Source: Hygrophila difformis
Lineage: Eukaryota > Streptophyta > Magnoliopsida > Lamiales > Acanthaceae
Direction of reading: 5' to 3'
Length of the DNA: 64,000 bases
Assembly (NCBI GenBank): GCA_030278955.1
Contig: JAOANR010000002.1
Coordinates: 8,421,982-8,485,981 of the forward strand
The notes beneath the pieces were generated by a model. That model was not told where the DNA came from. It searched no databases and saw only the letters and a program-made list of their open reading frames with translations. The position numbers and the translations under genes were made by a program. Shown here one piece after another: positions 1 through 64,000 of this stretch. Position 1 is the first letter of the stretch, and each line of letters starts with the position of its first letter.

Positions 1-337
1 TTTTCATCATCTCGAAAACTCGATGTTGTTTTCTCAAAAAATTACAAACATCTCCGAAATTTCTCCCGAAATTCCAAATATTATCGAAATTTCTGTAAAT
101 TTATATGTCCGATATAGACACCAATACTGATATTTAAAACCTTGCTTGAAAGAACAAGATTAAAATGACCTGACATGATTTTTTGAAATTAATATAAATA
201 TTTTATTCCATTTGACATTAAAGAAGATGTAGTAAGTACAAGAGATCTAAAACTGATGAAAATTACTTTACCAAGTTCAAAAATAAAAATCATAAAAATA
301 TGCAAAAAGTTGGCTTCCTCTAGACTTAAGGGAAGCT

Positions 338-515
338 TTTTTTTTTCTTTTTTTTTTGATGAGCCATTAAAAGCATGGAAATGGGTGGTGAGAGCCCATG
401 CCACATAAGTACAAAAGGAACAAAAAGGATGGATAGGGGGCTGGGTGGAAATTCGAACCTCCAACCTATAGATTGGGAGTCGGGAATTTACCCTATTGGT
501 AAGTCCCGACGAAGC
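338..515 (-). repeat. tRNA-derived SINE, minus strand
   Basis: Read on the minus strand, a tRNA-like head (GGGACTTACCAATAGGG as box A region, GGTTCGAATTTCC as box B) is followed by a body containing CTCACCACCCATTTCC and ends in an A-rich tail, seen as the T/C run at 338-357 of the plus strand. The box B match to the RNA polymerase III consensus is good. The same body motif recurs in the copies at 888-1060 and 1325-1420, so this is one SINE family. No coding capacity. Exact ends and target duplication were not resolved. Confidence 0.65.
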
Positions 516-887
516 TTGTTGGATCGACTTCTAGTTTTCTTTTTCTTTTTTTTTTTAAAAAAAATATGTGGTCTAAGACCAAGTCCAACACATATGGCCA
601 AATGTGGGAGACGTCATTAATGTCGGAGCGGCTGCTCCAATCTAGCACCCAAAAATGCTACCTCGCCATTTTTTGCGTTTGTGCACAGTATAGCACCACA
701 TGGATTGCGGGACTGTTCACCCACAATCGCATTTATTTTTGGGGGGTTTTTTTTGCATTATTTCCGTGGATTCCATTAGAAATATACTTATATATATGTA
801 TATATTTATTTTAATGCATATTTTTTCATTTTTTTTAAAAAACTTTTGTTAAAATTGAATATTTCTTTAAACTTAATTGTTTTAAAT

Positions 888-1060
888 TTTTGGGATGAAA
901 ACTTGGCCTAATGGGCAAGTCTCCTAACTTCCAAGTTCCAACCTTTAGACTCCACTCGATTTCCTATCCCTTCCATTTGTTCATTTGCAATTTGTGCGGC
1001 ATGGCTCCCACCACTTCTTTCTTTGACTGTATAAGCTGTCCAACAAAAAAAAAATGGTAA
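888..1060 (+). repeat. tRNA-derived SINE, plus strand
   Basis: The head (ACTTGGCCTAATGGGCAAGTC, then AAGTTCCAACC near 943) resembles degenerate pol III boxes A and B. The body has GGCATGGCTCCCACCAC, then TATAAGCTGTCCAAC and an A-tract at about 1044-1053. The order head, body and A-tail is the same as in the minus-strand copy at 338-515. Box B is less well conserved here. Confidence 0.55.
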
Positions 1061-1324
1061 ATGAAATATTATATGAATAGTAATGGAATCAACATGAAAT
1101 ATTCTATTATAGAGAGAAATATATAGTTTTGGATTGGAGATAAAAAAAATAATAAAAACCTGTAATTTTAACTGAAAATAGAGGTAGTATAACTGTAAAA
1201 TATAGTTTTAATTTGGAGATGACCGCCTAACTGCTTAAGTAATGTTTCAGGGTTCAATCTTGTGAATGTAAAAAACTAATTTGAAATAGAAATGTCCACT
1301 AAATCCACCCGTAACTCTAAGATT

Positions 1325-1420
1325 ACTCTTTTATTTTTTTTGCTGAACAGCCTATATACACAGGCTAGGAAATGGGTGGTGGGAGCTCATACCACACAAA
1401 TTACAATCTATAGGATTTTT
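1325..1420 (-). repeat. SINE 3' fragment, minus strand
   Basis: The T-rich run at 1329-1340 followed by GCTGAACAGCCTATATACA and AAATGGGTGGTGGGAGCTCAT is the reverse complement of the 3' half of the SINE family at 338-515 and 888-1060. The tRNA-like head is missing, so this is a 5'-truncated or diverged copy. The same 3' end (TTGTTGAATAGCCTATACAGG) starts again at the right edge of the window. Confidence 0.5.
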
Positions 1421-1432
1421 TTTGGACTTTCA

Positions 1433-1775
1433 AAGTTTGGTGTATTCAATCTAGATTTTAAAAAATCTTTAAAAATCTAGATGTATTCAATACAGATTTT
1501 AAAAAGTCTTTAAAAATCTAGAAGTATTCAATATAGATTTTAAAAAGTCTTTAAAAATCTAGAAGTATTCAACATTCTATGGATTTTAATTCTTATGGAT
1601 TTTAATGGATTCTCTTAAAAATTATAACTAGAGGAAATCTCTCTAAAATCAGCCAGACTCTTCATGGAATCTATACAAATCGGTCAACTCTACGTGAAAT
1701 CTATGGACTTTCAAAATCCACCGACTTTTTCAAGTTCATAAAAATCTAATAAAAACTTAAACGAATACACCCCCC
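1433..1775. mobile_element. MITE-like element with internal tandem repeats
   Basis: The left end TTTGGTGTATTCAATCTAGA and the right end AAACGAATACACCCCCC form an imperfect terminal inverted repeat around GGTGTATTC. The left half holds about three tandem units of some 54 bp (ATTCAATNNAGATTTTAAAAA, TCTTTAAAAATCTAGAAGT), from 1441 to 1575. No transposase. The superfamily was not determined, because target duplications are not clear. Confidence 0.4.
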
Positions 1776-4700
1776 CTTATATTACTCTTTTAGACCTATA
1801 ATTTGATTTTATTTATATATATATATTATATATATAATATATATAAATACCTTACGGTTATCACTATTCAATGAACAGTGAAATTTGTCGTTTTCTGCTT
1901 GCTCAATTTCCCATCTGTTTTGATATTTTCGCAACACTCCACCCCTTCCATTTCGCTTGTTCTCTTCCGCAAATCCCTAAAATCTACCGCCTGTAAGATT
2001 TTTTCCCCAGCCTCTCCTTCTACTCGCCCGTTTCGCGGCATCTCGCTGGCCTCGCCGCCCTTGCGCCGCCGGTGAACCAGTTCGCGCGCAACACCCTCGT
2101 TGCCCCCCTCTCACGCCGCCTTCCCCTTCTACTGCCGCCTGCCGGATAGCCTTCCACGGCATCGTCTTGCCGGCCGCCGATTAAGGTAACAATTTTCTTT
2201 TGGATTTCTTGGGCTTTGGTGTTCGCCCACCTCATTGTGGGAGCTGTGAGGCCGTTTGGGGGAGGGGGCCTCGTTACGCTATTCCGTTCAATCTTAGGTT
2301 AACTTTTGGGGTTTTTTTGCCTTCGGTTTGCAATGGTGAATGTTTCGTGTGCATTAGGTGTAATGCCGTAATTCTCTCGCAGGCACCTTCCATCGTTCTC
2401 CACCTTCCACTCAAACTCGCCGCTCACCGCCTCCCGTTCGCCGCGCCTGGCGGCCTGGCCATAGGCCTCCAGTCTCCATCCCGCCTTTTCCACGGCTTCC
2501 AGCATCCCCGCAACGGTCGGCCAAGGGTTTCCACTGTCAAGTAATTTCTACACTCCTTTTAGTGCTCCCCCTTTCCAATTCTTTGTTTCTGATTACATTT
2601 TGTGTTGAGAAACTCACCAACCCATTACCGAAGTAGCTATTGATCTCTTCTCAATGATATGTTACTGCTCATTAAAATAACCTGCACCGAAATCGGATCC
2701 CTTGGAGCTAATTTCCCCATAAAAATGCTGTCTTTTCCTTTGAATTCTTCAGCCGTTGAACTAATATCAAGGAACCAAACCAAGTAAATACATACGAATA
2801 TTTCAGAATTTTGTTAACAATCGAAAAATCTGTATCTCAATTCGACAGCTTTCCTTTCATGTTGTGCAGTATGTGTATGTGTGTTCGTTTGGCATTTCTG
2901 ATTTCATTTGCGGTGTTGGTTGGTGGGGATTTTGGATCTGATTTAATTGGGTGCGATTGCAGTTGCTTAATTATATTGTTAAGTCAATATGTGCTTCTGT
3001 TTTGGCCATTATTTGTCGAGATTTTTTAATCCAGTTCCAATTTGATTTCCTGCACAAAAAATTGTTGTTTTAAGCTTTACCTGTTAAGTTTGTGATGTCC
3101 GCAAAACAATTTTCCTGTGCCCTGATCGTGACTTTCTTTTTTTATTTTGGCTTCTGTGGGTGTCTCAGTTTTATTTGTTGTCCATGAATTTGAGAGTAGA
3201 AGATTGGGCAGCAAAAATTTATTTGTTCACCGTTTGATCATAGGCAGCAATGCCTGCAGAGTCCTGTGGTCTGTGTATGCCCTGCTTGATAAAAAAAAAG
3301 ATTTATCACTGATTATTGGAATAAGAATAATTCTACAACCTAATTGAACTTAGGTTCAGAAATAAGCCAACATGGCTAATTATCCTCAAATCCAGTTTCA
3401 TAACATGCTGATCTGCATCTGAAACATTTTAGAGGCTTAAAGTACAATTCAAACAGAGGAAAGTGTTCAGCAACTTTTAAGGGGAAAAAAAAAGTGTTCA
3501 AACAGTTTCAGCAGACAGCAGCAGGGTAATTGGGTTGACGTTGAACATATTGTGGAGTTATTTGCAAATGTTTAGTCAATTATTACTGGGGAAAATTAGA
3601 GAGGAACACTAACAATTGATCACAGATAGCTCTTATACCAACTTTGCAGCCTATAATAGATTCAAGCACATGTGGAAAGAGGATAATATAGAATATCTCT
3701 GTGAGGGGCAAACTGAGCAATGAAGACACAGTATCGTCGAGCCTAAAAAAGTGATTCCAATAACCTAATCTCTTTCTGAAAGACAGTTCATTTGACTGAA
3801 AAGATTTAATAACATCATTTTATTGAAAAAGATTATGGCTTGTGTATAGCATATTGAATCCCTGCCACGATTATTGCTTTTCATGCTTAGGCTCTAGGCT
3901 GCTACTACTATCTTTTTCAATTAAATTTAATCATTCATTTCAGTGCTTTACATTTCTTTATGATTCATGGATTCTTTCTGTGCCAAATATGGAGGTTTCA
4001 TCAAGAAGTTGCTGATTAAGGTTCTGCCTATTGAGAAAAATTATTTGCCTTGGAAAAGCAATGTGGGAGACACTGGAAAAGGACATGCAATAACTAAATA
4101 ATACTGTAGTTCATTTTAAATTCTTTTGAAAAATAAAATTAGTGCAAATACAAAAGTACATTTCAGAAGATAATCTTGTTTCCTACCATCTTTACACAGC
4201 ATTAAAAATCTTTCCAAAAGAAACTTCTCAGTAGTAGTAATTCAAACTTTAATTTAGCTTCAATTTCTCAAATTTTTTCCCATTGTTCTATAAAGTGAGG
4301 GTTTCATGCAGGCTTTCGGCACTCATGCTTTACTGGGTTAAGTGGTGTAATTAACATATAGTTAGTAAGTATTGCATCTCCCTCCCATTTCCAACACATC
4401 ATCATCTCTTTAATTTTTTTTAGCATCAGTTGGTGTTGTCCTATATCTTATATTTATATACACCTTCCCCATCTTCGATTCTGTGATAATATATATTAAT
4501 CCAACCAGTACTATACTGAGCACAACTGTACCGAGAAGAAGGATTGAAGAAGATTAACAAGTTTCCTGAAACAGATATGGGCTCACATGCGATCAATTGT
4601 CGTTTTATCTGTGTTAAATCTATTCTCTTCCTGCAATTGGATGCCAAATTCTTTGAGAGCCTTTTTTTTAGTGTTTTGTTGGCAAGTAAATCTGTAGTTA

Positions 4701-5660
4701 TGATTTCTATTCCTTATTTAAGAATTAAGCTTTTTATGCTTACGGTTTTGTTCTTCCTGAAAGAGTCGAATAACATGCCTTTGTATTGGACAAAACCACA
4801 AATTCTTAAAAAAAACAACGGAGCATTAAACCTGGTCGACGAAATTACAAAACTTACTAATGTAAAGTAAGTTGGAAAGAAACCAGGCAAACTTGGAAAC
4901 AAACCATTTTCATTCACAAATTTTGGGATTTAATCCGGGAAGCATAAACCAGGAAATCAAGAACCGCTGTGTTCTGTGCTAGGAGTATATATGTCTTGTC
5001 AAGAAATTCTATGGAAAACGGTATTTCATTTAGACAACAAAGTCTAGTGCCAAACGCAAGATCTAGACAAGTTATTGACTGTAATATAGAGAAGGAAATT
5101 GGACAGTAAATCACCTCACAGCAGATCCATTTAAATCTTAATGGGCAAACTGAAGCCCAAATGAACTTACTTATCACGTAGAGAAATACATTTAGAGCAA
5201 ATAAGCAATGAATTGTGAAGATAGAGATTGTTTCGTCTTGAACATATTTTAATTTGAGTAAAATGGAATATCATCATATATCTTTAATAAGGCAGTATCA
5301 TCCTTTCTATGCCCTTTCAACCGATTGTGATGCAGTAGACTAATCATAATGAAACCATGAAAAATACATGAGAACAGACAAAACATGCTAATTGAACGAA
5401 TTACATATTGCAATTTTCAGTACTGAATACCTTTTCAGTGCTTCCATAAAATAAGTCATTGTTATTTATATTTGTCTATTTTAATGAGTAAATGGTTTGT
5501 ACTAGAGGGCCGACAGTTCTCTCGTGTAAGAAGTTTCTGTTCTGATAGAAATTCAGATTTTGAGATTTATATTTATCTTTTATTTATTTGTTATTAGCTT
5601 TTACTCCTGATTTCGTACTGTAATTAACATTATTACTATTATGCACTCATTACCAACTTA
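1776..5660. other. Non-coding stretch, probably 5' part of the host Helitron
   Basis: There is a TA-rich run at about 1812-1850, then a CACTATTC...CAGTG fold at 1862-1881, then a GC-richer, leader-like region at about 1960-2540 that looks like a plant 5' UTR or first exon, and then unremarkable AT-rich sequence to 5660. I recognise no gene. Because a Helitron Rep gene starts at about 5663, part of this stretch is presumably the 5' region of that Helitron, but I could not fix its TC 5' end. The reading frames here are short and low in complexity. Confidence 0.3.
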
Positions 5661-5662
5661 TC

Positions 5663-8308
5663 TTGTCTCATATTTTCATCTTTCTTATTCTAGCTTCCTT
5701 CCATGACCACAAATGCCCCGGAAAAGTCATGACCAACGTATCATTGAACGGCACGCCCACGCAGCCCAACGCCCTTTCTTCGAAGAACTTGGAATGCAGC
5801 TGCCTGAACAATGCACTCCACTCCAACACCGGCGCAGGACTGGTCTTCGTTCTCAATCACCCAACGAACAGGTATGAGCCGCTATTTAAAAATTCCTCAC
5901 CCAATAGCAGTTTCTGTAAGCATACTGCATATGCTCCCTCTTCACTTTTTCCCTACGGATACCAGGGTGCATGCTCTGTCCAGCATGAATCTGGTCTGCA
6001 GCATACTGCCCCGCATCAAACGAGCCTGTCCGAAAATGAAACTGGCAGCACATCCGAACACCGCACCGGTCGCTGTGCGCCCACAACGAACAACATCCAG
6101 GTACGCAGGAACAACCTTAGCAACTCCCCTTGGGAACCTCCACCGCCTATCATTTGCATTCATTGTGGTGCATTACTTTTCTATGGTGAATCACAAGGAT
6201 TTTGCTGTTCTTTTGGAACTTTTACTTTAGATCCATTGCTTGTGCCTCCTATTCTTGAAGATCTTTATCTCGGAAGACATGCACTGTCCGAACATTTCCT
6301 GCCATATGTCCGTACATACAACAATACATTCTCTTTCTCAAGTTTGGGAGTCGAATATGATGTTGCATTGCAGCGTAATGAACAAAATGTCTATGTATTC
6401 CGTGTCAATGGAATGATGCACCACTTCATTAATTCGTTATTTCCAGCTGAAGCTAGCCCCAAAAATCTTCAACTTTATTTTCATGATGCTAGAATTGAAC
6501 TTGAAAACCGTATGCAAAACAACCCAAAGCTAAACAAAGAACTCGTTGCTTTGCTCATGAATATTACAGCAGCAAACCCTTATGCAAGGTTTTTCAGACA
6601 ACTTCATGATATGCAATGTATGAATGAATACAAAATTTTCTTAAAAACATCAAACCGCTTAGACAAACGAGTTTATAACCTTCCAACAGTTGATGATATT
6701 TCTGTTATATGGCAAGATGGGCAATCAAGTGATGCTCACTTAATGCGAGATATACAAGTTTATCCATTCGATGGAATACCAAAGAAAGTTTCCTATTACT
6801 CTTTTGCATATGATCCCGTTCAGTACCCTTTGATCCATGCATATGGACAGCCGGGTTGGCAACCGGATCTAATTAAAAAAAAAACGCAATTCATCTACTG
6901 ATGTGGGTGGTGCTACAGCTGAAGTTTTCTTTACCAGCCTTGACGAGCCATCTCTTCATGCAAGCCAACAACGTAGGTTCTTTTAACACATTTCCTTTAT
7001 TCTTTCTTAACTATTTACCTTTTCCTGGTAATGTCTTATTTTTAACCTTTACCAGCACCACCGAAGAAACAAAGGCGGATGGATAAAAGCCATGTTTCCA
7101 TTCGTGAGTACTATTCGTACCGGCTCCAGATCCGCCCTTCTATGCCTTCTATCCTACTCAGGACAGGCCGGTTGTTGCAGTAATATGTTGTTGACCAATA
7201 TATCAAAATAGAAACACAACGCTTGGACTTTTTCCGCTCTGAACAAAATAAAAAAAAACAGAGAATCGAAACCATGCAAGGAATTGAAGATGCTTTTCAT
7301 TTACAAGGATTGGATGATCTTAATCAGATTGGGAAACCAATTGTTCTACCCTCTTCTTTTATCGGTGGTCCTCGTGATATGCATCGACGTTATATGGATG
7401 CCATGGCACTCGTTCAAAAGTTTGGCAAACCTGACTTTTTTATTACAATGACATGCAATCCACAGTGGATTGAAATTGCACAACATCTTTCCGTAAATGA
7501 TAGTTGCACTAACAGGCCTGACCTAACTGCACGCATATTCCGTATGAAACTTCAAGAGCTTAAACACGAACTTTTTGATGCAAACCTGTTGGGCCGTGTT
7601 TGTGCTTATTCATATGTGGTTGAGTTCCAAAAAAGGGGCTTGCCACATGTCCATATGTTATTAATTATGCATGCAGAAGATAAAATGGAAAATCCTTCAC
7701 AATATGATGATTTCATTTCAGCTGAACTACCCGATCCTACAACAGAACAATATTTGCACGATTTAGTTACGAAACATATGCTTCATGGCCCTTGTGGAAC
7801 AGATAACCCAAACAATGCTTGTATGCGTGATGGAAAGTGTAAAAATCATTACCCAAAAGAATTCAATGACCTTACAACACATGCTCCCAACGGCTATCCT
7901 TTATATCGTAGACGAAATAACGGCTCAGTTGTCTTTTCACGAAACCGTTTACTAGACAATAGATGGATTGTCCCTTACAACCCATATTTGCTAGCAAAAT
8001 TTGATTGCCATATCAATGTTGAGATTTGTTCGACAATTAAATTGGTCAAGTATTTGTATAAATATGTATACAAAGGTCATGACCGTATTGCCTTCTCATT
8101 GCGTGCCTCTGAGCAGGACCAACAAATTGATGAAATAACCGCATTTCAAATAGGTCGTTGGGTTGCCCCTCCAGAGGCCTCTTGGCGTATTTTTGCATTC
8201 CTTATGAATGAAATGAAGCCTGCTGTTATAGCACTCCAGTTACACTTGGAAAATTATCAGTACACAACATTCTCTACAACTGCTCCATTAGTGAACAATC
8301 CATCCTAA
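5663..8308 (+). pseudogene. Helitron RepHel gene, Rep part only, disabled
   Basis: The Rep (rolling-circle HUH endonuclease) half of a plant Helitron RepHel protein. The first block (5663-6890) has a CxHC...FCC zinc-finger-like segment near 6150-6205 and the Helitron-specific N-terminal domain. It breaks at an A-homopolymer near 6876, after which the frame continues one base off to about 6972. An intron-like gap (GT at 6973, AG at about 7056) follows. The frame then reopens but meets a TAA at 7181-7183 where a Gln codon is expected. The second block (7223-8308) carries the HUH motif (GLPHVHMLL, about 7638) and the two-tyrosine motif (KYLYKYVYKGHD, about 8048). The frame stops right after the Rep domain, so the ATP-binding helicase core is missing. 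A relic, unable to move itself. Confidence 0.85.
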
Positions 8309-8858
8309 ATTTATGTGGTGTCTCTATTTCAAATTTTTATTTTTTGTAGAATTTTGCATTTTTTTTTATTTCTTAATTTTAGATTTTGCATTTATTTATT
8401 CATGTTAAATGATATATTCAGTTTTTAAAAGATATGCGAGATCTAATTTATATGGAATTCCCAAAGTTTCAGTTTTTAAAAGATTTAAAATTGAAAATTT
8501 TAAATTTATTTATTTATTTATTTTAGATTTTTGCATTTTTATTTATTTATTTCAGATTATTGCATTTATTTAACTCCCACAATATTCATTTGTTTAACCC
8601 AATTTTCAGGTTTTATAAGATATGAAATTTCCAATTTATATGGAATTCCCACAATTTTCAGTTTTTAAAAGATTTGAAACTTCTAATTTCGCATTATTTA
8701 TTTTAGTTTTTTGCATTCTTTATTGCATTATTTATTTATTTATTTTAGTTTTTTGCATTTTTCTATTCTCACAATTTTCAATTTTTATATATTTATTTTA
8801 ATTTTTAGATTTTTAATACATCTATTAGTAATATATATAATCTATTTTTTTAATAGCA
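8309..8858. repeat. AT-rich degenerate direct repeats replacing the helicase core
   Basis: A very AT-rich stretch made of variants of TTTATTTATTTTAG, TTTTTTGCATTT and GGAATTCCCAAA..TTTCAGTTTTTAAAAGATTT (about 8453 and about 8640). It lies exactly where the Walker A/B part of the Helitron helicase should be, between the Rep domain and the first C-terminal helicase fragment. No coding signal seen. Confidence 0.55.
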
Positions 8859-9660
8859 AGTTTGTGTCTAACGACGATGAAATATTTTCACTGAAATATC
8901 TAAACACGATCAAGTGTTCTAGATTACCGAATCATGAAATAAAGTTGAAGGATGGTTGCATAGTCATGCTTCATATGAATATAGATCTATCAAATAAATT
9001 ATGCAATGTAAGCATGTTGATAGTAACCAAGATGCGAAACCATACAATTCAGGCTAAACTGATTTCGGGAAACCACGAAAGTAGAAAATTATTGATGGGT
9101 AGACTGATTATAAGTCCATCCAATTTAACCAAATTCTGCATTCGATTTGAGAGGAGAAATTTTCCACATACGATTTGTTTGCTATGATTATAAATGAAAG
9201 TGAATGTCAATCTTTAAAGAAGATTGGACTATATCTTCCAAAATCAGTTTTTAGCCATTAACAGTTATATGTTGCAATATTTTGTGTCACTAGCAAGATG
9301 TGATTCAAAGTATTAATATGTAGATAAGATGGATTAACTCAAGAGACCATAAAAAATATTGTTTACAATAAAATTTTTATATGGTAGAAAATCTGCAAAA
9401 TGAATAATTGATGTAGGTGTTGGTAAAACATGTATTGATCTTGGGGATGTACAATCAGATGTGACATTTACAGATGATAGTATTCTAAACTCTACAGGTG
9501 ATTGTATAGCGGCAATTTTATAGAGTACATATACAAATATAAAGTGCTCGACTTCAAATCCAGATATTTTTAAAGATAGTGCTATACTATTCCCTACCAA
9601 TGAGATGGTTGATACGATTAATTATTACATCATGGAACGTATGGCTGCGAATGAAATTTC
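8859..9660 (+). pseudogene. Helitron helicase C-terminal fragment, copy 1
   Basis: The PIF1-type helicase C-terminal part of RepHel. The open part (about 8857-9187) reads YLNTIKCSRLPNHEIKLKDG, then NIDLSNKLCN, then KLISGNH and the FERRNFP segment, matching the conserved order in plant Helitron helicases. Beyond the stop the homology continues out of frame through GLYLPKSVFSH-like and TRNIVYNKI-like segments (9215-9375), then passes into the upstream portion of the next copy (IDLGDVQSDV at about 9435, TNEMVDTINYYIM at about 9597). Many stops. Together with the next two copies it forms a direct repeat of about 0.8 kb. Confidence 0.75.
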
Positions 9661-10452
9661 ATATATCAGTTCTAACAATATTTTTTAAGATGATGAAAGC
9701 ATATATAATAACGGTGAAATATTTTCCTCAGAATATCTAAATACGATCAAGTGTTCTAGATTACCGCATTATGAAATAGAGTTGAATGAGGGTTGCATAA
9801 TCATATTTCTTAGGAATATACATCCATCAAACAAATTACGCAATTAAGCAGGTTAGTAATAAGCAAGATGCGGAACCATATAATTATGGCTAAACTAATT
9901 TCGGAAAACCACTAAAGTAGAAAATTCTTGATTGGTAGAACAATTATGAGTGCATATGATTTAACCAAATTTTCTATTCGATTTCAGATGAAAAATTTCT
10001 CACTCGCAGTTTGTTTTGTTGTGATTATAACAAAATTCAATGTCAATCTTTAAAAAATGTTGGACTTTATCTTCCCAAAACCAGTTTTTAGCCATGAACA
10101 ATTATAGATGTTGCAATATTTCATGTCACCACTAGAGACGACTCAAAGTATTAATATGTAATTTAAGATGGATTAACTCAAAATACCACAAGAAATGTTA
10201 TTTAAAATGAAATTTATATATGACATAAAATTTGCAAAATGGATACTTCAAGTAGCTGATGGTAAAGCTGGTATTGATATTGGAGATGTACAATCAGATG
10301 TGATATTTCCAGTTGATATTCTTATAAACTCTACGGATGGTCCTATAGCGGCAATTGTTGAGAGTACAAGGATAGTGTTATACTAGCTAACCCCTACTAA
10401 TGAGATGGTTGATACGATCAATTATTACATCATGAAACGTATGTCTACAAAT
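9661..10452 (+). pseudogene. Helitron helicase C-terminal fragment, copy 2
   Basis: A second, more decayed copy of the same helicase segment, offset from copy 1 by about 840 bp (EYLNTIKCSRLPHYEIELNEG near 9740). The most readable part is 10195-10386: FAKWILQV.DGKAGIDIGDV followed by INSTDGPIAAIVEST, which lies upstream of the NEMVDTINYYIM motif (about 10400) in intact helicases. The fold-back element at 10453 interrupts the sequence right after that motif. Not functional. Confidence 0.7.
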
Positions 10453-10759
10453 AAAAAAGGGGGAAAAAACCCCATTTAGTCCCATAAGTTTTTTCAATTT
10501 CCAAAATCATCTCACAAATATCGAATTAGACGAATTTGTCCCATAAATTAACCGATTTTTTTGCTAATCATCGTCAAACCCGTCCCATAACTTCCCTAAT
10601 GGAGGGATGGGTTCGGCAATGATTAGCGAAAAAACCAGGTTTATGGACGGGTTCGGCTATGATTAGGGTAGTTATGGGACAGATTCGTCTAATTCAATAT
10701 TTGTGGGACTGTTTTGGAAATTTTTTTAAATTATAGGACGTTATAGGTTTTTTTTTTCC
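10453..10759. mobile_element. Fold-back MITE inside helicase copy 3
   Basis: A palindromic element of about 300 bp. The left arm AAAAAACCCCATTTAGTCCCATAA..AATATCGAATTAGACGAATTTGTCCCATAA..ACCCGTCCCATAACTTCCCTA is mirrored by TAGGGTAGTTATGGGACAGATTCGTCTAATTCAATATTTGTGGGA..ATAGGTTTTTTTT. The paralogous helicase copy 1 reads straight through this place (GCGAATGAAATTTCATATATCAG near 9648), so the element is an insertion into ACAAAT/AATGAAAAAGTATATCTCAG. No coding capacity. Confidence 0.65.
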
Positions 10760-10927
10760 AATGAAAAAGTATATCTCAGTTTTGAAAATATTTGTCAAGA
10801 GGATGAAAGCATAGATAATGACGAAGAAATATTTTCATTGAATATCTAAATACGATCAAGTGTTCTGGATTACCGAATCATGAAATAAAATTGAAGGAGA
10901 GCTGCATAGCCATGCTTCTTAAAAATA
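10760..10927 (+). pseudogene. Helitron helicase C-terminal fragment, copy 3, left half
   Basis: Third copy of the helicase C-terminal segment (GATGAAAGCATAGATAATGACG at about 10801, then the LNTIKCSGLPNHEIKLKE segment up to ATGCTTCTTAAAAATA). It stops at 10927, where the 18.5-kb Helitron begins, and resumes at 29402 with TAAATCCATCAAATAAATT. Joining the two sides restores the sequence order of copies 1 and 2. Confidence 0.75.
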
Positions 10928-10954
10928 CTAGTGGGAAAACTGTGCGATGCACAG
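10928..10954 (-). other. Helitron 3' terminus: hairpin and CTAG
   Basis: On the minus strand CTGTGC-ATC-GCACAG (10954-10940) is a perfect 6-bp stem with a 3-nt loop, 8 nt before the terminal CTAG (10931-10928). The next base is T. This is the canonical Helitron 3' architecture. The Helitron at 61546 has the same loop and a related stem. Confidence 0.85.
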
Positions 10955-11066
10955 CGTAAAAAGGATGTACAACTGCCCATGGAGAAAGAAAGAATAATTA
11001 TAGGTAAGTGTACGTGTGTTCCCATCTACAACAATTTGTTTCCAGAGGATTTACCAATAACATATA

Positions 11067-11328
11067 CGCCCTCTGTACCATTTAACTTGTCATGTTTCAT
11101 TTCTGCACACAATCCAATGCACTTTTTCAACTGTTAATATATCAAAATGTGTACAATAAAAAATTATGTAAAATATATATTCTGAAACTACATTATTACA
11201 CGATTCTAACAAGACCCAACTCGATTATTTTTTTTCAAAAAGATACTTGCAATAAAATTGAGTCAAAATGAAACAATGAACAGTACAAAAAAGTAAAGCA
11301 GGACAAGTAAGGTGGGACGGAGGGAGTA
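11067..11328. mobile_element. Stowaway-type MITE inside the big Helitron
   Basis: Terminal inverted repeats CCCTCTGTACCATTTAACTTGTCATG and the complement of GGACAAGTAAGGTGGGACGGAGGG, flanked by TA. The related Helitron at 61546 lacks it at the equivalent place (ACATATATCTCATTCG near 62101), which supports an insertion after the two Helitrons separated. Non-coding. Confidence 0.65.
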
Positions 11329-12681
11329 GCTTATTTATATTCATGTACTTTTCTTCATCACCACCGAGATTACCAATAGCATCCTTCATGCAAAATGAAC
11401 TAACTGAGGTCAAACAATAAAGTATACAGGAATATGGTAACAGAACTACAAGTTCTCATTAGATCCCACTTGAAGAGGATACATGAATATTGTAAAAATG
11501 TGATGATTTTATTGATTTATGCTATTTATATATACTATGTATAGATGGATTCGTATTCCTAATTAAGAAGATAAGATTATTATACGGATAGAGTAATAAT
11601 GATCTAATTTCAAATAAATGATTCATTTTCAATTATACGTCTCCAATTTCTGTATGAAACTCCTGTAGGTCAATGGATTTGAGGGTCATTGGTTAGGAAT
11701 ACGAAAACAAGAGGATAATCAAACAAAGACAAAAAGTATTGGTTAAGAAGCGAAACTGGAATTTTACGAAGGTAAGACAATCTCCAATGGTCTTGTAAAA
11801 TCCAAAATGGGGTGGCACCTTCTCTCCAATTAAATCCAAAACTAGAATATTGATGTAATTTTGTATTATGCTTAATAATTTTATACTTCGCATAGTTTTT
11901 TTATTAAATTAATTTTATATTTAATTAGATTAGAAATTTTAAGGTTTCTTTATAAAACTAAATAACTACGCAAACATGAGATTAAGTTAATAGTCATCTA
12001 AATCAACAGCGGATCTTCCAATATTATAGGAAAACATAGATGAATTTGTATTGCATTTGTGTCGGGTTAATGTATAAAATAAAATAAAATAGATGTAGAA
12101 TAAAATATAAAATAAAATATAGTTTTGTTGAGTGAGATCTTGTTGGATTCGTCTAATCACATAGATGTAGAATACCAAATTTTAATAATTTTACTTTAAT
12201 ATAATTTGAGATACTAAGCATTCAAAATATGTCTTGGATTGTGTTAAATTATGGGATGCAACATTCATTTTGAAATGGAGGGAGTATATACTTATGGTTT
12301 CTTTTGTAACATTTATTAATACGGTTCATTATTCGACCTTAATTAAATTTTGTGTTGCCGTTATATAAGAAAAATATACTCTAAGTGATGTCTTATTTGA
12401 TTAGTCTAATAACATAATAAGACAATCCTAACTATCTGCTTGGTAATCTCGGTTACATCCTTCTCCACAAAGATTTTATTCTTGGAACAAAATTATCACA
12501 AGTTTTCTGGCAATTTAGAGAATCAAATTTTCCCCCAAAATGAATTAGCTATAGAAGACGACAGCAATCAACATCATTTTCGCAGTAGCTAACCAGGAAA
12601 GAAATCATTTACGGATGTCATCAATCAAGGAAAACTGGTGGTAAAAGGATAAAATCAAAATAACAAGCATTCTGCCACTAC
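11329..12681. other. Helitron interior without recognised genes
   Basis: The first 150 bp (to about 11480) matches 62130-62245 of the other Helitron (TGTACTTTTCTTCATCACCACC, then CAGAACTACAAGTTCTCATT). The rest is AT-rich with short frames only. A Stowaway-like end (GGAGGGAGTATA) occurs at about 12279. I see no gene. Confidence 0.45.
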
Positions 12682-13392
12682 CATTCTTAGGACATTTTCA
12701 GTGTTTGTCTCCAATAACCTCCCTAATGACACCGTATTTACTCTATTATTTCCATATGAAGATGGAGTTTGCTCGGCAACTCCTTCAGTAATCATATGCT
12801 TCACTCTAATCTGCACAAAAATGAAAAAGGATTATACAAGACCAAATATGTGATCATTCAGTAAGTCGTTGCATCCAAACTGAGAGTGACATTCAAATAA
12901 ACCAAAAAGTCCAGCAGAAGATAGCTTCCTAATTTGGAACTCACATAATCGCTATAACTGTAATATAGCACACAAGATGAAGTCATGCCATCTTTACCAG
13001 CACGACCACACTCCTACACACCAGAAGATAATGCTGTCATATTATATTGCATAAAAATCATTAAACTTCCAATAGTGAAAAAGTGTGCTTCAATGACTTC
13101 CTGATGATACCCTTAAATGGATTTTGATAGAGTGATGAATGACAAACCGATTTTGGTATAGAGTGATGAATGACAAACCGAACATCAAGATTGTTAATGC
13201 CTATCAAGGATTATGTCAATACATGCCATTTACAAGCTCCATATGCAAGAAAAAGGTCAGAGAGGTTACCCATTCCAAATGCTACTGTTGTGCATATTAT
13301 GTTGATCTCATCCTTGCTCCACTGTTTCTGAATCACTGCACGCAGATTAGCATCCATGCTGCCATGGTAAAGGCTGCCTTATGGCCATACTC
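12682..13392 (-). pseudogene. Captured RecQ (BLM/RECQ4-type) helicase exons
   Basis: Fragment of a plant RecQ-family DNA helicase, minus strand. Exon 13392-13270 encodes HKAAF, then YHGSMDANLRAVIQKQWSKD and TTVAFGMG, but one base is missing after AAF, which shifts the frame. The next exon (about 13200-13100) encodes VRFVIHHSIPKS, contains a tandem duplication of about 30 bp (GGTTTGTCATTCATCACTC twice) and then a stop before GYHQE. Exon 13013-12945 encodes ECGRAGKDGMTSSCVLYYSY (motif VI, the arginine-finger region), and exon 12810-12682 encodes IRVKHMITEGVAEQTP through LETNTENVLRM. Splice sites are still GT-AG. The N-terminal helicase motifs and the rest of the protein are absent. Introns are retained, as expected for DNA-level capture by a Helitron. 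Confidence 0.85.
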
Positions 13393-14252
13393 CTGAAAAG
13401 AAGAGATTAAAGTTTTACTATAGGCTGAATGTTGTCAAGCATTTAACAATTGTTCTGTTTTCAATAAAATACAATGCTCCCTCCATTACAAAATATTTTC
13501 ACCGGATGGGTTTGTTGTGTCATAATGCCAATTACTGTGTTTTTAACACTGAAGATAGTTTACACATTTAATTGAACCAGTGTTACAATTGTTCAAACAC
13601 TTGAACTGAGAGACTTAAATGAATCCACTATCTTAGACGAAATTTTATGCTAATTGTTTAAGTCTAATAGTGTTGTTCAAATATTTGCTGTAGTAAACCT
13701 TGCTGTCATGTTAAGAGTAAGCAACACGCAGAGCAATGGTTTAAAGAGTTCACTGATTTAGGGCTTGGAGGTCGAAACTGGTTTTTAAGTTCTAGTTTTA
13801 AAAATAAGTCTTGGCAGAGTTAAAAATTGCAGGATAACTTGAATAAGAGAGCAAGAAAACAAAAGATGAAGTGCAACATGGAGGCACTCCATGGACACGT
13901 GCCATGGAATGCCTTCTACCTTGTTGAACCCCTGAGCCACACAGGGGAAAATCACATATTGCCTGCCCCATCGGACACTTTTTACCCGTATGATTATGTG
14001 GAATATAATACAACAGATTTCCATATAATTTAACTGCATAATATAGAATTCTAAATCAATTTCTTGGGCCCGGCCTCACAACCGGGAAAAATAAATCAGA
14101 AACACAAACCAAGATCAAAGAAAAGACATCCACTACTTATTTTGGCATGGTCAACAACAAAACAGTAACAAACTCAAACAAAAAACTTCAAAAGTACACC
14201 AAAAGAGCAGCATAGCATTTTGCTGCAAGTATCAAAGGCAGAAATAAGATAC

Positions 14253-14692
14253 CTCTTCAGCCGCTCATTTTCTGTAGGTCTTGTATGCTCTTGATAGACC
14301 GCATGTTTGCGCTGCTTCAATTCTGTATTCATTGGCCCAATCCTGTCAGGCACAATGAAGATGCACAAGTTGTGTATCAGGTAATTACAAAAAAAAAAAA
14401 AGTGTGGAAATAAATGAACAAGATTTGGATGAATCCTACATTGTACGACATCCAGGAGCATTCCTGAAAACATCAGATACTACTTTTCCGATGTTCTTCC
14501 AATGTATGATATCTGCACCTTCATTGTGACTACTGCAAGCACCAGACTGCTTCCCAAACTCCCTTAGCAAACACCTAGTAAAATCCGAAGGTGTCAAACC
14601 TTCATTTCTATATGCTTTCACAGAGGACACCAGAGTGTTTGTAATGTTAAAGAAAACTTCGGCATCAGCAACTTGCTCCCGTGGCTTTTGTA
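14253..14692 (-). pseudogene. Captured NSE4 (SMC5/6 kleisin) exons
   Basis: Two adjacent exons resembling plant NSE4, the kleisin subunit of the SMC5/6 DNA-repair complex. Exon 14692-14440 encodes KPREQVADAEVFFNITNTLV, then GLTPSDFTRCLLREFG and VFRNAPGCRT. A GT donor (14439) leads to exon 14342-14253, which encodes IGPMNTELKQRKHAVYQEH and RPTENERLKR, ending at a GT donor. Both exons are open and the splice phase (2) is preserved. Start and C-terminal winged-helix part are missing, so it is a fragment. The assignment rests on the ITNTLV..GLTPSDF..GPMNTELKQRK signature recalled for this family. Confidence 0.75.
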
Positions 14693-14699
14693 CTGATAG

Positions 14700-16088
14700 A
14701 AAAATAAAGCAAAAAACAAAAGCATGAGACAAAATATGTAAGTAAACATTGTTTTCCCAACCAAATACATATAAATCACATAAAGAAGTAACAACACTAT
14801 TACTTATAAGGAAGAACAAATCCACCATGAAACTAAGTTAATGAATCTTCTTGGATGAATAATAATAAAAATCTACAACAATTACAGTTCTTCACTTAAT
14901 GGCATAATTTGACCAGAAAAAGAAGACTGCACCAAGAAAAATCCTTAAAGAAAAGCTTTCACTTAATTCAAATTCAAAAAAGCTCATTAAAACATTAAAT
15001 AAGCAATTGATTAACCTCATAATACTCGTGTACTAAAAACTTAATACAGGAAGACCGATCTAAAGTATTTTCTAACATCACTTAAAATAGCTTCATATTA
15101 AATGCAATACAGTACGAACAAAAATTTTTAATGAAAAACTGCGTGTTACAATACTTTTCAACAACTGGAAAACCATACTCCAACACCGCTGCATATTGTA
15201 ACCAGAGGTTCAGAGTCAAATTAGAAGGCATCCAGTTCAAAAGGACAAGAATTGCCAATAAAAACATTACACACTTACCACTATCGTCCTCCTACTCAAT
15301 CCCAGAATGCAAAGGTATTATTTGGATCAATTCCAAACTTCTCTAGTATCTACATTTAATAACTAGAAAAGCTTTTCGTTTAATATCAAATGATTGATTA
15401 GGCAAATCATAATCCACTTTGATAGCCATAGCCATAAATACATAATCACCCCAAAAAATAATATGGCATATAGATTTATGTGAAAATGGGACCTCCATAG
15501 CACTACCGAAAAAAAAGATCATGGTTTAATAACATATGGCACAGAATGAATAAAGGAAATGCCAACTCCAATGGAAGTGAAAAGGTGTCTTCTTAGGTCA
15601 AGCCTGTACAAAAATTTATGCTCGTCTCTCTGATTTTATAAAAGAAAAAGGGGATGAAAATGTTAGAACATGCCACAGGGTCAAATCAAAAGCATGAAGA
15701 AGATGCAATATAGGTCATTGCCAAGTCATCAGAAATTAGATATCTGGAGAAGAGAAATGAAAATAAAACTTTCAATTTCTGATTTAATGGGGAACTGAGT
15801 CGTAGGCAAGAAAGGGAAGAAAGGCAGTGAGTCAAACATCATTTTTTATGGAGGGTAGGTCAAACACTGATTTAATTATGTACTTCTAAATCGTCCTCCT
15901 AAGAAGGATGTTTGATTTAATGGGGAACTGAGCCATAGGCAACAAAGGCAGTGAATCTAAGATTGGTCCAGAAAGCCCAGGCAAGATAGTGTCACTCTTT
16001 CGGGTACGAAAACTATGTTATTACTCAAATCTTCCGAGATTACTTCATTGGGAATTGGGAAGCAAGCAAAAAGTAAAAAAGTACAAAC
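14700..16088. other. Helitron interior without recognised genes
   Basis: AT-rich sequence with short frames only. A partial duplication of GATTTAATGGGGAACTGAG..GCCATAGGCAA occurs at about 15780 and 15911. No gene or RNA recognised. Confidence 0.4.
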
Positions 16089-16170
16089 CTTCATGATGAG
16101 CGCGAACAAGCGCAAGCCTTAACTTCTCCGGCCTCACCACCGGCCTTCTACAGTCCTTCCATGTGATCAT
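16089..16170 (-). pseudogene. Possible captured first exon, unknown gene
   Basis: Minus-strand ATG at 16170-16168 opens a short frame (MITWKDCRRPVVRP then EKLRLALVRAHHEG) that runs into a GT donor at 16088 (GTTTGTAC). It is markedly more GC-rich than its surroundings, which suggests a captured coding exon, but I do not recognise the protein. Confidence 0.3.
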
Positions 16171-19100
16171 GTCCAATAAAATTTTTTTGACACACACTAA
16201 GTAGCTTCACCTAAAAAATCCAACAAAAATATAAGTTTGAAGGCATGTTACAATTAATGGAAGCATTCCAATAACTACATAATTTTCAGAACGTAAGCAT
16301 TCCAAAAAATTGGGTGCTTTGGGAGATGAAAATAGGCCGACACATGAACCTGCTCGAATAGAAATTAGACAGCTGCATCTTCATCATCGTCATCAAAATG
16401 GAGAGCTTAAACTACTTAACAGGAACACTAAAATATGGGACTTTCTAACCGAACTTTTCCCTTGAATTTGGCCAAATCTATTTCAAACATTTGAATGTCT
16501 TTCAATAATTTTTTTTTTTAAAAAAAGTATGGCGATTGCACTCATCAATTCAGTAAAGTTTTTCACAAAAGCATAGAAAATGAAATCTCTCGGTATTCGG
16601 TAGGAGAAAAATCCTAAACGGTCAGATGCTTTAAGAGATTAGGGTAAGCCTTAAGCAGTTGATATATTGGAATGTGCAACCGACCATTGAATCAACATAG
16701 AAAAGAAACACAAAAAAGAAAGCAGAGATAATAAAGTGGTAAATCTTCAACATTGGTTTGAAGTGGAAGCTAATTATTAAGGGTTTTTTTTTTTGGTGAG
16801 GCATTAAAATTGATAATCCTACATGATGATTTATTCCGGCAGAAGCTCCTCCTCTATGCATCAACTTGTTGCAAGCCATTGTCAAGTAATGAAGTTGTCA
16901 ACCTCATTCATGTTACAACATCTAACTAAACGTGATTGTATTTAACAAACACATATCCAATCACTTTAATTGATATCTCCCGGTAATTTTTTAATTACCA
17001 TCCAATTCGCAAAATCTATTATAGAGGATTACTATCTCTTCATATCTCTTTTTGAGAAACTACAGTACTACACCACCAATAGAAAGTCAAACTGATAACC
17101 TACATCCCAAATATCAAATAAGGAAATCAAAAGGGCCACTTACATTGATGACTGTAGTGTTCTTGAACTTCTTCAATAGTGTAGAGAGTCAAAATTGATG
17201 AAGCACTCCCATTTGCTGTTAAACCTCAGGCTAAAACACCAAAATTGATCAAAATATGTGACAAAACAAAGAGCCCTTAGTTAAGACTGAACTATAAGCG
17301 GCATTCCTTTATTCATACTTTTTCGTTGAATGAAGAACATGACAAAACAACAGTTAATATTCACTGAAGAACTCAGGCATATATCTTACAAAAACTCATT
17401 TTAGCACGAACTATGCAGCTTTCACGTCTAAATTGTTGACTTCAGTTTTTGTAATAGAAAAGGGCCAAAGAATTTCACCACCAACCAATTTGAAGATTCA
17501 ATACTCAATGCATTTGAACAAAAGTTACCATCTGAAGAACCCTCCATTAAAAAGCAAGTTAAAACATAGTACAAAAATCTACAAGTTCAGTACAATAGAC
17601 AAAAGGAAATAGGAAGTGTTTACACATATGATGCGTTGGAAAAGCCCAGCACAAAGATAAATAAACATGGCTAGAACGGCAATTAAAGCCAACTGAAAAG
17701 GGCTGACCACACATAGCTAGAAAGTCGTATGCTATAAAATTTCCAAAAGAAATCAGTAACATGGAAGTATATAATCACACCGCAATCACCAGCTGTTGTA
17801 CCAATTTGTCCAGGTGAAGCAACGATGAAAGCATCACCAATTGTGGGTGATACTTTAGCTGGAGGAAAAGGGAGGAATGGTCATTTATAAGAAATATAAT
17901 ATTTCAACATTGGGATAGTTAAAGCGTGTAAGCAAGACTTTCCATAACAGTTATAGCTTTACCATGGGACGCTTCCATGGGGAATGCAAGGCTTGTCTAG
18001 GCAAGGGCGTGCGAGCTACAATAAATAACAATGCAGGAATGATACAAATATTCTAAAAGTAAATATAAAAATCACAAAGTAGTGCAACAATAAATGGCTC
18101 ACCACTTCTTTTGCATGTGCCTGGTTTGTTTGGAACAACATAAACATTCGTTGATGGATAAGAGTTCAACAAAGGATCAGAGGAAAAGCTAAATTTTAAA
18201 AGGGAAAAAATATTAACTAAATTGGCATATCATTTGTGCCAATTTAGCAATTCATGGTACACAAATAGCTTTAGGAATGAGGAAACGGTTTGTACTGACA
18301 TTAACTAAATTGGCACCTCATTTGTGCACTTTATTATTGTAGTATTTGTGCATGAATTATTGGCTACAACTGCAATAATAGACTGTAGAACAAGAAACAA
18401 ACTACTCTGTCGAAAATAAACCTTACAATCCCAAGCAAGAACAAGCACAAACTAATTGAATCCATGAGCAAGCTAAGAAATCGAAAGGCCCCTTGTATTC
18501 TACCCAAAATATGTGTAGTATTTGTACACGAGTTATTAGCAACACTTACCAATAGCATAACTACAACTACATCTTAGCAAAAACATAATTGTTGGCGACA
18601 TCTTACCAAAATCGAAAGGCTTTATCTTGGTGGTTTGTATTAGTGGATCAAATATCATAACTACAACCATTTGTTCGTGTAACACTAATGTAAACATGTG
18701 TGTGGGAAAAATTTGAGACCTTATGATAACTTGGCTTTTGGTTTGAGGAAATCAATGCTTTTAGGATGGTGCTACTACTTCATAGGAAACTGAGAGGGAT
18801 GGTGCAAATCAAATATGTGAAAAATAGCACACATGCATCCTTCAGGGGTGTCTTCGAGTGCCTCCACCACCACCCCAAGTTGCAATCTCATTATGCAATA
18901 CAGAAAATACCACATGTTAAAATGGAAAGAAAATGGAACAAAAGTGAGAATCATCCATAAAACACTATAAACTCCCGACTAACATTCAAATAAACTAAAC
19001 AATACATTATTTTCAAAGTGTAAAGAAAATTACTTAAAATGGGGTAATAGGCAGCTCTAAAATAATGCCCTTCAGCAATGTGATACAAGCCTTTGCTATT

Positions 19101-20039
19101 TGTGCAACAATGTGATGTGCCTCATCTATTCTTCGTATAATGCCCTTTTCCAGTGGATTAAAACTACTGGTTTCAATTGCCAACACCAGTAGCACATTAC
19201 TCAATGGGTAATTCTCAACCTTCTCGACAGTAGCTCTGAAACAGAGATTCCCATTTCTCAACGCTCAATAAAATCAACACTGAGGTGAATGATGGTGGAG
19301 TGGAACAATTAACGGAAGATAAGGAAAAGGATAACAATTAAAACATGAGAAACCAAACTATAGCCCAACAAAATTTAGTGGGATAAAAAAATCTTACAGG
19401 AATCATAAACCTTAAATTTAGACATGATAGCTTCTTCGCGTTGTTGATTGAACGCAAGGTGCCCAACATATTACCTATTAAATTATTTATTCATTTTATG
19501 TATTTACCTATTAACATATAATAGTTTAATAGCTATTGTTGGTTAATACTTCGCGTTTTTGACATAATGATATACTAATATACAATGATGTGTGCGATAG
19601 ACACACATAATTATTCCATTATTAAAAAAAAACATTAAGAAACTGGTGGCATAAATTATATAAATATATACTTATATTAAAATTAAATAATAAAAACCAT
19701 ATTTCTCTATCCATTGTAGTCGGTCATCTTGGAAATGCAATTCAGTTTTAAAGATAAAGAGCTGAATCCTTTCAAGTTGTGGCCATGAAAACCATGTACA
19801 TCTCAATAAAGAATGGGAAGGGAAACAATCAGTATTCCATTAATTTAATATCTTATTTTCCAAGTATTCAAAGATGGTATGAGTACAAATTCTGGGTTGG
19901 CATTAGAAATATAGCAAATTATTATAATTATAAAAATAAAAATCACATAAGAAATTGGTGGCATAGATGAAAAACATAATTTTTGATCTATTTTAGACTA
20001 TAAAATACAATTCAATTTCTAAAAATAAAGAGTCAATAC
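16171..20039. other. Helitron interior with blocks shared with the Helitron at 61546
   Basis: The part 17930-18170 (CATAACAGTTATAGCTTTAC, GCAAGGCTTGTCTAGG, ATATTCTAAAAGTAAAT) matches 63125-63345 of the other Helitron. At 17765-17860 the minus strand reads AKVSPTIGDAFIVASPGQIG, an exon-like open piece I do not recognise. At 19034-19261 a 75-codon minus-strand frame is likewise unassigned. At 19735-19800 there is a diverged duplicate of the 3' edge of the TTM exon (20015-20090). No complete gene. Confidence 0.4.
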
Positions 20040-20204
20040 CTTTCTATTTGTGCCCCTGAAAACCATGTAAGTCTCACCAAGAGCATCAATTGTTTCCAAT
20101 GACACTGAAAGACAGCCATTTGTAACTGTGTTTGATGCCCTTTTATAGCTAACAACTACTGTATATCCCAAGGCAAGCAAACCACCGAGGGTCATCTTGC
20201 CAAC
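20040..20204 (-). pseudogene. Captured TTM (CYTH-domain uridine kinase-like) exon
   Basis: A single 165-bp exon, open and flanked by AG (20205-20206) and GT (20039-20038). It encodes VGKMTLGGLLALGYTVVVSY, KRASNTVTNGCLSV and ETIDALGETYMVFRGTNRK. This matches, as I recall it, the C-terminal part of plant triphosphate tunnel metalloenzymes TTM1/TTM2 (CYTH domain fused to a uridine-kinase-like P-loop domain). All other exons are missing, so it is a captured fragment with no expected activity. Confidence 0.7.
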
Positions 20205-20447
20205 CTGATAGCATATAAAGGTCATATAACAGAGATATTGACATGCATTAGAAAAGCTAAAGTTTAATAAATAGGCAGATTCAAATTATAGGTCCAGTAA
20301 CAGGTTAGACAATTAAAAAACCTGACAACATGTTCCCATATAGAAAATCTAAAGAACGCAAGCAAGGAAAACAACAGTCAAGGAAAATCTAGTGAGCGTA
20401 GACATAGACATAGCAGCATTTTGAAAATAATTTCATGCCACAAATAC

Positions 20448-21215
20448 CTGTAAGTGGCTTTTAACAGGGTAAGTTGTCAACCCTTGAACTCCCATAACTC
20501 TAAGAACACCTTTAGCAGTCGTCCCTGAGACACGGTCACAAAGTATAGAGGTAAGCTTGGGCAAACTCAACTACGGTTGGCACGCATCGAAAAGTTAGAT
20601 GAGGATTTCTCTGGAGAACTTTGGAAAATTAACGAGTGCACACTAGAAGAGTCAGTGTGTTAGTATGTGGATTTCCTTGGATAACCCAGGAAATTAATCT
20701 TTTAAAGTGCATCTCAGATCTTCAATTGTGGTAAACTATTTCAATCACCTAAAATTGAGTAATAGTATGAGGTACATCGAGTCGAAACAGTAGAGCAAAA
20801 ATAAACAATCCTACACCTATCATGTGCTTGAGTAGCTCCATATTACAAGTTCTGAAAAAATTTGTTATATTCAAAATACTGAATAAAACAATCTAATGAA
20901 GTTAGACCATTATTCTTTTACCTTCATACCCTTGTTCTTCCCGGTATATGTTATCCTACACCATACATTCCACAATTAAAAAATTTAATCAAGGTTTACA
21001 TGCACATGTTCTTCCAAAACCATATAGCACAAGTTAAAAGAACTCACCATCTGCCCCGCCAAGCTGTGCAACAGCATCAACAAATCTTTCATGAAGTTCA
21101 TGCGACCACCGGAGGTGCTGCTTAGATGCTAAATTGGAATTATTGTTTGCATTGCTGGCTCCACTCCACTCATGGGATCCATTGAGCCATAGTCCACTGT
21201 CTGATTCTGATCAAC
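20448..21215 (-). pseudogene. Captured MYB-CC (PHR1-like) transcription factor exons
   Basis: Two consecutive exons of a MYB-CC (GARP, phosphate-starvation-response type) gene, minus strand. The upstream exon (about 21215-21048) encodes SNLASKQHLRWSHELHERFV, then DAVAQLGGADG, the first half of the MYB-like DNA-binding domain, ending at a GT donor. The second exon (20524-20448, 77 nt) encodes AKGVLRVMGVQGLTTYPVKS then HLQ, the second helix-turn-helix half, where the usual IYHVKSHLQ has become TYPVKSHLQ. The coiled-coil exon that should follow is replaced by the TTM exon. Frame is conserved across the splice, but this is a fragment. Confidence 0.8.
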
Positions 21216-21515
21216 TCAATTCCGTCAAATTACCCCTTTTGTAATTTGATGGCAGAATCCCGGTAAGCCCTGGCGATACAGAGAAGATGGCGGAAGCACA
21301 AATGGTGCGTGGGTTCGCGTGCAGACGACAGAGGCTGGCCGCGACAGCGATTGAGAGGAGGACGACATCAATTAAAATAAATATCAGAAATAAGCACTCT
21401 CCAAACTAAGTTCTCATCAACAGCATCGGATACGTACCTCATTCTCTGTAAAAGAAGAGAACTTCTCATTAGCAATCTCTTCACACCGTACAGTAGCAAC
21501 CATAATGTGGCCCAC

Positions 21516-21593
21516 TTGGGATTTAGCTCTTTGTATTTCTTGCTCTAATTGGGCAAGCCTCACCCTACTTGATTCTAACTGCTGAACATACAC
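21516..21593 (-). pseudogene. Captured TGA bZIP leucine-zipper exon
   Basis: The exon encodes VYVQQLESSRVRLAQLEQEI then QRAKSQ, the beginning of the leucine zipper of TGA-class bZIP transcription factors. It directly continues the basic-region exon at 27946-27864. In the intact gene family the two are neighbouring exons, and here the intron between them has been inflated by the nested Helitron 21750-27823. Downstream on the minus strand the frame continues into an unrecognised segment. Confidence 0.8.
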
Positions 21594-21751
21594 CTGCACA
21601 CCATTTAAGTTAATTAATTAACATCAGAGTAAACTTATATAATCAACTATGTATAATAGGAGTATATTTTGATCGAATAGATGAAATTAATGAAAGAGTT
21701 AAGTTGATAAAGATATGTATATAAGTGGATGGGCATGTGTATATATATATC

Positions 21752-24700
21752 TAAATATATATATATATGTCCATCTACTATTCATGGTAACCTAAAATGA
21801 CCGAAATATCCTCTCCAACTTTCTTTATTTTGTTTATGCCATTGGGCCTTCTTTGGACTCTTTCACACACCTTATGCTTGGGCCTGTCCTCACCAAAATT
21901 GATGTATACAATAATGCTGACCTTTTCGATATAGGGTTTGTGACACCATGCTTCAGTTCCATTTCCCGATTGGCATCATTCCATTATGGTTCTGGTTACC
22001 ATGTCATTTTATAAGTGTGACCCCGGCCGGGTGAAAGGCGTGCTGGCGGAGACTGGAGCGGTGACGGCGGTGGCGTCATACGTAGGGCGGTATGCGAGCA
22101 GATGGGGTGGCGTATAATCTGTGGGGGAATGGAGAGGAAGAGACGATGGAGAAAAGTAGGGCAAGGAAGTCTAATGTAGAATGAGAAGACGGGGAAAAAG
22201 ATGGGTCAAAGAGAAAGTGAGGAAAATTGGTCTAAGAATTCAACAAGGGCAAAACAGCTATTAACGGGCTCCTCCATTTCCCGATTAGGGTTCGTCCCTG
22301 CAATTATTGTCCTAATTGCTGTACATGTAGTAGAATCTTTTCTTTTATCTTATAAGTGTGACTCCTCCAAAAGCTCTATTTTATTATTGACCGTTCGATG
22401 AAAGATCCAATTGAAACTGTGACCGTCAGATCAAATTTTTGCTTCTCCTTTCACCTCAATGCCAGCCATTTTCTCTTCTCGATTCGTCTGAACGCTTCAG
22501 CCCTAATTTTTCGCAGCTCAATTTTTTCGCAGCTCAGTCCAAATTTTCGAAAGGTTTCAGCCCTAATTCGTCTGAAGATCAAATTTTTCGCAGCTCAGGC
22601 CAAATTTTCGAAAGGCTTCAGCCCTAATTTTTCGCAGCTCAACCCTAACTTTGCGCCATTGAAGATCAAATTTTTCGCAGCTCAGCCCTGATTTCGAATC
22701 GTTGGATTAGATTAAATTGAAACTACGACTGTTGGATCAGATTCAATTCCTTTATACATCCGGCTTACCCAGGGTTATCGGGTGCTCTAAAATATGCCTT
22801 TTCTCTTGCGCAGGGCTGCCTCCCGCAACCGCCGACGCATCTCCTTTCCTCCTCCGCTGCTCCGATCGTCTGTGCCGCTCCCCTTCCTCTTGTTCCAGCC
22901 GTCGAATGCCGCACCTCCGTGTGCGAAAGACGGCCCCCTTCCGATCGCGCCTGTTGGCGACCACATCCACGCTGCCCTTTCGCCATCACGATCGCTCAAC
23001 TGTTTTGCTTGCCTGTGAGTTTTTCCCCAATCCACAAAAAATGTATTTTTGGCATTTTTCTATTATTTCAGGATTCAAATTAGGTTTCCCTTTTATTTTC
23101 TGCTGTGTGTGAAGTAATAAATCACCGTGTCTGCGCGCTCCCCGCCTCAGTTATTACGTATTTGCGGAAGTCGGAGTGAAATCCTATAGAAATTACACCA
23201 TGGCCGGGCAAGCAATTTACTGGCATCACGTGAGTGTGAGAGGTTCGGGGCAGAGGCGCCGTCACAGGTGGCAGAAAAGGGAGAGAGACTCTCCTCAAAC
23301 ATACCCGGGCGGCTGTGGGCTGCGGAATAGCCGCTCTACGAAACCCTAATCTTAAGCTACTCGAGAGATTATATTGTTGGGTGCCAATCCCCTGGTTTTG
23401 CCATCTTCTATTACGGTCGGTTCCGTTTTCCTTTGATTTATTTCACAGATTCAGTTGTTTTCTTTCAGCTTCTATGAATGCCGATGCATGTGCTTGATAG
23501 AGAATCAACTGCCTAATTCAAGAGCAGTGGATGCGATGATTCTTTTATGTTCAAGTTATTTATTGTTTTTTTGGCAGTTGAGTGTTGTCGTGCGGCGATA
23601 TTTTTTTGAAGAATATGATGATCGTATTTGTTGCCCCAGTCTTAATTTGTATCGATCAATTGATGCAATGTGATGATTGATGTTTTCTTATCTTCCTAAT
23701 TGCAGTTGAGAACAAGCCCCTAATTCACGGGTGCAGTGGAGGTCCCAAGAAATATTTGACCAGAACCATAATGGAATACTGCAACCATCTTCAGTTTACC
23801 ATTTAAGGTTTCGGACCAAAATATTCTGATAACTTTCGATGGAGGCCAACGATCTTCGAAGAGGATCTGTAGGGACGCCTACCGCCGGCTTAACGGCCGA
23901 GATCTGGTTTAATTTATTTTTTCGTTTCCTTACTTGCTGCATTGGACCTGAAAAGTGCTTTCAATGCGATTGCGGTTTGCATTGTTGAATTTTGGTGTAA
24001 AACTGATGATTGTGGCTTTAGTTAATTATGTATGCTTATTTTGTCCTGCTTCAGTTTATAATCATTAGTTTGGATGATACCTCCGACTGCCGAGTGAAGA
24101 GAATGGAAAGACTGCTATAAAAGTGTTGTCCAAGTGAGTATAAATCAAGCTGATTTCCAGTTTCAGTTGTGTTATGGGATGGATGAGTTTGAGCCAAGTA
24201 ATGATACGGAATGTGTGGACTCAGACATTCAGCTTCGTGATTGAGGCGAAGCAAACTACAAACCCCACTTGTTGCTTGATACAATGTGCTTCTTCCTTCA
24301 TGGTTTTCCTTTTGGGACCGAGTTTTTTTGTACTATTTCTTGCCTTTTTTGTCCTTGCGTCTGCATCCGGGCATCGTAAAGGGTCATTTGGGTGGACTCT
24401 TGTTGGTGAAGCTATTTATTTTTTGAAGCCTCATACATCTACCTCAACTGGAGCTTTCTTGAAAGAACATTGGTCAAGGTAAATCTTTTAATTTTGAACT
24501 TAGTAATCATGTCTGTTCTTTATGGGTTTTTACATAAAGTTGTTGCAGGCATAACTTCTTTTACAGAGAAGGATTGCACTGCATTATTACCAAAGTAGTG
24601 ATTCTTTTTTTTAAAAAATTTTTTTTAATGATTCTGTCATGGTTCTTCATGGAGCACACATTTACTTTCAGTGACCAGGCACGTGATTATCTTAAAGCCA

Positions 24701-27700
24701 TAGCCAAACCCTCTCAATGGTTTGTTCCTCACTGGTGGTGATTTCCTTCCATTGCCCATATCCCTAGCTCCATTTGGGTTAGTTGAATTGAAGAGTTTAT
24801 TGTTATTGTGCCTTTGAATGTTCTATTTAATGCTCCACTCATCTTCCCTGTTGTAGATTATGCCAATTCCCTTGGAGTTCAAAAACCGTTACTCGAGAAG
24901 GTAATGGCATTGTTGTATGATTCAATCAGGTTTCCCTCATTCTTAGTTTATTGTGAATTTATTGTTTTTTTTATGTTTAGCAAGAAAAGAAGAGAATTTA
25001 GTGCCTCCCTGATTCTTTAAAATTTCTGTGCTTTTGCCGTACCTCATCCAGGTGAAATTCTTTTGTCTTTGTTTGCCATGCAGGAGTTATTCTCTTTGTT
25101 TTGTCACTTTTCCATGCCAAGCTGGGAATTGGGATAAAATAAGATTTCATTTTCAAACACTTTGGATGTAATAAACAACTCTCATTTTTTTAGCAGAGAG
25201 CTGAAACATCGGAGATAGCTAAATTCCGATAGTCGGATGTATTCGAAATAGTAGAGTCCGTATTAAAGATGCAACATTTTCATCTTGGTCCTGAACTCAT
25301 AGCCAGTACTGATACATATCAGAAGTATCTCTAGCATTTACATTTATGCTACCGTCCTGCTTGTTTATCATCTCTTTATCTCTTTGATTAGGCTCCTGAA
25401 ATATTCTATTTGGACTATTCTTAATGGTTATTTTTTGCTGGTTATGTTCCATTATAATTGCTTTTCGCTGGTTATTTTTTTTTTGCTCTTTTCGTAGATC
25501 TGTTATTGAATCTTTACTCTTAATGGAATTTCGGTAGACTGTTTACAATTTTTACCCAGTTTTCCTGTAATTGACCATTTGAGGAGTTGCTTAGTGCTAC
25601 TTCTCCAATTGGTTCATTTTTCATTAGAGGATAATGAATATGTTTAGTGTTTTGAGATTATTCTTTTTACGCTTATATTGTCTTAAAATTTGCTTTCTGT
25701 TACCTACCTGTTTGTATTATGATCAAATGCATATATGGTTTGATCGGTAAGCAATAATAGTCTAAAGGGACACAAGATTATCAACTAATATGATGCTAAT
25801 TCTGTTGTCTAAAGTTGTTTTTTTACTTGTAATATGAGGATCATCTTGTTATTCGTGAGTGTTGTTACTCATTGCCATGAAACTACACTAGAGAAACAAT
25901 AATTGCATATTCTGGTTTCAATTATTCGCCTATTTTGGGAGATAATGCTTTAAGCCTGAATATATTTGTTTCATTGATCCTGCATTTGAGGAGGTGGGAG
26001 ATGAAGGGAGGAAGCTGTAAGAGGTCAGCATTGCAGTCAGGTATATATTTCAGTGGTTAGATTACGTCACGTATACATACTTATTTTCTTTCTTGAGCTC
26101 TGGTATCACTTGATCTTTTTGTCTTCTTTTTTTTTTTTTTTGGCAAGATGAGCAAAGATTTGTTCTATTTGAATTTCTTCTTGAAGAACTTGGATTCGAC
26201 AGTTATCATGTATATTTTAATTTTTAATTTTTCATTCAAGTCTGGATTTTGGTTTGCCTCTGGTGTTTGGGAGGACTGATTTTCTTTTCATTTTTGTTAT
26301 CATTTGATTTTTGCTCAATTCCTCTGTATGTTTGGTGTTCGTATGCTTTTCTGAGTCATTCACTACTTTTTCTTCTTTGTTTTGATTTTTCTTTTAAATG
26401 TTAACTTGCTCGAGGAATGTGACGGAATTTTTAAAAATTGTTGGGCTTCATTACTTGATAAGGTTTATGACAAAATTTTTATAAAGTTGTTGGGTTTCAA
26501 TCATAGTAGTCAATAGTGGCGCTATGCCGCTATGGTGGAGCGGATTCTGGGGTGGCCGCTCCAGCCGCCACGCTCCGCTACGTTTCAAGGATTAGCAGCA
26601 TTGCGGCGGCAGCCGCCACGCTCCGCTACGTTTCAAGGATTAGCGGCATTGCTGCGGTTGTGCAGGTCATTTCGCGGCATCGCTACTTTCAATGCTTCAT
26701 AAGGTTTATGATAAACAACTTTGAAGCTGCCAACTTCCTGTAGGATTTTGATAAGATTTTACAGTTTTAAATTGGTTATCTAGTGTTTTTTCCTTGTCCG
26801 TTTTTATTTTTCGAAAGACTGATTTTTGCGTATGTTTATTAACATTTTCTTTCCTTATTCTTAGTATATACTACTACATATTCAACCACAAATACCTAAT
26901 TTATCCTTGCGTGTTTGGTTTTTTCCGTCATTTCCCCTGTACTTTGGTTTGTAGGAGACCCTCAAGGAATGGGAAGGAGGCCCTCAAGGAATGGATCACC
27001 AACCAGCTTCGCTCCCAAGGTACTTCACCGCTCATATTTACCTTCCTCTTCACGGGTTGATTTTTATACGCCACTATTTATATTGCTTGCAGGTACCATT
27101 TTTAGGTTATTGTGATGGTCCAAAGTTCAATGCTTTGTTGGGATTTTTCATGAACTAAATTTAAGATCCTGTTTTGCTATAAATCATTGTTGATGTAGGC
27201 ATTTATACATTTATTTTAGTAATTGAAAATTTCGACTGCTACACTCCAAAATACACAAGTAGAACTCATTAGCTATTAAAGATTTTAGCAATGGAATTTT
27301 TTGGGTGAATGTCTCTTATATATATTCCAAGAAATGCTCAATTTTGCTGTTACTTATTGATAAGATTATTAGTTTCACTTTTTTCCCTTCGGTGTGATTG
27401 GATCTGCTGTGAGTTGTGTGTCTTATTCACCACTTTAACATAACTTTTGTGCTTGATAAACTACTCATTAACCCCTTTTTTTTGGGGTCATGTATATATT
27501 TTGTTAGAGTTGATGCAAATAGTATATATTTCACTGGTTTTGCCGTGATGAGATTTCGTAAAAGCGACCTTTTTGATGTTTCCGATTTCGAATTTTTGTT
27601 GTTTGTTTCTGAGTTGATAATAAAAGGAGGGGTAGGGTGTGGTCAACTATTCGGCCGGAGAGCTATGTACCTATATTATGAAATTTAAGGCATTGATCCA

Positions 27701-27790
27701 GGACATTTGGTATGAGTCGAAATGGTCGGAGCTGTATAGCTACATTTGACGTTGCAACAATGACTATTAAAAGATCATATTCATCCTAAC
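21752..27790. other. Interior of the nested Helitron, no recognised gene
   Basis: Contents are a GC-rich leader-like tract (22790-23000), a second one at 23200-23340, and several exon-like islands I cannot assign (for example 24690-24745 on the plus strand, DQARDYLKAIAKPSQWFVPHW). At about 22510-22690 the phrase TTTTTCGCAGCTCA..CAAATTTTCGAAAGG..TTCAGCCCTAATT is repeated four times. At 26555-26650 a 46-bp unit (GCCGCCACGCTCCGCTACG, TTTCAAGGATTAGC) occurs twice. At 26955-26990 CCCTCAAGGAATGG occurs twice. No intact coding region was found. Confidence 0.4.
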
Positions 27791-27792
27791 AT

Positions 27793-27823
27793 GTGCGGCG
27801 TAGCGCACAATGACGAGGACTAG
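27793..27823 (+). other. Helitron 3' terminus of the nested element
   Basis: Stem GTGCG (27793-27797) with CGCAC (27804-27808), then AATGACGAGGA and CTAG (27820-27823), followed by T. Fits the Helitron 3' consensus. Confidence 0.75.
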
Positions 27824-27863
27824 TATATATATATATATATATATATATGTAAATGGGACTTAC

Positions 27864-27946
27864 CTTTTTCCAAAGTCTGCTTTTCCTAGTTGCTTCTCTA
27901 TTCTGTGCAAGCTTGCTTCTCTATTTTGTGCAAGCCTCCTCAGAGT
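27864..27946 (-). pseudogene. Captured TGA bZIP basic-region exon with a duplication
   Basis: Minus-strand exon bounded by AG and GT, encoding TLRRLAQNREA, the DNA-contacting basic region of TGA-class bZIP proteins. A 23-bp tandem duplication (GCTTGCACAAAATAGAGAAG repeated as GCTTGCACAGAATAGAGAAG) shifts the frame, so the rest of the basic region (RKSRLWKK) is read only in another frame. It pairs with the zipper exon at 21593-21516 across the nested Helitron. Non-functional fragment. Confidence 0.8.
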
Positions 27947-29401
27947 CTGCAAATATAAAAGAATCATTATTGCATATCAAGAAATAAAATTATTATTAGT
28001 GATGGATGGATGAATCATCATCGCACAGTACGTATTACTCCTTGTGATCTTCTATATATTTTCAGAATCTGAGAACAAAATCCCTATGACTCCTCAAACA
28101 ACATTGCCATTATTAAACTAAAAGCAACCAGTATCCACCATACCCTTCAAAACATGTGTGGAAATCAAAATTCACAAATTCCTCAATCCTAGTACAAAAT
28201 ACAGATTAGACCATGCCAACAAACTCTCCATGCCCAATTCCTTTCACAAAGTTCGTCTAACCAATTTTCCAATTTTATTTCAAGAAGTTCAAATCTCCAA
28301 CTTCTGAATTCTAGTCAAACCACCATATGTAATTGCCATTCTAACCAAAAATTAAATTAAAAATGTAATTCATTAAACCAGTGGCCGGTTTCGAGTTCCT
28401 CACAGGTATTCCATGACCGACACTTCCCCAAATCCTAAACCCTAGTTTTTTGTTTTATTGACAATTTCGCACCAAAAATTTTTGAACCCCCAACTGCTGC
28501 CCTTAAAAATGCCGAATTAGAAAAGGCAAAGAAAGACCTCAGGGTACTGAAAACAAAACCCATAGTGAAAATCAATCGAAATGGGGAAAATGTCGAATCG
28601 AAATTGTGCAAAAAAAAAAAAAAGTAAAAACTTACCGTTGAATACAGGAGGCGGCAACAGACCTCCTCCGTGCCTCCCTGTGACCGGCCGACGGTGAGGG
28701 ACAGTGGGGCCGAAAGCAGCGACGAACCTAAGTGATAAGCATGAGGGCGAGGACAGCGGGTGCAACGTAGGGACCAAGAGAAGAAGACGATGGACAAATT
28801 AGGGTTGGGCGACGGTTGTAGAAGGCTGCACTGTTGTGCGCGACGGAGGGCAACGTCATCCATCTCCCGTCGACCACCGCGACGGACCGCGCTTTCTCTA
28901 AGTTTTGGGCGAGGGCTGAAGAAGGCAGCGGTGTGGCGTGCGACGAAGGACGAGGGTGATCGATAGCAGATTGGGCGTCGAATCTGAATCACGAAATGGA
29001 AGGCAATCTGGCTACAATGAAACGGAGAGAGGAGACCCTGCAATGAATAATCAAAATTGGAGGGAATCCCAATCCGGGCAATCGATCAATCCAGCCGCCT
29101 CAAACCGTAGATCAAACACTGGAATTGTTTGTGACAAATCGCGATGAAGAACTGTGAGATCCAGATGAAAATCGTTGTGCGAGCGGGGAGGAAGAAACTG
29201 GGCGTGGGAAATTTAGGGCGGAGGAAACGAAGAGGATAAATGTTTATGGAGAAACGGGTGAGAAATGAGATAGAGCGGAATCGATGCTGAAAACATCCAC
29301 TAACCCTTTCATCCAACGGCCACAATTTCAATTGCATTTTGAATCCAATGGTGGAGAATGAAATTGAGTTTTGAGAGCTCCCGCTCTTATAGTATAGTAG
29401 A
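27947..29401 (-). other. 5' region of the 18.5-kb Helitron
   Basis: On the minus strand this runs from the TC 5' end at 29401. A GAGCGGGAGCTCTC palindrome-like start and a CCGTTGGATGAAAGGG motif are followed by a GC-rich, leader-like tract (about 29000-28640) that ends at a GT donor-like site (GGTAAGTTTTT at about 28635). A 202-codon minus-strand frame (28435-29043) has no domain I recognise and biased composition. The tract may be a captured promoter and first exon, but I cannot name the source. Confidence 0.4.
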
Positions 29402-29763
29402 TAAATCCATCAAATAAATTATGCAACGGGAGGGGTAACCAAGATGTGAAACCATATAATTGAGGCTAAACTAATTTCGGGTAACCATGAAAATAGAAAA
29501 TTCTTAATTAATAAAATATTTATGAACCTGTCAGATTTAACCAAATTCCCTATTTGATTTCAAACGAGACAATTCACACTCGCTCTTTAAAGAATGTTGA
29601 ACTCTATCTCCTAAAATTAGTTTTTAGCAATGAACAGTTATATGCTGCAATATATTGTGTCACTAGCAAGAAGGAACTTAAAGTATTATTATGTAATGGG
29701 GGTGGATTAACTGAAGATACAACAAGAAATGTTGTTTACAATGAAATTTTATGTAAATTGTGA
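29402..29763 (+). pseudogene. Helitron helicase C-terminal fragment, copy 3, right half
   Basis: Continuation of the helicase copy interrupted at 10927: the INPSNKLCN segment, then a frame (29554-29763) with SLKNVELYLLKLVFSNEQLY, AAIYCVTSKKELKVL, then the TTRNVVYNEI ending typical of RepHel C-termini. Stops and shifts occur upstream of 29554. It places the true 3' end of the host helicase gene only about 350 bp from the host Helitron 3' terminus. Confidence 0.8.
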
Positions 29764-30088
29764 GAAATATTTTCATATTATGCCTAATACTTGTATTTAA
29801 ATTTCATTTAATTTTAAATAAAATTTCAAATTAAGTAAATGTATTATTTTAATATATGTTTTCATTGATCTACTATAGATTTGTACCGGACAAGCCACAT
29901 AAGCTAAAGAAGACGGGTTACTATGATTTGTTAATTAGTTTTAAAAATAATTAAATTATATTATCATGTTACACTCTATTTCGAATATATATAAATTTAT
30001 TACACATTTTTCTATTACTCAAAATATAATTTATTATCATTTCATATAATATAAATATATACTATTATACATAAAATATATAATTATG

Positions 30089-30118
30089 CCCGTCGAGTCT
30101 CGACGGGTTACTGACTAG
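30089..30118 (+). other. 3' terminus of the host Helitron
   Basis: CCCGTCGAG-T-CTCGACGGG (30089-30107) is a perfect 9-bp inverted repeat, followed by TTACTGA and CTAG (30115-30118), then T. It is a Helitron 3' end on the plus strand, downstream of the helicase C-terminus in the same orientation, so it belongs to the RepHel-bearing element. Confidence 0.85.
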
Positions 30119-30631
30119 TTTTTTAAAAAGCTCATTTGACTTCTTTTAATGTAGGGTTATAAACTTTTTTCCGCCTTGCTTTGAAATACATGGAAAATTA
30201 CCATTTCATTACAGAATACAAAATTACAATCCGATACTAATAGTTAAGAATCAAAAACTATGTTTTGGAAGTGGGAACACATGAAAAATTATTTCAACCC
30301 CAAAAATAAACAATAGACAGAGAAAAAGAAAAAAAGGACCAAAGAAGGCGGGGGAGCAAAGAATAGCTGCAGGTCCTGTAAGAATTTAAACAAAATAATT
30401 ATTTGGATCTGGGCATCTGGCGTAGAAGATATGGAATCCAGGACGTCCACCCATTGTTGCTCAGTTTCTTCTACATTCATCCTTTCTTTCTGTCCTTTCC
30501 ATTTTAACTATTTCTTGTCCTAAATGACAGCAGACTTGCAGACGGATCATCTCATGTATGTCTTCTTATGCAGGAGGAGGACCATAACCAGATTTTTGAG
30601 ATGCACTTTTCTCTAGATATTTTTGAATCAC
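30119..30631. other. Intergenic, nothing recognised
   Basis: AT-rich sequence between the host Helitron end and the Mutator-like element. One minus-strand frame (30289-30480) has no recognisable features. The last ten bases, TTTGAATCAC (30622-30631), are the left copy of a target duplication repeated at 45355-45364. Confidence 0.5.
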
Positions 30632-30643
30632 GGAAAAAAGGCC

Positions 30644-31133
30644 TGTTGTGCGTGAAATTTGTATAGAACGAAAGTCTCTTCTTTGATTGACAATATTGGG
30701 TGAATTACAAAGAACTGTCGAAAGGAACCTTGCAAGAAAACTAAAAATGCAGAAAACAAAGGAATTACAGAAACTTTAAAGAAATAAAAGTGCAATTGTT
30801 GTGTAGAATTGTCGGGGCCTTAAAAGTGAGCAACCCTTTGGTTTTTATATGCGGAGTTCCTCAACTGTCAAGCAATCCCACGATCCCTTCTAGGCCAGGT
30901 GTCATCTTGCCGACCATCCTGCTAGCATTCCTACAGATGTCTTCAAGAAACTTCCCGTCTAAAGAAACCTCCTGTCCTAATCTCTTCGTGACTCCTGGGC
31001 TGGCCTTCACATGAAGAACGAGGCTTGTACATGAAATGGGCTTCAACCTTCTGGACCACTAATTGTATGCAATGGGCCACCAAATATACTTAATAGGCCA
31101 TTAAATTAGACCATTAAATTTACTTGGTTAACA
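30644..31133 (-). repeat. 3' LTR of the Tat element
   Basis: 490 bp, identical to 44268-44757 except A at 31021 where the other has G. On the element strand it begins TGTTAACCAAG and ends CGCACAACA. Confidence 0.95.
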
Positions 31134-31150
31134 GATGCCCCCCTTGCGCG
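31134..31150 (-). other. Polypurine tract of the Tat element
   Basis: On the minus strand GCGCAAGGGGGGCATC directly precedes the 3' LTR start TGTTAACC. The gag-only element has almost the same tract (GCGCAAGGGGGCATC at about 56803-56817). Confidence 0.85.
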
Positions 31151-31215
31151 ATTTGTCTGTTGGGGTTTTCAGACGAATTTGCGCATTTTAACCTAGGCCT
31201 GGCCCATTAAGCCAT

Positions 31216-31223
31216 TATAAAAA
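31216..31223 (+). promoter_or_regulatory. TATA box of the antisense gene
   Basis: TATAAAAA, 116 bp upstream of the ATG at 31332, with about 85 bp between the expected start site and the ATG. It lies between the LTR edge (31133) and the gene, so the antisense gene appears to have its own promoter rather than using the LTR. Inferred from position and sequence only. Confidence 0.5.
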
Positions 31224-31331
31224 GACATCAAAGTCACAATTGCAAAATTTTTTTTTTTTTTTTCTCTAATCCCACTTTCGGCCGCCACTTCGTGTTGGCC
31301 GCCGTTGCTGGCCGCCTCTCTGACCGTCGTC

Positions 31332-34300
31332 ATGAGCTCCTCACTGCGAACCTCTCCTTGCTCCGAACCATCTGCCGAAGACTCAGCCGTCACGCAAAGC
31401 CTTCAGGCCACCACTCACGAAACCCTAGCCGCTTCAACCGCCCTCCGAGGCACGTTGTCCGCCAATGTCGCGACCACCCAGGTTGGTCTCATCTCTTGTT
31501 TTCATGTTGTCTACTTTTGCTGGCCATGTTATGTGCAATCTATATTTTCCTTTGATCGCATATTTAGTACATGTTGTCGGATGACTCAAAATTTTATGAG
31601 ATAAAATTCAATCTTTTTTATTGTACGGCCTTGATGATTTAGAACTTGAGTAGGTCGCTTGATATTGTTAAATTAGAACTTAGAAAAAATAACATATGCC
31701 AAGAAAATCTTGACCACCACACTGTTAGGCTCACTTTAATAACTCACGTTGAGGCTCACTTTAATAGGCTCACCTCAAAAAGGCTCACTTTGATAACTCA
31801 CATTGAGGCTCACTTTAATAGCTCACGTCGATAGGCTCACCTCAAAAGGCTCACTTTGATAACTCACGTTGAGGCTCACTTTAATAGCTCACGTTGATAG
31901 GCTCACCTCAAAAGGCTCACTTTGATAACTCACGTTGAGGCTCACTTTAATAGCTCACGTTGATAGGCTCACCTCAAAAGGCTCACTTTGATAACTCACG
32001 TTGAGGCTCACTTTAATAGCTCACGCTTGATAGGCTCGCCTCAAAAGGCTCACTTAGGGTCATAGGGCCGCCCAAGATATGCCTCCTGTCTTAACAAATC
32101 ATGCTTATAATCTCCATGGACGCATGCTTATCGTGTTATTTGATTACTTAGGACTCAACAAAATCACCTACACCACTTGTGGCTTCAAAACCCGCGGCCG
32201 CCACGGAAGACACCTCGGCCGCCACTGGAGGATCTTCAAGCGTTGCTCCACGCTCATCTACTACTCAGGTTTGTTTTGCTGCATACCACTTTATTCGGTT
32301 ATCAGATCAATCTAAATTCACATATCCTATCAATATGCTCCGTGACATAAGTCCTGACAAAACTCCCTACCCAGGCCGCCATTTCCAAGATCTTGGCCGC
32401 CATTGAGAGACCTTTGGCCGCCAGTTCGCAGCCCTTTGGGACTGTTGCTCCGCGTTCGACCACTGCTCAGGTACATCTCGATATGTAATGTCACTCTTTT
32501 CGTTTTATCAATCAAGCTCTTTCGGGCAACACCCGTACTCCTCAGGACTTAACGAAATTGTACTATAGGTCACCTCATTGCCAAACCGGGTTATCACTAC
32601 ACCACTTTCCGGCCACGGTGTAGGGAAGGAACCTCGAACTTTATTTCGAGACTCAACTGCCACCACATGAGTCTCCACACAAGGAGGATCAGTCGCTACA
32701 TCAGTGATGCAGGCCGCCACCCTGCCACCTGCAGGTTCGAGTTTCGCAGCCTTGTCGTCTCGCACACCAGCTTTTCAGGTTTGCCTTAGATACGTTGGCA
32801 TTCAATCTTCTTTTCCTTAACGTGGTTCCCAATCGATGAGGGTTTAATCATGATTTACTATGTAGGCTTTGGTGAGTTCCAGTGTACCAGGTGCCACAAA
32901 AGAATTACCGGACACTATACTTAAGCTCAAAGCAGCCGCTCAGGCGTCAACTGCCTTCCAGCTAGGTCACACCTTAGTTAGTACGCCTGGCTTCTCTGGT
33001 CCCGGTCATCCTCGTGTTCCGTCTCCCCAGGTTAGTGTATGACTCTTCCTTATCACCTATCTAACTTGGTTTTTCTCATATAATTTCTTATCCCTCTCTT
33101 CAATGATATAGGACATGGAGGACCTCCCTTCATCTGATGATGAAGCTTATGACTTTACTAGGGAGGAACCGGTGCCTGTCCTCCGACCCTTTCATCATAC
33201 TGGTGTACATGGAACTGCCACTGTCCATGACTTCCTATCTTGCTCGCTTCCCATTACTCAGGCGGCGTTTACTAGGGCTTTCATTACCCGTACTAAGATC
33301 ATTAAGTCTCACCAGTCGGCTGCATCTAAGTCAGTGTCCAAGCGTAAAAAGAAAACCTCAAAGAAGACTCAGACCGAAAGTAATTGCACGGAGCGATATA
33401 TTGACTGGGCTCATCGGATGCAGAGATCCTTTCATAGAGACTGGGAAAAATGGGGAATCAAGGATGCCATCCTCTTATCCATCAAGCCTATTGCTCTCGA
33501 CCATCACATGTTATACTACTTTATGGGCTTCTGGAATTCCTCAGTGAACGCGTTCCAGCTTCCTTGTGGATTCATAGGTCCTACCCTTTTAGACGTTATG
33601 ATGATTACGAGACTGTCTGTTGTTGGTCTGGAGTTGACACAGTCCGTTGGATCAGAGGACTCTCATCTTGGCGACCTGATCTGCCCCGTAGGCAAGGCAT
33701 CCAAGCGATACGCAGCTTTCATCGACCATAATAGAGTGAACGGACCTCCGACACGCAGAGAGCATGTTGCATTCCTTTTGATGTGGTTCAGTCGGTTCAT
33801 TGTCTGTTCTAGTGCCCGGACAGTATTACGTATGGCGTTACCCTATGTTCAAGCCATCGTGGATAGCGACGGGGACGATACTTGGGCGATTGGCTCATAT
33901 CTTCTCGCCACTTTGTTCAGTGGCCTGTCAAAGGTAGCCACTTTGCTTGCCAAGGGTACAGATCCTGGGGTCAAGGCTTCAGGCCCTTTATGGTTTATGC
34001 AGCTCTGGATTCAGCTGTACTTCCCACGTCTGTTTCATGATGTGGCTCGTCCTTCCCCGCAAGATTGCAGGCCGAACACACCCTTGTGTTTTCCTCTAGC
34101 CGATCAATCTTTGCGAATTCGCGAAGGTAAACTCTTAGACAAGGATGGACTGCAGATCATGCGCTGGCTTCTAGCTTACAAGCCGGGTCCCCTTGGTTTG
34201 TTCCCCTACGCCCAGCGGGGTACACTGTTGGCTGCTCTGATATGTTCGCCACTCGAGCCAGACGCCAACTTTGGCGAGGACACATGGAACGCTGCTTTGA

Positions 34301-36602
34301 AGCCACACCTACTATTGAGTGGTCTTCGGCAAAACGACAAGTCCAACCCGCTCAATGCTGAGTCTTATTGTCCTCACTTACTAGCTCGCCAGTTCGGATG
34401 TCGACTTGGTCTTCCACGTGGAGTAGCGTGGCCAGCTAGGAGAGGCTCGGGGTTGACTGATTCAGATCTCCATGCTATACTCACGCTGCTGAGTCGCCTG
34501 CCAGATTCATCATATTTGCCATTCACTCCTTCAGGGACGCTTGCTACTCAGTTTATGGCTTGGTGGACACCGTACATCGCCAAGCTCTTGCCGACTGAGG
34601 ACAGCCTCGTAGCGCGTTTCGGACTTGCATCTTCACATCCAGTCCCTCACACCACAGGACAGTCTTCGTCTAGGCCTCCGGCTTGCCCGCCGCCTGATCC
34701 GGCCCCTAGTACTCGTGGTGTTGCTATATGGTCAGCTCCCGTGCCTGCGACTCATGACGTTGCCAGGAAGAAATCATATGCGTCTCATCTATCTCGCAAA
34801 CGCCAACGAGGTAAGTTCATCATACGTCTCATATGTTCTCTTCCATCTCCCTCTGTTGTCGCCTAACCCCTGTTAACTTATACAGATTCATCCCCTGGAT
34901 CTCGCGGGGTGTCTGCCGGTAGTAGTTCGAGCTCTTTAGCCCATGATGGAGAAACTGATGAAGATGTTACTGACGGCACCGAAGATCGTGATGACGACGA
35001 GGGTGAATCCGCGAGTTCAGATGAGGACGAGGATCAGATGAGCGAGGACGGCGCTGGAGATGATGCTCGCCCTGATACCGACCCAGTTGACCCCGATGAT
35101 GATCACTCATGTGAGGGGGTTGGCGCAGTTCATGATGACGAGCTACCGGCTCGTGCTGACTACATATGTGCTCATGGGGTGGATGATCCCAGATACCACA
35201 CTGATGCCCAGGAGACCGCGGTTGAGGATCCCTCACAGGTATGTTTGGCTACCTTGTATTCTTTAGTAGTAGTTTGTCTCTGTCTTGATAACTTATTGCA
35301 ACATTCTTTTTACTTTCAGGCCCACGTGGATCCATCTCTCCCCTCTACTGATGATATCTCCACTAACATCGATCGGGCCTCTCAGGTATTTATTGATTAT
35401 TTTGCCCTTAATTTCGACTTATTTCTCGAGACATAACGAATCCTCACGCCTCATTCTTCCAGGTCTCTTTGGATCAGGGAGATTGTCCGCCTTCCGCTCA
35501 GGCTGCTTCTCATACCTCTGCAGTTAAGCCGACTCCCACGCTGGCCTCTCAGGTATTTCTAGCCTCATAATGTTTTCATTCCCCTGTCTGCCTTCATCTT
35601 TGCGGAGGAACATATGCTAAGGAATGTTCGCTTGTTTCAACCATAGGCCCTTACTAGTCAGACGCCACTTTCAGTTATCGATTCTGCCGTACATTCAGCT
35701 GCTTTAGTCGACCACGCCCCGACTCCTCAGGTATTATTCTTTCTTGTCCTCGTTATAGTTAGCTCTCTCTATTGCTAATTTTAATATGTCCTCACTTGCA
35801 GGTGCCCCAGGTTCCCTCTGCAGATCCTATGATTTCGATCACCCATACTCCTCTCAGTGGCGATATTGCTAGAGCATGTGAGGCGTTTGACCGCTTTCTT
35901 ACCTCCCATACAGGCCCCGTGACCGCCGAGATAGTCTCCGGTCTGGACGACTTGCTCATTGCTATCAGCTCGACCTCCACCTTTGTTGAGGATGCCGACT
36001 TCCAGGATTTTTCATATCTTATCTCCGAGCTGTCTTTCTTTTTTCCCAGTTACAGGAGTATTGCAGATGAGTCTGCTGAGGTGTTGACCCTTATTGACGA
36101 CCTTGAGTTACGACACCGTGAGACTCTTTCTCAGTTGGAGGCGATTCGTCCTCAGCATGCGCAGTTATCTCAGGCTCGTGCGGCTCAAGAAAAACAAAAA
36201 TCACAGCTGGAGAGTGCCATCACACGTGCAGAGGGCGATATCAGAGAGTCAGAGAGGATTATTGCAGAGGCAGAACGTGCTATCGCTCACGAGAGACGCT
36301 CCATTGCAGATAGGGAGCGTACTATTCAGGAGGCCAAGGATGGGCTTACTTCTCTCGAGTCTAGCTGGACCGAGACTTCTACACAGGCCGCTGTTTTGCA
36401 GACCACTTACGACCGCTTAGTCGCCGACCAGCGCGACCTATCAGCTGAGTTGTCGAAGGGTCTTCGACCCCGGGCGGATGCTCGCGCTCGTGTTGCCGAC
36501 GCTGCTTTTCATCGTATTACCGACACCTTTAGGCGTACATGCGATCGTTGGGCAGTCATGCGAGGTCGCATACTTGGTAGTAGGATGCCACCTTCTTCTT
36601 AG
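31332..36602 (+). CDS. Antisense 11-exon plant mobile domain protein inside the Tat element
   Basis: Runs opposite to gag-pol, from near the 3' LTR to 166 bp short of the pol stop. Exons: 31332-31481, 32152-32268, 32375-32470, 32713-32778, 32866-33030, 33112-34810, 34886-35238, 35320-35385, 35463-35552, 35647-35730, 35802-36602. All ten introns are GT-AG and the joined frame is uninterrupted (3687 nt, 1228 codons). Residues 1-198 are Ser/Thr/Ala/Pro-rich. A basic stretch (KRKKKTSKK, about 276-284) looks like a nuclear signal. About 295-720 is the plant mobile domain (FHRDWEKWGIKDAILLSIKP, then LPCGFIGPTLLDV). An acidic region covers about 770-880, and a long coiled coil about 1057-1182. Mobile-domain proteins act in the nucleus (MAIN/MAIL) or ride on transposons. 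The role here is unknown. Splicing is predicted, not shown. Confidence 0.85.
31727..32060 (+). repeat. 66-bp tandem repeat in intron 1 of the antisense gene
   Basis: About five units of 66 bp built from GGCTCACCTCAAAAGGCTCA, CTTTGATAACTCACGTTGAG and GCTCACTTTAATAGCTCACG. The unit itself is made of shorter GGCTCAC.. sub-repeats. It lies wholly within the 670-bp first intron (31482-32151). The regular spacing is that of a minisatellite and there are no distinct spacers. Confidence 0.85.
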
Positions 36603-36768
36603 TAGCTTTAGGGGTCGCACAGCGTTTTTCTTTTGGTACATTTTTTGAGCTAGCTCACCGGCTTGTGGTGGGAAACTGGTAGACATCTTCCGATTTTCTT
36701 TATTATATATTTCTTGCCACATTTGGCCCTGATACGGCCACTTTTGACTCGATGCATTTCTATTTTCC

Positions 36769-39700
36769 TTACTCCGATTCCCAAACTGATGGATAATACG
36801 TTTTAAGATATTTTGCATTGATACTTTGTTTATGCTCTTGTCCATCAATATCCATCAATTTGTATGCACCATTTATCAACTTCTGAGTAACAATGAAAGG
36901 TCCTTCCCAGTTTGGAGACCACTTCCCCGTTTCATTATCGCGTACCCCTGAAGGCAAAATTACCTTCCACACTAGGTCCCCTTCACTGAACATTTTGCTT
37001 CGAACCTTCTTGTCATAATATTTTGCAATTTTAGCTTTATGACGTCGGATATTCTCCAAAGCGACAAGCTTGTCACCATCTGCCGTCTCCAACTCTTGCA
37101 ACATGGCCTCTTCATACTTGGCCAACTCTAAGTGATGTTGCTGGGCCACCCTCAGCGATGGAACCGTGATCTCTAAAGGTAGGACAGCGTCATGTCCATA
37201 CGTCAGGTAATATGGTGTGAATCCAGTGGCAGTAGACTTAGAATTTCTATACGCCCACAGGACCTCTGATAAGGCCTCATGCCACTTCCTTGGCTTGTCT
37301 CCCACTGCCTTCTTGATCATGCTTACCAAGATCTTGTTAGTAGCCTCGGCTTGACCATTCGCTTGGGGATAGTATGGGGTAGAATGATATATGCGAATCC
37401 CAAATTGCTTAGCGAAAGCCATGAACTTCTCACCTGTGAATACCGTTCCTTGATCGGCAGTAATAGTCCGAGGTATCCCAAATCGATGTATTAGCTCAGT
37501 CACAAATTTAATAACATCGCTTTGATCAATCTTTCTCATTGGCCATGCCTCTACCCACTTGGTAAAATAATCAGTGGCCACGAGTATGAACGCGTGGTTC
37601 TTAGATGAAGGCGGATGAATCTTCCCGATGATGTCCATACCCCAGCCACGGAACGGCCAAGGCTTCACGACTGAATGCAATTCCTCCGCCGGTACTCTTT
37701 GAATGGGACCATGCTTCTGGCAAGCCTCGCAACCTCGAGCATAAGTAATACAATCCTCCATGATTGTTGGCCAAAAATACCCGTACCGGTGAATACTCCA
37801 TCTCATGCTAGGTCCCGCTCTATGGGAGCCACAAATTCCTTCATGGACTTCTCCCATCACTAGCTTAGCCTCCTCAGGACCGATGCATTTAAGTAACAAA
37901 CCGTCGAGCGCCCTTCGGAACAACTCACCATCAACCAACGTATATCTTAAAACGTTTACCTTCATAGAGCTATCTCCTCCAGACGATGGGTTCTCAAGGT
38001 ATTTCGTAATATCTGTCCTCCAATCACCAACTGGGTTTTGAGGTTGAATCTCTTCTTGATCTTCAGAATCATTGGTGAGGACAGCAATACCTGTTGCCCC
38101 CCTAGGGCAATCAGCGTACCAGCCGGAAGCTAATTGAGCAGCTTCGTTGGCCTCCTTATTTTGTTCTCTAGGCACATGTTTGATAGTAGCCTCCGAGAAT
38201 TTACCTAACAGTTCTAGCGCAGTTTCATAACATCTGATCAACCTCGGACTTTTGCATTCATACTCTCCTGTCAATTGCTTTAAGATGACTTGAGAATCTC
38301 CAAAAACTACAATGGACCTTGCACCCTTCATCAATGCTGTCTCCAGGCCGAAAATCAAAGCCTCATATTCAGCTTGATTATTAGTCGTACCAGGCTCCAA
38401 CTCCCGAGCCAGCTTCCAATGCTCCCCGAAAGGACTAGTGATAGTAATACCGGCCCCTGAGCCGCTACTTGCGCAAGACCCATCGAACGTTAACTCCCAA
38501 GGTTCGAATCCTATAAATGATTCTTCGGGTTCTTCGGGCAACATCACTGAAGGGTGCTGGGCTAAGAAGTCCGCTAGGGCTTGTCCCTTAACCGCCTTCT
38601 GAGGAACGTGAACGAGAGTAAAAGGACTAATTTTCATAGCCCATTTAGCATGTCGGCCTTTCAAGGCTGGTCTCTGGAGCAATGTCTTAACCAAATCGAA
38701 TGGGGCCACCACATGGACTGTACGTGGTAACATGTAATGTTCTAACTTGTTGCAAGCGTACACCAACGCATAACACGACTTCTCTAAAGCTGTATATCTC
38801 GCTTCTGGACCCTGCAGTGTCTTGCTGAGGTAATAGATGGCCCTTTCCTTCCCATACTCATCATCTTGTGCGAGCAAGCATCCAATAGACTCCTCAGCGG
38901 CTGACACATACAATTTCAAAGGTTCGCCAAGTCTGGGTGGCATCAATACTGGAGGATTGGCTAACATTCTTTTAATTTCTTCAAAGGCCGCTTGATGTTC
39001 AGCCGTCCAATTGAATACGTCGTTCTTCCTTCCTTTGAGCAAGGTGGTGAACGCTTTCATCTTCCCTGCCGCGTTGGCAATGAATCTCCTTAAGAAGTTA
39101 ATCTTGCCCATTAGCGACTGTAGTTCCTTAAGATTAGACGGTGCGCGAGCTTCCAGGATGGCCTTGGCATTATTCTGATCCACCTCGATGCCCCTCTCAT
39201 GAACCAGGAAACCTAAAAAGTTCCCAGCCGCCACTCCGAAGGCACACTTAGCGGGATTAATTTTAAGCCCATGTTGTCTCATCCTGATGAAGGCTTGCTC
39301 AAGGTGATCCAAGTGTTGGCCAAATTCACACGATTTAACCACAATATCGTCGATGTACACTTCAAGCATATGGCCAATTAAATCATGAAAGATCATGTTC
39401 ATGGCCCTTTGATATGTTGCCCCAGCATTCTTCAAACCAAACGGCATCACTACCCATTCAAAGATGCCAACTGGTCCTGGACAACGAAAAGCTGTTTTGT
39501 GAACATCATTTTCAGAAATAAAGATTTGATTATATCCAGAATAACCATCCATTAATGATAAAAATTTGTGGCCGGCAGCCGCATCAACCAGCATGTCAGC
39601 CATTGGCATTACATATTCATCCTTGGGCGTAGCCAAGTTTAAATTCCTAAAGTCTATACAGACTCTTAATTGACCATTCTTCTTTACAACAGGTACAATG

Positions 39701-40182
39701 TTTGCAAGCCATTCTACATAACGACAAGTTCTAATGTAACCTGCTCTAAGAAGTTTTTCGATCTCAGTCTTTATTTTTGGGATGGTGTCTGGATCAAACC
39801 GTCTAGGCGGCTGCTTGTGAGGTCTGAACTCGGGATGAGTGGGTAACTGGTGTTCCACGAGCTCCCTTGGAAGTCCTGGCATATTCGAGTATTGCCACGC
39901 AAAACAATCCTTATACTTCTGAATCAGCTCCACTAGTTGGTGCCGCTCTTTATCAGGCAGAGACGCACTTATTTTGGTCAGCCTTGGCTCCGCCTCCGTC
40001 CCGAGATTGATATCCACAAGTGGTTCCTTAGCTTCTGGACTAGGTAGTATCCGCTTCACAGGTGAGGGCCACTCGGATGGCCTACTGTCTACCAAATTTT
40101 GAGACTTGTCCTCGGCGCCCATCATCACTTCAGTATCTACCAGCCGCCGCAACAAGTCTTTGTAGATGTCTTGGCTGCTCAT
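36769..40182 (-). CDS. pol: Pol: RT, two RNase H domains, integrase (Tat element)
   Basis: 1137 codons from the first ATG (40182); the frame is open 6 nt further. Residue numbers below count from 40188. RT lies at about 145-345 with LMDGYSGYNQI and YIDDIVVKS (catalytic aspartates near 214 and 279-280). A first RNase H covers about 425-545 but has LYVSAAEES where an Asp is usual, so it is probably inactive. A second, archaeal-type RNase H (about 564-690: FDGSCASSG, NNQAEYEAL, GDSQVI) is the hallmark of the Tat lineage. Integrase has the HHCC finger (about 782-827) and the DDE core: GMDIIG, ITADQGT, NGQAEATN (about 852, 912, 948). No stops, matching the young LTRs. Probably made as a Gag-Pol polyprotein. 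Confidence 0.93.
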   Translation of the reverse strand: MSSQDIYKDLLRRLVDTEVMMGAEDKSQNLVDSRPSEWPSPVKRILPSPEAKEPLVDINLGTEAEPRLTKISASLPDKERHQLVELIQKYKDCFAWQYSNMPGLPRELVEHQLPTHPEFRPHKQPPRRFDPDTIPKIKTEIEKLLRAGYIRTCRYVEWLANIVPVVKKNGQLRVCIDFRNLNLATPKDEYVMPMADMLVDAAAGHKFLSLMDGYSGYNQIFISENDVHKTAFRCPGPVGIFEWVVMPFGLKNAGATYQRAMNMIFHDLIGHMLEVYIDDIVVKSCEFGQHLDHLEQAFIRMRQHGLKINPAKCAFGVAAGNFLGFLVHERGIEVDQNNAKAILEARAPSNLKELQSLMGKINFLRRFIANAAGKMKAFTTLLKGRKNDVFNWTAEHQAAFEEIKRMLANPPVLMPPRLGEPLKLYVSAAEESIGCLLAQDDEYGKERAIYYLSKTLQGPEARYTALEKSCYALVYACNKLEHYMLPRTVHVVAPFDLVKTLLQRPALKGRHAKWAMKISPFTLVHVPQKAVKGQALADFLAQHPSVMLPEEPEESFIGFEPWELTFDGSCASSGSGAGITITSPFGEHWKLARELEPGTTNNQAEYEALIFGLETALMKGARSIVVFGDSQVILKQLTGEYECKSPRLIRCYETALELLGKFSEATIKHVPREQNKEANEAAQLASGWYADCPRGATGIAVLTNDSEDQEEIQPQNPVGDWRTDITKYLENPSSGGDSSMKVNVLRYTLVDGELFRRALDGLLLKCIGPEEAKLVMGEVHEGICGSHRAGPSMRWSIHRYGYFWPTIMEDCITYARGCEACQKHGPIQRVPAEELHSVVKPWPFRGWGMDIIGKIHPPSSKNHAFILVATDYFTKWVEAWPMRKIDQSDVIKFVTELIHRFGIPRTITADQGTVFTGEKFMAFAKQFGIRIYHSTPYYPQANGQAEATNKILVSMIKKAVGDKPRKWHEALSEVLWAYRNSKSTATGFTPYYLTYGHDAVLPLEITVPSLRVAQQHHLELAKYEEAMLQELETADGDKLVALENIRRHKAKIAKYYDKKVRSKMFSEGDLVWKVILPSGVRDNETGKWSPNWEGPFIVTQKLINGAYKLMDIDGQEHKQSINAKYLKTYYPSVWESE

Positions 40183-40184
40183 GA

Positions 40185-40345
40185 TCAAAAACTTGATACC
40201 TCTTGCCGGCCATCCGCTGAGTGAAGCTTGAAACCGCTTGAAGTAAAATCAATGGACTCCAAGTCCACATCGACGCCAATTAGAGCTGAAGCAGGCTGAA
40301 TGTCTTCTAAGTAGAAAACGGCCTCATCATTATCGTTGTGGCTGA
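40185..40345 (-). other. Protease-RT linker in a shifted frame
   Basis: Gag ends at a stop (40330-40332) just after the protease segment VELVEADPQP. The next coding-like segment (DNDEAVFYLEDIQPASALIG, then GVDVDLESIDF) is in a different frame and ends at TGA 40187-40185. Pol resumes in the original gag frame at a run of five T (AGTTTTTGATC). So gag and pol share a frame but the linker does not, which needs two compensating shifts, or splicing, to give one polyprotein. Confidence 0.7.
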
Positions 40346-43300
40346 GGATCTGCCTCCACCAATTCAACGTGATTACCATCCCATATGAGTAACTGTTGGT
40401 GTAGGGTGGAAGGCACACATTCTGCCATATGGATCCAATCACGCCCTAACAATGCCGAATAACAGGTCTTTGACTTTACCACAAAGAAAGCCACTTTGAT
40501 AGTCTTAGACCCCACAGTGACGTCCGCCGTTATGAACCCTGCAGGTTGGGTCGCTTCTCCCACGAAGCTACACATCCTGACCCTGGTGGGGATCAAATCC
40601 TTCTCGCTCTTTCCCAATTTCTTCAGAGTTGACATCGGGAGTACATTTGCCGCTGCCCCATTGTCGACGAACACCCTGGTGAAGGGACGTCCATCAATAT
40701 GGGCCTTGACATACAAGGGTTTCAACTGTCTCGTTTGAGACACCTCAGGCTTGGCGAAGTGAGCCGAGGCTGGCCTCTGAACTGATTGACCACCTAACTC
40801 CTCCAGCAAACATCTAGCCGGGTGAGACAACTCGGCTATCATTTCATCCATTTCTTCAATCAATTTGGCAAATGGCGGCTCCTCTTCATCCCACACTTCG
40901 GACTCCACATCACTGACATCTTCGTCTGCTGCCAACCCCACGACTTGCATGGACACCGCTGGGTCCGTCGGTTCTTTTTCTTGCCCGTACTCGTAACCTT
41001 CTTCCTTTAACTTATTTTCCAGATCCTCCCAGAAAGCATCCATGTAAGCCTCTTCATCCAGATCCATACCATCCAACATGTTAATGTCGTCAGGCATGAT
41101 TCCCAAGGCGCTAATCCCAACCTTAGGCTCCTCTATGTTGGCGTCCATAGCGGCTTCCACTTCCTTAGGGGTGACCGCCCCAAAGTTCACCCGCGCAGCC
41201 TCATGGGCAGGCTGAAACTCCGGCTGTGACTTCGCCTGTTCAGGACCATCTACTGTCTTACAGTAAGCCAGGAATCCCTCATAGCTATCCGGTTCACTTC
41301 CCAATTCACCGGCCTGGTGGGCCGCTATGTATGCGAAGTATCTAGTGAGCACCTTCATCATGGCCATCTCCCTTGTACTGGTTGTACCCGGCTCGCCCAT
41401 ATGCTCAAATCTCTCCATGAACTTATCTGCCCAGGACATAGTCACCCTTTTCTCATTACTCGATTCAGCCAAGGCGGTCGCTTTGCCCTTGTCTTGGGAT
41501 GAAGGCGACTGAATTTTAATCTGAGTAGATTCCACCTCTGTCACCCTAGGCTGAGATGATGATGGTTCACGTTCTGCCCACTGAAGCCTTTCCCGAATTG
41601 GTCTTCTAGTGGAAGAAAGTGGCGACTGGAGTGCCTCCCTGGGTGTCTTATGTGACCCCCTCCTATCACCTTCTCGGCTCGGTTGAAGCCGCTCATGAAC
41701 TGGTCTGCGAGGTGGTACAGGGGAATTAGGCCTCCTAGTAGTATGTCTTCCCTGAGGGTGTTGTAACCTCTCATGAACAGGCCTTCGCCGTTCAGAAGTC
41801 TCACCTTGAGACCTGAAGTAGGTTGGTTGAATTGGCTTCCGAGGCCTAGATGACTTCAACTTATGAAGCTGAGCCTCCCATTGCCGCATTTCCTCGGCAT
41901 ACCTTCTTTGAGCCCTCCTGAATTGGCCTTTGGTCATGGCTGGCGGCTCCCTCGGAGCGGATCTCCTCTCTGCCCGATTCATCATCCACCTTTCAGCCTC
42001 CGCGGGTTGCTCAGGACGTCTCATCAAAGTTGGTACTACATGTACTCCCGGCCTGTAGTCCCGAGTTATAGGCTGATGTCTACCATTTTCACGGATCTCT
42101 AATGCCGGTTTTGGGATCTCAACCTTCAATGGAGGCTTCTGCTTCTTCTGATACTCTTTCTCTTCAGCATCGAGGACTTTCTTGAACTCCTCTTTGGACA
42201 TACTTTTAAACTTAGGCTGCTTGCTAAATAATTCCTTTTCTTTTTCAGTCTCGGATTCATCAGACAACAAGTCCTCATCCTGCTCACTGATCTGAACACA
42301 TTCGCTTCCTTCATCAGTCCGGCTACTAGAGCCGCCAACTTCTGGATTTGGGATGAACCCAGAAGCACCAACGTGAAGCTGAGGGAAGGGGTCTATGTCC
42401 ACCTTCATACCTGCAATTTTTAGCCGTCCCTCTTTAATCTTATTATGAATAGCACTTCTAAAACTCCTGCACTTAGTAATGCTATGAGTATAGGAGTTGT
42501 GCCACTTACAGAATGACCGGCCTCGAATTTCTTCGGTCGCTGGCAACTTCTGCCCTTCGGGCAGCTTAATAACTCCGTCCTTGAGTAGGGCATCAAACAC
42601 TTGGTCCGCCCTGCTCATGTCAAAGAGATCCTCCTCAGGCCTGTACTTGGCCTCCTTCTGTTTGGGCGGCCTGAGGGCCGTACAAGTGTGTGGCTTGGCT
42701 GTCTGGACCAATTCCGCTACAGCCACCTCCAGAGGTTCGTCCTCCTCATCGCCGAACCTCACCTCTTCAAAGTGGACTCTACGTGTGGGACGTTTTTCTT
42801 CCTGTTCCTCCAGGAACTTTTCCAGTCGGGCCGCTCTCTCGGCCAACTGGGCAAGGTCAATCGCATCCTGCACAATCAAATGTTCCTTCAATTTAGGCAA
42901 CATGTTAGTTACTGCTATATTGGCTATTTCCCTTTCAGGAATTGCCATTGTACATCGGCCTTTAAGCCGCTGTAACCTATTAATGAAAGCATTTGCCGTT
43001 TCATCGGCATATTGTTTTGCGTTAGTCAGGTCTGCGAGGCTAACCTGTGACAATGGTGTGTAAAACCTGTCATGGAAAGCTCGCTCCAAGTCAGCCCAAT
43101 TCTGAATGGAATTAGACCGCAACGATGCATACCATGCGAAAGCAGGACCAGTAAGGGATGAGCTAAGAAGTCTCAATTTGAGCCAGTCGTTGGATGCTGC
43201 TTCCCCACATTGTGCAGTGAACCTCCCCACGTGTTCCACGGTGGACCTGCCATCATCCCCTGAGAACGTGGAAAATTCGGGCATCTTAAATCCTCGTGGG

Positions 43301-44211
43301 TAGGGTTGCATGCTATCTACCCAATCAGGGTACGGTTTGCGGTACGTAGGCCGCTCCATCGGCCTCAATTGGATGCCAAAGTGTTGCTGCATCATGTCAG
43401 CAAGCAACTCGGGCGATACTGCTGGCGTCTGCGCAGATGGTAACGCCACTGGGGGTGAAAAAGGAGCCACGGCGGCTGGTTGCGGTGTCTGCCCCCCTTG
43501 TAGTGGTGTCTGTCCCCAGGGTTGGGGCGCTTGTCCCCAAGGCTGCGTTGTCACGAAGGGTCCCACCGAAACGTTCGGCACGTGAGGTGCCGCTTGGCGT
43601 GGCTGCATACCAATGCCACCAGAGGCCGCTGTACAGCCTGGAGATACACTGGAAGCCACCAAACAACCTGGCGCCGCATAAATGGGTGTTGGGGGCGCTA
43701 CAAATCCAGGGTTCGGCATCAGGGGTGCCGCTGGGTTGGAAGCATAGGTTGTCTGGAAATGATTCACCAGTGGATTGACTAAGCCTCCCATATCGGGGAT
43801 TGGCGGCTGGTTGTTGGGTGCTGTACCCCAAGTTCTTAACTGACCGCCTGACGGCCCTGAACACGGCAGCAAGTTAGCGCCGTTTGCAGGAACGGTTGCG
43901 GGAGTAGTTGCTTCCTGTTGAGTCCGCAAGGCATTGATGCCCCTGTCAATTTGATCGGCCATAGCAGGCCGCAAAACATCCATAAGATGCCTCGTTAGTA
44001 GAGGCATGAACTCGGCCATCGATTCTGTCATCGAAAGCCGCATTTGTTCTGCAAATGTAGGGGTCTGTATGATCCCCTGTTGTGGTTGTGCAACAGTCGT
44101 CGTCTCAGTCACCTCTCCAGACGACGTTCGAACAGGTGTCTTCTCTTGCAGAGACATTTCTTCGAATTTCTGTGTAAGATCACTTACCAGACGTCCTGAT
44201 CTTAGACGCAT
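40330..44211 (-). CDS. gag: Gag and protease of the Tat element
   Basis: 1293 codons from the ATG at 44211 (MRLRSGRLVSDLTQKFEEM); the frame is open upstream through the primer binding site. A Pro/Gln-rich N-terminal part has repeated PWGQTP-like motifs. The retrotransposon Gag domain starts near residue 310 (FKMPEFSTFSGDD, WLKLRLLSSSLTGPAFAWYA, FHDRFYTPLSQVSLADL, LQRLKGRC). A long Arg/Glu-rich, probably disordered middle follows, with a repeated RRPVHERLQ motif at about 780-870. The aspartic protease is C-terminal: FTRVFVDNGAAANVLP, where DNGA stands for the usual D-S/T-G, followed by LLGRDWI. Gag packages the RNA and the protease cuts Gag and Pol. The gag-only element at 52181 has a clear homologue. 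Confidence 0.92.
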   Translation of the reverse strand: MRLRSGRLVSDLTQKFEEMSLQEKTPVRTSSGEVTETTTVAQPQQGIIQTPTFAEQMRLSMTESMAEFMPLLTRHLMDVLRPAMADQIDRGINALRTQQEATTPATVPANGANLLPCSGPSGGQLRTWGTAPNNQPPIPDMGGLVNPLVNHFQTTYASNPAAPLMPNPGFVAPPTPIYAAPGCLVASSVSPGCTAASGGIGMQPRQAAPHVPNVSVGPFVTTQPWGQAPQPWGQTPLQGGQTPQPAAVAPFSPPVALPSAQTPAVSPELLADMMQQHFGIQLRPMERPTYRKPYPDWVDSMQPYPRGFKMPEFSTFSGDDGRSTVEHVGRFTAQCGEAASNDWLKLRLLSSSLTGPAFAWYASLRSNSIQNWADLERAFHDRFYTPLSQVSLADLTNAKQYADETANAFINRLQRLKGRCTMAIPEREIANIAVTNMLPKLKEHLIVQDAIDLAQLAERAARLEKFLEEQEEKRPTRRVHFEEVRFGDEEDEPLEVAVAELVQTAKPHTCTALRPPKQKEAKYRPEEDLFDMSRADQVFDALLKDGVIKLPEGQKLPATEEIRGRSFCKWHNSYTHSITKCRSFRSAIHNKIKEGRLKIAGMKVDIDPFPQLHVGASGFIPNPEVGGSSSRTDEGSECVQISEQDEDLLSDESETEKEKELFSKQPKFKSMSKEEFKKVLDAEEKEYQKKQKPPLKVEIPKPALEIRENGRHQPITRDYRPGVHVVPTLMRRPEQPAEAERWMMNRAERRSAPREPPAMTKGQFRRAQRRYAEEMRQWEAQLHKLKSSRPRKPIQPTYFRSQGETSERRRPVHERLQHPQGRHTTRRPNSPVPPRRPVHERLQPSREGDRRGSHKTPREALQSPLSSTRRPIRERLQWAEREPSSSQPRVTEVESTQIKIQSPSSQDKGKATALAESSNEKRVTMSWADKFMERFEHMGEPGTTSTREMAMMKVLTRYFAYIAAHQAGELGSEPDSYEGFLAYCKTVDGPEQAKSQPEFQPAHEAARVNFGAVTPKEVEAAMDANIEEPKVGISALGIMPDDINMLDGMDLDEEAYMDAFWEDLENKLKEEGYEYGQEKEPTDPAVSMQVVGLAADEDVSDVESEVWDEEEPPFAKLIEEMDEMIAELSHPARCLLEELGGQSVQRPASAHFAKPEVSQTRQLKPLYVKAHIDGRPFTRVFVDNGAAANVLPMSTLKKLGKSEKDLIPTRVRMCSFVGEATQPAGFITADVTVGSKTIKVAFFVVKSKTCYSALLGRDWIHMAECVPSTLHQQLLIWDGNHVELVEADPQPQR

Positions 44212-44246
44212 ACACTTCTTTAAAGCGGATATGGCTTTAATCTCGG

Positions 44247-44264
44247 GTCCCACTGGGCGTGCCA
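44247..44264 (-). other. Primer binding site of the Tat element
   Basis: TGGCACGCCCAGTGGGAC on the minus strand, 3 nt after the 5' LTR. From memory it fits the 3' end of a tRNA-Arg, as in Ogre-type elements. The identical 18-mer lies after the 5' LTR of the gag-only element (53760-53777). Confidence 0.8.
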
Positions 44265-44267
44265 ATT

Positions 44268-44757
44268 TGTTGTGCGTGAAATTTGTATAGAACGAAAGTC
44301 TCTTCTTTGATTGACAATATTGGGTGAATTACAAAGAACTGTCGAAAGGAACCTTGCAAGAAAACTAAAAATGCAGAAAACAAAGGAATTACAGAAACTT
44401 TAAAGAAATAAAAGTGCAATTGTTGTGTAGAATTGTCGGGGCCTTAAAAGTGAGCAACCCTTTGGTTTTTATATGCGGAGTTCCTCAACTGTCAAGCAAT
44501 CCCACGATCCCTTCTAGGCCAGGTGTCATCTTGCCGACCATCCTGCTAGCATTCCTACAGATGTCTTCAAGAAACTTCCCGTCTAAAGAAACCTCCTGTC
44601 CTAATCTCTTCGTGACTCCTGGGCTGGCCTTCACATGAAGAACGGGGCTTGTACATGAAATGGGCTTCAACCTTCTGGACCACTAATTGTATGCAATGGG
44701 CCACCAAATATACTTAATAGGCCATTAAATTAGACCATTAAATTTACTTGGTTAACA
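44268..44757 (-). repeat. 5' LTR of the Tat element
   Basis: 490 bp. Carries the promoter for gag-pol; on the minus strand a CATATAAAAACC box at about 44475-44464 is a likely TATA element. One mismatch to the 3' LTR. Confidence 0.95.
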
Positions 44758-45364
44758 AGGCCAAATACATTCGTTTTCTTTTTAAAAAAAGTCAAATTGG
44801 TCCTTTTTAAATTTTATTGCCGATTTAGTCCGCTACCTATGCTAATTATATTCATTTTAGTCCAAAAATCACTAATCCCTCGTAGGATGCTGACGTGGCA
44901 TTGATTTATTTTGGTCCTTTTCATTCTTAAAGGCGATTCAAGATTAAACACAAGGAGACAAAAGGCATGTGACTGTCCTTTTCATTCTTCGGCCCTCAGT
45001 TTTGAGCCAAACGTCCCCATTATCGTTTCTTTGTTGCCGGAATTTGAATATGCGCCGCGGGATTAGGGTTCGAATTGGGGGTGCTGCGATATGGGAGGTG
45101 ATTGAAATTAGAGTCGGGTCGGGTTACACACTTATTTGGCAAACACGTTGGAATGACAGCAATTCAAAACAGATCCAGCGTGTATGGTTTAGAATAAATC
45201 ATTGTCACGTCAGCGTCCTAGAAAGGATTAGTGATTTTTGGACTAAAGTGGATATAATTAGCATAGGTAGCGGACTAAATCGGCAATAAAATAAAAAAAA
45301 AAGGACTGATTTGGCTTTTTTGAAAAGAAAACGGATGTATTTGACCTTTTTTCCTTTGAATCAC

Positions 45365-46340
45365 TATCAAAAAAATCTTAATAACGATGCCTGGCTCTTA
45401 AACTTTGTTCACCGTAAAATCATTACAAGATCCTATTACACATATTTAAGAGAGTCGCATTCGAAATACTCACGAGTAGTTGCGAAACTAAGATTCGTCT
45501 TAAAGGAGGATCCATTTAATTCCATCTAAAAAGATTTCTCATAAAAATATCAACATAAAAACTAAACGCAAGGGATAGGGGCAAATAGAAATTTGAATTC
45601 TCAACCTAAAAATTTGAAGCTCGATCATTAGACAAAACACCGATTCCTTGTGGGTTGATTATATTCATTTAGCTGTATAGAAAATATTGAACAATAGATA
45701 GCATATTCCAAACCAAAGTTAAAATTAACTGGCAATAATATAGAATAACTCCAATCCATATGAATTAATGAAAAATTCATAACATAGACCTTAACAGAAA
45801 ATGGAGTTTTTATTTTATTTTAGTTTTTTTAAAGAAAAAAAAAAGGGAGAAAAAACAAAGTGGATGAGTAGGAGGTATTAATGGTCCATCAGTTTCACTC
45901 CTAGCTAGTAGTCTCCAAAAGAGGGTTTTTGTTTTCTTGTACAAACAGCGCGCTGGACATTCACATGCTGCATGCAAAATTCCACAAATCCATCCTCCAG
46001 CCCATAGAAATAGAAATGTATGTGTCCTTTCCTCCTCAACAATTGGACAATACCATACATCTCTTACCACCATTGATTTACCCTATCATCTATCTTGCCT
46101 ATGATTGGATTGAGGAGATATATAGACAGTCCTCCTGCCCCCTTCAAATTTCAAAAATTAATAAAGATGGACAATGTTCCCTTCAATTTTAATTATTCCA
46201 TATACTTTCAGCATTTTGTAATTCTTTAATTTCATGTTACTATAATTTTTTAAAAATATAAACTCCTCTAAAATAAAATATTTCATTCGTTCTTTCATAT
46301 TATTCAATATTGTATCCTAACTTTAAATTTGACAAGTCTA
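45365..46340. other. Intergenic, nothing recognised
   Basis: AT-rich sequence. A plus-strand frame at 45929-46192 has no family I recognise. At about 45562-45650 a sequence with GAAATTTGAATTCTCAACC resembles an old SINE box B on the minus strand, but too weakly to call. Confidence 0.4.
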
Positions 46341-46346
46341 GAAATT

Positions 46347-46440
46347 ACTCCCTCTGTCCAGCCGATGTGATAAGTTTCTTCTGGGTACACATGGATTAAG
46401 GGTCTACAAATTGCTCCCTCTGTCCAGCCGATGTGACAAC
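46347..46440. repeat. Duplicated Stowaway-like terminus
   Basis: CTCCCTCTGTCCAGCCGATGTGA occurs twice, about 57 bp apart. It resembles one end of a CTCCCTCCGTCC-type MITE. No opposite end was found nearby, so this is a fragment. Confidence 0.45.
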
Positions 46441-46626
46441 AATATATTACTGGTCTTTAAAGCGAGGATAAATTAAAGTTTAATATGACTAATTGATTTA
46501 TTTATTAATGTATTAAATTGATATTGTAAGTTTGATCAATTTGTTGATGTAGGTAGAATTGCAATTTTAATAAATTTATTTATTGATATTCATATATAAT
46601 AGAATATGATATAAATGAGTTCAAAA

Positions 46627-47060
46627 TTCGTAACTTTTGGATTGAATTTTGAAAAGAGCAGAAGTAAGAAGCAAAAGCAGAAGTGAACCAAAAGCAGAAG
46701 CATGTAACGTTTGTGTTTAGATGGGATGTTTGAAAAGCAGATTTTTTTCAAAAATGTGTTTAGATGTTTAAAAATGAAAAATGTTTTTAGAATGTTATAA
46801 TTACCAAAAAGTACATTGCTATTTATGAGAATAGTACATATTTATAGTGTAATTTAAATATATTAGTGAGGGCATTTAAGACATTGCACACATTACTAAG
46901 TGCTTTTGGCTTCTGCTTTTCGAAGAAGCACCCATTGCAGCTTTTCGAAGTGCTTTTGCTTTTTATAAAGTCAAACCAAACACTATTTTTCTATCAAAAG
47001 TGCTTATGGCAGAAGCAAAAGCCAAAAGCACCTTTGCAAAAGCCATTCCAAACGGGGCAT
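46627..47060. mobile_element. MITE family X, copy A
   Basis: Begins with a degenerate form of the family end (TAACTTTTGGATTGAATTTTG), holds AGCAGAAGTAAGAAGCAAAAGC and GGCATTTAAGACATTGCACAC, and ends GCAAAAGCCATTCCAAACGGGGC, the complement of the start GCCCGTTTGGATTGGCTTTTG. No coding capacity. First of three adjacent copies. Confidence 0.65.
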
Positions 47061-47064
47061 TATA

Positions 47065-47772
47065 GCCCGTTTGGATTGGCTTTTGGAAAAACAGAAGTCA
47101 AAAGCAGAAGCAGATGTGAAAACCAAAAGCAGAAACATGTAAGTTTTGTGTTTGGATTGAATGTTACTTCATAAAACAAATTTTTTTCAAAAACGTGTTT
47201 GGGTGTGTAAAGATGAAAAGTACTTTTGGAATGTTATAATTACCAAAAAATACATGTACTTATGAGAATAGTAGTATATATTTATAGTGTAATTTAAATA
47301 CTTCATCCGTTCCTTAATATATGAAGTTTTAGCAAAAAAACACACATACCAAGGAATGTCATTATTACTGGTTAATTTTCCAATTTTACCCCTACTATAT
47401 GAAAATGTAAAATTGAAGTGGAGAGAGATTGCACAATATTCTAGGAGTAATATTTATGAAATCATAAGGGTAATATTGGAAAATTATGATATAAATATGT
47501 AAAATGACAACTATCTTGAAATGCTTTTTGATTTCTAAAAAGACAAATATTTTGGAACGGAGGGAGTTTATTAGTGGGGGCATTTAAGACTTTGCACATA
47601 TTACTATGTGATTTTGGCTCCTGTTTTTCAGAGAAGCTGTCTCCTTTGCAGCTTTTCGAGTTGCTTTTACTTTTTCTAAAAAGTCAAACCAAACACCATT
47701 TTTTTCATCAAAAGTGCTTTTGGCAGAAGCAAAAGCCAAAAGCATCTTTCGAAAAGCCATTCCAAATGGGTC
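47065..47772. mobile_element. MITE family X, copy B, with a nested Stowaway
   Basis: Starts GCCCGTTTGGATTGGCTTTTG, ends GCCATTCCAAATGGGTC. Same internal order as copy A. It is lengthened by a second MITE at 47301-47568 inserted into TTTAAATA/TTAGTG, as shown by the uninterrupted copies A and C. Confidence 0.7.
47301..47568. mobile_element. Stowaway-type MITE nested in copy B
   Basis: Ends CTTCATCCGTTCCTTAATAT and (complement of) ATATTTTGGAACGGAGGGAG, flanked by TA on both sides. Copies A and C of the host MITE lack it. Confidence 0.65.
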
Positions 47773-48122
47773 GTAATTTTTGAAAAACAACTTTTTTAAA
47801 AAATGTGTTTGGATGTGTAAAGATGAAAAGTGCTTTTGGATTGTTATAATTACGAAAAAAATACATTCTACTTATGAGAATAATACATATTTATAGTATA
47901 ATTTAAATATATTAATGAGGGCATTTAAGGCTTTGCACACATTACTAGATGCTTTTAGCTTCTACTTTTCGGAGAAACACCACCTGGGATGTTTCTCCCA
48001 GAAATATTTTTGCAGCTTTTCGAGTTATTTTTGCTTTTTCTAAAAAGATAAAACAAACACTATTTTTTTTTATCGAAAGTGTTTTTGCTTCTTTTGATAG
48101 AAGCAAAAGCCAAAACACTTGA
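47773..48122. mobile_element. MITE family X, copy C, 5'-truncated
   Basis: Starts inside the family consensus (TTTTTGAAAAACAACTTTTTT), then the shared GTGTTTGGATGTGTAAAGATG and GGGCATTTAAGGCTTTGCAC, ending GAAGCAAAAGCCAAAACACTTG. It lies about 280 bp upstream of the germin-like ATG. Confidence 0.6.
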
Positions 48123-48340
48123 AAAAAAAAATCTTAATTTATGAAACTTTTCTATATAGCAAATGGGATGGGACAATCCCAATATGACAAATGCAGGAAT
48201 TCAAATGGGAAGAAGAGAAATATACTTCATGACTCAAATAGTCTTATTGATAGGGTATCCAACCAAAACACACATCAAACATGTGGTACAAACATGATTA
48301 TTTTATTTATTTATTTATTGTTCCCTTGCTGTGCTAACTT

Positions 48341-48347
48341 TATTTAA
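48341..48347 (+). promoter_or_regulatory. TATA box of the germin-like gene
   Basis: TATTTAA, 55 bp before the start codon at 48402, leaving a short leader rich in A and C (TACATTACACA just before ATG). It is the only well-placed TATA-like element upstream of the gene. Confidence 0.5.
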
Positions 48348-48401
48348 GGTGCCTCAAACCCTATCATCAACTACATAGCATTCCCCCACATACATTACAC
48401 A

Positions 48402-49034
48402 ATGTACCTTCCTTCCTTGTTCCTCCTCACCCTTCTCTCCGCCGCCGCACTCGCCGCCGCCGACGACTTCTGCGTGGCGGATTTATCCCTCCCGAGCACC
48501 CCTTCCGGCTACTCCTGCAAGAAGCCGGCCTCCGTGACCGTCAACGACTTCGTCTACCACGGCCTCGCAACGCCGGGAAACACCTCCAACCTCATCAAGG
48601 CCGCCGTGAAACCGGCCTTCTCCACCCAATTCCCCGGCCTGAACGGACTGGGTCTCTCCATTGCCCGCCTCGACATTGCAGTTGACGGCGTCATCCCGAT
48701 CCACACCCACCCCGCCGCGTCGGAGATCATCGTGGTGGTGCAGGGGACCATATGCGCCGGGTTCATAACGTCGGCGACCAACAAGGTGTACGTCGAGTCG
48801 CTGAGCGCCGGCGACGTGATGGTGTTCCCGCAGGGGCTGCTGCACTTCCAGATAAACTCCGGGAAGACGCCGGCGGTGGCGTACGTGAGCTTCAGCAGCC
48901 CCCGACCCGGGCTTCAGTTAACCGATTACGCTCTGTTCGCCAACGATCTGCCGACGGAAACTGTGGCGAAGGTGACATTCCTGGACGTTGCACAGATTAA
49001 GAAGCTCAAGGGTGTTCTCGGCGGGACTGATTAA
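48402..49034 (+). CDS. Germin-like protein, GLP1/GLP3 (ABP19/20-like) subfamily
   Basis: 210 aa, single exon, GC-rich compared with its surroundings. Signal peptide at 1-20 ([20 protein letters not shown]), so it goes to the cell wall or apoplast. Cys24 and Cys39 form the usual N-terminal disulfide, and N60 (NTS) is a possible glycosylation site. The cupin has germin box 1 with HTHPAASE (His101, His103, Glu108) and box 2 with [16 protein letters not shown] (His148), so all four manganese ligands are present. The C-terminus [11 protein letters not shown] is typical of this subfamily, and length is as expected. Members form oligomers and may act as superoxide dismutases or in auxin and defence responses; the activity of this one cannot be told. 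Flanked on both sides by MITEs of one family. Confidence 0.95.
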
Positions 49035-49566
49035 TCAGTTAATTACGGATGTTCTTCGTCTTGTGTGTTGCCAATAATGTTCATTTAATCATATTTTTGT
49101 GTGTTTTGTGAATTGTGAGTTTAGTTAATTTGCACGTTGTCGTGTCGTCCAATGTGAAGAAGGGTTTTCTCTGTGTACCCGCTTTGTTTAATTGTTTGTA
49201 ATAATTGTTTGATTTTTATCAAGCAAATACTTTGGCATGCCATGCCCGGGTTAATATTTTGAGATTTAACTAGAGGAGTTTCGGACTTTCATGTGAGAGT
49301 TATGTTGTATGAATGATGAAATGATGTGTTTTGTATGACTGGAAAGATGCTATCGAAAAATATGTGATGGAAGAAGTGTTTTGTGTAATGCGAAATATGT
49401 TTTTTGTGATGTCCGCATGTGCTTACTCATAAAGAGGTTGTACCGTAACCGAATTGCCACAATTGACTTTAAGTAAGAACTAGACATTAAAGGAATGAAT
49501 TATTGTCTTAATTTAAGGAGAGAAAATAATTACAATACTTTTTTTTTTAATCAAATTGATCTCTGA
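49035..49566. other. 3' flank of the germin-like gene
   Basis: Contains the expected 3' UTR; AATAATG-type signals near 49053 and 49199 could direct polyadenylation. Otherwise AT-rich with no gene seen. Confidence 0.4.
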
Positions 49567-50033
49567 GGGCCCGTTTGGATTGATTTTTGAAAAAAGCAGA
49601 AGCCAAAAGCAGAAGCAGAAGTGAAAGCCAAAAGCAGAAGCATGTAACTTTTGTGTTTGGATGAAATGTTTGAAAAGCAGTTTTTTTCCAAAAGTGTGTT
49701 TGGATGTGTAAAAGTAAAAAGTGTTTTTTAAATGTATAAATTATCAAAAATGACATGCTACTTAATATGATAATAAGATATATTTATAGTGTAATTTATA
49801 TTAAGTAATGAGGGTATTTAAGTCTTTGCACAATTTACAAAGTGTTTTTGGCTTCTGCTTTTCGGAGAAGCACCCCCTGGGTTGCTTCTCCCAAAAGCAC
49901 TTTTGCAACTTTTCGAGGTGCTTCTGTTTTTTTAAAAAAAAGCCAAACCAAACGTTTCTTTTTCCCCAAAAATGCTTTTGGCAGAAGCAAAAGCCAAAAA
50001 CACCTTGGTAGAAGCCAATCCAAACATCCTCTT
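49567..50033. mobile_element. MITE family X, copy D
   Basis: Full-length copy of about 466 bp: GGGCCCGTTTGGATTGATTTT at the left, GAAGCCAATCCAAACATCC at the right (inverted), and the same GTGTTTGGATG, GGGTATTTAAG and GGCTTCTGCTTTTCGGAGAAG interior as copies A-C. It lies about 530 bp downstream of the germin-like stop. Confidence 0.7.
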
Positions 50034-50689
50034 AAACCTCTTTAAATTCCGAGAGTAATCCGTCAAAAACAAAAATAGAGAGCGTTATTTTGTAACTAAC
50101 AACAAAATAAACTGGAGTGGATATTTTTCTTTAAAATAAAATTATGTGGGGCAAATTTCCTTTTTGGAACTACATGATATTCTTTTTTCACAACTTGGTA
50201 CTATGTTTAAAAATTTTAATTTTTTTTGGTACCAGGTTTATATGTCAAATGGACGGTTTTGGTATATATTTCATCATTTTTTGGTATCCAATGGACCATG
50301 TTTGGAGGAAAAATATGATGAAAGTACCTAAAGCTATATTTTTTCGAGTTTAGTTAGCATGCAGAATGTCCAAAAATCTGTAGGTGCAGAAGTTGCTATA
50401 AGCAAGTTCATTATGTGCTAACCGGATTATTCTTGCAATCATTTCCAATTAAGAGACACTATTAATTTGGGTAATGTGATAATTTATTTCCATAAAGTGA
50501 TCATTTTTTCCATGATGGTTAACTGATGGTTTTGGTAATATTTATTCCTGCCATAATTTGATAAATTAACATTAGTGAATTCATAAATGTTTTTAGCATT
50601 TGATAAGTTAACATTAGTGAATTCATAAATGTTTTTAGCATTCACTTAGAACTAAATACACATTAAATCAGCACATATCACTAATTATA
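50034..50689. other. AT-rich intergenic with a 41-bp tandem duplication
   Basis: No gene. At about 50558-50640 the unit TTGATAAATTAACATTAGTG, AATTCATAAATGTTTTTAGC occurs twice in tandem. Otherwise low-complexity. Confidence 0.5.
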
Positions 50690-51172
50690 CTCCCTCCGTC
50701 CCACGAAATGTGGCCAGTATTCCTTTTAGGGGTGTCCCGCGAAATTTGACCACTTTCTATTTTTAGATAAATTCAATTAATATAAATATAATTAGAATCT
50801 TAATGGTTTCCAAATCCCATTAAAAATAATTATTTTTACTATTCTGCACAAATCCCAATACACTTTTAGTTTTCTACCCAAAGTCCCTTGCATTTCTTTA
50901 ATTCTTCATATTTTAAAATGGGTACAAATAAAAATTATATAAAATATATATTCTAAAACTAGACGCCTAGACGATTCTAACAAGACCATACTTGACTATT
51001 TTTCTCTAATTAAATCATTACAATAGTATTATGTTAAAGTTAAAAAATAAATAAAGTCAAAATTCATTAAACTTTTTAAACACAAATACTCACATCACTT
51101 TAACCACTAAACCCCATCACCTAAATTACCGTGTCCAAAAGAAAGTAGCCACATTTCGCGGGACGGGGAGAG
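50690..51172. mobile_element. Stowaway MITE, 483 bp
   Basis: Inverted ends CTCCCTCCGTCCCACGAAAT and (complement of) ATTTCGCGGGACGGGGAGAG, flanked by TA on each side. Typical Stowaway (Tc1/mariner-derived) terminus and target. No coding capacity. Confidence 0.8.
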
Positions 51173-52180
51173 TACAATATACCAGCACATAGCACTACCG
51201 GTATGATTTATTAGCACATACAGAACATCTCTCTGACACATGCATTCATATATTATTCCCATAGTACATATTATTAATAAGTTTTCATCATTGATTTCAC
51301 GGTCTAAAAGTACGTAGCACTAACTACATATTAAATTAGCATACATCATTATTTACATACTGGAACATTCCCTCAGCGGATGATTTCATTCCTTACCAAT
51401 TGTACCAAAAAAAAAAAAAAACTTTCCTAAATAACATATAGATAATGCACAATTAGTGAGAATAAAAAAATAGAAAGAATATTCACCTAATAAATAAATG
51501 TACTCCACTTACCAAAAAAAGAAAAAATAATGTATTCCACTAATTTTAGCACAAATCAAGTTTTTGATTAGCATTTCTGCACAAACTGAATCAGCAACAT
51601 AATCAATCCCTATTTTTTCATCCAAACTTGGTATCAAAATTGAATTTATAAACATGATACTAAATTGTGGAAAGAGGGTTTTTCTTATAGTACCAAAAAG
51701 AGATTCTACTCAATTAATATGTGATATTTACCTATTTTATAAAGGGAAATTTGAACAAACAATTGTGATATTGCGAAATATAAAACAACAATAAAACAAA
51801 ACTTTACGCAGGTTATGTGGTGTAGGATTGATATGAGAATTTGATAAAAATATGGATGAGAAAAAGAATATTTGATTTTGTTGGGTTGGATGACTTTGTT
51901 ATTTAATTTTTTTCCAGGTTAAAACTTAAAATAGCAACATATTCAAGGAATAAATAACTAAATACTCCTGTAAGTTTCACTATTAGTCAATTTGGTTCAT
52001 AAAGTATTTAATCAACTCAAATGGTCCTATAATTTTTATATTTTATAAAATTATTTGGGTTAATCAAATACTTATGAATCAAATTGGCTAAAAATAAAAC
52101 TTATAGGACTATTTGGTTATTTATTTTGCATATTCATGAAAATCCCAAATCCGTATGAAGTTAAAAAATTAGTTCTTTTC
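51173..52180. other. Intergenic, nothing recognised
   Basis: AT-rich, only very short frames. The last five bases, TTTTC (52176-52180), are the left target duplication of the following LTR element. Confidence 0.5.
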
Positions 52181-53756
52181 TGTTATCACCCAAAAATATT
52201 TAGGCCCAATAAATTTAGTCCAATCCATTTTCCGAGGGGCCCAATCCAAAGGCCCATTAAGCTTAGCCCAATCCTTCGACAGGCCCAGTCCAATTTAAAA
52301 TTTATCCGGATAGACCAAGTGGTGAGAAGCCGCCATCTAGTTCAAGATTTATCCGGATGATGACCAAGTGGTGGGGAGAAGCTGGCAGCATAAGAGATTC
52401 ATGCAGGCAATCAAAATGGAGGAGGATCCGTTGTCATCAAGGCATAAGGAATCCTGAGCATTCAAGACATGCATCAAAGGATCGGACAGAGAGGATCATG
52501 GTAAGGCATTGAAGACTGAGGCGTTGTCTGAGGAGAGGATCATGGAGGGCGCCATCTAAGGAAGAGAGGATCATGGAATTGACAGGCGTTACAACTCCAC
52601 TCTTAAGCAGATAGACGTGGTGCTTCCCTATAAATAATAGGAGATAGCATCCCTGAGAGGCATCTACACACCCCCAAGAGTAATCGCACTTTCTTTATCT
52701 TTACTTTATGCCATTTCCTTTCTGCAAGTTTTCATTCGTGTTTTTTCATTCTGCAAATTTTTCATTCATTTACAGCTTTATTTCAATTCTTGTCATTCCC
52801 TTCAGTGAATCTTGTAATCATCTTCAACAGTATTGGTGTGACCACCATATTGAAGAAGCTTGAGGGTGAATGTTACATGAGCTACATCATTGCCAAGCTC
52901 ACCCATGAAGCAATAACCAACACCAGGATCGAAACGAAGCCAAACCGAAGCAAGATAGATCACCTTGGGCACCCCATTGTTGGTGCATTGAAGAAATGAG
53001 GCAGACACATTTTTGGCCTTGGTCGTGGGCACGCACAAGAGGAGAAATTAGACTGGTTTGTTGGTGCATTGAAAAAAGGAGGCAGAAACATTTTTGGCCT
53101 TGGGCGTGGGCACGCACAAGAGGGATCCGACCCCCATTACCCTATTTTAGCTTATTTCATTTCCTTCCCCACTTGTTCCATGTAATTTCAATTGGTATTC
53201 ACTAGATTTATCTTGGGATCATTATGTTAGGCTTAAATCCCATTTCTACCTTAGTATTTCTTGGTAATTGCATTTCTTGTTCCTAGGGGTTATATGTTAG
53301 GATTGGGGAAGGATCAAACATTCATTCAACTATCATTCATCTATCAAAGTTTATCTTTCTTTTGTTCATCTTTTGAGGGTATCAAAGGTTGATCATCTTG
53401 GGGATCAAGGGTTACTTGATTTCCACATCAAAACCGGGTCTATTCACATTGAATTTGTGTTAGGTTCGTCTTACTCAATTGGATTGCAAGTTTTGATTGA
53501 GTTAAGTATGTTCATTGATGCATTTTAGGTTTAGTTCTTGGGAGCTTGATCCTCATATCAAGTTTACTTGATCAAAACCCATTGTTTCATTGAACCCACT
53601 TGCCCTATCCTTTGTTTTGCTTTTGTTGCTTGTTTTCCCAATTTCTTGCTTGCATACATCACACTTGTCCTATCCTTTGTTTTGCTTTTGTTGCTTATTT
53701 TTCCAATTTCTTGCTTGCATACATCAAGTATTCAATCAAAAAATTCTTGGTTAACA
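52181..53756 (+). repeat. 5' LTR of the gag-only element
   Basis: 1576 bp, TGTTATCACC...TTAACA. A TATA box CCCTATAAATAATAGG lies at about 52627-52642. The segment 52835-53732 is absent from the 3' LTR and contains two pairs of direct repeats: GGCAGAAACATTTTTGGCCT-like units of about 60 bp at 52975-53040 and 53058-53123, and TCCTATCC..TTGCTTGCATACATCA units of about 64 bp at 53605-53665 and 53668-53726. Confidence 0.8.
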
Positions 53757-53759
53757 AAT

Positions 53760-53777
53760 TGGCACGCCCAGTGGGAC
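53760..53777 (+). other. Primer binding site of the gag-only element
   Basis: TGGCACGCCCAGTGGGAC, 3 nt after the LTR end. Identical to the site in the 14.1-kb Tat element. Confidence 0.8.
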
Positions 53778-53808
53778 ACGAGTGGAAACCATATCCGCTT
53801 AAGAGTGT

Positions 53809-55462
53809 ATGCTACTTAGATCTGGACGAGTAGTAATGGACTTAACTAAAAAATTTGAAGAAATGTCGCTACACAAAGAAACATCAGTGAGAACACCATC
53901 TGAGAACGCTGATAATGCGGCGAGCACCTCTCAAACACAAAAGGGAATAATGCAAGTCCCAACCCTCTCCGAACAGATGCGGCTATCGATGACTGAATCG
54001 ATGGCCGAATTCATGCCTTTACTTACAAGGCACCTTATGGACGCGTTGCGGCCTGCCATGGCCGATCAGACTGACAGGATATGTGGATCCCTGCGTACTT
54101 CGCAAGAGGGATCTATTCCAGCAAATGGTGCGATTATACCACAAAACATCCCATGTCCAGGGCCGTATGGCGGCCAACAAAGGATTTGGGGAACCACTTT
54201 TGGCCAGCCGCCACTCCCAGAGTCCAGAGGCCTGGCCAGTTTGCCCCCATTCCCATTTCAGGCCACGCATGCTTTCACTCATGCGGCACCTAGCATGCCG
54301 AACTACGGTTATGTGGCACCTCCCGTACCGGTGTATGTTTCATCAGAATGCTTGATGGCGGCCAACGCTGCACCAGGCTGTACGACGGCCTCCGATGGAC
54401 TTGGCATGGCGCCACGTCAGGCAGCGGCATCTTATGTGACGAATGTTCAAACCACACCTCATGTGGAAGCACCATTGAACCTTGGTTGGATGCCACCAAC
54501 ACTAGGGGGCAGACACCACAACCATGTGGAATGGCCGCGGCACCTGCCACACCAGCCGCCATACCTCCTTTAGCCGCCATGCCTCCTACGCAGACACCTG
54601 GTTGGATGCCACCAACACTAGGGGGCAGGCGTCACCGGCATGTGAAGTGGTGGCAACATCTATACCAACCACCATGACTCCTGCCACACCTCTAGCCGCC
54701 ATGCATCTTACACAGGCACCGACGGTCTCACCCGAGTTGCTCTCAGACATCATGCAGCAACATTTTGGAATTCAACTGAGGCCGATGGAGCGGCCTACGT
54801 ACAGGAAGCCATACCCTGATTGGGTAGACACCATGCAGCCATACCCCAGGAGCTTCAAGATGCCCGAGTTCACCACCTTCTCAGGGGATGATGGCAAGTC
54901 CAAAGTAGAACATGTGGGCAGATTCACGGCTCAATATGGTGAAGCGGCGGCCAACAACTGGCTGAAGTTGAGGCTGTTCAGTTCATCCCTCACTGGACCT
55001 GTCTTCGCATGGTTTGCATCCTTGCGGCCTTACTCAATTCAAAACTGGACCGATCTTGAACGGGCATTCCATGACAGGTTCTATATGCCACTGTCACGGG
55101 TGAGTCTCGCAGACCTTACTAATGTCAAACAGTTTGCCGATGAGGCGGCAAGCACCGTTATCAACCGACTACAGCGGCTTAAGGGCCGATGTACAATGGC
55201 AGTCCCTGATAGGGAGATAGCCAATATCGCAGTGGCTAACATGTTGCCAAAATTGAAAGAGCATTTAATTGTGCAGGATTCCACTTATCTTGCCCAGTTG
55301 GCCAAGAAAGCGGCCTGCATGGAAAAGTTCATTGAGGAACAAAACGAGAAGCGTCTACCTACACACGGGACTCGTTTTGAGAAATTGAAACATGATAAAG
55401 AGGAAGACGAACTAACAGTGGTGGCCAATGCAATAAACTTGGGTGGTAAAAACCCTGGATAG
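53809..55462 (+). pseudogene. gag: Gag relic of the gag-only element, frameshifted
   Basis: Begins ATGCTACTTAGATCTGGACG (MLLRSGRVVMDLTKKFEEM), the counterpart of the Tat element start. The first frame ends at 54573 and the homology continues in another frame from about 54530 to 55462, so a shift has occurred near 54530-54570. In that area a unit starting GGTTGGATGCCACCAACACT occurs twice, 117 bp apart (54484, 54601). The Gag domain itself is open: FKMPEFTTFSGDDGKSK, WLKLRLFSSSLTGPVFAWFA, FHDRFYMPLSRVSLADL, LQRLKGRCTMAVPDREIANI. The frame stops soon after the domain, before the zinc knuckle or protease positions. Confidence 0.85.
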
Positions 55463-56700
55463 CAGCCCTGGAATGCCATCAACAGCGGCCTTGAAGGCCG
55501 AGTAGTTGGTGAATGAGGACGGCGGCCTGACCAAGGATATCGGCCCGGTTCGTGGCTAAGGTGGAGGCCTTCAGCAAGATAGGTGGCGACGCTGCTTGGT
55601 GATGGTGGCGGCCTGCAAGTGAATAGCAGCCGAGGGTGATGGCGGCGTTCGTGTTGACTGGCAGCCCTAGACCAAGGTGGTGGCACCTCTGCTCGATGAT
55701 GAAAGCGGCTCCCGGATGCTCTTCGATGGCGGCGCAACAGGGATGGCGGCACTTCGGGCCGGCTGGCGGCTCTTGGGACCGAAGCTGGTGGCGCTCGGGA
55801 TCAAGGCTAGCGGCCAAGGACAGGCTGGCAGCTGGCAAGGTTGGCGGCCCGTGGGGGAGCTGGCGGCGGGCGAAGATGATGGCGGCCCGACTGAAGGCTG
55901 GCAACGCTTGGTCAGGTTGGCGGCGCGTCCTTCGGGTTGGTGGCGTCCTTCGTTGGTGGCAGGCAGGCGATGGCGGCACTCAGGGAGCTGCTGGCGGCGC
56001 TCCTCGCGATGGCGGCCTCCGGGATGCTGGCGGCTTGTTCGAGGCTGGCAGCTCAGGAGGTGGTTGGCGGTGCTCCGCGATGGCGGCCCACAAGATGTTG
56101 GCGGCTGGGAGATGCTATGACCTTTGGGAGAGATGGCGGCCCGACCTGAGGATGGCGGCCCTAGGTGGGGTGCTAATTGCGGCCGGGGCAACATAGATGC
56201 GGCCTGAAAGTGATATGGTGGCCTGGCTCGCAGAACAATGCTGATGGTGGCTCGAAGCAAGGTGGCGGCCTCGAAGCAGAGTGGCGGCCCTAGAGTGCTC
56301 AAGTGGAGCTGGCGGCTTGAGAGGAACAAGTGGCGGATGTTGCCTGGAGTGGTGCGAATAGTGCCTGAATGGTGCCTGGAGTTATGAAAATGATACCCCG
56401 AGTATTACGAATATGAATGATGCCTGGAAGGAGGTGAATGATGCCTGTCCTAATGAAAGTGACGGCTTGGATGATAAATAATAAATAAATAAATTTAATA
56501 ATGGCAGCCGCCATTCACTTTGGCAAGCCGCCAATTACAAAAAATTGGCAAGCCGCCATGCATGCCATTAAAATTGGCAGCCGCCAATAATAATATAAGG
56601 CAAGCCCCCATGCATGCCATTAAAATTGGCAGCCGCCAATAATAATATAGAAAAAAAATGGCAGCCGCCAATAAAAAAAATGTATATATAGACAAAATAA
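55463..56700. repeat. GGCGGC-rich internal tract of the gag-only element
   Basis: About 850 bp (55480-56330) full of irregular GGCGGC, GGTGGCGGCC and GGCTGGCGGC words, then AT-rich sequence with short tandem units such as GGCAGCCGCCAATAATAATA and GGCAAGCCGCCATGCATGCC (56500-56665). It gives long open frames on both strands by composition alone. None resembles pol. Confidence 0.7.
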
Positions 56701-56802
56701 AATCAAGAGTAATATGTCGATTTTCGGTTTCTCAATTTGAATGCCGATAATGACATTAACAAAATATATGCGCATTTTCAGTCTCAGTTTCATCATCTAA
56801 AA

Positions 56803-56817
56803 GCGCAAGGGGGCATC
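56803..56817 (+). other. Polypurine tract of the gag-only element
   Basis: GCGCAAGGGGGCATC immediately before the 3' LTR start TGTTATC; one G shorter than the Tat element tract. Confidence 0.8.
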
Positions 56818-57494
56818 TGTTATCATCCAAAAATATTTAGGCCCAATAAATTTAGTCCAATCCATTTTTCGAGGGGCCCAATACAAAGGCCCATTAAGCT
56901 TAGCCCAATCCTTCGAGAGGCCCAGTCTAATTTAAAATTTATCCGGATAGACCAAGTGGTGAGAAACCGCCATCTAGTTCAAAATTTATCCGAATGATGA
57001 CCAAGTGGTGGGGGAGAAGCTGGCAGCATAAGAGATTCATGCAGGCAATCAAAATGGAGGAGGATCCGTTGTCATCAAGGCATAAGGAATCCTGAGCATT
57101 CAAGACAGGCATCAAAGGATCGGACAGAGAGGATCATGGTAAGGCATTGAAGACTGAGGCGTTGTCTGAGGAGAGGATCATGGAGGGCGCCATCTAAGGA
57201 AGAGAGAATCATGGAATTGACAGGCGTTACAACTCCACTCATAAGCAGATAAACGTGGTGCTTCCCTATAAATAATAGGAGATAGCATCTATGAGAGGCA
57301 TCTACACACCCCCAAGAGAATCACACTTTCATTATCTTTACTTTCTGTCATTTCCTTTCTGCAAGTTTTCTTTCGTGTTTTTCCATTATGCAATTTTTCA
57401 TTCCTTTACAGCTTTATTTCAATTCTTGTCATTCCCTTCAGTGAATCTTGGAATCATCTTCAACAGTATTCAATCAAAAAATTCTTGGTTAATA
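56818..57494 (+). repeat. 3' LTR of the gag-only element
   Basis: 677 bp; TATA box CCCTATAAATAATAGG at about 57265-57280. The terminal CA has mutated to TA (TTAATA instead of TTAACA). It lacks the 898-bp segment present in the 5' LTR. Confidence 0.8.
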
Positions 57495-57526
57495 TTTTCT
57501 TAAAACACCAATAACTACAAGAAAGG

Positions 57527-57690
57527 GGTTGGGGACTTACCCTAATGGTCAAGTCCCCCGACTGGGTTCAAATCCCCACCCAACCCCCTATCCTCCCAAA
57601 CTGGTAGGATTTGTGATTAATTGATTGAGTTGGTATTGAAATTAAGTGTATTCGTAGGACCTAATCTCTGAGTTAATTACCGAAAAAATA
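57527..57690 (+). repeat. tRNA-derived SINE
   Basis: GGGGACTTACCCTAATGGTCAAG (box A region) and GGGTTCAAATCCCC (57573-57586, good box B) are followed by a short body ending near GAGTTAATTACCGAAAAAATA. Related by its head to the copies at the left end of the window (CTTACC.., CTAATGG.CAAGTC). Confidence 0.6.
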
Positions 57691-58562
57691 ATTTGAATCA
57701 AATGAATAAATTACAATATTAAATGGGACTTGTATCCCATTTTGGTCCTACATATTCCCTCCCTGCATAATGTGTCTTATTTTGTATTTCAGGTAATTCA
57801 AAATATATTTTTAATTATTAATAATTAAAATTATATATAAATAAAAATTATAAATATTTGATATTTTAAAATTATGTGATTGGATGAATCCAATAATCTC
57901 TCATTTACTGTGTTTTATTTTATATAATTGCACTAAAAATTTAAATTAATAAATTTTAAGCAAAAAGAACACGTAAAAGAATTAAAATACCAACCACGTA
58001 AAAGAACACATAAATATATTTTAAGCAAAAAGAACACATAAATAAAGATAGAGAGGAATACATTTTAAGCAAAAAGAAATAAATTTTGGGATGAAGGCAG
58101 CATTTAATGGGAGAAAGAAGAGTTGACTTGAAATGAAAAATTAAAATCCATTAGTTAGAATGGGGAAGGAAAATCGTAAAGGGATCATAAATAGGGACAA
58201 CCTTAGTACTAAACAAGTTTGGTAAATTAATTACATACAAAAGGGGATTGCAGAAACACAATAAAGAGTAGAGTGAGTGAGAAACAGCCAAATGGGGTTA
58301 CGATTTGTAATTTAACCTAGCTAAAAGCTGAATTGCGTATTCGAATTTCGATAGCAGTAGTATTGCTTTTTCCCTACATTATAATGCTCACACCCACTAA
58401 ATTAAATGTACACACTACGTACTATATTCTTACCTGTTTGTATACTGTATTAATTATTAATGAAGAAACAGATAAGAGGGAGAAGAGAAACTGGAGGTAT
58501 AAATGGAGAGGCGCCCACAGGAATTGTTAGAGGTATTCCAACCCCTAACCACCCCTCCTCTG
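57691..58562. other. Intergenic upstream of the MOB1-like gene
   Basis: AT-rich. AAGCAAAAAGAACACAT..AA occurs three times between 57958 and 58080. No gene recognised. Confidence 0.45.
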
Positions 58563-58571
58563 CTATATATG
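58563..58571 (+). promoter_or_regulatory. TATA box of the MOB1-like gene
   Basis: CTATATATG, about 125 bp upstream of the ATG. The transcript would start near 58595, very close to the upstream reading frame at 58597. Confidence 0.45.
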
Positions 58572-58596
58572 TGTGTATGTTTCTCAAACTCAAAAC

Positions 58597-58662
58597 ATGC
58601 GAAACCCTAATTCATCTGTTCAATTGATGCTCCATCCTAGTTTTTCAGAGTCTGGGTTTTAA
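58597..58662 (+). other. Upstream ORF of the MOB1-like gene
   Basis: ATG at 58597 opens 21 codons (MRNPNSSVQLMLHPSFSESG then F) ending at TAA 58662, 25 nt before the main ATG. It would be in the leader only if transcription starts upstream of it, which is not certain. Confidence 0.35.
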
Positions 58663-58687
58663 TTTGTTCAGATTTGATTTCATAATC

Positions 58688-60506
58688 ATGAGCAGTTCTG
58701 GGGAAGGAAGCAGGTCCCAATTGTTATCTGTGAATTTCTTTTAAAGTGTTTGAATAGATGGAAATGGATTTGAAGAAAAAAAATTGTAATGAATATTTGA
58801 AATCCATTTAATTAAAGTAGAATTTAGGTTGATTTTTATTTCATTCACAAATTGTTGTGTGAATTCAACCAAATGCAATGGTTTATAATTATAAAATTTA
58901 AATCTTATTAGGGTTTTCCTAAGATTGATTTTGATGCCAATTATGTCTTCTTTTGTGGAGCTTGAGTTTGCAACTTATTTATTTATTTTTTTAAAGGAAA
59001 TCATTATTCCCTCTTTAAACTGTGCTGAAATTAGGGTTTTCTTGAAACTGGTTTTGGTGCCAATTACCTCTTCTTCTTCTAAGGAATTTGTGTATATAGG
59101 TTTGTAACTAATTCCTTTTTCTTCGATTCTTTTGAAAAATTGAATATTCTGCAGGAGATTGAAGACAATCCAAAACAACGATACTCCTTCAGGAAGTAAG
59201 GTAGATCATAAGAACTTAATTATTGTTTATGTTGTTCACCTAATTCTGGGAGACACCTTTTCGAAATTTTGCTCTTTCATTACATGTATGTGGATTCATC
59301 TCAAAGAACTTAGCAATATAGTTTTTTATCGTGTAAGGGGGTGGAGCCGAAGGATTACATCCATGCCATATGGTGCAACGATGACATTTTGAGGGAAGCG
59401 GTGAAACTTCCCATTGGGGAGGATCTCAACGAGTGGTTGGCCTCGAATAGTAAGATCATAGTTTAGTTAAGATAATTTGCTACCTCATTTTTTCCTGTAG
59501 ATTCATATCTTTTAATTAATGCTTGTTGTGCTTCATTTTGTCGATTTATGTTTCTTTCCTTTGCGGCGTATAGGAATTTCAAGTCGTTTAAAAGGATGTG
59601 CCCTTTTGTCGTTTTTTCAATAAATGACAATGCTTAATCGTCACTTTTGTAATAAATGACAATGCTCGATCATTATACGCTTTAATGTTATTGACTATGT
59701 CCTTCTCTTTATGTGTTGTTGCACAGCTGTTGATTTTTTTCGCCAAGTGAACATTCTCTACTCGACTATCACTAAATTCTGCACGCCAAAAACGTGCCCA
59801 ATAATGACAGCAGGCCCAAAGTATGTCATTTTGCTTTTAATATAAAACATCGGATGGATCATGACATTATTTCCTTGGATCATCATACAAAATGTCCCTA
59901 AAATATGAAGATTAGGCGTATTCTTTTACCAAAGCTCTCTATTCTGCTGCAGGTACGAGTACAGGTGGGCTGATGGGGTGACTATTAAGAAACCTATAGT
60001 TGTGTCTGCTCCAAAATATATCGACTATTTAATGGACTGGATTGCAACGCAGTTTGACGATGCAACCATTTTCCCTTTAATATTAGGTATGGTGGGCATT
60101 TTGTTATTCTTTGTTTGATACTAAAATCAAATACCAAAACAAAATGATCCATTCATTCGTTTTGGTGCAGGGGCTCCATTTCCACCAAACTTTCAGAACA
60201 TGGTGAAGACTATAGTGAAGAAGTTGTTCCGCGTCTATGCCCACATTTACCATTCCCATTACAACATAATGTTGAAGCTGAATGAGGCAACACATTTCAA
60301 TACCTGCTTCAAACATTTGGTCATGTTTTCATGTGTAAGCTTATACAAGGAATTTTATGAAAAATTTGTAGATTACAATAATTCAGATTTAGTGAAACCT
60401 AGTTTTAAATGAGATTTGATTTGTCTGAATGCAGGAATTTGGGCTACTTGGAACGACAGATATTGCACCCCTTAAGGACATGGTTGAGTCCATTTTACAG
60501 AGCTAG
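58688..60506 (+). CDS. MOB1-like kinase activator
   Basis: Seven exons, 58688-58713, 59155-59200, 59338-59449, 59727-59820, 59953-60086, 60171-60334, 60435-60506, all GT-AG, joining to 648 nt and 215 aa, exactly the usual plant MOB1 length. MOB1 proteins bind and activate NDR/LATS-type kinases in the Hippo-like pathway that controls division and growth. The start MSSSGEGSRRLKTIQNN then DTPSGSK parallels the MS.FG.GSR...PSGSKG N-terminus. GEDLNEWLASNTVDFF, GPKYEYRWADGVTIKKP and GAPFPPNF follow. The zinc ligands are all present: Cys80, Cys85, His162, His167. It is more diverged than typical plant MOB1A/B (segments at 25-45 and 168-178), so it may be a fast-evolving paralogue, but no disabling change is seen. 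The first exon was chosen to keep GSR and phase 2. Confidence 0.9.
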
Positions 60507-61545
60507 AAACCCTTGATATAATAGGTTGAAGTCATATTTCTCTCCTTAATTTGGATCATTTGATTCGATTAAGGACATATATAAGTAGAATGAAATATAT
60601 GAATATTATTACAAATGGATTGAGTCCAATTGTTATTATGTTAGTATACTTCTCAAGTCATGGGTTGTGCAAATCAAGTTTTTAAATGATTGGTATCAAC
60701 TTTGTTAGTATTATACAAAATATATATATATGTATATATATATATGGCTCAATTGTGTAGTGTCTTTTATATATCATTAAGTTTTTCGACTTCAAACTTT
60801 ATCGTACTCATGACAATATTGTGGCTGCACAAATTTCTTGCACACATGTAACAAGGATCATGGTTAAATCGAATTTTATAATTTTGTAGTGAGAACAATG
60901 TAACCTCGGAATGTTGGTTTGGCACAACATACATATAATGATAAACTAGTATTGCAACTATTGGATATCTCGATCTAAATAGGATATCTTGATCTAAATA
61001 ATAGTCTATGAATTTATTCAATGAAATTGTAATAACTTTAATAACCTCTCAATCACATTAAGTTCTATTGAGTTTGGAAAAGGATTTTAAAATAAGGCCC
61101 TTGACGAAAATGTTATTGTATTGTTTTTTTTTTTTAAATCTCTCTCAAATATAGTACTATAAAATTGAATAATTTTTTCTCTCTCAATACTATAAAAATT
61201 TTAATTTTATGTATTTTGCAGCAAATGGCACAGGCATTTATGTATTGCCTCAAATGCCTAATTAATGCGGGTGATGAAGCATAAAGATAATTCATTGTAT
61301 AAATATAGAAGTATTTCATAACACCTCGATTTAATCTGTTGTCTTTTAAGTTGTGGAAACAATAAAAAGTTTCGTTGTGTAAATTATGAAACTTTCTATG
61401 ACATAAGTGAAAATTTCTACATTATTTTTGGATATATTAGTGCTTATAATAATAATGTAGAATAAGCTCTTATAATGTTCTGTGCCTATCGATTAATCTA
61501 CTATACATGCATCGAGATTGAAATGGTCTCTTACACATAATAAGA
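60507..61545. other. Intergenic, nothing recognised
   Basis: AT-rich; a TA-repeat at about 60718-60746. A doublet GGATATCTCGATCTAAATA / GGATATCTTGATCTAAATA at 60962-61000. No gene seen. Confidence 0.5.
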
Positions 61546-63960
61546 CTAGATTTTGAGCCGTGCGATGCACGGCGTATTTAGAGTGTAGAACTGCCCATGG
61601 AGGAAAAAAATAATTGTAGGTAAGTGCACGTGGTTTTTTTATACAATACTTATTACATTCAAAGAAATTTAGTTATATTTAATTTACAAAACAAGTATGT
61701 AGTGTTGAGGAAGCCAAAATCAAACAATATAAAATTTATATAGAGCTGAAATTTTCTAACATCTGCAAAACAACGGAAACAAATATGAAATACATGGATT
61801 TAAAAAATAACCTACGAATTTAATTTAATAACAATGGAGAATATTCTGTGAGCTCGAGAACATTCTAAAAGATGGAGAAGCAAAAAGATTGGAGGCAACA
61901 CTGGAGATGTGAATCTCTTTCCCAGATAATTGATGATGTTGAAGGCTTAGAAAATATTGAACATCATTAACCATAGATTTTACGTGTGGTTTACAATAAT
62001 GAGAACGTACAACTGCCCATGAAAAAAAAAAAAGAATAATTATAGGTAACTGTATGTGGATTCTCATCCACAACAATTTTTTTCTATAGGATTCACCTAT
62101 AACATATATCTCATTCGTCTTCCTGTACTTTTCTTCATCACCACCAATATTACCATTATCATCCTTCATGCACTAAGGCCAAACAATAAAGAATACAGGA
62201 ATATTATAACAGAACTACAAGTTCTCATTAGATTTCACTTGAAGATGAACTAACAAGACATACCTAAGCAAATAAGCTTTCTTCAACATTCTCCTAACTG
62301 CCTCAAAACTTGCTTTCTTGAATCAAAGACCAAAGGAAGCACACATATTACTGTAAGATATAAACAAAAATCTCCCCTAAATTAAAATTCAACAAAACAA
62401 GCCAAGCCAAACAGCAACATGATTGCAAAAAGAATATAAACTTCCACAGAGGATTTTACAGAAACAACTGAATACTGTATAGTAGGCCCAAGATCTTACC
62501 ATCTCTGTATAGGTTCTCCACAACCTGTATTACATTTGTTGGGGCATGAATTTGCCTCTATAATCACATTTCTCAACACATGAATCGCTGGAGGCTTTTT
62601 TAGGCCAGTACCGTCCATTCTCATTTCCATTTAACCAAGCTAACCCTTTCCCATGCTCACGATATCAAATCCAATAGGGTCTTGTCCAGGTGGAGATTTA
62701 ATCACAGCCTGCACATGTATCGATAGTGGCTTGTACAACTATTGATTCCAGAATATGAAGTCGTATTAAAAACTACAACCAGAAACTCATCTTTAAAGTA
62801 AAAAAATAAATAAGTGGATAAAGTTCTGTACCTTGTAACAAGTTAGGAGTTGATGTTTAGGAGGTTTTAAAGTTGATACACAGCTTACAGAATTTAAGTT
62901 ATATGTATCATATATACGGAGGTGCTCCCCTTGCAGTCCAATCTGAAAATATGAACAATTGGTTAAAGTGCGCATCAAAGTAAGTAAAGCACAATCTCCT
63001 TGTAAGTCTTAATAAAGCAAACTGAGAACACAAACGAAATTGTCCCCATTCTGCAATTGCTGATGATCATTAAAAGGAGTAAAAGATTTCTACATTGGTA
63101 CACTGAAAGCATGTAAAAAAGACTATCTACAATAGTTATTGTTTTACGACGGAGAAGTTTCCGTTCGGAATGCGAGGGTTGTCTAGGGAACACCTTGTGA
63201 GCTACAGTAATTAACAATGCACAGATGTGACAAATAACTTGACAAATATTCTAAAAGTGAATTTTAAAATCGTAATGTAATGTAAAAACCAATGCTTTAA
63301 CACTTCTTTTGTGTGTTTCTGTTTTGTCTGGACCAATAAGCCAACCGACATGGGGAAGACAAAGTTAGATAAAGCTCAGTAAATAAAAATAATAAAGAAT
63401 CATAAAGACTTTATACACTAAGCAAACATAAAGAAAACATGTCAACAAACCTGGGAGAATTCTGCCAAATATCGCATAGTGGGGATTGTTTTGGGGAAGG
63501 GTGGTTGATGGAGAAGCGTTCAGCAGCGAGCTTGTTGGCGTGGTGGACGCGGCGGTCGCAATCGTTGTGGAAGGCGGCCTCGTCGGTGACGAAGAAGACG
63601 AAGGCATCGTCCGCACCGAAGAAGACAGCGGCCTCATCGGTGACGAAGAAGACGGCGACCTCATCGGTGACGAAGAAGACTGCGGCTTCCTGGTAATTGC
63701 TCATTGGATCTTCGACTGTTGGAATTTGGAATGAGAAATCTAGGGATTTTGGATATTAATGAAACGAAGTGGAGAGGAGACGGATAAATTCAACACAATT
63801 AATTCATTAATCCGATCCAGACCATCAATTAATTTTCTAATTATGGTTGAGGACTAAATTAGTTGTAATTAGTACATATATAGGACCATTTAAAAATTAA
63901 AATAGATTTTGGATCATTTGGGATTTAAGGCTGAGTTATAGGACCATTATGGTATTTATC
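61546..63960 (-). mobile_element. Helitron related to the 18.5-kb one, 5' end uncertain
   Basis: Minus-strand 3' end: hairpin GCCGTGC-ATC-GCACGGC (61573-61557), 7 nt, CTAG (61549-61546), then T. Sequence next to it (TGCGATGCAC, AACTGCCCATGGAG, ATAATTGTAGGTAAGTGCACG) matches 10944-11015 of the big Helitron, and further blocks match at 62130-62245 and 63125-63345. Part of the 3' region is duplicated (AACTGCCCATG..AATAATTATAGGTAA at 61585 and about 62012). I could not place the TC 5' end; the right limit given is the last unassigned sequence before the SINE at the window edge. No Rep gene seen. Confidence 0.6.
63580..63692. repeat. Short tandem repeat, 27-30 bp units
   Basis: Four units built on CCTCATCGGTGACGAAGAAG followed by ACGGCGA-like ends. 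GC-rich; open in several frames, and read on the minus strand it gives FFVTDEAAV repeated. It lies near the right end of the Helitron and is likely a decayed captured exon or minisatellite. Confidence 0.6.
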
Positions 63961-63964
63961 CCTT

Positions 63965-64000
63965 TTTCTTTTTCTTTTTTTGTTGAATAGCCTATACAGG
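63965..64000 (-). repeat. SINE 3' end, cut by the window edge
   Basis: T-rich run, then TTGTTGAATAGCCTATACAGG, the same 3' end as the SINE fragment at 1329-1360 (GCTGAACAGCCTATATACA). The rest lies outside the window. Confidence 0.4.

What the first reader, a model, noticed from the sequence alone, without database searches (positions are those of the whole stretch)
31332..36602. Intact 11-exon antisense gene carried inside a young LTR retrotransposon
Seen: on the strand opposite to gag-pol, eleven exons with ten GT-AG introns join to one open frame of 1228 codons, from near the 3' LTR to 166 bp from the end of pol. Known: Tat-lineage elements can carry extra antisense frames, and plant mobile domain proteins are linked to transposons and to nuclear silencing and genome-integrity factors (MAIN/MAIL). 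Inference: because the introns are antisense to the genomic RNA they cannot be spliced out during retrotransposition, so a multi-exon gene can be inherited with its introns. It looks maintained by selection and may help the element against host control, or be an accessory protein with mobile-domain, acidic and coiled-coil parts.
Basis: partly seen in the sequence, partly recalled or inferred. Interest (0 to 1): 0.92.

Follow-up and report, generated by a model that had tools for sequence, protein, structure and literature searches.

The report
Spliced antisense gene in plant retrotransposon
A plant jumping gene carries on its opposite strand a real gene in many pieces, whose cutting-and-joining sites natural selection has kept, so the element probably uses it; the copy seen here looks damaged.

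Summary
A gene finder trained only on the element's gag-pol codons returned exactly these exons at three of four intron penalties and scored 351 against at most 63 in 60 shuffles. Exon 6 holds a plant mobile domain.

I compared 39 other copies from the same genome. In 21 diverged copies, splice dinucleotides of seven introns are kept in 262 of 290 cases, other GT/AG in the same introns in 291 of 869. Median dN/dS is 0.19-0.22 in the mobile-domain exon and 0.26-0.36 in exons 7 and 11. So splicing and protein were kept by selection.

"Intact" is not upheld for this copy. 5 of 17 close copies are fully open.

Antisense frames and mobile domains in Tat elements are known; a selected multi-intron antisense gene I did not find described. 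Function is inferred: probably a nuclear protein working against host silencing. No RNA was available.

The parts
44268..44757 (-). 5' LTR of the element
   Evidence: 490 bp, 1 mismatch to the other LTR
30644..31133 (-). 3' LTR; 5-bp duplication AGGCC at 30639-30643 and 44758-44762
40330..44265 (-). gag and protease ORF
   Evidence: PF03732 and PF13975
36769..40188 (-). pol ORF: RT, RNase H, second RNase H, integrase
   Evidence: PF00078, PF17919/PF17917, PF13456, PF00665 in this order
31216..31224 (+). TATA-like box of the antisense gene, 82 nt from the LTR end of the internal region
   Evidence: motif at offset 75-86 in 19 of the 22 copies (of 39) whose polypurine end was recognised
31332..31481 (+). 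exon 1 with the ATG
   Evidence: gene finder; coding signal weak (rank 3 of 6)
31727..32055 (+). tandem repeat (25- and 66-bp units) inside intron 1
32152..32268 (+). exon 2, tandem duplicate of exon 3
32375..32470 (+). exon 3
   Evidence: acceptor AG at 32567-32568 in 39 of 39 copies, AG at 32711-32712 in 34 of 39
32668..32670 (+). in-frame TGA in the long exon 4 of this copy, after 154 codons
   Evidence: a stop at this codon in 0 of 39 copies
32866..33030 (+). exon 5
33112..34810 (+). exon 6, with the plant mobile domain at about 33454-34566 and basic clusters at 33340-33366 and 34795-34809
   Evidence: PF10536, 89.5 bits, cut-off 34.9; clusters kept in 33 and 38 of 39 copies
34886..35238 (+). 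exon 7, acidic
35320..35385 (+). exon 8
35463..35552 (+). exon 9
35647..35730 (+). exon 10
35802..36602 (+). exon 11 with the stop codon; coiled coil at about 36063-36497
   Evidence: weak SMC-like matches far below cut-off; dN/dS 0.32 and 0.36

Best explanation
A young Tat-type Ty3/gypsy LTR retrotransposon in a 915-Mb plant genome carries, between pol and its 3' LTR, an accessory gene on the opposite strand. Shown from sequence: eleven exons (exon 4 most likely 32569-32778), splice sites kept by selection, purifying selection on the protein, a TATA-like box between LTR and ATG, a plant mobile domain (PMD), basic clusters that look like nuclear localisation signals, an acidic exon and a C-terminal coiled coil. 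Inferred: the host transcribes it from its own promoter and splices it; the nuclear protein acts in trans, most likely as decoy or partner of the host PMD silencing proteins (MAIN/MAIL with PP7L), easing the silencing of its family. The introns persist because they lie backwards in the genomic RNA and cannot be spliced from it, so each new copy inherits the whole multi-exon gene. The window copy looks disabled by a stop in exon 4, unless the downstream acceptor or the ATG at 33115 serves. My estimates: spliced protein-coding gene under selection 0.92; anti-silencing role 0.4.
For: Exact recovery of the exon chain with independent codon training and controls. Splice dinucleotides kept 262 of 290 against 291 of 869 for other GT/AG in the same introns; exon indels multiples of three in 34 of 44, 64 of 77 and 151 of 220 against intron indels 0 of 6, 26 of 86 and 19 of 125 (groups A, B, C). 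Median dN/dS in groups B and C: exon 6 0.19 and 0.22, exon 7 0.28 and 0.26, exon 11 0.32 and 0.36. PMD; basic clusters in 33 and 38 of 39 copies; TATA-like box at a fixed offset. The last exon lies beside pol in 32 of 41 pol rows (counted by hand, window included). MAIN and MAIL1 silence transposons and gypsy elements encode a PMD clade of their own (PMC5418596, passages); counter-silencing proposed (PMC8616336, passages).
Against: No RNA evidence. Nothing here tests the function. Exon 1 is weakly supported and not alignable in distant copies (dN/dS near 1). Exons 8-10 show 0.73 and 0.67. The extra part of exon 4 shows no constraint: dN/dS 0.58, 1.09 and 1.03, no better than the other two frames. 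12 of 17 close copies are broken somewhere. Some copies have lost introns: 9 of 13 in group C lack most of intron 8, and L012 lost one exon-intron unit. No relative with the full exon set was found outside this genome. The paralogous copies share ancestry, so the counts are not independent.
Confidence: 0.45

Rival explanations
1. The gene is real and spliced, but its protein serves replication directly: a nuclear accessory factor for import or chromatin targeting of the preintegration complex, or for the balance between sense transcription and packaging.
For: Nuclear products and own promoters are reported for antisense genes such as Grande gene23, and a role like retroviral accessory proteins is proposed (PMC7264820, parts 1 and 2). 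Basic clusters and coiled coil fit.
Against: Most Ty3/gypsy elements manage without it (general knowledge); PMD relatives are silencing factors rather than integration factors.
Confidence: 0.3
2. The antisense RNA itself is the product: it pairs with genomic RNA and yields small RNAs that tune or silence the family; the frame is secondary.
For: Proposed for antisense transcripts (PMC7264820); PMD loci are rich in phased siRNAs in tea (175 PHAS loci; PMC10673657, passages).
Against: Protein-level constraint, frame-keeping indels and conserved splice sites are not needed for an RNA-only function.
Confidence: 0.1
3. There is no spliced gene: exon 6 and exon 11 are separate single-exon antisense ORFs, as ORF surveys would list them, and the small exons are chance.
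For: Each of the two is a long ORF of its own (583 and 276 aa), and exon 6 has its own ATG at 33115; surveys used single ORFs of at least 250 codons (PMC6317226, passages).
Against: Conserved splice dinucleotides in introns 2-7 and 10; eight of nine small exons best in the predicted frame; exons 1-5 alone score 64 against at most 24 in 60 shuffles; exon 7 dN/dS 0.26-0.28.
Confidence: 0.06
4. A recently captured host gene riding along without use to the element.
For: Only one PMD relative was found outside this genome, a pea protein at 30% identity.
Against: Shared by subfamilies whose pol differs by dS 0.27-0.42 in six of seven copies checked and under constraint between them; PMD is reported in 57% of Ogre elements (PMC6317226, passages).
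Confidence: 0.04

Closest known systems
PMD-bearing extra ORFs of Ty3/gypsy elements (PMD-A clades; 57% of Ogre elements)
   Same: PMD in an extra gene of a Tat-type element
   Different: Described as ORFs found one by one; here one frame over eleven exons with splice sites under selection. Clade membership not tested
Antisense ORFs between pol and 3' LTR (Grande gene23, RIRE2, Retand with Transposase_28 and SMC frames, PvRetro13)
   Same: Position and orientation, coiled-coil/SMC-like part, own promoter (in Grande), tandem repeats in the region
   Different: No Transposase_28 match in the pieces scanned; multi-intron structure not reported in the passages I saw
Host PMD silencing proteins MAIN, MAIL1 (with PP7L)
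   Same: Same Pfam domain
   Different: Host genes that silence transposons; this one is carried by a transposon and has extra N-terminal, acidic and coiled-coil parts
HBZ, the antisense gene of HTLV-1
   Same: Works like: antisense accessory gene near the 3' LTR with a nuclear product (PMC11963269, passages; its splicing is recalled)
   Different: Unrelated protein with far fewer exons (recalled)
Sense-strand introns of Ogre and EVADE
   Same: Introns in plant LTR retrotransposons (PMC12786077, passages)
   Different: Those lie in the genomic RNA and are only partly spliced; these lie on the other strand

Membership tests
Tat-clade Ty3/gypsy retrotransposon, Ogre/Retand type | LTRs with TG..CA and target duplication | tested here: met
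Tat-clade Ty3/gypsy retrotransposon, Ogre/Retand type | Second RNase H between RNase H and integrase | tested here: met
   Pfam order; criterion from PMC6317226
Tat-clade Ty3/gypsy retrotransposon, Ogre/Retand type | Place in an RT/INT tree; primer tRNA type (Ogre against Retand) | not tested
   no reference sequences used
Plant mobile domain family PF10536 | Score above the curated cut-off | tested here: met
   89.5 bits against 34.9, profile 1-346 of 347
Plant mobile domain family PF10536 | Clade PMD-A (gypsy) against genic clades | not tested
   family search of the genome did not complete
Retand-type Transposase_28 antisense gene | PF04195 domain | tested here: not met
   no match in exons 1-5, 6, 7 and 11; exons 8-10 not scanned
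Spliced multi-exon protein-coding gene | Splice sites and frame conserved among diverged copies | tested here: met
Spliced multi-exon protein-coding gene | Spliced transcript | not testable with these tools
   no RNA data; no retrocopy of the spliced mRNA among the listed matches
Transposon-encoded anti-silencing factor | Relieves silencing of its own family | not testable with these tools
   bench test needed

The most novel reading that the evidence does not exclude
Tat retrotransposons carry true intron-rich genes on their antisense strand, a class that ORF surveys cut into separate frames. Here one encodes a large nuclear PMD protein by which the element counters or imitates the host MAIN/MAIL-PP7L silencing complex, with phase-0 exon units gained and lost and the PMD module exchanged between subfamilies, as in an arms race.
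Probability: 0.33. Interest if true: 0.85.

Novelty: new variant of a known kind. Interest (0 to 1): 0.66.

Why it matters
A 2025 review says that plant LTR retrotransposons generally lack introns, with Ogre and EVADE as notable exceptions (PMC12786077, passages), and a 2020 review asks for a look at antisense and spliced transcripts (PMC7264820). Here ten introns persist through retrotransposition because they face the wrong way, and selection has kept most of their splice sites. If this is general, antisense ORFs listed as separate frames may be exons of single genes, and element-encoded PMD proteins allow a direct test of whether PMD silencing arose from transposons or is attacked by them.

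Tried and rejected
Structure of the PMD exon from a two-row alignment: mean pLDDT 31, not used. Protein searches: nothing for the joined protein, one pea relative for exon 6, each time with only the best word-sharing candidates scored. Viral contigs: no relative. Solved structures: no PMD by sequence. Retrocopy of the spliced mRNA: the query of joined exons had 229 matches from 40 scored candidates of 320, listed only in part; the listed ones end within about a dozen bases of exon ends, except one on C15 (L012), which is a deletion between the like ends of exons 9 and 10 and not splicing. An extra exon near 31677 predicted in several copies was not pursued. A first codon score with stops counted and exon 11 both trained and scored was replaced. 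L026 and L037 were left out of the dN/dS groups (37 of 39 used) because their gene region is cut or aligns only in part. In one search exons 1, 8, 9 (groups B, C) and introns 1, 8, 9 were left out, and indels over 60 nt dropped. Splice-site weights are recalled plant consensus values. Host PMD genes: the family search of the genome did not complete.
Full report
What was claimed.

The element. The LTRs are 490 bp with one mismatch, begin TG and end CA, and are flanked by AGGCC on both sides. With a recalled rate of 1.3e-8 per site and year, one difference means under 0.1 million years; this is rough. On the minus strand lie a gag-protease ORF and a pol ORF in the order RT, RNase H, second RNase H, integrase, the arrangement that PMC6317226 gives for Ogre and Retand (passages). 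The two ORFs are apart, with a cluster of stops between them; Ogre elements are reported with two ORFs 274 bp apart on average. I built no RT tree, so Ogre against Retand stays open.

The antisense chain. Chance control: the best open chain with at most ten introns reaches 1295 triplets, against mean 240 and maximum 460 in 100 dinucleotide shuffles and 159 on the other strand. Its score is 351 against mean 33 and maximum 63 in 60 shuffles; 16 control strands score 15 to 190, the highest in a region with another gag gene. The opposite strand of the same region gave 122 with 16 small exons, against 371 for the plus strand at the same setting. Exons 1-5 alone score 64 against at most 24 in 60 shuffles. 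Exons are 13.8 points richer in GC than introns; none of 5171 circular shifts, which are not independent, reaches this. With stop codons left out, the predicted frame is best of six in 8 of 9 exons that were not training data; exon 1 ranks third.

The protein. Exon 6 holds a plant mobile domain (PF10536, 89.5 bits, cut-off 34.9). Exon 7 is acidic. Exon 11 is a coiled coil with weak SMC-like matches far below their cut-offs. Two basic clusters that look like nuclear localisation signals (motif recalled) are kept by simple patterns in 33 and 38 of 39 copies. The only relative found in the protein database is a pea PMD protein, 30% identical over 63%; only candidates sharing most words were scored. 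Exons 2 and 3 are tandem duplicates. Nine of ten introns follow CAG and nine of ten are in phase 0.

Copies. The window lies in a 915-Mb genome. Exon 6 gave 491 candidates, of which 40 were scored: 19 at 98-100%, the window among them, and 21 at 78-86%. I fetched the gene region of the 39 others: group A (18, near-identical; L026 cut short), group B (8) and group C (13).

Exon 4. The short intron 3 (32471-32568) has GT and AG in 39 of 39 copies. The segment between the two acceptors differs in net length by a multiple of three, or not at all, in 39 of 39. The window's in-frame TGA at 32668 falls at a codon where 0 of 39 copies have a stop; two other stops occur in this segment in group C. Predicted afresh, 35 of 39 copies start exon 4 at 32569 and 0 at 32713. 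Against this, the segment shows no dN/dS constraint (0.58, 1.09, 1.03), no better than its other two frames, and the upstream acceptor has the weaker consensus score. I conclude that the family most likely uses the long exon 4 and that this copy would stop after 154 codons, unless the downstream acceptor or the ATG at 33115 is used. The gene is therefore not shown to be intact here. With the long exon 4, 5 of 17 group A copies are open with all twenty splice dinucleotides.

Selection. In group A exon 6 has 0.31 (37 of 39 copies). Copies within a group share ancestry, so these are not independent. The 3' part of pol in seven copies gives 0.08-0.11 in six and 0.37 in one with five stops, so the antisense gene is constrained, but less than pol. 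Splice dinucleotides of introns 2-7 and 10 are kept in 262 of 290 cases in groups B and C, other GT or AG inside the same introns in 291 of 869. Exon indels up to 60 nt are multiples of three in 34 of 44, 64 of 77 and 151 of 220 (A, B, C), intron indels in 0 of 6, 26 of 86 and 19 of 125. Splicing and protein have both been under selection between subfamilies. Introns are not beyond loss: 9 of 13 group C copies lack most of intron 8, and L012 lost one exon-intron unit by a deletion between the like ends of exons 9 and 10.

Promoter. A TATA-like box stands 82 nt from the LTR end of the internal region. In 22 of 39 copies the polypurine end was recognised by a simple pattern, and 19 of these have a TATA-like motif at offset 75-86; such a motif anywhere in 260 nt of flank has a chance of 0.21.

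Linkage to pol. Of 41 rows of pol matches, the window included, 32 have the last exon of the antisense gene beside them (counted by hand). The other nine were not among the scored candidates or are rearranged, which does not show absence.

Module exchange. Against the window, pol of four group B copies has dS 0.27-0.29. In the eight group B copies exon 4 has 0.19-0.34 and exon 11 0.19-0.31 (exon 5 alike, except one misaligned copy), but thirds of exon 6 have 0.53-0.97 in seven of eight and exon 7 0.75-0.92 in all eight. L027 has exon 6 at 0.28-0.42 and exon 7 at 0.75. Exon 6 is also raised in the three group C copies checked (0.38-0.79), so a foreign module in the window's own group, or a faster exon 6, is possible. 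Trees of the parts do not settle it.

Function. MAIN and MAIL1 silence transposons in Arabidopsis, and gypsy elements encode PMD clades of their own (PMC5418596, passages). That transposons may use PMD proteins against silencing has been proposed (PMC8616336, passages). A nuclear product and own promoter of an antisense gene are reported for Grande (as cited in PMC7264820, parts 1 and 2 of 3 read). My best reading is a spliced antisense gene for a nuclear PMD protein that works against host silencing (0.4 for that last step), with a direct role in replication as main rival. PMD genes are rich in phased siRNAs in tea (PMC10673657, passages), so the antisense RNA may also be a cost or a signal.

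Known or new. Antisense extra ORFs and PMD domains in Tat elements are known. Nine searches of the held library (several with capped lists) showed me no description of a multi-intron antisense gene with conserved splicing in such elements. Papers not held, among them the 2011 survey of extra ORFs (not seen), could hold one. Hence: new variant of a known kind.

Noticed in passing
window 33112-35238; L027, L040-L045, L047: Synonymous divergence jumps in exons 6-7 against pol, exon 4 and exon 11 of the same group B copies, as if the PMD and acidic exons had been exchanged between subfamilies.
   Followed up: partly
L012; window 35553-35730: One exon-intron unit is deleted between the like CTCAGGTATT ends of exons 9 and 10; shared phase-0 CAG/GT ends may let such units be gained and lost in frame.
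   Followed up: partly
L028-L046 (group C); window 35386-35462: 9 of 13 group C copies lack most of intron 8; whether this is clean intron loss was not worked out.
   Followed up: no
L010, L017-L020, L022, L024 near window 31677: The gene finder adds an exon inside intron 1 in several copies; it may be real or a product of the tandem repeats there.
   Followed up: no
window 40150-40340: The gag-pro ORF ends in three stops in a row; another frame is open for a stretch before the pol frame begins, which may mean an intron or frameshift as in Ogre.
   Followed up: no
window 53753-55462: A second, related gag (74% and 56% identical pieces) on the plus strand without a related pol or PMD in the window.
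   Followed up: no
window 7223-9187: Helitron-like N-terminal domain and a Pif1 2B domain: a Helitron piece.
   Followed up: no
window 23611-23695 and 48402-49034: A snoU31b C/D snoRNA and a cupin gene.
   Followed up: no
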